DNA from: a virus
Direction: 5' to 3' (one strand)
IMG/VR virus record: IMGVR_UViG_3300048583_000028
Location: 1 to 25,179 of that record
Length of the DNA stretch: 25,179 nt
Shown here: one piece after another, positions 1-25,179 of the stretch
Layout: the number at the start of each line of letters is the position of its first letter
Numbering within the stretch: position 1 is the stretch's first letter
Translations under genes and position numbers: made by a program
The notes under the pieces: generated by a model
Database searches by the model: none
Told to the model about the DNA's origin: nothing
What the model saw: the letters and a program-made list of their open reading frames with translations, nothing else

Positions 1-87
1 ATCTCCTGAACGATATAAAGGCGTCCCGTCAATCTTGACAGGAATAGTTTTATACGTATTATTTTCAGGACTATTTGTGAATGCCAT
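1..87 (-). CDS. Tail/stabilisation protein, N-terminal fragment (cut by window edge)
   Basis: The reverse complement of the first 87 bases is an open frame that starts with ATG at 87-85 and runs off the window. It gives 29 residues beginning MAFTNSPENN and ending PLYRSGD. The start overlaps the stop of the upstream gene as TAATG, the coupling used repeatedly in this operon. Position directly after a gp4-like connector is where P22-type podoviruses often encode a packaged-DNA stabilisation protein (gp10-like). That identity is inferred from position only; 29 residues are too few to assign a family. Confidence 0.6.
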   Translation of the reverse strand, partial: MAFTNSPENNTYKTIPVKIDGTPLYRSGD

Positions 88-779
88 TACCAGCGCATCC
101 TATCAGGTTGCATATAAAAACTACCGTCTTCATCGCCGTAGTCACTAGCAGTTTTCCAATATAACGAAGCCTCTTGTTGCAGAGCTTGTCTATCTTGCAA
201 AGGAACACCGTTTTCAGGAGCCAGCATAACCGCAGTACGATAAATTAACGCAGCAGTCCAATATGCCGGAAAGTCCGGAGTCTCTCCACTGGCCGTAAAT
301 CCATCAAACTCTTTCTGATAGATAATATCAATACGCTTATTGGTTACGGTTGACGCATCACTGGTTGGAGGCCAAATGTAAACTACACCACCTTCTAAAG
401 CAGGAGCATAGCGATAGTGAACAGGAACCCCAACACTGAGAGCAGGAAGGTTATTAAAGTCATAAAGTGACTTGTTTTGTAAGTCATATTGTACCCCACT
501 AGAAACGTCTCTAAGGACCACCTGAGCCACTTTAACAGAGTTGGCTAGGGTGTATGCTTGAGAGGTCGTAGAGGGCGTTACAGTGGCCGTTAAACGCTTC
601 CAAAGGGGCATTCCATCGGTCACTGCCAAAGCAATGACAGTGTTCAGACATTCTGCCCCATCGGAAATCTGGGTTGTGGACAGGGTATTACCTTCACCCG
701 GCAGACCAATCTTCGCGTATGCGCGAGTAATAATCTGATCCCGAGTCAGTTCAAAAGACGTGCTGCCAGAAGTTGCCAT
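87..779 (-). CDS. Head-to-tail connector / tail accessory factor (P22 gp4-like)
   Basis: This 230-residue soluble protein has an N-terminal segment (ELTRDQIITRAYAKIGLPGEG, about residues 10-30), a DGMPLWKR segment near residue 56, and a C-terminal helical region rich in aromatic and acidic residues. That layout matches the phage family of head-tail adaptor and tail accessory proteins that resemble P22 gp4: an EIIxxALRxIG-like opening helix, a 'DGMPLW' turn and a late helical bundle. Such proteins sit under the portal ring and close the packaged head. It lies two bases after the tailspike gene and is coupled by TAATG to the next tail gene. No good Shine-Dalgarno precedes the ATG, so translational coupling to the upstream gene is likely. 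The assignment is from motif memory, not a search. Confidence 0.6.
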   Translation of the reverse strand: MATSGSTSFELTRDQIITRAYAKIGLPGEGNTLSTTQISDGAECLNTVIALAVTDGMPLWKRLTATVTPSTTSQAYTLANSVKVAQVVLRDVSSGVQYDLQNKSLYDFNNLPALSVGVPVHYRYAPALEGGVVYIWPPTSDASTVTNKRIDIIYQKEFDGFTASGETPDFPAYWTAALIYRTAVMLAPENGVPLQDRQALQQEASLYWKTASDYGDEDGSFYMQPDRMRW

Positions 780-781
780 AA

Positions 782-2539
782 TTATGCGTTGTTAGATTGT
801 ACGTTACCAGCACCTGCTCCAAGTGTTACGTCAGTAGTAACTCCAGGAAAAGTATTGCAGTGTACAGCAGATGCCGTAATAGTATCTGCAAAGTGAACAC
901 CATAGCTGTTTGTAAACGTTCCGTTGTTATACAGAGTGTTTCCCACAATGCCGTTTCTGGTGCCTGTACCTGTCAACCGAACCAGATAACCATTTGTATC
1001 AGTGCCTTGAATTTCAACTACATTGGAGCCCATTGAAAGAAAGTTAACATCCTCCAGTAGAACGCCTGTATTTGCAGCAGTACCAAGAATAGTATTTCCA
1101 CTAATTACCGCTCGATCTGCTTGCCGGACATATAAAGCTTGTCCTGTAGATGAAGTCCGAATAGTGTTACCTGTTAAAGTCAAATACCGCAAAGTACTGC
1201 CACTAGTGCCGGTTACACGAATACCCTCGCTTGTTGACGATTCAACAAAGTTACCAACAATAGTAACCCGACTTGGGGCAACGTCGCCCACAGCGACTAA
1301 AATACCGGGATCAAGTCCTGTACCATCTCCAATAGCCTCACACCTATTATTCGTAATAGAGACGTTTGGCACTCGCGTGCTGTGTGGGTAAAAGTAAATA
1401 CCCACTGACGTAGAGTGTTTAACCCAGTTTCCAGAGACTACCGCACTTCGTGCTTCGACGTTAATACCAATACCACTGGATGATTGGACAGTGTTATTGA
1501 TGATAGAAATATCTTCTGCGCCCGCGTGAGTATCAATGGCGTCGCCACCCGTTCCACCCGTCGCCTTAGCTGAATCCCTCACAGAATTGAGTTCAAATCT
1601 AATTCTACGTGTAATGCCCCAGCTACTGCTGACGTTGTTATTGGTAGAAAGAGAGTGTCGGACATTTACAAAGTGGTTTCCATATGCGAGACAATCTTGC
1701 GAAGCATCAGCAAATGATACCCCGTAAGCTGTTGCGGCATTATTAGACTCTTCAAAATAGCAGTTACTTACGGTACAATGAATGCAATCGGTAAGTTGAG
1801 CATGCAGATAGTCAATATCATACGACCGCATACCTTCTGCACGGCAATTTACTGCAACTCTAAATCTCCACCCCCGAATTTCATCGTTACCCGCTGGACC
1901 AATAAATGTCCCGTTTTTAATGACAACATTGGTAATTGGAGTCAGTTTTTCAATCTTTGCTGAATCCGCTGTGTTATACGTCATTTGCAACGGAGTTGTA
2001 GTTGTTACACTAGTGCCCCCAGGAATTGTCTCAATATAGTTAATTTCTCCAATACGTGTTGCTGTTCTTGTAGGATCAAACACTTCATTAGAATAAATAC
2101 GAACCAAATCCCCTACGGCAAATCCTGTAGACACACAGTTAACAGTGGATTGATTTTCTGCTGCGTTTGATGTTAAATTTACCCCGGTGCTATATGAACC
2201 TGTAAAAAATAATAGGGTGCTAGTCGTAGCTAACGCAATACTACTAAAATCCAGTGTCGATCCGTTAAAATCCAGGGTAATATTAGAGCCAGTAAATGTG
2301 CCTAAAATTGCATTACACTTATATGTGCGAGTAGGAAAATAAACCGTTGCTGGTCTGCCACTGGCAATAGCTGCTGTAATGGCTGCGGTAATAGCAGGTT
2401 GGTCGTCCGTTACACCATCGCCCACAGCCCCATAAGGAGCGTTCATAACATTGAACACATCCCCGTATACTCTATCATTAATTTCATTTAGCCAAGATGG
2501 CTGGACAACCGTTCCGTTTATAAATGTGGTATCAGCCAT
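782..2539 (-). CDS. Tailspike with pectate-lyase-like beta-helix domain
   Basis: The 585-residue protein has a short N-terminal virion-anchor segment containing PSWLNEINDRVY (about residues 14-25), a form widespread in phage tail fibres and spikes. It is followed by the hallmark YGAVGDGVTDDQPAI (about 36-50) that opens Pectate_lyase_3-type right-handed beta-helices. The rest is Asn/Gly/Thr-rich with repeating N-x-(V/I)-x-(G/S)-N rungs. Spikes of this kind bind and often depolymerise capsule or O-antigen on the host surface. ATG has a good ribosome site (AAGGGG, 5 nt away) and overlaps the previous stop as TAATG. It is one of two beta-helix proteins in the operon and the only one with a clear N-terminal anchor. 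Substrate and catalytic residues cannot be read from the sequence. Confidence 0.85.
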   Translation of the reverse strand: MADTTFINGTVVQPSWLNEINDRVYGDVFNVMNAPYGAVGDGVTDDQPAITAAITAAIASGRPATVYFPTRTYKCNAILGTFTGSNITLDFNGSTLDFSSIALATTSTLLFFTGSYSTGVNLTSNAAENQSTVNCVSTGFAVGDLVRIYSNEVFDPTRTATRIGEINYIETIPGGTSVTTTTPLQMTYNTADSAKIEKLTPITNVVIKNGTFIGPAGNDEIRGWRFRVAVNCRAEGMRSYDIDYLHAQLTDCIHCTVSNCYFEESNNAATAYGVSFADASQDCLAYGNHFVNVRHSLSTNNNVSSSWGITRRIRFELNSVRDSAKATGGTGGDAIDTHAGAEDISIINNTVQSSSGIGINVEARSAVVSGNWVKHSTSVGIYFYPHSTRVPNVSITNNRCEAIGDGTGLDPGILVAVGDVAPSRVTIVGNFVESSTSEGIRVTGTSGSTLRYLTLTGNTIRTSSTGQALYVRQADRAVISGNTILGTAANTGVLLEDVNFLSMGSNVVEIQGTDTNGYLVRLTGTGTRNGIVGNTLYNNGTFTNSYGVHFADTITASAVHCNTFPGVTTDVTLGAGAGNVQSNNA

Positions 2540-2868
2540 TAAGACCCCTTTAAATCAACAAGAAACGTATAGGAAGGAGAAGCCAACCCAGCGCGCATAC
2601 AGCCGGCTTCTCCAAGACCAGCATAGGCGGCAGAAGCATAAATATAGCAAATTGTAGTGAATTGGTCAGCGGGTTCATCACGGACCCAAGGTGTGCTACT
2701 TTTATCCTCATGCACACGAAGAAATTTCTGCGGATGGTCAGGTTCCCAATCCTCAGAGCAAACCATAAGGCTATCCCAACGTTTTTTAAGTTCGTCGGAT
2801 TTAAACCGGAAGCCACATACATCGCATATGGCATTGTATGAGCCCACTTTGTAATATGATGTGCTCAT
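2539..2868 (-). CDS. Small Cys-rich phage protein, possible zinc-binding
   Basis: A 109-residue protein with CDVCGF at residues 16-21, a later Cys in MVCSEDWEPDHPQ and His residues nearby, consistent with a zinc ribbon or knuckle in the N-terminal half. The middle segment WEPDHPQKFLRVHEDK resembles a small conserved protein I associate with tail-gene regions of many phages, without known function. The C-terminal half has two Cys residues and no clear motif. It lies between a membrane protein and the tailspike, and its stop overlaps the tailspike start. A role in spike assembly or trimming is possible but only guessed from position. Confidence 0.65.
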   Translation of the reverse strand: MSTSYYKVGSYNAICDVCGFRFKSDELKKRWDSLMVCSEDWEPDHPQKFLRVHEDKSSTPWVRDEPADQFTTICYIYASAAYAGLGEAGCMRAGLASPSYTFLVDLKGS

Positions 2869-2898
2869 ACAAGATTCTCGCGTCCTGACTTATAAAAA

Positions 2899-3150
2899 CT
2901 AGAGTTTGCGTATCCCATTGATTTTCTCATTCCAGCTAGATTCTAGACGGTCTAGGCGGCTCCAAAGATCAGACTTAAATTCAAGGAAGTCAGTCTTTTT
3001 AAAGTAGTCCTCTTTAACCTTTTTTAAATCGTCACTATGTTCACGTAGCTGTAATTTTAAATCCTGGTACTCTTGTTTCATAAACCACAATACTCCTGCA
3101 AGAAGAAGATTTATAAAGAACAAAGCACCTTTTAAAAGAGTTGCTTCCAT
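2899..3150 (-). CDS. Small membrane protein with coiled coil (holin or spanin candidate)
   Basis: An 83-residue protein with one N-terminal hydrophobic segment (about residues 5-24, GALFFINLLLAGVLWFM). A highly charged heptad-like helix follows, from about 27 to 80, ending in basic GIRKL. That is a type II or N-in/C-out single-pass topology with a long coiled coil. Phage proteins of this shape include some holins, pinholins and inner-membrane spanin subunits, and uncharacterised tail-region membrane proteins. The start overlaps the beta-helix gene stop as TAATG and has GAGGTG 7 nt upstream. No endolysin is adjacent, so a lysis role is only one option. A gap of about 30 nt separates it from the next gene. 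Confidence 0.6.
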   Translation of the reverse strand: MEATLLKGALFFINLLLAGVLWFMKQEYQDLKLQLREHSDDLKKVKEDYFKKTDFLEFKSDLWSRLDRLESSWNEKINGIRKL

Positions 3151-4745
3151 TATCTGACACCTCGCTCTGTAGCTACGCTAGGTGTACTGTACGCACCCCG
3201 ATAGTTTTTACCTAAGATACCGTCCACATCCCTACGCCATCCAAGTGCGGCGCCCCCAGTCAATGCAGCAGAACCAGTAATAGGTACTCCATTAGATACA
3301 AGCTGTGGATTGCTGGTTACATTGGAACCATCTGGAGTTCTTGCTCCAGGGAGGGATGTATTGGGAACATCTCCGGAAGAAAATGGCAGCGCACAATTAT
3401 ACGCAATGTTATTTAATTCAGTGTAGTTTGTAGCAGCACCACCGGACGTTTGCAAATAAAACCCATTATTAGAGTTCGTTGCAATGTTGTTCCGCATAGT
3501 AGTTAAATCTGCCTCACCAAACGTAATGTACGCATATCGAGACATGTTTACTGCTGTGTTGTTTTGCACCAAGACGTTTTGTGACCCATGAGTCAACGGA
3601 AAGCCCCCTTGAACTACCACACCATTGGGGCAGTTTTCCATGTAGTTACTAAATACTTCAATTTGACGACTTGCAAGGACAAAAATTGCCGCTCCGCCAA
3701 CTTCGATATTTGGTGAGCTACCAATGCCGGTATTGCTAATTTTATTGCCAAATACTCGCACACGGTCGCAACCATCTTCCGATGTTACAGGGCCTTGATC
3801 AATAAAAATGCCAACACCTGTACCAGTTTGTCCGCCACGTAAAGCGTAAGACTTGTCCACAACATTATTTGCTACAATACAATCTTGTACCCCCTGTAAA
3901 CCAATACAATGAATATCAAGAGCACCGGTACCTACATTGCGTACAAAGTTATTTTCAATAGTATTGTAAAAAGAGGTGCCGGCACTTATAGCCGATGCAA
4001 GAATGCCGTATCCAGCAATACCATCAATAATGTTGTTTTTTATTTGAACGCCAAAAACGCTAAGACCAGGGCGATCAACAGACACCGACGCGGCTCTAGA
4101 TGAAACCCAAATACCGTGTGTAGAACCTCCCCCTGCATTTAGGCAGTTGGAGATTGTGTTATTCTCCACAATTACATTAGACAATCCTTCTCCGGCAGTG
4201 GATGATCTAATGCAAATAATGGGAGAGTTACCGCCGGTTGATGTAATAAGATTTCCACGGACTGTCCAATTAGTGCAAGATAAACCTGATCCAGTCGCAT
4301 TATCTAAACGGATTCCATATGAACCAGTGCGTCCTGAACGCACAGAGCATGTGTTGTTTTCAACAATAAGATTACTACCATTTACTAAGCGCACGCTTGC
4401 ATTAGGAAACCCGCCGCCACAAACTACATCTAAGTTGATGACAGTAATGTAATCTCGTCCAGTGCCATACACAGCGTCAGTATCACTGTTGGGTGCAATT
4501 TTAGCTTGTCGTTTCTTGTCTGCGGTAATTTGTGCCGCAGTCGAAGCATCATATGTACCCAGTGTAATAATATTGCCAGCAGTGCCTGTTGCACCAATGG
4601 TTACACTACCATTAAAGGTTGTACCTTCTTTCTGAAGGTAAAAATTGCCAGCAGTCCAGGTTACACTAGACCACGAGCGAAAAGGATCGCCAAATGTTCC
4701 TGAACCCGTTACGAGGGCAGACGGATCAATGTAGATAACAGCCAT
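3150..4745 (-). CDS. Right-handed beta-helix protein (second tailspike/depolymerase candidate)
   Basis: A 531-residue protein starting MAVIYIDPSA, with an opening segment (G-S-G-T-F-G-D-P-F-R-S-W) common in phage and bacterial parallel beta-helix repeat proteins. Recurring N-x-I/V-x-N-N rungs (for example IVENNT, IKNNII, VFGNKI, VQNNTA) run from about residue 95 to 450. The end, GWRRDVDGILGKNYRGAYS, is a typical C-terminal cap of these proteins. It lacks the WLN-type anchor of the spike at 782-2539, so it may attach through a partner or be a branch of a multi-spike assembly. Its ribosome site is weak and it follows the upstream gene by three bases, suggesting coupling. Confidence 0.8.
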   Translation of the reverse strand: MAVIYIDPSALVTGSGTFGDPFRSWSSVTWTAGNFYLQKEGTTFNGSVTIGATGTAGNIITLGTYDASTAAQITADKKRQAKIAPNSDTDAVYGTGRDYITVINLDVVCGGGFPNASVRLVNGSNLIVENNTCSVRSGRTGSYGIRLDNATGSGLSCTNWTVRGNLITSTGGNSPIICIRSSTAGEGLSNVIVENNTISNCLNAGGGSTHGIWVSSRAASVSVDRPGLSVFGVQIKNNIIDGIAGYGILASAISAGTSFYNTIENNFVRNVGTGALDIHCIGLQGVQDCIVANNVVDKSYALRGGQTGTGVGIFIDQGPVTSEDGCDRVRVFGNKISNTGIGSSPNIEVGGAAIFVLASRQIEVFSNYMENCPNGVVVQGGFPLTHGSQNVLVQNNTAVNMSRYAYITFGEADLTTMRNNIATNSNNGFYLQTSGGAATNYTELNNIAYNCALPFSSGDVPNTSLPGARTPDGSNVTSNPQLVSNGVPITGSAALTGGAALGWRRDVDGILGKNYRGAYSTPSVATERGVR

Positions 4746-4748
4746 GAC

Positions 4749-5156
4749 TTAAGCATGGAGCACAAGGAATGAACCACTGGTCCAGTCCGCGTATAGTCCA
4801 ATCTCCGTGATGATGGCAGCAGGCAACACAATCATCTGTCCGGCAGTCATTGCCGTGCTTGGATAAATTAGTTGTCCGCTAGCAGCAGTATTGTCATAAA
4901 TACCAGCCATTGTGCCGTTAGTCAAACAGATAATACCACCGAAAATAGCAGGCGTGCTTGACACAGCCGTATCAGCAGTCACTGCCGTATAGTTATAAAT
5001 TGCGCCGCCAGCAAGGCGGTTTAGAGACTGAAGCTCTCCGGCAAGAAGGGCAATAGAAAGCTGACCCGCTACGTTACCGCGAGCGGGTAGCCATTTACCA
5101 TCTTGACCGTTAAAATCTTCGGTACTCTTTACGTGCATTGTTGCATGTTGACCCAT
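4749..5156 (-). CDS. Putative virion structural protein
   Basis: A 135-residue protein rich in Ala, Thr, Gly and beta-branched residues, with no Cys-rich motif or membrane segment. The pattern (SIALLAGELQSLNRL, then repeated short strands, ending GSFLVLHA) suggests a beta-sandwich. It sits between capsid-type genes and the spike genes, with a strong ribosome site (GAGGAG, 6 nt from ATG). I do not recognise a family. Head decoration or head-tail joining are plausible roles. It is the same length as the protein at 5230-5637, but I see no convincing alignment between them. Confidence 0.6.
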   Translation of the reverse strand: MGQHATMHVKSTEDFNGQDGKWLPARGNVAGQLSIALLAGELQSLNRLAGGAIYNYTAVTADTAVSSTPAIFGGIICLTNGTMAGIYDNTAASGQLIYPSTAMTAGQMIVLPAAIITEIGLYADWTSGSFLVLHA

Positions 5157-5199
5157 ATTAATCTCCTCGATTGGCTTTCGCTTACAGGGTTTAAAATAT

Positions 5200-5225
5200 T
5201 AAGAGGGGGCTTCGCACCCCCATTG
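5200..5225 (-). terminator. Rho-independent terminator, leftward
   Basis: Read on the minus strand, GGGGG and CCCCC arms flank a TGCGAAG loop, followed by CTCTTAATATTTT. It lies in the 73-nt gap after the structural gene 5230-5637, so it can end or attenuate capsid-operon transcripts before the tail genes. Confidence 0.6.
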
Positions 5226-5229
5226 GACG

Positions 5230-5637
5230 TTAGTCGTCTACTGCTTCACCCGGCCCAGGCATGAAATAGGTAATGGTAACAAAACCAGTACCGCCTGAAG
5301 CCGACGTACCACCAAAGGTACTAAACACCGCACGATCCGCCGTAAGCGGCGTGTAAACACCAGAACCAATGGCCGTGCCTGGTTTAACTAAGCCAACAGC
5401 CGTGGTGGCTGCTGAAAAAGCATTAAGCACTGCATCAGTATCACCCGTCCAACCCACCGTCCACGTCGCAGCGTTAGTGCCTGCATTAACGTTTTGGTAG
5501 CAAGTAACATCAATAATAATTGCATCTTTAGGAAGCACACACTTTACAGTGGAGCTATCCGTCCGAGCAATCGGAATGATTTTACTAAGGACGTTTCTTG
5601 GCTTGGGGTATGAAAGATTCGGATTAGAAACGCTCAT
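5230..5637 (-). CDS. Putative capsid decoration / minor structural protein
   Basis: A 135-residue protein with predicted beta-rich content: a central VTCYQNVNAGTNAATWTVGWTGDTDAV stretch reads as paired strands, and the end VTITYFMPGPGEAVDD is an acidic tail. It follows the major capsid gene and is flanked on both sides by hairpin terminators, so its dosage may be set separately from its neighbours. ATG is preceded by AAAGGAATAATT. Proteins in this position are often outer-capsid decoration or fibre proteins with a jelly-roll fold. I do not recognise the specific family. Confidence 0.6.
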   Translation of the reverse strand: MSVSNPNLSYPKPRNVLSKIIPIARTDSSTVKCVLPKDAIIIDVTCYQNVNAGTNAATWTVGWTGDTDAVLNAFSAATTAVGLVKPGTAIGSGVYTPLTADRAVFSTFGGTSASGGTGFVTITYFMPGPGEAVDD

Positions 5638-5650
5638 AATTATTCCTTTT

Positions 5651-5673
5651 TAAACGGGGGACCAAAGTCCCCC
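5651..5673 (-). terminator. Hairpin terminator or attenuator after the major capsid gene
   Basis: A perfect 7-bp stem, GGGGGAC / GTCCCCC with a CAAA loop on the plus strand (5656-5673), sits between the major capsid stop and the next start. On the minus strand it is followed by GTTTAAAAA, a weak U-tract, so partial termination or mRNA end protection is likely. Confidence 0.5.
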
Positions 5674-5681
5674 TAGGTTAA

Positions 5682-6590
5682 TTAGGCGCCCGGACTGCCG
5701 TAAATACCGCGTGGATCGGTCCAGCCGAAGCTGTAACGAGCAGTGGCCTTGTACTTGGCATTCTCAGTGTCAAAATCGTTATCCATATCGAAGCTATCAC
5801 CACGACGCTCAAAATACTTCATACCATGTTTCACATCAGTACGAATAAACCAAGCATCTGTGTCAGTTAGATAGTGATTAACAACCGTCTCAGGAATGAG
5901 GCCCATATTCTTGATGGCATTCAGGTCGTTGTTGTCAGTGCCAACACGACCGTCAGAACCTAGAATACGCTTGGCTTCAAACATAAGCTGACGTGGGATA
6001 ATTAAGGTCTTTGGCCGCACAGCAATGAGCAGACCACGGTCGTTGGTAAAACCGGCAATATCAATGACAGCTTGTTCCAGAGCAGCTTCCGAAAGGTCAG
6101 CAGCAGTGCCAATTTGATTGGACCAAGTACCACCTGCCAGATTGGGGTGAACCGCACTGAGTAGGGTTACGCCATCGCCACCAACGAAACCAGCCGTGTT
6201 GTAACGGTTATAAACGTTTGCACCAACAATTTCTTTGGTCTGTCGCATTGAGAATGCAAGACCCTGGGCCTTACGCTCACCTACAACAGCATACTGGTCA
6301 TCTTCCATAATTTCGCGCGTGATAATAAAACCAAGCGCATAGGTTACGTGTTGATAACGAGTAATGAAAGCTTGACGCTCACTATCGTAAGAAATTGGTG
6401 CGCCTTCAGGCTTTTGCACCGCTAGACCAAAACTAGAAATACCAACGTCTTCTACGAAAGCTTTAGAATCTTTAAAAGAATCAAACAGCTTTGTATATTC
6501 TACTGGATATTCACTATATGCTTTACCGTACCAAGCGTTAACACCAGGCCAGAGGGCTTTTGCAAAGGAGCCACTATTGATAATACTCAT
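5682..6590 (-). CDS. Major capsid protein (HK97-type fold expected)
   Basis: A 302-residue protein that fits a major capsid subunit in size, position and sequence. It lies just after the scaffold and minor proteins and has a strong ribosome site (AGGAG) in its leader. Segments typical of the Mu gpT-like / phage major head family are present: FKDSKAFVEDVGISSFG (about residues 38-55), YALGFIITREIMEDDQYAVVGERKAQGL (about 84-111) and a C-terminal KYKATARYSFGWTDPRGIYGSPGA. It is expected to form the icosahedral or elongated shell after scaffold-guided assembly. No N-terminal protease-cleaved delta domain is evident, consistent with a separate scaffold gene. Confidence 0.85.
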   Translation of the reverse strand: MSIINSGSFAKALWPGVNAWYGKAYSEYPVEYTKLFDSFKDSKAFVEDVGISSFGLAVQKPEGAPISYDSERQAFITRYQHVTYALGFIITREIMEDDQYAVVGERKAQGLAFSMRQTKEIVGANVYNRYNTAGFVGGDGVTLLSAVHPNLAGGTWSNQIGTAADLSEAALEQAVIDIAGFTNDRGLLIAVRPKTLIIPRQLMFEAKRILGSDGRVGTDNNDLNAIKNMGLIPETVVNHYLTDTDAWFIRTDVKHGMKYFERRGDSFDMDNDFDTENAKYKATARYSFGWTDPRGIYGSPGA

Positions 6591-6605
6591 ATTCTATGCT
6601 CCTAA

Positions 6606-7244
6606 TTAAACGCCAACAATACCAACAACACCGCCGTTGTACTGGGTCATATTCAGCTTCACGTAAAAGCTTAGGAATGGATCACCGGGTACATTGTCGG
6701 GACGATTGGGAATGCCTACAATTTTTAGTGGGAGAGCAGCAGTAGTAGCAGTGCCAGCAGAATCAAGCTGCATGCCTGAATTGCCAGTGGCTGTATTACC
6801 AGCAGTTAGCGTAAATTGACCGTTTAGGCCCACTAGTGCAGTTGCAGCAGCGGCAGCAGGGCCAGCACCGGCAATTTGCACTTCATAGATTACATTGGGA
6901 TCAGTGCACACCAGCACATAACGATCGGTGCTAGCGCGACGGAACACAGGAGTGTTCAGATCGGTAACAGGAGGCACGTTACCAGTGTCCCCCATACCAG
7001 AAAACAAAATACCGACAACAATACCAAATACGCCTGTAGTGGCGCCAGTAGCTGATTGCAGTCGAGTTACAGTTGGAACACCAGTGGCAGCACGAGCATT
7101 GCCCGCTAGCTGCACAGCATCCCCAACCATAACCACTGTTGCGTCAGCGGCATCCATAAAGCATACTTCGCCTTGACCATTCCAGGCAGCGCCTGTGACA
7201 GTCTTTACGGGGCGAAAGCCGTTAATACGAGAAACTTGTGCCAT
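6606..7244 (-). CDS. Putative structural protein upstream of major capsid (decoration-like)
   Basis: A 212-residue Ala/Gly/Val/Thr-rich protein starting MAQVSRINGFRPVKTVTGAAWNGQ, with no Cys-rich motif or transmembrane helix. The opening 'NGFRPV' and the content of short beta-strands resemble small capsid-associated proteins encoded directly upstream of major capsid genes in phages with Mu gpT-like heads. Its ATG has AGGAG about 11 nt upstream. A head decoration or stabilising role fits the location and composition, but this is an inference. Confidence 0.6.
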   Translation of the reverse strand: MAQVSRINGFRPVKTVTGAAWNGQGEVCFMDAADATVVMVGDAVQLAGNARAATGVPTVTRLQSATGATTGVFGIVVGILFSGMGDTGNVPPVTDLNTPVFRRASTDRYVLVCTDPNVIYEVQIAGAGPAAAAATALVGLNGQFTLTAGNTATGNSGMQLDSAGTATTAALPLKIVGIPNRPDNVPGDPFLSFYVKLNMTQYNGGVVGIVGV

Positions 7245-7262
7245 AAAGACAACTCCTAAATA

Positions 7263-7670
7263 TTATCCTCCGCCTGTACTGATTTTAACAGTACCATAAT
7301 CGGCGGCACCGGATACGTTTTGTTTAATTGCGGCTTCAAGTTCATTTACCTGTACTTGCTTGGCTTTCTGATCTTCATCATACCAGTCCTGCTTAATACG
7401 CATGACAAAAGCTTTTTCACCTTTGCCAACGGAAACTTGAGCCTTAGTACCTTCTGGGGTGGTCGCATTAACTCGTTTATCACCAACGCGAACGTCGGAT
7501 GCTTCGACAAGCTCATACCCCCTATCAAGAAATTCTGCAACTCGACTACCCTGATCGTTTACCACACGATACGAGTATCCTGGCTCTTTGCCACTTACTG
7601 TTAACACATTGCGGCCAGTGACAGGAGTTCGAGTAGGACGCGCACTTGCGCTTGCTGTTTGTCTTGCCAT
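7263..7670 (-). CDS. Putative minor head protein
   Basis: A 135-residue basic/mixed protein. A Ser/Ala/Thr/Arg-rich, probably disordered N terminus (residues 1-22) leads into a compact beta-rich middle (SGKEPGYSYRVVNDQGSRVAEFLDRGYELVEASDVRVGDKRV), and the tail KISTGGG is flexible. The segment 'GYSYRVVND...RVxxFLDxGYExV' looks like a small phage fold encoded between scaffold and capsid genes in several phages, whose function I cannot name. GGAGAATATT precedes ATG. The compact operon position argues that it is a virion or assembly component. Confidence 0.6.
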   Translation of the reverse strand: MARQTASASARPTRTPVTGRNVLTVSGKEPGYSYRVVNDQGSRVAEFLDRGYELVEASDVRVGDKRVNATTPEGTKAQVSVGKGEKAFVMRIKQDWYDEDQKAKQVQVNELEAAIKQNVSGAADYGTVKISTGGG

Positions 7671-7680
7671 AATATTCTCC

Positions 7681-8463
7681 TTAGCGAATCTTCTTCAAAT
7701 CTGCAATGTATTGCTCTTTGGTCATTACACCAGAGCGTACGATCTGTCGCATCACTTCTTCTTCATCCGCAGATAGTTTAAAGCTGTCTCCTTTACCGCC
7801 AGAGCGTGTGGAAGGTTCCACAGCAATTTCTCTGTCGGCAGCAGCAGGTCGGAATTTATGTGCAAATTCCTTTTTAATTTCAATTTCTACCAGTTTTAGC
7901 ACTTCGGAAGGACTTTTACCTTCATTGTGTAGTTCTAGTCCAATTGCATCTGCTGCTTTACGCATTACACGGTTATTTTCATACCAGCTATTGCGTGAAA
8001 CCCAATTAACAAATTCGGGTGTATAGGTGTTGTCTTCAACAATAGGCTCGGCAGCTTGTCTGACTACCTCAGCCTTCTCAGTTTTAATTTCGTCAATCTT
8101 TTCTTCAAGAGCGAACGCACGCTCATGTTCACCATCTACAAATGCTTGGTTACGTGCATCTTTTAGAGTTTTTAGAGCCCGCTCATACTCCGCTTCTTTA
8201 ACCTTAGAGTGATGAGTCTTAAAAGCCTCTAGCGCATTGCGAAGGGCCTTAACCTCTTTGCTTTGCGTTTCAATCTTACGAAACAACTCGCCACGTCGTA
8301 CAAACTCGGGCGCATCGATAAATTCCGATACATCACCATCAAAATCTTCTTTAGGAATCCAGCCTTGTTCAATGGCTTTGATTTCAATTGAAGAATACTC
8401 ACGCTCTTGGGCGGGGGTTTGTTCTGGTGTTACGTCAACTTTAACTTCTGTATTTTCTGTCAT
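7681..8463 (-). CDS. Scaffolding protein
   Basis: A 260-residue, strongly charged and helical protein with long heptad-like stretches (about residues 58-140, RRGELFRKIETQSKEV onward), no Cys, and a basic helical C terminus (EEEVMRQIVRSGVMTKEQYIADLKKIR). These are hallmarks of phage internal scaffolds, in which the C-terminal helix-turn-helix docks onto the capsid subunit. It lies between the portal/GroES genes and the capsid genes, the usual place. ATG is preceded by CGGAG. The sequence 'EIKAIEQGWIPKEDFDGD...EFVRRGELFRKIE' near the N terminus recurs in phage scaffold proteins. Confidence 0.8.
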   Translation of the reverse strand: MTENTEVKVDVTPEQTPAQEREYSSIEIKAIEQGWIPKEDFDGDVSEFIDAPEFVRRGELFRKIETQSKEVKALRNALEAFKTHHSKVKEAEYERALKTLKDARNQAFVDGEHERAFALEEKIDEIKTEKAEVVRQAAEPIVEDNTYTPEFVNWVSRNSWYENNRVMRKAADAIGLELHNEGKSPSEVLKLVEIEIKKEFAHKFRPAAADREIAVEPSTRSGGKGDSFKLSADEEEVMRQIVRSGVMTKEQYIADLKKIR

Positions 8464-8466
8464 ATA

Positions 8467-8793
8467 TTACTCCGAGATAACGGCTACAATGTCTTCATCG
8501 TTCAGGATAGTGAAATGCTTTTCTTTGTCGGCTGGGTCTTCTACAGATTTACCAGCATACTTAGCAAACACTACCTTATCGCCTACTTTGCACCAAGGCT
8601 CACCACCAAAGTCTTTCCACGCGGTTGGTCCGATTAGCCGTACCACACCTACATCAACGCCTTCCTGTGCTTTCACATTCCGGTCTAGCTGTACAATAAT
8701 GCCACTATTTTTAGCAGACTTGTACACATCGTCGTGTTCGTGTAAATCTTCCTGTTCAATGAGAATTCGATGCCCTGTCGGGGTAATTGCCAT
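8467..8793 (-). CDS. GroES-like co-chaperonin
   Basis: A 108-residue Cpn10 protein. It begins ITPTGHRILIEQED (about residues 3-16), equivalent to the GroES 'P-x-x-D-R-V' strand. A mobile-loop-like region follows (KSAKNSGIIVQLDRNVKAQEGVDVG), then the diagnostic VGDKVVFAKYAGK (about 70-82), and the end ILNDEDIVAVI matches the GroES C-terminal strand. It should cap host GroEL and help fold the capsid subunit, as T4 gp31 does. Location two genes before scaffold and capsid supports this. A textbook ribosome site (AAGGAGG) precedes ATG, and the start overlaps the upstream small gene (TAATG). Confidence 0.88.
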   Translation of the reverse strand: MAITPTGHRILIEQEDLHEHDDVYKSAKNSGIIVQLDRNVKAQEGVDVGVVRLIGPTAWKDFGGEPWCKVGDKVVFAKYAGKSVEDPADKEKHFTILNDEDIVAVISE

Positions 8794-8948
8794 TAAGCCT
8801 CCTTAATATCGTCTAGAGAAATACGTAGCATATCGTTGACTGCGGCAATGTAGCCGCATGTGTATCGATCCTTGCCTGGATCAACTCCAGCTTGTTCCTG
8901 TAGCATTTCAGTTAGAAATGTAAGCCTCTCTTGTAGGCCAGTAAACAC
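8793..8948 (-). CDS. Small hypothetical protein, GTG start
   Basis: Reading the minus strand between the portal and GroES genes gives an open frame ending TAA at 8795-8793, coupled as TAATG to GroES. It encodes a plausible helical protein that includes TGLQERLTFLTEMLQEQAG, then VDPGKDRYTCGYIAAV, then NDMLRISLDDIKEA. The best start is GTG at 8948, eight bases after the portal stop, giving 51 residues. No strong Shine-Dalgarno is visible, so coupling to portal translation is likely. An internal ATG (8906) would leave 37 residues. The pattern 'GYIAAVNDMLRI' recalls small proteins found near portal genes. Function is unknown. Confidence 0.6.
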   Translation of the reverse strand: MFTGLQERLTFLTEMLQEQAGVDPGKDRYTCGYIAAVNDMLRISLDDIKEA

Positions 8949-8956
8949 AGCTTTAG

Positions 8957-11047
8957 TTACTTGGTTGTTTTTCCAGTCTTGGAAGATGTCTTTGTCTGTT
9001 GTTTCTGTAATTTAGCTTGCTCCTCTTGGTGGCGCATTTTCTGTTGATGTTGCTGCTCACTCTGCGTAAGCTGTTGGTTTACCTTCGCCTGCTCTGTGGC
9101 AGAGAAAATACGCTGTTTATGAACACTAATTGCTGCATCCATTTTAGCAGCCATTGCTTGCATCTGAGCATTTTGCTCTTGCTTTTGCATTTCCATTGCT
9201 TGCTTGGTAGCTTGATCCCGGGCCGCTAGCTCGGAAGTAAACTGTTTCTGCTGCATATCCATCTGAGCTTTCTGCTGCTCAATCTGGCCCTTCATCTGCA
9301 TTTCTTGCAGCTTAGGGTCAGGAGGTGGCTGAAACTCACCAGTTTGTTGGATTTGCTTGTTAAAGAGTCGTTCGATAGAAGGCTGTTCTTGGGCTTCTAG
9401 CACACGGCGGACAACCTCAACTGGGTCAAGGATGCCGGTGGGAAGAAGCTCTAGCAGACCCTGTGCCTTCATAAGCTTTTCAGTTTGTGTAGGAGTCGAA
9501 GGATCAGCACTGGGACATACATTGTAGTCTTTGTTGCTAAAGTCTTCTGGGCCAATTGGACCATCCAACACACTCTGGTATTTTTGCATATCCAGATAAA
9601 TGCTGTTTAGGGTAAACAGCTTTTTGTATTCTTGCTTTAGGGCGCGGTAAATACGTTTGTAGACAGCCGTAAACACCTTCATACCCTGCTCAATGGTAGC
9701 CATTGTTGTAGTGGCTGGAGTGTTCTGGCCGGGCATTTTACCCGTAAAAATTTCAGCCACAGAAGCTAGTTCTTTGCCTGAGGTAACCAGAGTACCCATG
9801 AGTTGAAATAGTACTGCTGAGGGTTCTTTAGCTGGCAATGGCATGACTTGCTTACGCAGGTCGTCTGCCGTATTCTGTACTGTCTTCCACTCACCGGGCT
9901 TCCATGTGGTGTCGCCCATCTTGAGTTTTAGTCCTTTACCCAGGAAGCCCCCATTTAGATTACTTAGGGTACCAGCATCAATAAGCTGGTTAATAAGGGT
10001 GTTAACTGACTCGTTTAATGGAGAAAGTAAAAGCCCAAAACCAATGTCATAAAACCCGCCATCAGGATTAGGAATAAAAGAAAATTTGGTGTAATATTGG
10101 ATAGCATCAATCTTTTGCAGGTCGCCCGTGTCTTCATCAACATACATTGTCGTTTCATCAAAACGTGGAACAATGCGCACCACCTTTTTACTTACACGCT
10201 CAAAGGTAATGACATATGGCTCAGCATAACCATCGTCGTCCATGTCGAAATAAGTGTGCTGTTCAATGAACTGGTATGGCATTGTAGCGTCTTGTACAAC
10301 CGCTGTGTTGGTACCATCCCGCTGCCAAGGAGTTGGCTCACCAAGGTCAATATCCAGATAAATACCAGACATCTGACGTTCTTTAACTTGACGCTTGTTT
10401 AGCTCAATGACTTGGGAAACACGCTCAGCGGTTTCCAGGCTTTTGGCCCAGTAGTTAACCACAATGTCTTTGGGCAGAATAAGCTCAGAAACATTATGCT
10501 TAAGCACTGGGTTGTAATAGGTCTTCTTAAACAAAGTGCCCACAATGGGCAGCATGATGAGAAGCTTGTCCATGTCCTCTTCCCACCCAGTCATCTCATT
10601 CAGAAGCTGGTAGGAAAGGAACTTGGCAACACGTTTAGCTTGATCTAGCTTAAAGCCTTGTGGGTCATATCCAATAACTTCACATTTAACAATGTCCCCT
10701 GTGGAGGGGAGTAGGGAAGGGTATGCACGCGCATTGAACTGCATTGCTGCTGTAGACAGCAGAGGATATTTAACGTTGCTCGCTCCCACCCAAGGCCAGG
10801 ATTTTTCTTCTCTTACCTGTAAGGCAAGGTTGGTCCATTCGGTAAGGCACTTTTCCCAGTGGGCTCTCGAACGTAAATCGTACTCAAATCCATCAGAAAC
10901 CTGTTGGGAAATCTCCTCCAGTTTCTCGTCGTCGAGCTTCTCCGCAATATTCTTGGATTCCAAGAATGCTCGTAAAGATTGCTCTTCAGTATCCTGTCCA
11001 GGCGCTTCTTCCTGCATTTCCGGTGTTTGATTCATGTAGTTGTTCAT
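8957..11047 (-). CDS. Portal protein
   Basis: A protein of about 700 residues forming the dodecameric DNA entry pore. Typical features are YPLLSTAAMQFNARAYPSL (about residues 99-117 of the longest frame), a long central alpha/beta portal body, and a C-terminal Gln-rich coiled coil (about 590-690) rich in Q, K, M and E, likely the barrel or crown. Start choice is uncertain. The open frame extends to TTG at 11065 with AAGGAAG almost touching it. ATG codons at 11047 and 11035 give MNNYMNQTPE or MNQTPE starts. All overlap the large terminase 3' end by 50-80 nt. It lies between terminase and GroES, the normal packaging-head gene order. Confidence 0.85.
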   Translation of the reverse strand: MNNYMNQTPEMQEEAPGQDTEEQSLRAFLESKNIAEKLDDEKLEEISQQVSDGFEYDLRSRAHWEKCLTEWTNLALQVREEKSWPWVGASNVKYPLLSTAAMQFNARAYPSLLPSTGDIVKCEVIGYDPQGFKLDQAKRVAKFLSYQLLNEMTGWEEDMDKLLIMLPIVGTLFKKTYYNPVLKHNVSELILPKDIVVNYWAKSLETAERVSQVIELNKRQVKERQMSGIYLDIDLGEPTPWQRDGTNTAVVQDATMPYQFIEQHTYFDMDDDGYAEPYVITFERVSKKVVRIVPRFDETTMYVDEDTGDLQKIDAIQYYTKFSFIPNPDGGFYDIGFGLLLSPLNESVNTLINQLIDAGTLSNLNGGFLGKGLKLKMGDTTWKPGEWKTVQNTADDLRKQVMPLPAKEPSAVLFQLMGTLVTSGKELASVAEIFTGKMPGQNTPATTTMATIEQGMKVFTAVYKRIYRALKQEYKKLFTLNSIYLDMQKYQSVLDGPIGPEDFSNKDYNVCPSADPSTPTQTEKLMKAQGLLELLPTGILDPVEVVRRVLEAQEQPSIERLFNKQIQQTGEFQPPPDPKLQEMQMKGQIEQQKAQMDMQQKQFTSELAARDQATKQAMEMQKQEQNAQMQAMAAKMDAAISVHKQRIFSATEQAKVNQQLTQSEQQHQQKMRHQEEQAKLQKQQTKTSSKTGKTTK

Positions 11048-12488
11048 AGTAGTAGTCGTCTTCAACTTCCTTATCAGTTTGAGCTTCTATTAAAGAGTCG
11101 AGCATCATGCCTAAATAAGCTGAAGCATCTACTTGGTCATCCTTGGTTCCGCGAGGAAACTTCTTAAGTTCATCTTCATAGGCGGGATACCAGTCCCCAG
11201 CCTTATCAAACTTAACTGTTTTAGCACGCATACGAGCTTGAATTGACCGTGCTCTTGCAATTTTATCCTTGCCATTGTGTTTTAGGGGTACAATGGAGGG
11301 GTAGATTCCAGTTTTTACCATTTCTTCTCGCAAAAAGGGTCCAATGGACTTAGATACTTGCATTTCTTCAATGCCAAATATCTGAGGCTCATAGACTTTA
11401 TGCAGATTCATGATGGTATCGACTATTTCTCGTCCATCCAACCGTTCACGGATAACTTGCCTTACGTGCAAAATCCGATTCTCGTCCAGTCCTGCCACGA
11501 CAAATACTGAGTAGTCGGCTTGGGATTCCTTGGAAATAGCCAAGTCGGCTGCCACATAGTAATTGAGTCGCATTTTCTTATCTTCAGGTGTTTCAGCCAT
11601 AAAATCGGCTGTTTTGAAGTAGGAAATGGACTCATCAATGGGAATATTTAGGTATTCTTGGGAGTAAACATCGGGCAAACCCCGCTCAATAAAGTCCTGC
11701 CGCTTGCTTACAAACCAGTCTTTATTGTAGTTTTCAGGCCAAAGAATGTGCTCAAAGTCATCGCTGTGGGCTCTGTACTTTAGGGACAACCACTCCCCCC
11801 GAGTTACGTCTTTTTTGTACGTTTTAAGGGGTGTAACGACTGTGCGCTTGTCCCACTCGCTAGGCATTAGGTTGTTTAGGAAACTATCCTCATGGAGAAT
11901 GGTTCCTACAATTCTAATGACACCATGAATGGCAAGACAGGGAATTACAGCACCATAGAACCATCGCTTGAACTTGTCTCGGCGGTCTTTGTTGAGAACA
12001 ATTTCATCATTCTCTAGGTCGTCCCCTACAATGAGGTCAGGCCGTTTGCTGTTCCACTTAAGACCCCGCATTTTTTGCTCACTGCCTTTGGCAGCAATGC
12101 GAAACTCATGCCCATCTTCACACAAAACAATGACATCATCTTCGGTGTCTTTGGTAAACTCCTTGATTTTGAATAGGCTCTTTACCTTTTCATTGTCAAT
12201 GAGTTGTCGCTTAATGTCTGCTAGGAATTGAGTTGCCTGAGCAATAGTGTCAGATATAAGAAGAACATAACTACGTTCACGAAAGCATACGCTTGCAAGA
12301 ACATAAGCCAGGGATACTGCGGTGCTTTTTGCATGAAGTCTGGGGGCGGCTATCGCCACTTTTGCTTGGGTTGAGGTACAATATGTCCACCATTCTAGAT
12401 GGCATTTAGGAGATTCTACTGCGTTGTCAAAACTACTTTGTAAAAGACTACCCGAGAATCCTGCGATTACGTCGGCTGTGAGTATCAT
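10986..12488 (-). CDS. terL: Terminase large subunit (ATPase-nuclease)
   Basis: A 500-residue packaging motor. The ATPase domain has a Walker A variant APRLHAKST at residues 48-56, Walker B DLIVGDDLE at 151-159, and a coupling motif VGTILHEDS at 194-202. The RNase H-like nuclease domain carries AADLAIS (Asp315), FGIEEMQ (Glu374/375) and KDDQVDA (Asp451/Asp454), the expected metal-binding acidic residues. It would dock on the portal, pump DNA and cut concatemers. The start overlaps the HNH gene stop as ATGA. Relative to many homologues the N terminus is short, but all catalytic motifs are present. Confidence 0.93.
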   Translation of the reverse strand: MILTADVIAGFSGSLLQSSFDNAVESPKCHLEWWTYCTSTQAKVAIAAPRLHAKSTAVSLAYVLASVCFRERSYVLLISDTIAQATQFLADIKRQLIDNEKVKSLFKIKEFTKDTEDDVIVLCEDGHEFRIAAKGSEQKMRGLKWNSKRPDLIVGDDLENDEIVLNKDRRDKFKRWFYGAVIPCLAIHGVIRIVGTILHEDSFLNNLMPSEWDKRTVVTPLKTYKKDVTRGEWLSLKYRAHSDDFEHILWPENYNKDWFVSKRQDFIERGLPDVYSQEYLNIPIDESISYFKTADFMAETPEDKKMRLNYYVAADLAISKESQADYSVFVVAGLDENRILHVRQVIRERLDGREIVDTIMNLHKVYEPQIFGIEEMQVSKSIGPFLREEMVKTGIYPSIVPLKHNGKDKIARARSIQARMRAKTVKFDKAGDWYPAYEDELKKFPRGTKDDQVDASAYLGMMLDSLIEAQTDKEVEDDYYYEQLHESNTGNAGRSAWTGY

Positions 12489-12796
12489 TTACCCTTTTTA
12501 GAAATCTGGTTTAGCACACTGCTGTCAGAGTTACGTCTAAACGATCTGTTGCTAGAACGCGACACTACACGCAGATTGCTTTTAGTTGTTTTACCGCCTT
12601 TGGACAAAGGCGTTTTATGGTCAACGTCTTTACCATCGCCTTTGCTAACCTTTCCTGCTTTTTCCATCATACGGCGAGCTTTGTTTTGCTCGACACGTTT
12701 ACGAATGACTTCCGGCTTGGAAGTGTAAAGGTCAACCTCTCTGCGATAATCTCGAACACTTTTACCCGTTTTTGGGTCTTTCTTCATGAACGGCAT
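12485..12796 (-). CDS. Small HNH-type protein next to terminase
   Basis: A 103-residue, very basic protein. Residues 57-86 contain VDHKTPLSKGGKTTKSNLRVVS followed by SRSSNRSFRR. The D-H pair, the 'PLSKGG...NLRVV' strand-turn-helix and the downstream Asn fit the beta-beta-alpha-metal core of phage HNH proteins. The N-terminal half is a charged helix. Small HNH proteins next to terminase genes in HK97-like phages are needed for cos cutting or packaging. By that precedent it may assist the terminase, though a homing nuclease is an alternative. Its stop overlaps the terminase start (ATGA). Confidence 0.75.
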   Translation of the reverse strand: MPFMKKDPKTGKSVRDYRREVDLYTSKPEVIRKRVEQNKARRMMEKAGKVSKGDGKDVDHKTPLSKGGKTTKSNLRVVSRSSNRSFRRNSDSSVLNQISKKGK

Positions 12797-12797
12797 A

Positions 12798-13052
12798 CTA
12801 TTCCTTTGTCAAATACACAGAAGTTTTACCTTTATGGGTGAACACTACTTCTTCAATGTCGTGTTCTTTGACAAATTCAGCCAAACGACGGCGAATGTCT
12901 AATGGAATTTTACCGTGAGCAGCGTAGATGTACAGGCGGGTGCGGTCAGCTTTAAACATGGAAAATACCATGTCAAATTCACTGTTGTCCTCATAGGACC
13001 CAGTTTTGTATCCGCGTACAATCCACTGAACTGGCTCAAAGTGTAGATGCAT
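12798..13052 (-). CDS. Small protein of unknown function
   Basis: An 84-residue protein with an aromatic, His-containing start (MHLHFEPVQWIVRGYKTGSYED) and an alpha/beta-like remainder (RTRLYIYAAHGKIPLDIRRRLAEFVKEHDIEEVVFTHKGKTSVYLTKE). I do not recognise the family. It overlaps the end of the small terminase-like gene by 17 nt and is separated from the HNH gene by one base. Position at the top of the packaging operon suggests a packaging or regulatory accessory role, which the sequence does not prove. Confidence 0.6.
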   Translation of the reverse strand: MHLHFEPVQWIVRGYKTGSYEDNSEFDMVFSMFKADRTRLYIYAAHGKIPLDIRRRLAEFVKEHDIEEVVFTHKGKTSVYLTKE

Positions 13053-13551
13053 TTTCCTTTACCTCGGAAAACGTGATGTCAACCACTTCTCCACTGCCCT
13101 TACGATTGAACTTTGCAAACTCTTTAGCAAGTTGTTGCAAAGTGTCAGAAATATTTTCATCTTTGTGTGCCTCCTTGCTAGCTAGCTCCTCAAGCTTCAC
13201 CTGCTTACCCAGCAAGTCAGAAGCTACCCGAGCTACGTCACGCAGCACAACAGGTTTGGTGATGAATTTACCTGTTTTATTGTTTAGGATTTTCTCCCCA
13301 TTCTCAATGCGATCTTCAACCGCAGCAAGAGCTTTGTCCACAATGCGGGACATCTTGCTGGTCATTTCTGCCCTAGCAGCAGCCCGAATGTCTGTCATCA
13401 TAGAGTGATACCAATCCTGCTTCTTCCAAGCAAGTAGAGTATTGTAGGGAATACCTGACTGTCGGGACACCTCTCGGAGGTTCCCGTAAATCTCGATTTT
13501 CTCAAGAATATCGTACTTTTGTTCGGTACTATAGGATGTTAAAGCAGTCAC
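13036..13551 (-). CDS. Terminase small subunit-like HTH protein
   Basis: A 171-residue helical protein. Residues 8-45 (TEQKYDILEKIEIYGNLREVSRQSGIPYNTLLAWKKQDWY) form a clear helix-turn-helix of the type found in small terminases and transposase-like HTH_23 domains. A long charged helical region follows (about 50-150), suitable for ring oligomerisation. It is the first gene of the leftward packaging operon, two genes before the large terminase. Small terminases bind pac/cos DNA and hand it to the large subunit. It follows a sigma70-like promoter at 13588-13617. The start is ATG at 13551 with a weak leader. Confidence 0.72.
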   Translation of the reverse strand: MTALTSYSTEQKYDILEKIEIYGNLREVSRQSGIPYNTLLAWKKQDWYHSMMTDIRAAARAEMTSKMSRIVDKALAAVEDRIENGEKILNNKTGKFITKPVVLRDVARVASDLLGKQVKLEELASKEAHKDENISDTLQQLAKEFAKFNRKGSGEVVDITFSEVKENASTL

Positions 13552-13587
13552 TTCGTTCCTTTGTAGAGAGTTATACTAGACACCTAT

Positions 13588-13617
13588 ATTATAACACGGT
13601 ACTCTATTGACAATCAA
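13588..13617 (-). promoter_or_regulatory. Leftward sigma70-type promoter for the structural operon
   Basis: On the minus strand a perfect -10 TATAAT (13593-13588) lies 18 bp from TTGATT (13617-13612), a 4/6 -35. It points to the small terminase-like gene about 40 nt away. Its -35 shares base 13612 with the -35 of the rightward promoter, so the two may compete for RNA polymerase. Confidence 0.65.
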
Positions 13618-13635
13618 GTAGAAGTATGATATAAT
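13607..13635 (+). promoter_or_regulatory. Rightward consensus sigma70 promoter
   Basis: TTGACA (13607-13612), a 17-bp spacer and TATAAT (13630-13635) form a full-consensus housekeeping promoter. The gene at 13668 starts about 25 nt beyond the expected start site, with AGGAGA ahead of ATG. This is probably an immediate-early promoter read by unmodified host polymerase. Confidence 0.85.
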
Positions 13636-13667
13636 AATAGTACCTTTGTCAATCATTAGGAGAACCC

Positions 13668-14219
13668 ATGTTTAAAACACAAATCAATTGGAAACAAGAA
13701 AAAGAAAATTTACTTAACTTTATTCACGAAGGAACGCCTCTAGCAAAAATAGGAGAACACTATGGTGTGTCTCGACAGCGCATTAAACAAGTTCTTGGTC
13801 GTTTAAAAGTTGACTTACGCCCTATAGATGTTCGTCATCTTAAACATAAAACTCGATTAGAAAGGTTTTGGGGAACCGACCGAGGTTCCGAACTTTGGCA
13901 GCAGCAAAGAGCAAAGTTTCGCGCAAAGCGCGTTGCAGCATTAAACAACAATGTAGAGTTTTCAATTCAATTTGGAGACATTGTGTGGCCCACACACTGT
14001 CCAATTTTAGGACTGGAGTTGGACTACTTTGCAGAGAAAAGGCAGGAGAATTCCTGCTCTTTTGATAGGATAGATTCAAATAGAGGATATGTAGTTGGTA
14101 ATGTTTTTATTTGCTCATGGCGTGCCAACCGCATTAAAAACGATGGCACAGCCAATGAGCATAGACTTATAGCAGAATACATAGAAAAGAACACTATTGA
14201 CAAATACAAAAAAGTATGA
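13668..14219 (+). CDS. HTH-HNH DNA-binding nuclease-like protein
   Basis: A 183-residue protein with two parts. Residues 15-48 (LNFIHEGTPLAKIGEHYGVSRQRIKQVLGRL) are a helix-turn-helix resembling sigma-70 region 4 / Trp repressor-like HTHs. The C-terminal part, CPILGLELDYF (about 112-122) and SFDRIDSNRGYVVGNVFICSWRANRIKND (about 130-158), matches HNH / endonuclease VII-like cores seen in phage homing endonucleases ('DRID-x-x-x-GYVxGNV', 'WRANxxK'). It has the strongest promoter in the window. It may be a homing nuclease inserted between the two operons or an early phage nuclease. Its last 23 coding bases contain the next promoter. The start is ATG with AGGAGA at 8-nt spacing. Confidence 0.8.
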   Translation: MFKTQINWKQEKENLLNFIHEGTPLAKIGEHYGVSRQRIKQVLGRLKVDLRPIDVRHLKHKTRLERFWGTDRGSELWQQQRAKFRAKRVAALNNNVEFSIQFGDIVWPTHCPILGLELDYFAEKRQENSCSFDRIDSNRGYVVGNVFICSWRANRIKNDGTANEHRLIAEYIEKNTIDKYKKV

Positions 14220-14225
14220 TACAAT
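14197..14225 (+). promoter_or_regulatory. Second rightward sigma70 promoter, at the end of the HTH-HNH gene
   Basis: TTGACA (14197-14202), a 17-bp spacer and TACAAT (14220-14225) give the same architecture as the 13607 promoter. The two also share the block AAGTATGATA-AATAA around the -10. It drives transcription into a region with no credible gene until about 15.5 kb, so its first product may be a noncoding RNA. Confidence 0.75.
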
Positions 14226-14235
14226 AAAATACATA

Positions 14236-14278
14236 TGTATTTATATGTATTGTATTTGTATTTATGTATTATTGTATT
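14236..14278 (+). repeat. Six TGTATT iterations in an AT-rich tract
   Basis: TGTATT occurs at 14236, 14246, 14251, 14257, 14265 and 14273 inside an almost GC-free tract (about 14221-14300). It could be an unwinding element near the DnaA boxes, a protein-binding array, or just AT-rich leader sequence. Confidence 0.6.
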
Positions 14279-14470
14279 TATATTTATTCTTTCTTTTTCT
14301 TTAGAGAGTTTAAGAGAGACCTTTCTTTTTCTTTCTTATCCTACCCTAGCGGAGAGCACGAGCCTTAGCGAGTAGGGAGCCTCAGCGACCGAAAACATAC
14401 AAAACGTTTTAAACGCGTTTTAAGAGGGGTGTATGCTCTTCAAGCTACCCACGTAGCTCCCTACCTAAAA

Positions 14471-14518
14471 TAATGGCTTTAAACCCGGTTTAAATCGGTT
14501 TTAGGGCCATTTTTATTT
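14471..14518 (+). terminator. Rho-independent terminator, rightward
   Basis: AATGGC pairs with GGCCATT. Inside it TTTAAACC-C-GGTTTAAA (14478-14494) is a near-perfect palindrome, and TTTTTATTT follows directly. It would end the short transcript from the 14197 promoter. Confidence 0.7.
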
Positions 14519-14674
14519 GTGGGGGAGATGGAATGATGAGCCGTAAGGCGAAAATAGCCTTGTTTCTAAAAACTATGAGAAAATTGTATAAGGTGCATTA
14601 CTCCACAATTGTCCCCACACGATTTTCCCCCCCACCCCCTAACTCTAGGGGGATGACATGGTTCTACTCCAATT

Positions 14675-14693
14675 CTAAATGAGAATCATTCGC
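14675..14693. promoter_or_regulatory. Fur-box-like 19-mer
   Basis: The segment containing AAATGAGAATCATTCGC matches 13 of 19 positions of the classic Fur box (GATAATGATAATCATTATC), including the central AATGA-AATCATT. Such matches are typical of iron-regulated promoters in Proteobacteria. No iron gene or clear promoter is adjacent, so chance similarity is possible. Confidence 0.35.
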
Positions 14694-14789
14694 ATTAACA
14701 TGTAGAAGTAAGTGGTTACTAACTTGAATTAATTAGGGTCACATCACATTGATAGCCGATCCACTGAACTATCGGGTATACGTGCTCCC

Positions 14790-14809
14790 TGTGCATAACC
14801 TGTGGATAA
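14790..14809. other. Tandem DnaA boxes (possible replication origin)
   Basis: TGTGCATAA (14790-14798) and TGTGGATAA (14801-14809) are reverse complements of TTATGCACA and TTATCCACA. Both fit the TTWTNCACA DnaA box, and the second is the perfect high-affinity box. They are direct repeats 11 bp apart, about one helical turn. An inverted repeat TGTGCA-GAA-TGCACA follows at 14817-14831. Confidence 0.6.
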
Positions 14810-14882
14810 CTTCAAATGTGCAGAATGCACAGATTGACGGAAAGGGGTCTAGAAGACGATTCCAGCCGATCCCTGGGGGTGC

Positions 14883-14966
14883 GTATGTCCAAAGCGGAAA
14901 ATCGCTCTACGGTCATCCTGGTGCGTTCTAGAGGCATGTATGGACATACAGTTTTGCCTCATTTTT
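14883..14966 (+). promoter_or_regulatory. Candidate terminator/antiterminator switch
   Basis: A terminator-like hairpin joins GAGGCA (14931-14936) to TGCCTC (14955-14960), with an inner TGTAT-GGAC-ATACA (14937-14950) and a following ATTTTT. The inner bases GGACATAC (14942-14949) can instead pair perfectly with GTATGTCC (14883-14890). The two folds exclude each other, as in attenuators and riboswitches. AGCG/CGCT lies within the antiterminator loop. No known ligand domain is recognised. Confidence 0.45.
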
Positions 14967-15197
14967 AAGCACAATTCAAACTATTTGAACGATGTTCCCA
15001 CATGGTGGAATACTGCCCTACAGTGTGGAAAGACATGGTTGACAACATGGGTTTATTTGTGCTATTCGCGTGCGGGCATGCGCCCCGCGCCCCCAGTCAG
15101 GCAGTGCAGGCCGACCAGCGGGAGAATACCCGAGCGATTTAGTCGGGTAAATGTCCCTACTTGCATCAGGGTCTTTATTCCTATATAGTTGGGCTTC

Positions 15198-15235
15198 CTA
15201 GTTAATTTCATTAGCTAGTGAGTGATCTTTAAAAA
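15198..15235 (+). promoter_or_regulatory. rrn-leader-like antitermination element (hairpin + boxA)
   Basis: A 9-bp hairpin, CTAGTTAAT-TTC-ATTAGCTAG (15198-15218), is followed four bases later by TGATCTTTAAAAA (15223-15235). The latter closely resembles the boxA of proteobacterial rRNA leaders (core CTTTAAMAA). The hairpin-then-boxA order is that of rrn leaders, where NusB-NusE load. It may let polymerase pass the structured RNA and terminators downstream. Confidence 0.5.
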
Positions 15236-15287
15236 TCTGAATGATGTACACCCTACTGGGAAGGCCAGCGAATGCACCGGTCTAGGG

Positions 15288-15367
15288 TCACTGCATCACA
15301 CTCGACTAGGCAAAGCCTAGACGTTGTAGCCCAATAGACTCGGGAGAGTGCTCTACAATGCCAGTGA
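15288..15367 (+). ncRNA. Multibranch RNA fold
   Basis: TCACTG (15288-15293) pairs with CAGTGA (15362-15367). Two hairpins lie inside. The first is CGACTAGGC-AAA-GCCTAGACG (15303-15323, with one A-A mismatch). The second is TTGTAG/CTACAA (15324-15329, 15353-15358) with an inner ACTC-GGGA-GAGT. An alternative pairing joins GTCTAGG (15280-15286) to CCTAGAC (15316-15322). It is not tRNA-like: there is no T-loop, anticodon arm or CCA end. Confidence 0.4.
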
Positions 15368-15541
15368 TGGCACGCGAGCAGGCTGCACTAGATAAATGCC
15401 GAGTGTGTCAACCATGTCTGTTCAATGCCTAGGATGGTAACTAGGGGACTATGGGCAGATGACAACCCCGCGCGGGATGCGTCGGGTGGATGTTTACTAG
15501 GTGTTTCCATGGATGCGCATGGTGCGCAGTGTGAAACTGAA

Positions 15542-15787
15542 ATGATTTCTTATCAAGAAGCACGCGAGCATGCCCACAAGTGTGGTTTTGTTCTGGATGG
15601 CATCGATGCGGTACCCTTGCATCGTGTCATTAGTCGTTCAAAATCAGGCAAGGGAGCATGGCCCGCCATAGATATTGTTCATCCTGAAACCCTTGCCGTG
15701 GTCTGCCCGGCCGGTTTTTGGATTGATGATGCTGAAGTAAAAATGCTGGAGTCTCTTGGCATTGATTATGTGATTTTAGAGAATTGA
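15542..15787 (+). CDS. Small hypothetical protein, start uncertain
   Basis: From ATG 15542 the frame gives 81 residues (MISYQEAREHAHKCGFVLDG ... SLGIDYVILEN) with protein-like composition and an acidic C terminus. The open frame extends upstream to ATG 15509 and ATG 15425 (120 residues), but that extension is Gly/Arg-rich and overlaps apparent noncoding sequence. No start has a strong ribosome site. I do not recognise the family. It is the only plausible gene in about 1.7 kb and precedes a structured leader. It could be a divergent early phage protein. Confidence 0.5.
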   Translation: MISYQEAREHAHKCGFVLDGIDAVPLHRVISRSKSGKGAWPAIDIVHPETLAVVCPAGFWIDDAEVKMLESLGIDYVILEN

Positions 15788-15791
15788 TATT

Positions 15792-15935
15792 TGGGTGCGT
15801 GCGCACCCATGGGAACATCTAGTAATATTGTGCAACCCTTATGCGAGGGGCACTCTAAATGCTTTCCGAGTGTTTAGAGTGCATCTGCACAATGGCCCGA
15901 CATAATTCGGGAAATGCCAATGGTCATTCACCATT
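15792..15935 (+). ncRNA. Highly structured 5' leader upstream of the GC-rich gene
   Basis: Five inverted repeats lie head to tail. TGGGTGC-GTGC-GCACCCA (15792-15809) is the first. A three-way junction follows, closed by ATTGTGCA/TGCACAAT (15827-15834, 15886-15893), with hairpins CCCT-TATGCG-AGGG (15836-15849) and GCACTCTAAA/TTTAGAGTGC (15850-15859, 15873-15882, perfect 10 bp). Then come CCCG/CGGG (15896-15911) and AATGGT-CATTC-ACCATT (15919-15935). The ribosome site GAGGAAA follows at about 15949. The first hairpin may also terminate upstream transcription. Confidence 0.55.
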
Positions 15936-15957
15936 AATGTTCTAAATGAGGAAAATC

Positions 15958-16596
15958 ATGATTCACTCTCTGCAAACCATCGCTAACACTGGTTCCCTGC
16001 CGATGGTCAAGAAGCCCATTCCGGCACAAGGGCGCGACGCGGTACTTGCAGCTAACATGCTTGCGGCCAGTGTCGTTGCCTATGTCATCGGGCAAGCCGG
16101 GTCGTGGCGCGGTTTCGCGCTGGAAGTCATCGGCCTGACGACCGACGGCCGCGATGCGTACATGGCCACCATGCGTGACTGGCTTAAGGATATGAAGAAG
16201 CGCAACGCTGAAAGCATGGCCGCCGACCCGTCCAACCCGTCCAAAGAAGACAGCAAGGCAGCAGCCAAGCGTGTTGCGTCGGCCACTGTGCAAATTAGCA
16301 ATCTTAATACGATTGCCGAATGCTTCAATGGACAGGGCACCATTGAGGGACTGTGCGCATTCGTTGCCACTAAGCAACGCGTGGCACCGTCCACTGTGGG
16401 CTTGGGCGATTGCTCTTTCGAGATGATGCGGCAATATGCTGTGTCCCTCAAGGCCAGCAAGGCCGGGCGCACGGCTGATACGTGGTGCGTCAAGTTCGCC
16501 AAGTGGGCCGAGAGGAATGCCCCGGCCGACGATGATGTCGAGGGGCTGGCCGCATTCAAGGCAGTCATCGACGCCTTCAACGCGACGCAAGAGTAG
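15958..16596 (+). CDS. GC-rich hypothetical phage protein
   Basis: A 212-residue, Ala-rich soluble protein (MIHSLQTIANTGSLP start). GAGG ends 6 nt before ATG 15958, which favours this start over ATG 15946. Motif-like segments are GRDAVLAANMLAASVVAYVIGQ (about 29-50), ARDAYMATMRDWL-like TDGRDAYMATMRDWLKDM (about 65-82), SATVQISNLNTIAECFNGQGTIEGL and ADTWCVKFAKWAERN. I associate similar proteins with podoviruses, but no function is known to me. GC content and codon choice (GCC, CGC, AAG) are clearly higher than in neighbouring genes, suggesting high expression or recent acquisition. A longer frame on the opposite strand is a GC shadow. Confidence 0.75.
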   Translation: MIHSLQTIANTGSLPMVKKPIPAQGRDAVLAANMLAASVVAYVIGQAGSWRGFALEVIGLTTDGRDAYMATMRDWLKDMKKRNAESMAADPSNPSKEDSKAAAKRVASATVQISNLNTIAECFNGQGTIEGLCAFVATKQRVAPSTVGLGDCSFEMMRQYAVSLKASKAGRTADTWCVKFAKWAERNAPADDDVEGLAAFKAVIDAFNATQE

Positions 16597-16628
16597 TTGC
16601 AGGGTAGCTGCTCTCGTAAGGGAATGGG

Positions 16629-16687
16629 GCAAGGGGCTTCGGCCCTTTGCACTCATCGCAAACCGTTTATTCTATTAAATGGTTTGC
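16629..16687 (+). terminator. Tandem strong hairpins after the GC-rich gene
   Basis: GCAAGGGGC-TTCG-GCCCTTTGC (9 bp, UUCG tetraloop, 16629-16650) is followed by GCAAACCGTTTA-TTCTAT-TAAATGGTTTGC (12 bp with one G-T, 16658-16687). No long U-tract follows the first. They may act as a terminator or as mRNA 3'-end stabilisers that separate expression of the upstream gene. Confidence 0.55.
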
Positions 16688-16714
16688 AATGGGTGTACTT
16701 CTACACTCCAGATA

Positions 16715-16730
16715 GTCACTTGACAGTGAC
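16715..16730. promoter_or_regulatory. Inverted repeat upstream of small gene
   Basis: GTCACT-TGAC-AGTGAC is a perfect 6-bp inverted repeat 14 bp before ATG 16744. It includes a TTGACA hexamer. It could be an operator or a small hairpin over the translation start region. Confidence 0.35.
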
Positions 16731-16743
16731 GAAGATTAATATT

Positions 16744-16938
16744 ATGAATACCGTTTCTTCTCGCGCTTTTGTTGGTGGTAGTGTTGAGGTACTTCGTACC
16801 TTTGCACGTACCAAGCAATTGCACAACACGGGCTTCACGAAAGCCTATACGTGCAGCAATGTCACGAAGGTCGATCATTCCCGGTCGGCACGAAAGGCGC
16901 AGCATGCGGCTCAACGCAATAGCAGCATTGCAGCGTAA
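16744..16938 (+). CDS. Small basic hypothetical protein
   Basis: A 64-residue basic protein (MNTVSSRAFVGGSVEVLRTF ... RKAQHAAQRNSSIAA) with one Cys, no membrane segment and no recognised family. The ATG has only a weak GAAG upstream at 9 nt. It contains the first copy of GGTCGATCAT (16869-16878). The frame extends further upstream, but that part covers the tandem hairpins and is unlikely to be translated. It lies at the head of the small-gene operon. Confidence 0.5.
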   Translation: MNTVSSRAFVGGSVEVLRTFARTKQLHNTGFTKAYTCSNVTKVDHSRSARKAQHAAQRNSSIAA

Positions 16939-16957
16939 CGCCGCTGCGGATTCCGAC

Positions 16958-17149
16958 ATGGTTTGTGGCTGTGGCGAAAGTTACAGCATTAACAGGTTTA
17001 ATGCTGGCTATCGCTGCTGCCTTGTATGTGGGGAAAAATCCTCACGCAAAGTCAAACATACCATTGTCCCGCTGCCCAAAAGCAACTATGTGTATGCACA
17101 TACAGCAGCGGATGTCCTCAGTCCCTACAGTCACAAGGGGAATCGTTAA
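16958..17149 (+). CDS. Small zinc-ribbon-like phage protein
   Basis: A 63-residue protein with CGC at residues 3-5 and CC-x-x-C at 20-24, spaced as a zinc ribbon, then VKHTIVPLPKSNYVYAHTAADVL. The segment 'C-x-x-C-G-E-x4-R-x-V-K-H-T-I-x-P-x-x-K-S-N-Y' matches a small early protein common in podoviruses. Its function is not known to me. ATG 16958 starts directly before the Cys motif, and longer in-frame starts exist but overlap the previous gene. The stop is coupled to the next start as TAATG. Confidence 0.65.
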   Translation: MVCGCGESYSINRFNAGYRCCLVCGEKSSRKVKHTIVPLPKSNYVYAHTAADVLSPYSHKGNR

Positions 17150-17331
17150 TGCAAAACATTCGCACCACATCCGACATTGCAGAACTCCTGTTGGAGCGTC
17201 TGCAAAGTGGGCTTGACGTTAATACAATTAAGGACAGCACAATGACTAGCCTTATGGCCCTGCTCGAAAATGAGTATGCCAACCGTAGGTTTGAAGAACT
17301 ACGGTTATTGGGGGAGGGGTATGATGATTGA
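17149..17331 (+). CDS. Small helical hypothetical protein
   Basis: A 60-residue protein (MQNIRTTSDIAELLLERLQS ... LLGEGYDD), predicted helical, with no recognised family. AAGGGGA lies 7 nt before ATG 17149 and the start overlaps the previous stop as TAATG. The frame is open much further upstream, but the ribosome site and coupling favour this start. It overlaps the next gene by 8 nt. Confidence 0.6.
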   Translation: MQNIRTTSDIAELLLERLQSGLDVNTIKDSTMTSLMALLENEYANRRFEELRLLGEGYDD

Positions 17332-17446
17332 ACTATTCACTAACATTCGTAGTTGGTGGGTGTCGTTGTATGACACATGGGTATGGCTGTTGTCTGGGTC
17401 CGTGGACCCCTTTGGAGACGATGATAATGACAACATTCTCTATTGA
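17324..17446 (+). CDS. Trp-rich 40-residue protein, possibly membrane-active
   Basis: ATG 17324, preceded by GGGGAGGGG, opens a 40-residue frame: MIELFTNIRSWWVSLYDTW, then VWLLSGSVDPFGDDDNDNILY. The first half carries an amphipathic/hydrophobic stretch with four Trp, and the second half is strongly acidic. This looks like a small membrane-associated peptide. No homologue is recognised. It overlaps both neighbours (8 and 20 nt), as expected in this compressed operon. A second ATG three bases upstream (17321) is too close to the ribosome site. Confidence 0.5.
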   Translation: MIELFTNIRSWWVSLYDTWVWLLSGSVDPFGDDDNDNILY

Positions 17447-17621
17447 ACAGTATTCAATATTGTATCAGCCTGGGACACGGCGGCGAGATTACCGCAATGG
17501 ATATTGGACCGTGCTTCGCCCTGATGGTACAATCATGGATGTTAAAATCCTAACCGAAGTGAGTGCAATAAACATGGTTAAAGAACTTAATTATCTTTAT
17601 CTTATTTCTGGGAGGGGTTAA
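17427..17621 (+). CDS. Small hypothetical protein
   Basis: A 64-residue protein (MTTFSIEQYSILYQPGTRRRD ... YLYLISGRG) with GYWTVLRPDGTIMDVKIL resembling a short beta-hairpin fold. It has no Cys and no membrane segment. GGAG is 9 nt before ATG 17427, inside the end of the preceding gene. The open frame reaches back to about 17328, but the upstream residues duplicate coding sequence of the other frame and lack a ribosome site. No family recognised. Confidence 0.6.
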   Translation: MTTFSIEQYSILYQPGTRRRDYRNGYWTVLRPDGTIMDVKILTEVSAINMVKELNYLYLISGRG

Positions 17622-17623
17622 TA

Positions 17624-17698
17624 ATGTATATTAAGTTCTGCTGCCTGTGCGGTAGCACGTTTCATTCAACATCACAATGCCGCTGGAAGCGGCTTTAA
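17624..17698 (+). CDS. 24-residue zinc-knuckle microprotein
   Basis: ATG 17624 has a strong ribosome site (GGAGGGG, 6 nt away) and encodes MYIKFCCLCGSTFHSTSQ plus CRWKRL before TAA. The cysteines and histidine are spaced C6-x2-C9-x4-H14-x4-C19, exactly the CCHC zinc-knuckle pattern, with basic residues after it (RWKR). The zinc knuckle would take up nearly the whole protein. CCHC knuckles usually bind single-stranded nucleic acid. Whether it binds zinc or RNA is inferred from spacing alone. It is too short for routine gene calling but sits cleanly between two genes. Confidence 0.65.
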   Translation: MYIKFCCLCGSTFHSTSQCRWKRL

Positions 17699-17716
17699 TT
17701 TATCTTGGAGAAAATA

Positions 17717-17851
17717 ATGTTTATTCTCTTAATTATTGTGCATATTGTAAGCATGCTGTTTTCTTTGTCAGCAGGTAACATTAGTGCTGCTATATGGACT
17801 TTGAGTAGTTTGATTTGGTGTGGCAACACGTTTAAATGGTCTTTTAATTAA
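17717..17851 (+). CDS. Small single-pass membrane protein
   Basis: ATG 17717 with GGAG 6 nt upstream opens a 44-residue frame: MFILLIIVHIVSMLFSLSAG, then NISAAIWTLSSLIWCGNTFKWSFN. It has one strong hydrophobic segment (residues 2-17) and a second weaker one (24-34). It lies between the zinc-knuckle microprotein and the next gene, 10 nt apart. It could be an early membrane protein such as a host-envelope modifier or superinfection-exclusion peptide, but nothing in the sequence decides this. Confidence 0.6.
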   Translation: MFILLIIVHIVSMLFSLSAGNISAAIWTLSSLIWCGNTFKWSFN

Positions 17852-17861
17852 GGAGAATAAA

Positions 17862-18107
17862 ATGGAAGCTCGTAGACTGGATCACAACACATATGACATT
17901 TTCTTTGGTACCCAATTTTCGCCTTACGGCTCAGGGTGGACCAGAGTAAGGCAAGGTCGCAATGGAACCTACCGCATTGCGGGTGAAAGGGTCGATCATC
18001 AAACCCTGCGCGAACTGGATAGCCTGCTGGCCCCTAACATGCCCATTACCTATGGGCAGGACATGCACACCATGTCCCGTAACTGCTATGCCATTGCCAC
18101 GCGCTAA
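17862..18107 (+). CDS. Small hypothetical protein
   Basis: An 81-residue protein (MEARRLDHNTYDIFFGTQFS ... MSRNCYAIATR) starting at ATG 17862 with AAGGAG 7 nt upstream. The longer frame from GTG 17820 overlaps the membrane-protein gene and lacks a ribosome site. The middle reads as a beta-hairpin (GWTRVRQGRNGTYRIAGERV) followed by a helix. It contains GGTCGATCAT (17990-17999). The stop overlaps a following ATG as TAATG. No family recognised. Confidence 0.65.
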   Translation: MEARRLDHNTYDIFFGTQFSPYGSGWTRVRQGRNGTYRIAGERVDHQTLRELDSLLAPNMPITYGQDMHTMSRNCYAIATR

Positions 18108-18121
18108 TGTGGAGAATTCCA

Positions 18122-18337
18122 GTGACAAAGCCGGTTGTTAATATCAATAATGCCTACATCGAATTTAATTTGCTGTGGGGATATCCTGAAAACTACCCTG
18201 AGGAGCATTGCTATTACCCAGGAGCGGTAACAAATACCAAATTGATTCACACAAGTCCCATTGTGCGTAAAGAAGAGGACTATGTAGAAACTGAGCGTAC
18301 TATTTATTTTGTTAAATCTTGGAACAAAAATGTTTAA
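18122..18337 (+). CDS. Small conserved-type phage protein, GTG start likely
   Basis: GGAG 7 nt before GTG 18122 favours a 71-residue product. ATG 18107 (overlapping the previous stop) would add five residues but has no ribosome site. The sequence TNTKLIHTSPIVRKEEDYVETERTIYFVKSW recalls a small phage protein type with an 'I-x-T-S-P-V ... V-E-T-R-N-x-I-Y' signature, function unknown. The end overlaps the next start by 8 nt. Confidence 0.6.
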   Translation: MTKPVVNINNAYIEFNLLWGYPENYPEEHCYYPGAVTNTKLIHTSPIVRKEEDYVETERTIYFVKSWNKNV

Positions 18338-18638
18338 ACCTTTCTTCATTCATCGTCATCACCTTCCTGGCAAGCTTCCCAATAGACATCCAAGAGGGTT
18401 TACTGCATACATTGAAGAAGCACAAGACAGTAACAATGTGCTGATGCGTGTTGCACTGTGTAGTCCTAAAGACCAGTATTCACGCAAAGAAGGTCGATCA
18501 TTCGCCCGTGTTGCTGTGCAGGAAACCATCAACAAGCGTCAACTACCCCGCATCCTGGCTGGGCTGGAGTATATGTGCGAACTGGATGACACCATTAACG
18601 AGAACTCTTGGTACTATGTGTACAAGTATGTTTTGTAA
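18330..18638 (+). CDS. Conserved-type small phage protein
   Basis: A 102-residue protein from ATG 18330 (MFKPFFIHRHHLPGKLPNRH). Motif-like parts are the CSPKDQYSRKEGRSFARVAVQE stretch and the ending NSWYYVYKYVL. This 'CSPKDxFxxKxGR...YYxYKYV' arrangement is one I associate with small early-region proteins of several phages; function unknown. GGTCGATCAT at 18492-18501 lies inside it in a different reading frame from the other copies. Longer TTG starts are unlikely. Confidence 0.65.
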   Translation: MFKPFFIHRHHLPGKLPNRHPRGFTAYIEEAQDSNNVLMRVALCSPKDQYSRKEGRSFARVAVQETINKRQLPRILAGLEYMCELDDTINENSWYYVYKYVL

Positions 18639-18659
18639 CTTATTTGAAGCGAACGACAA

Positions 18660-19121
18660 ATGATTAGCCACAGCATTGTTGTTAAAGAAGTTAAAAGCAA
18701 TGTAGTCCCGTGGGTTGATCCCCGATCACCACGCATTACAGACAATGCTTCTCTTTCTAAGTATTTAGAGTCCATGCCATTTGCTGAAGGCGACTTTGTT
18801 TGTTATGGGCAAAGCAGCGTGCATATGTTGGGCCAATGTTTGCTTGTTTGTGATGTGGAACGAGATTTCAAATACTTGACTTTTACAAGCTACAATAATT
18901 TTCCTAAAGTCCTGCAAATTCTCAGCATGGGCTCGGTTGATTATCCGCAAGCCCAATTGTTTAAACGCTGGGATAGTTGCGAAGCATTCCGTATTATGAC
19001 TAAAGAGGAAATTAATAAACTTATTACACCTAAATATGATCTCATACTCGATCGTTGTAAAGAACACATCGGATCAGAAATTCTCGCCAAACTCGAAGCG
19101 TATCGAGCCGTCCAATCCTGA
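18660..19121 (+). CDS. Hypothetical protein with MISxSIVVK start (paralogue A)
   Basis: A 153-residue acidic/neutral protein starting MISHSIVVKEVKSN, followed by YLESMPFAEGDFVCYGQSS, a beta-rich middle and a helical C terminus (MTKEEINKLITPKYDLILDRCKEH). No known family recognised. The N-terminal 9 residues and the 'S-x-P-F/Y-x-E-x-D' segment match the product at 19036-19347. Its last 86 bases overlap that gene in another frame. The ribosome site is weak. Confidence 0.65.
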   Translation: MISHSIVVKEVKSNVVPWVDPRSPRITDNASLSKYLESMPFAEGDFVCYGQSSVHMLGQCLLVCDVERDFKYLTFTSYNNFPKVLQILSMGSVDYPQAQLFKRWDSCEAFRIMTKEEINKLITPKYDLILDRCKEHIGSEILAKLEAYRAVQS

Positions 19122-19347
19122 GTATAGGCCATATATATTGCAGCGTAGCATTAATGCGTTGCCATATAAGGAAAATGATAGGGTTAAAGTAAGGCGTTCA
19201 TCACGAAGGGGCACTATTGTAAGCGTAGAACACAATTCAGATTTAGTAACGTGGATTTCTAATAAACCACATTACATTAGAGTGTTGTTTGACGATGGCA
19301 TCATGCAACATTGCCATCATTCTCAACTTAAACGGAGTAAACTGTAA
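19036..19347 (+). CDS. Hypothetical protein with MISxSIVVK start (paralogue B)
   Basis: A 103-residue basic protein starting MISYSIVVKNTSDQ, with SINALPYKENDRVKVRRSSRRGTIVSVE and a Tudor/SH3-like strand pattern (DRVKV...GTIVSV...YIRVLFDDGIMQ). The first 86 bases overlap the end of 18660-19121 in another frame and encode almost the same N terminus (MIS[H/Y]SIVVK), so the far-upstream start looks real despite a weak ribosome site. The stop overlaps the next start (TAATG). Confidence 0.6.
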   Translation: MISYSIVVKNTSDQKFSPNSKRIEPSNPEYRPYILQRSINALPYKENDRVKVRRSSRRGTIVSVEHNSDLVTWISNKPHYIRVLFDDGIMQHCHHSQLKRSKL

Positions 19348-19670
19348 TGACACCTTATGTTGTTGTTCGTGTCGATGATGACAAGATTTGCCGTGGCTCT
19401 TTCAATGCCCCCGGCTGGCTGGGCGGTAATGTTATTTATAATCTAATGGTTCAGGAAGAACACACTGATTACAGTGGGGATATGAGTAATAAGGTTAATT
19501 ACTATCAAGCTAACACGCTTGAAGTTGCTCGTGCCTTGGCAAACAAACTTGCCGAGCGATATGTGGGTACTGCATGGGCTGTTGCACAATGTTCCGAAGT
19601 TATTCGTTCTGAGCCCGGCCCCATTACCCGTGCTGTGTTTACTGACCAGGGCTTGATGCCTGCTACTTAA
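19347..19670 (+). CDS. Hypothetical protein
   Basis: A 107-residue protein (MTPYVVVRVDDDKICRGSFN ... FTDQGLMPAT), alpha/beta in appearance with a helix near residues 57-70 (LEVARALANKLAERY). GGAG is 9 nt before ATG 19347, which overlaps the previous stop as TAATG. No family recognised. It precedes the amidotransferase-linked genes by a short gap. Confidence 0.65.
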   Translation: MTPYVVVRVDDDKICRGSFNAPGWLGGNVIYNLMVQEEHTDYSGDMSNKVNYYQANTLEVARALANKLAERYVGTAWAVAQCSEVIRSEPGPITRAVFTDQGLMPAT

Positions 19671-19679
19671 GGATATTAA

Positions 19680-19901
19680 ATGAGCGATGTAGTTTCGTAT
19701 GGTATGGGTACTTGGAAAAAGCGTAAGCTTACTAAGAATGCCCGAGCTAGTCGTGAAAGTGGTAAGAAGAAGGGTCTTGTGCCCCCTACGTGGGCAAAGA
19801 ATTGTGCCAAAGCATCACGGGCATATAAGAACAATCCGCGATATGCTGAGTGGTGCATCAAGTGTGATGGTAATAAAGTTAAATGGGGGAGTGCATCGTA
19901 A
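19680..19901 (+). CDS. Small very basic protein coupled to the amidotransferase
   Basis: A 73-residue, Lys/Arg-rich protein (MSDVVSYGMGTWKKRKLTKN ... CDGNKVKWGSAS). It has a basic region at residues 13-35 and WCIKCDGN near the C terminus, a possible half zinc site. The charge suggests nucleic-acid binding. The stop overlaps the class I amidotransferase start as TAATG, so the two are made together. No family recognised. Confidence 0.6.
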   Translation: MSDVVSYGMGTWKKRKLTKNARASRESGKKKGLVPPTWAKNCAKASRAYKNNPRYAEWCIKCDGNKVKWGSAS

Positions 19902-20527
19902 TGCGCCTAGTATCTGCTTTGTATGAAGACTTTCATCCTTTCAATCACATGCACATCTTTGATGACACAGCATGTGCAAGGGAAGCGGATAACATGCGTG
20001 AGGGTGATGTGCTTATTGTGCATGGTGGGGGCGACATCTCTCCTGCCCTATATAACAAGCAACTAAGCCCAATGGGCCATGGTGATGTTGAACCTAACCG
20101 GCGCGATAAGGCCGAATGGTCGATCATGCAACGTGCCCAGGAACTGAAAGTCCCCATCATCGGGTTGTGTCGTGGTGGTCAGATGCTCACTGCTCTGGCT
20201 GGTGGGTACCTTATTCAGCATATTAATAACCACTACGGCACACATCCAGTGCTAACTGCGGACAATAAAGTATTCCACGTCAACAGTATTCACCATCAGA
20301 TGATGGTGCCCGATGGTACGGATCATGAGCTTATTGCATGGTCCAAGCACCAGCTTTCCGATGAATATTGGGACGAGGATAATATTGTTAACCGAGACAT
20401 TGAGCCAGAGTTTATTTACTATCCATCCCTTAAGGGTTTTGCTATTCAATGGCATCCTGAAATGATGGCCGCAGACAGCCCTGCCAATCGTTACCTTATG
20501 TCTTTTATTCATGGGAAAATCAAATGA
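19901..20527 (+). CDS. Class I glutamine amidotransferase / peptidase C26-like hydrolase
   Basis: A 208-residue protein with all marks of the GATase1 fold. HGGGDISP (41-48) corresponds to the 'xGGxDxxP' loop of gamma-glutamyl-GABA hydrolases (PuuD-like). GLCRGGQ (88-94) holds nucleophile Cys90. VNSIHHQ (127-133) is the 'VNSxHHQ' strand, and QWHPEMM (183-189) carries the catalytic His185 and Glu187. Such enzymes hydrolyse gamma-glutamyl amides or glutamine, releasing ammonia or trimming gamma-glutamyl groups. Start ATG 19901 has GGGGAG about 9 nt upstream and is coupled to the previous gene. In this context it probably works with the amidoligases downstream. GGTCGATCAT (20118) lies inside. Confidence 0.9.
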   Translation: MRLVSALYEDFHPFNHMHIFDDTACAREADNMREGDVLIVHGGGDISPALYNKQLSPMGHGDVEPNRRDKAEWSIMQRAQELKVPIIGLCRGGQMLTALAGGYLIQHINNHYGTHPVLTADNKVFHVNSIHHQMMVPDGTDHELIAWSKHQLSDEYWDEDNIVNRDIEPEFIYYPSLKGFAIQWHPEMMAADSPANRYLMSFIHGKIK

Positions 20528-20835
20528 GTATCTTGTTTTTTAAATGGGTAGAGACCATGGGTAATTGGCCGGCGTTTACTCAGATACCTCCAAAATTTAA
20601 ATACAACAGTTACGAGGACTGGAAGCCCAGTGAATGCTGTGGATCATTGTTTACCGAGTCAAACAACGGTAAAAATAAAGGCATAACCATTTGGTTTTCA
20701 GATAAAAACGAGGCTGAAGAACACCCTGATTTTTTCATTGAGTCCGTTAAACTTGTTAATGGACAATATATGCACTTCAAGCATTGTTTAATTGAAGAAC
20801 AACGTGACGAACCGGAGGAGGATGAAGAATGGTAG
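20524..20835 (+). CDS. Hypothetical acidic protein
   Basis: A 103-residue protein (MSILFFKWVETMGNWPAFTQ ... EPEEDEEW) with CC at 38-39, a strongly acidic C-terminal tail and no recognised family. ATG overlaps the amidotransferase stop as ATGA, and its end overlaps the next gene by 7 nt, placing it inside the amide-chemistry operon. Confidence 0.6.
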   Translation: MSILFFKWVETMGNWPAFTQIPPKFKYNSYEDWKPSECCGSLFTESNNGKNKGITIWFSDKNEAEEHPDFFIESVKLVNGQYMHFKHCLIEEQRDEPEEDEEW

Positions 20836-21293
20836 TCGCAGAAAGTGCTCCTGTAATGATCGCTGATGCTCCCGTAGTCGCTGAGACCACTCTGCTAAAT
20901 GTCTGTAGTGTGCACTACAACTCCGTGGCTTCTATTACGGACAAATCGCTAATTAAAATCCATGAATATATTGAGCCTATTCGGTATTGGCGTCAATACA
21001 GTTGGGGAAGCTGCACAGCAGGATACACCCTCTCGGAGGAACAAGCCACTGTTAAACGTCTGGAGGACGGGCAATGGTTTAAAACCAAGTTTGTTGACCA
21101 TTGTAATAAAGGGTGGTACTATCAATTCATTGTGACTACCCAGCAACTGGAATGCTTTATGGAGGACATTGAGAAGTTTGATTTTATTAAGTACATGGTG
21201 TATAAAAGCAAACAGCCCGCTGTTAATGGTAATTATCTTTACGAAGGGCCGAAGCTTCATGCGTTTCTTTTCTATATCCCGGAGGATAAATGA
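20829..21293 (+). CDS. Hypothetical protein
   Basis: A 154-residue protein with an Ala/Val-rich start (MVVAESAPVMIADAPVVAET), then a mixed alpha/beta body with several aromatics (RYWRQYSWGSC, GWYYQFIV) and the end LHAFLFYIPEDK. The start follows a GGAGGA ribosome site. The stop overlaps the next ATG (ATGA). No family recognised. Confidence 0.6.
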   Translation: MVVAESAPVMIADAPVVAETTLLNVCSVHYNSVASITDKSLIKIHEYIEPIRYWRQYSWGSCTAGYTLSEEQATVKRLEDGQWFKTKFVDHCNKGWYYQFIVTTQQLECFMEDIEKFDFIKYMVYKSKQPAVNGNYLYEGPKLHAFLFYIPEDK

Positions 21294-21463
21294 GTCTAGT
21301 AATTCGAGGAATTGAAAACTATTATGGAGATGAGTCTTTTGACGAAATTAGTCCCGATTACTATGGTGTCTTTGATGGGGTTGCGTTGTATGCCTATCAA
21401 TGGCTTGCCGCTTTTCGTAGTAAAGAAGACGCTGAATTGTTTTTAAAAATTAAGGACCAATAA
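21290..21463 (+). CDS. Small acidic hypothetical protein
   Basis: ATG 21290, with GGAGG 4 nt upstream and overlapping the previous stop as ATGA, opens a 57-residue frame. It runs MSLVIRGIENYYGDESFDEI, then SPDYYGVFDGVALYAYQWLA, then AFRSKEDAELFLKIKDQ. It is acidic and Tyr-rich, with a C-terminal helix. The stop is coupled to the next start (TAATG). No family recognised, but ribosome site and coupling on both sides make it a real gene. Confidence 0.7.
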   Translation: MSLVIRGIENYYGDESFDEISPDYYGVFDGVALYAYQWLAAFRSKEDAELFLKIKDQ

Positions 21464-21675
21464 TGTACGTTGTACATTTGGAATGCAACCGAGAAGGCGA
21501 ATTTGAATTCAACGGAGAAACACAGAACCACACGTTTGAAACTCTAGGTAAAGCAAGAAAGTTTATTAAGGAAATTTATGAAGATCATCGGCATGATTAT
21601 TATCCTCCTCTAACTCTTGAAGAATCTAAAGAAGAACTTGGTGAAGCAACTATTTACAAACTGGAGAAAGTCTAA
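21463..21675 (+). CDS. Small hypothetical protein coupled to the amidoligase
   Basis: A 70-residue acidic protein (MYVVHLECNREGEFEFNGET ... EATIYKLEKV). A beta-strand start is followed by a helix (LGKARKFIKEIYEDHRHDYY). Both ends are coupled by TAATG, to the previous gene and to the COOH-NH2 ligase. No family recognised. Tight coupling suggests it may be a partner or carrier for the ligase, but that is unproven. Confidence 0.6.
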   Translation: MYVVHLECNREGEFEFNGETQNHTFETLGKARKFIKEIYEDHRHDYYPPLTLEESKEELGEATIYKLEKV

Positions 21676-22457
21676 TGTTTACCCTTGGCGCTGATCCCGA
21701 ATGTTTCCTGATTGATGCGGCTGGTGCTTTCATTAGTGCCATTGACCTTGTAGGTGGTACTAAAGAGCACCCCATTCCGTTGCCCATTGGTGATGGGTTT
21801 GCAGTGCAGGAAGACAATGTGGCATTGGAATACAATGTTCCACCTGCTGCTAGTAAAGACCAGTTTGTTAACAACATTAACAAGGTGATGTCCTACTTGT
21901 CCGATCAGATGGGCCAGAAGGGCTTGTATCTTTCACGTGCATCTGCTACACTGTTCCCTGAGGAACAATTGGTCGATCATCGTGCTCGTACCTTCGGCTG
22001 TGATCCTGACTTTAATGCGTGGCGGGATGGCAAAGCCAACAAGCGTCCAAAGGCTACTGATGCGACGCTGCGTACCTGTGGCGGGCATGTCCACATTGGG
22101 TATCAATTCAAGAGCGAAGCAGAGGTCATTAGTTTTATTAAGTATTGTGACCTGTTCTTGGGTGTGCCTAGCGTTATTCTGGATGATGGCGCACTGCGTA
22201 AGGAACTGTATGGCAAGGCCGGTGCATTCCGTTTCAAGCCATATGGTTGTGAATATCGTACCCTGTCTAATTTCTGGGTTGTTGACCCGGCATATACGGC
22301 ATGGGCTTGGAGTGCAACAGAAATGGCTATGGACGCATGGCAACAAAATAAGATTAATGTTGAACTCGAAGGCCCGGCCATTGTACATGCCATTAATAAG
22401 AATAACCGCAGCGTTGCGCAAGAACTCATTGACCGTTACACCCTTCCTATGGCGTAA
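21675..22457 (+). CDS. phiEco32-like COOH-NH2 ligase, type 2 (amidoligase)
   Basis: A 260-residue enzyme of the glutamine-synthetase/GCS-like amidoligase fold. Signature segments are GADPE (5-9), GDGFAVQEDNVALEYN (39-54; Glu46 and Glu52 likely metal/ATP-binding), FGCDPDFNAW (107-116), CGGHVHIGY (135-143; His138 and His140) and FRFKPYGCEYRTLSNFW (185-201; Arg186, Glu193, Arg195). These match the phage phiEco32-like COOH-NH2 ligase family. Members are predicted to form amide bonds between a carboxylate and an amine using ATP; the true substrate is unknown. The start is coupled to the previous gene (TAATG). GGTCGATCAT lies at 21971. Confidence 0.9.
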   Translation: MFTLGADPECFLIDAAGAFISAIDLVGGTKEHPIPLPIGDGFAVQEDNVALEYNVPPAASKDQFVNNINKVMSYLSDQMGQKGLYLSRASATLFPEEQLVDHRARTFGCDPDFNAWRDGKANKRPKATDATLRTCGGHVHIGYQFKSEAEVISFIKYCDLFLGVPSVILDDGALRKELYGKAGAFRFKPYGCEYRTLSNFWVVDPAYTAWAWSATEMAMDAWQQNKINVELEGPAIVHAINKNNRSVAQELIDRYTLPMA

Positions 22458-22465
22458 GCAATACA

Positions 22466-23068
22466 ATGCGTGATACATACACATCTGAAAATCATCGGGA
22501 CTTCAATGCCCGATATGCATACACCTTTGGCTGGCTAGTGCAAGGTGATAAGCAAAGTCTTGTACATCTACAAGAAGGTGATGAAGAGTGCTTTAAGTTT
22601 ACTAAAGGCACTACGCAAACCTACACTGCGTACATTGATGGCGGTGCCATCTTTGAATTTATCCCTATTAAAATGGGTTGGTTCAATGCCAACGATGGGC
22701 ACATTATCTTTCTTGAAAGGCATCCTGCGCGTCAATGGAAGCGTGGTATTTGCACAGAAAATACTTGGGCTTACATTCATACGCCATGGGGCATTGTAGC
22801 AGAACGTGTTTCCTATCAACTGCTGGAGTCCATCTTCGTAAATCCCATTAAAGTCGATAAGGAGCTTATTCTTAACAAAGTAAATGCATCCTTGCCAGTA
22901 GCACTTTCCCAACATTTTGCTGTTGCAAACAGGGCTGTGTATTTGTATAAAACAATAATTGCCACCATTGATAATAATGTTATTACCATGCGTAATGACA
23001 TTGTGAAACAAGAATTGTCGGATTGTATTAGGCGTTTGGGCCTAGATTGGAGCATCAAGAGTGAGTAA
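22466..23068 (+). CDS. Hypothetical protein between the two amidoligases
   Basis: A 200-residue protein (MRDTYTSENHRDFNARYAYT) with a beta-rich first half (AYIDGGAIFEFIPIKMGWF, HIIFLERHPARQWKRGICTEN, AYIHTPWGIVAERVSYQLL) and a helical second half. No family recognised. It starts eight bases after the COOH-NH2 ligase and overlaps the Amidoligase_2 gene by 8 nt, so it is probably a dedicated partner such as a substrate or regulatory subunit. The ribosome site is weak. Confidence 0.6.
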   Translation: MRDTYTSENHRDFNARYAYTFGWLVQGDKQSLVHLQEGDEECFKFTKGTTQTYTAYIDGGAIFEFIPIKMGWFNANDGHIIFLERHPARQWKRGICTENTWAYIHTPWGIVAERVSYQLLESIFVNPIKVDKELILNKVNASLPVALSQHFAVANRAVYLYKTIIATIDNNVITMRNDIVKQELSDCIRRLGLDWSIKSE

Positions 23069-24134
23069 ACTTAGCGAAATCTTTTCCTATAGTCCACTAG
23101 AAACGTGGAGTTCCAAGGCTAGTGCAGCATATCCCACTGGCCCTGATCCTCTGCTAGTTATGGGCGTGGAGCTTGAGATTGAAAACACCAGCCAAGAAGC
23201 TGGAGATATGCGAGGATTCCGTACTGAACGAGACGGTAGCTTGCGTAACAATGGTTGGGAATTCATTACCCTGCCTATGTACTACAACAATCTGAGTGAG
23301 CGGCTTGACAAATTCTTTGCAGCTAATAAATTTAATGAGACTAATTATAGTGAACGCTGCTCGGTACATGTGCATGCCAATTGCCGTGACCTTACGCTTG
23401 ACCAAGTATCGGCTATTGTTCTTATCTATCAGGCCGTAGAAAAGTTGTTGTTTAATTTTATTGGCAACGACCGGGATAAGAATATTTTCTGTGTGCCTCT
23501 CTCTGAAACTACCATTACCTATCGCTTTGTTGAGAGGCTTAGTGAAGGTAACTGGAATGTGTTCCGTGACTGGAATAAGTACACGGCACTAAACCTTATG
23601 CCGCTGTGTAATGTAGATCAAGGCACCATTGAGTTCCGTCATATGGCTGGTACATGTGACGTTGAATTTATTAAGGCATGGCTTCGTATTATTAGCCGTA
23701 TTTTTGCCGCAGTGCGTGAAACAACTCTTGATGAATGGAAAGAACGCCTTGTAAATCTAAATAGCAATTCTCGCTATCATGGACTGTTGCTTGATGTGTT
23801 CAAGGAGGAGGCAACTTATCTGCTTACCCCTGGGTATGAGTCCTTGCTTGAAGAAGGTGTACTGCTTCTAAAGTATAGTCTCATGGGTCGAGACAAGCCT
23901 AGAGCTAAGACAGTAACTCGGATTAACGATGCAGACGCTGTTGCAGAACTATTGTTTAATAACAATAATATAACTGCTGCTAATCCAATGCCAGTAAACT
24001 CTACGTTTGATTATCAAGTAGCTATTGCCAGAATTCGGGGCCTGGAACGCCGGCCACGAGGCATGCCGGCGCAATGGTTTATAGAAGATACACCAGCTAA
24101 TCCGGCTCCTCCTAACGAAGAAAGGTCTTTCTAA
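23061..24134 (+). CDS. Amidoligase_2 family enzyme, GTG start
   Basis: A 357-residue protein starting at GTG 23061 with GGAG 8 nt upstream. Family motifs are GVELEIEN (35-42, metal-binding acidic strand), DGSLRNNGWEFIT (58-70), the paired histidines in CSVHVHAN (100-107), YTALNL (174-179) and GTIEFRHMAGT (188-198; Glu and Arg typical of the ATP site). It belongs to the putative amidoligase enzymes predicted to make gamma-glutamyl or peptide-like amide bonds. The C-terminal 80 residues are Pro/Asn-rich and probably disordered. Together with the type 2 ligase it gives two distinct ligases in one operon. Confidence 0.88.
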   Translation: MSKLSEIFSYSPLETWSSKASAAYPTGPDPLLVMGVELEIENTSQEAGDMRGFRTERDGSLRNNGWEFITLPMYYNNLSERLDKFFAANKFNETNYSERCSVHVHANCRDLTLDQVSAIVLIYQAVEKLLFNFIGNDRDKNIFCVPLSETTITYRFVERLSEGNWNVFRDWNKYTALNLMPLCNVDQGTIEFRHMAGTCDVEFIKAWLRIISRIFAAVRETTLDEWKERLVNLNSNSRYHGLLLDVFKEEATYLLTPGYESLLEEGVLLLKYSLMGRDKPRAKTVTRINDADAVAELLFNNNNITAANPMPVNSTFDYQVAIARIRGLERRPRGMPAQWFIEDTPANPAPPNEERSF

Positions 24135-24153
24135 TACTCGCAAATTTATTTAA

Positions 24154-24215
24154 TGTTCACAAAAACACTGTGAACAGCTTACTTAATTTTAAACATTGGA
24201 AGCACCTATAAGGTG
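24154..24215 (+). promoter_or_regulatory. Two hairpins ahead of the class II amidotransferase
   Basis: TGTTCAC/GTGAACA with a 9-nt loop (24154-24176) and CACCT-ATA-AGGTG (24203-24215) lie in the 97-nt gap, the longest inside this operon. The first could attenuate transcription. The second sits just upstream of the GGAG ribosome site and unusual start codon. Confidence 0.45.
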
Positions 24216-24231
24216 TCATGGAGATTTTATT

Positions 24232-25179
24232 ATTTGTGGAATTGTGGGCCTAATCACAGGCTTTTCTAATGGACTTACCGTAGATGAAACTCGAACGTTC
24301 CGTGATATGCTTCTTATTGATACTCTTCGGGGCTTCGATAGCACTGGTGTTTTTGGTGTGGACTATGATGGTAACGTAGAAGTATTAAAGGAAGCCTCTA
24401 ACGGCGCGTCGTTTGTACAAACGTTTGACTATAAAGTATTCGATAGTTGGATTTGTTCACGCGGTATGTTTGTTGTCGGTCATAATCGCGCTGCAACACG
24501 TGGGTCGATCACGGACAAGAACGCCCATCCGTTTGTTATTGAAGACAACATTGTGCTTGTACAGAATGGTACGTACAAGGGTGACCACTCTCACCACAAA
24601 GACACTGAGGTAGACACTGAGGCAGTGGCTCATGTGCTGCATGAAGAACCTGATGTGGAGAAAGCCCTTCAGAAAATTAATGCAGCATATGCTCTGGTGT
24701 GGTACAATGTTAAAGACAAGACTCTCAACATTATTCGTAATGACGAGCGGCCGTTGTATATTGCATACACTAAGCAAGGTGCCATTATCTTTGCCAGTGA
24801 AATGGAAACCATTCTTGCAGCATGCTCTCGTAATAATGTAACTCTGAAGTCTCAGCCGTACCTGCTTAAAGAGCACATGCTTAACACATGGACTCTTAAT
24901 GATGAAAAACGTACCTGGGATTTTGATAATAAAGCCATTGATAATAAATACAGGGGGTCACCTTTTCAACAACAATATGACTACTCAGAATGGAACATTG
25001 GCAAAGGCTTTCGCTCGCATTATCGGCAGCTTTCTAATGAAAGCAATACGGTAACTAAATCCAACGAAGTTGCATCTACTATTTTTGAATATGTGCATAA
25101 AGGCACCTTTATGGATAAGATGATGACTATTCAACAGTGTGATGAGTATAAAGATAAACTGCGTAATAAAAAGATTCTC
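24232..25179 (+). CDS. Class II (Ntn) glutamine amidotransferase, AUU start, C-terminus beyond window
   Basis: The frame gives (M)CGIVGLITG at the N terminus; Cys2 becomes the nucleophile after Met removal. Supporting motifs are LRGFDSTG (32-39), GHNRAATRG (83-91), NAHPF (97-101), QNGTY (111-115), RNDERPLYIA (169-178) and FASEMETIL (187-195), the GlmS/PurF/AsnB glutaminase signature. No ATG, GTG or TTG immediately precedes the Cys. The codon is ATT (24232-24234), with GGAG 8 nt upstream. The only in-frame upstream alternative is TTG 24196, which would bury the Cys and has no ribosome site. The frame stays open to the end (316 codons). It would supply ammonia from glutamine, perhaps with a synthetase domain beyond the window. 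GGTCGATCAC is at 24503. Confidence 0.88.
   Translation, partial: MCGIVGLITGFSNGLTVDETRTFRDMLLIDTLRGFDSTGVFGVDYDGNVEVLKEASNGASFVQTFDYKVFDSWICSRGMFVVGHNRAATRGSITDKNAHPFVIEDNIVLVQNGTYKGDHSHHKDTEVDTEAVAHVLHEEPDVEKALQKINAAYALVWYNVKDKTLNIIRNDERPLYIAYTKQGAIIFASEMETILAACSRNNVTLKSQPYLLKEHMLNTWTLNDEKRTWDFDNKAIDNKYRGSPFQQQYDYSEWNIGKGFRSHYRQLSNESNTVTKSNEVASTIFEYVHKGTFMDKMMTIQQCDEYKDKLRNKKIL

Follow-up and report, generated by a model that had tools for sequence, protein, structure and literature searches.

What is the function of a ten-base word that is repeated on one strand and in one arm of a phage genome? The window, i.e., the whole stretch of 25,179 nucleotides that was analysed (IMG/VR record IMGVR_UViG_3300048583_000028), is a 25 kb fragment of its genome. 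A megablast search of phage records with the window gave no match, and tRNA and Rfam scans of it found nothing. Single-strand interruptions in phage DNA are puzzling and have been known since the 1960s from few phages. By analogy with the Pseudomonas phages tf and Rembedalsseter, we consider it likely that GGTCGRTCAY is where a strand-specific nicking endonuclease encoded by the phage acts and that the packaged DNA is interrupted there. A strand-specific nickase would recognise GGTCGRTCAY, the predicted cut would be GGTCG/ATCAY by alignment with TACT/RTGMC of tf, and the packaged DNA would carry localized single-strand interruptions at the words. A small HNH protein (12485-12796, minus) is a candidate for the cutting. 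We infer the nicking of the sites, its timing and the responsible protein, in contrast to the word, its strand bias, its recurrence, the gene plan and the spacing.

The window and its repeated word

On the left arm of the window, the minus strand encodes the tail spike, the major head protein, the portal and the terminase. The plus strand of the right arm contains early genes and an amidoligase cluster in the order class I glutamine amidotransferase, COOH.NH2 ligase, amidoligase and class II amidotransferase. The cluster proteins share about 27-62% identity with their counterparts in uncultured relatives and in the cultured Alcaligenes phage vB_Af_QDWS535 (QDWS535). The features are as follows.

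8957..11065, minus: portal protein (phrog_1216)
10986..12488, minus: terminase large subunit (phrog_38)
12485..12796, minus: small HNH endonuclease, candidate nickase, between the terminase genes (phrog_4590)
13036..13551, minus: probable terminase small subunit (phrog_1482, weak, E 0.0026)
16869..16878, plus: predicted nick site GGTCG/ATCAT, first rung
17990..17999, plus: predicted nick site GGTCG/ATCAT
18492..18501, plus: predicted nick site GGTCG/ATCAT
19883..20527, plus: class I glutamine amidotransferase (phrog_7218)
20118..20127, plus: predicted nick site GGTCG/ATCAT, within the class I glutamine amidotransferase gene
21675..22457, plus: COOH.NH2 ligase, as tf_19 (phrog_3815)
21971..21980, plus: predicted nick site GGTCG/ATCAT, within the COOH.NH2 ligase gene
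23061..24134, plus: amidoligase, as tf_21 (phrog_7469)
24196..25179, plus: class II glutamine amidotransferase, as tf_22, truncated at the end of the window (phrog_4736)
24503..24512, plus: predicted nick site GGTCG/ATCAC

At the junction of the arms, about 1.7 kb (14230-15940) contains palindromes and T-rich repeats and has few plausible genes; judged against tf, this is probably the genome-end and early promoter region. Next to it lies an endonuclease VII/HNH-like gene (13668-14219, plus), which is found in three other relatives only, at scattered places, and is probably a mobile (homing-type) endonuclease. A pair of 37-base repeats, 78% identical (13601-13637 and 14191-14227), each with a TTGACA-TATAAT-like promoter, stands just before and at the end of this gene.

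The initial annotation had reported five exact copies and one single-mismatch copy of the word, in the rightward arm only and on one strand, and all of them were recovered: GGTCGATCAT starts at 16869, 17990, 18492, 20118 and 21971, and GGTCGATCAC at 24503, on the plus strand. The minus strand and the rest of the window have zero copies even when one mismatch is allowed, so that the count is 6 vs 0 and not equal on both strands. GGTCGATCAT is the commonest 10-mer in the window. Markov models of order 1-3 for the whole window expect it 0.011-0.014 times, P(>=5) is about 1e-12, and this becomes about 1e-6 after correction for a million words; the word is indeed far above chance, as had been claimed. 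It was also correct that more than one reading frame is involved, because the coding copies use all three. Protein constraint does not explain the copies either: the nine-base core, GGTCGATCA, was observed 6 times on the plus strand and 0 times on the minus strand, vs 0.13 and 0.01 in synonymous-codon shuffles, and the maximum in 200 shuffles was 2 copies. The codon-aware expectation, with which the annotation proposed a comparison, is thus not matched by the count. A few GTCGGTCA copies are coding coincidences, e.g., at window 24475, where the class II amidotransferase has its conserved VGHNR, but these controls and the recurrence of the word in independent, diverged genomes make chance or codon usage an extremely improbable explanation of the whole.

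A family of words in relatives

A blind strand-asymmetry scan listed strand-biased 8-10-mers in each genome. In tf, the proven nick word ranks first of all 8-10-mers (TACTGTGACG, 9/0 by strand). GGTCGATCA was found 8/0 in G005, 8/0 in G006 and 6/1 in G003, GGTATCATC 7/0 in G021, and GCTATCATC 10/1 in other contigs. In QDWS535, GGTCGATCA occurs 11/0 (GGTCGRTCAY, 11 vs 0). The count in relatives that had been proposed therefore gave a word that recurs on one strand, i.e., the short asymmetric one-strand repeat of the tf type that is also seen in the window (6/0). Since unrelated repeats score as high or higher in some genomes, a scan restricted to NNNNRTSA is the cleaner test. When the 512 NNNNRTSA words were ranked, GTCGRTCA was best in seven genomes of the window clade and TACTRTGA was best in tf and LUZ24. 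The sites of QDWS535, several of which lie outside annotated genes, are as follows.

Near 47879, 46552, 45443, 44917, 43794, 42851, 42240, 40436, 39348, 35548 and 27896, minus: GGTCGATCAY sites (record OK172329)

Words of other forms are found in further relatives. In Zobellviridae, TACTATCA occurs 8/2 in Vibrio phage 1.293.O, 8/1 in T2S1 and 6/0 in ICP2, and GCTATCA occurs 9/0 in phage CVT22; TACT/ATCA, GCT/ATCA and GGT/ATCA are the forms in other relatives. In the GCT/ATCA group the words are weaker, and their reverse copies in the late arm resemble codon effects. All these words align as variable/RTSA, and both A and G are allowed directly after the cut, in the GTCGRTCA and TACTRTGA families alike. 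The consensus of the window clade is rrGGTCG/ATCAY (39 sites, six genomes), and conservation stops at about 12 bases. The C in the last place, as at 24503..24512, is common in relatives too (11 of the 39 sites). GATC and TCGA, which the initial annotation had noted in each copy, are both absent from GGTCGGTCAY, the form used by some relatives, and the methylation-sensitive site that had been suggested is thereby disfavoured.

The nick motif of Rembedalsseter is found 13/0 by strand. No such word was found in phiEco32, despite its amidoligase cluster and HNH homologue. Since controls contain the pelagiphage word TTGGGTCA as well, it is probably codon-driven and was rejected as a nick word. G014 has an inverted, diverged early-region copy at the left of its contig (L078, 1-5640), in which separate GGTCGGTCA sites are present on the other strand; the reverse copies in G014 appear to stem from it, and it is either a chimera or a true duplication. 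In G005, an intein that contains a LAGLIDADG homing endonuclease splits the ribonucleotide reductase gene (L063:9466-12051).

Strand, turnover and spacing of the sites

Five of the six window copies sit in predicted early genes on the sense strand, as would be expected of a transcript-level element, i.e., an RNA processing, antitermination or translation signal. However, late-arm copies in G005, G006, G021 and G036 keep their strand, which makes them antisense to late genes, and in two lineages the words are on the strand opposite to the early genes: G002 has five bottom-strand AGGTCGGTCAT-like copies, and G045 has GCTATCAY 0/7. An RNA tag, which the initial annotation had listed among four possible roles, is accordingly very unlikely. 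G002 and G045, with few copies each, are suggestive of a switch of the marked strand from lineage to lineage.

Another of the four roles was regulatory, with the word bound by a phage regulator, for example as a promoter or operator element. Strand-biased words can be promoters, as the top strand-biased words of T7 are, three CCTACTCCGG nick words of phiKMV (L130 6323, 13995 and 24137) lie within annotated phage promoters, and the QDWS535 sites outside annotated genes point the same way. On the other hand, most copies in the window and in relatives are inside genes, some of them antisense to late genes, about 12 conserved bases are too short for a T7-type promoter, the words of G002 and G045 face against early genes, and the proven tf nick word has the same layout. 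Together with the graded spacing described below, this makes a regulator site unlikely.

Presence of the sites is kept, as judged from the sequences, while their place is not. The COOH.NH2 ligase gene has a site in three of seven relatives, none at the codon used in the window, and in orthologous genes the site codons differ from relative to relative. The spacing of the sites follows a rule. In 12 of 12 genomes and in all word classes, inter-site gaps tend to become larger the farther the sites are from the genome end (Spearman rho 0.45-1.00, mean 0.84, reached by 0 of 3001 permutations), with a growth of about 1.2-1.6-fold per step; other strand-specific 8-mers, used as a control, show a slight trend too (mean rho 0.15). 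A density gradient is already known for the tf group (PMC11780129), and the widening ladder across groups is not described in the cited nick papers (PMC3517423, PMC11780129). Because the ladder widens from one end, it suggests that the role of the nicks may be tied to that end, in packaging or entry.

The last of the four roles, marking one strand for recombination or packaging, comes nearest, because the word behaves like a DNA element tied to one strand and resembles mapped nick sites in both form and position. A host signal for recombination or against degradation, Chi-like or of another kind, would be read by a host protein and enriched on one strand, and it would likewise have one-strand orientation and repeats independent of reading frame. 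However, among related phages the word varies in parallel with nick words of the tf type, and its density follows the phage genome end, so that a host signal of this kind is quite improbable.

A candidate nicking enzyme

If the words are nick sites, which protein cuts them? The HNH protein of the window has about 100 residues and matches the phrog_4590 profile with E 5.7e-19; the invariant residues of phrog_4590 HNH (D59, H60, N74 and N83) place it in the family. Proteins of tf (16126-16413), ICP2 and HTVC025P are phrog_4590 members too. All near-complete genomes in which the word is clear have the HNH, as do tf and Rembedalsseter, in both of which nicks were measured. In G006, G007, G012 and G014, the word is present and the HNH was not detected; since a homologue of the preceding portal gene was not found in them either, the HNH/portal stretch is probably missing from these four contigs. 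The location of the gene varies: it is beside the terminase in the window, in the late operon in Zobellviridae, and in the early arm in tf. The predicted fold of the HNH (pLDDT 79) matches HNH nucleases with weak E-values, the top match being 4h9d, the Gme HNH nicking endonuclease (Foldseek probability 0.89, E 0.57, 28 residues covered).

The N-terminal part of the HNH divides phages with TACT/ATCA from those with GCT/ATCA; over 20 genomes the permutation p is 8e-6, with shared ancestry ignored. Salinivibrio phage CW02, in which the word GCTATCA is weak (4/1), has a GCT-type N-terminus and a 1.293.O-like C-terminal part. A simple rule, in which R[DN]Y..EY..Y goes with TACT/ATCA, was rejected; it holds in ICP2, 1.293.O, T2S1 and G036, but fails in VP41s3, the IMG/VR group and MedS30C28.

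HNH relatives were found in at least 586 IMG/VR contigs. No comparable word was found in 14 long HNH-bearing IMG/VR contigs, phiEco32 or VP41s3; because many HNH-bearing phages are without the word, the HNH fails to predict it outside these groups. Predictions of words in marine Autographiviridae were mixed (HTVC025P 0/5; P-RSP2 2/7; rank about 150th among pooled 8-mers). The phrog_4590 homologue of phiEco32, phi32_58 (L132 42583-42900), has DVGH in place of DVDH, i.e., Gly replaces the Asp before the catalytic His in a phage with no detectable nick word, and from its sequence a loss of function is possible. HNH partners of terminases are known in packaging (HK97 gp74), and by analogy phrog_4590 HNH may have a general packaging role instead.

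Two other proteins were rejected as the nickase. A homologue of the metallophosphoesterase (phrog_221) was not found in the word-bearing G029, G030 and G036, and the HNH at 13668-14219 occurs in only three other genomes. On sequence grounds, phrog_4590 HNH is the leading candidate, an assignment that we put a little short of an even chance. The fuller proposal, which we advance tentatively and with somewhat less assurance, is that it would be the long-sought nickase, that its N-terminus would read the 5' half of the site, which varies (TACT, GCT, GGT or GTCG), next to a fixed 3' RTSA, that enzyme and sites would co-evolve, and that the sites would lie on a ladder with gaps widening from one genome end. 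A link between HNH and nicks, or nick words of Zobellviridae, was not found in openly licensed literature.

Comparison with known nicked phages

Among phages with known interruptions, T5 (major nicks at R/GCGCRGG; sciA, sciB) has single-chain interruptions in one strand as well, but from its description the word and the phage are unrelated to the window; its nicking genes were reported in the late region (PMC3517423). The phiKMV group (CGACxxxxxCCTA/CTCCGG) likewise has strand-specific interruptions at a repeated word, which differs in being longer, and phrog_4590 HNH was not found in phiKMV. The interruptions of phikF77 are reportedly repaired early and are back again late (PMC3517423). In Rembedalsseter, the motif WACTRTGAC has been linked to a loss of Nanopore coverage that is strand-specific (PMC11780129). 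It is confined to one strand, as in the window, and this phage carries the HNH, whereas its word and phage group are different.

The closest parallel is Pseudomonas phage tf, whose DNA has 14 mapped single-strand nicks at TACT/RTGMC with 3'-OH and 5'-P ends that ligase can seal (PMC3517423). The tf word in its explicit form, TACTGTGAC, is the counterpart of GGTCGATCAT. The window shares with tf and LUZ24-like phages a short asymmetric one-strand word of about 6-14 copies, mostly inside genes, an uneven distribution, densely packed in the early arm and with few copies in the late arm, and the small phrog_4590 HNH gene. It shares with tf the two-arm gene plan, as the window reads across the tf genome ends, and the amidoligase cluster; the arm and strand of its words match those of the tf nicks, which are mostly in that arm, and sci13 and sci14 of tf are likewise antisense to late genes with the same strand kept. 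The two differ in the word, which is GGTCG/RTCAY in the window and has only ..C.RT.A. in common with that of tf, and the window sites are known from sequence alone; TACTRTGMC is absent from the window. phmmer found zero matches to tf structural proteins in the relatives or the window, which by this mark fall outside the LUZ24-like group. No enzyme is named for tf-type nicks in the cited papers (PMC3517423, PMC11780129).

Nicked genomes are thus predicted in new groups, i.e., Zobellviridae, the QDWS535 clade and uncultured relatives, and a common site form (variable/RTSA) is proposed for nick words. The widening spacing is a rule that any account of nick function has to explain, and a small cloneable protein and the cultured phage QDWS535 make the enzyme and the nicks testable. 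In comparison with the known systems, what is new here is most likely a different word, found across a far wider set of phages; strand-specific self-nicking itself is already known.
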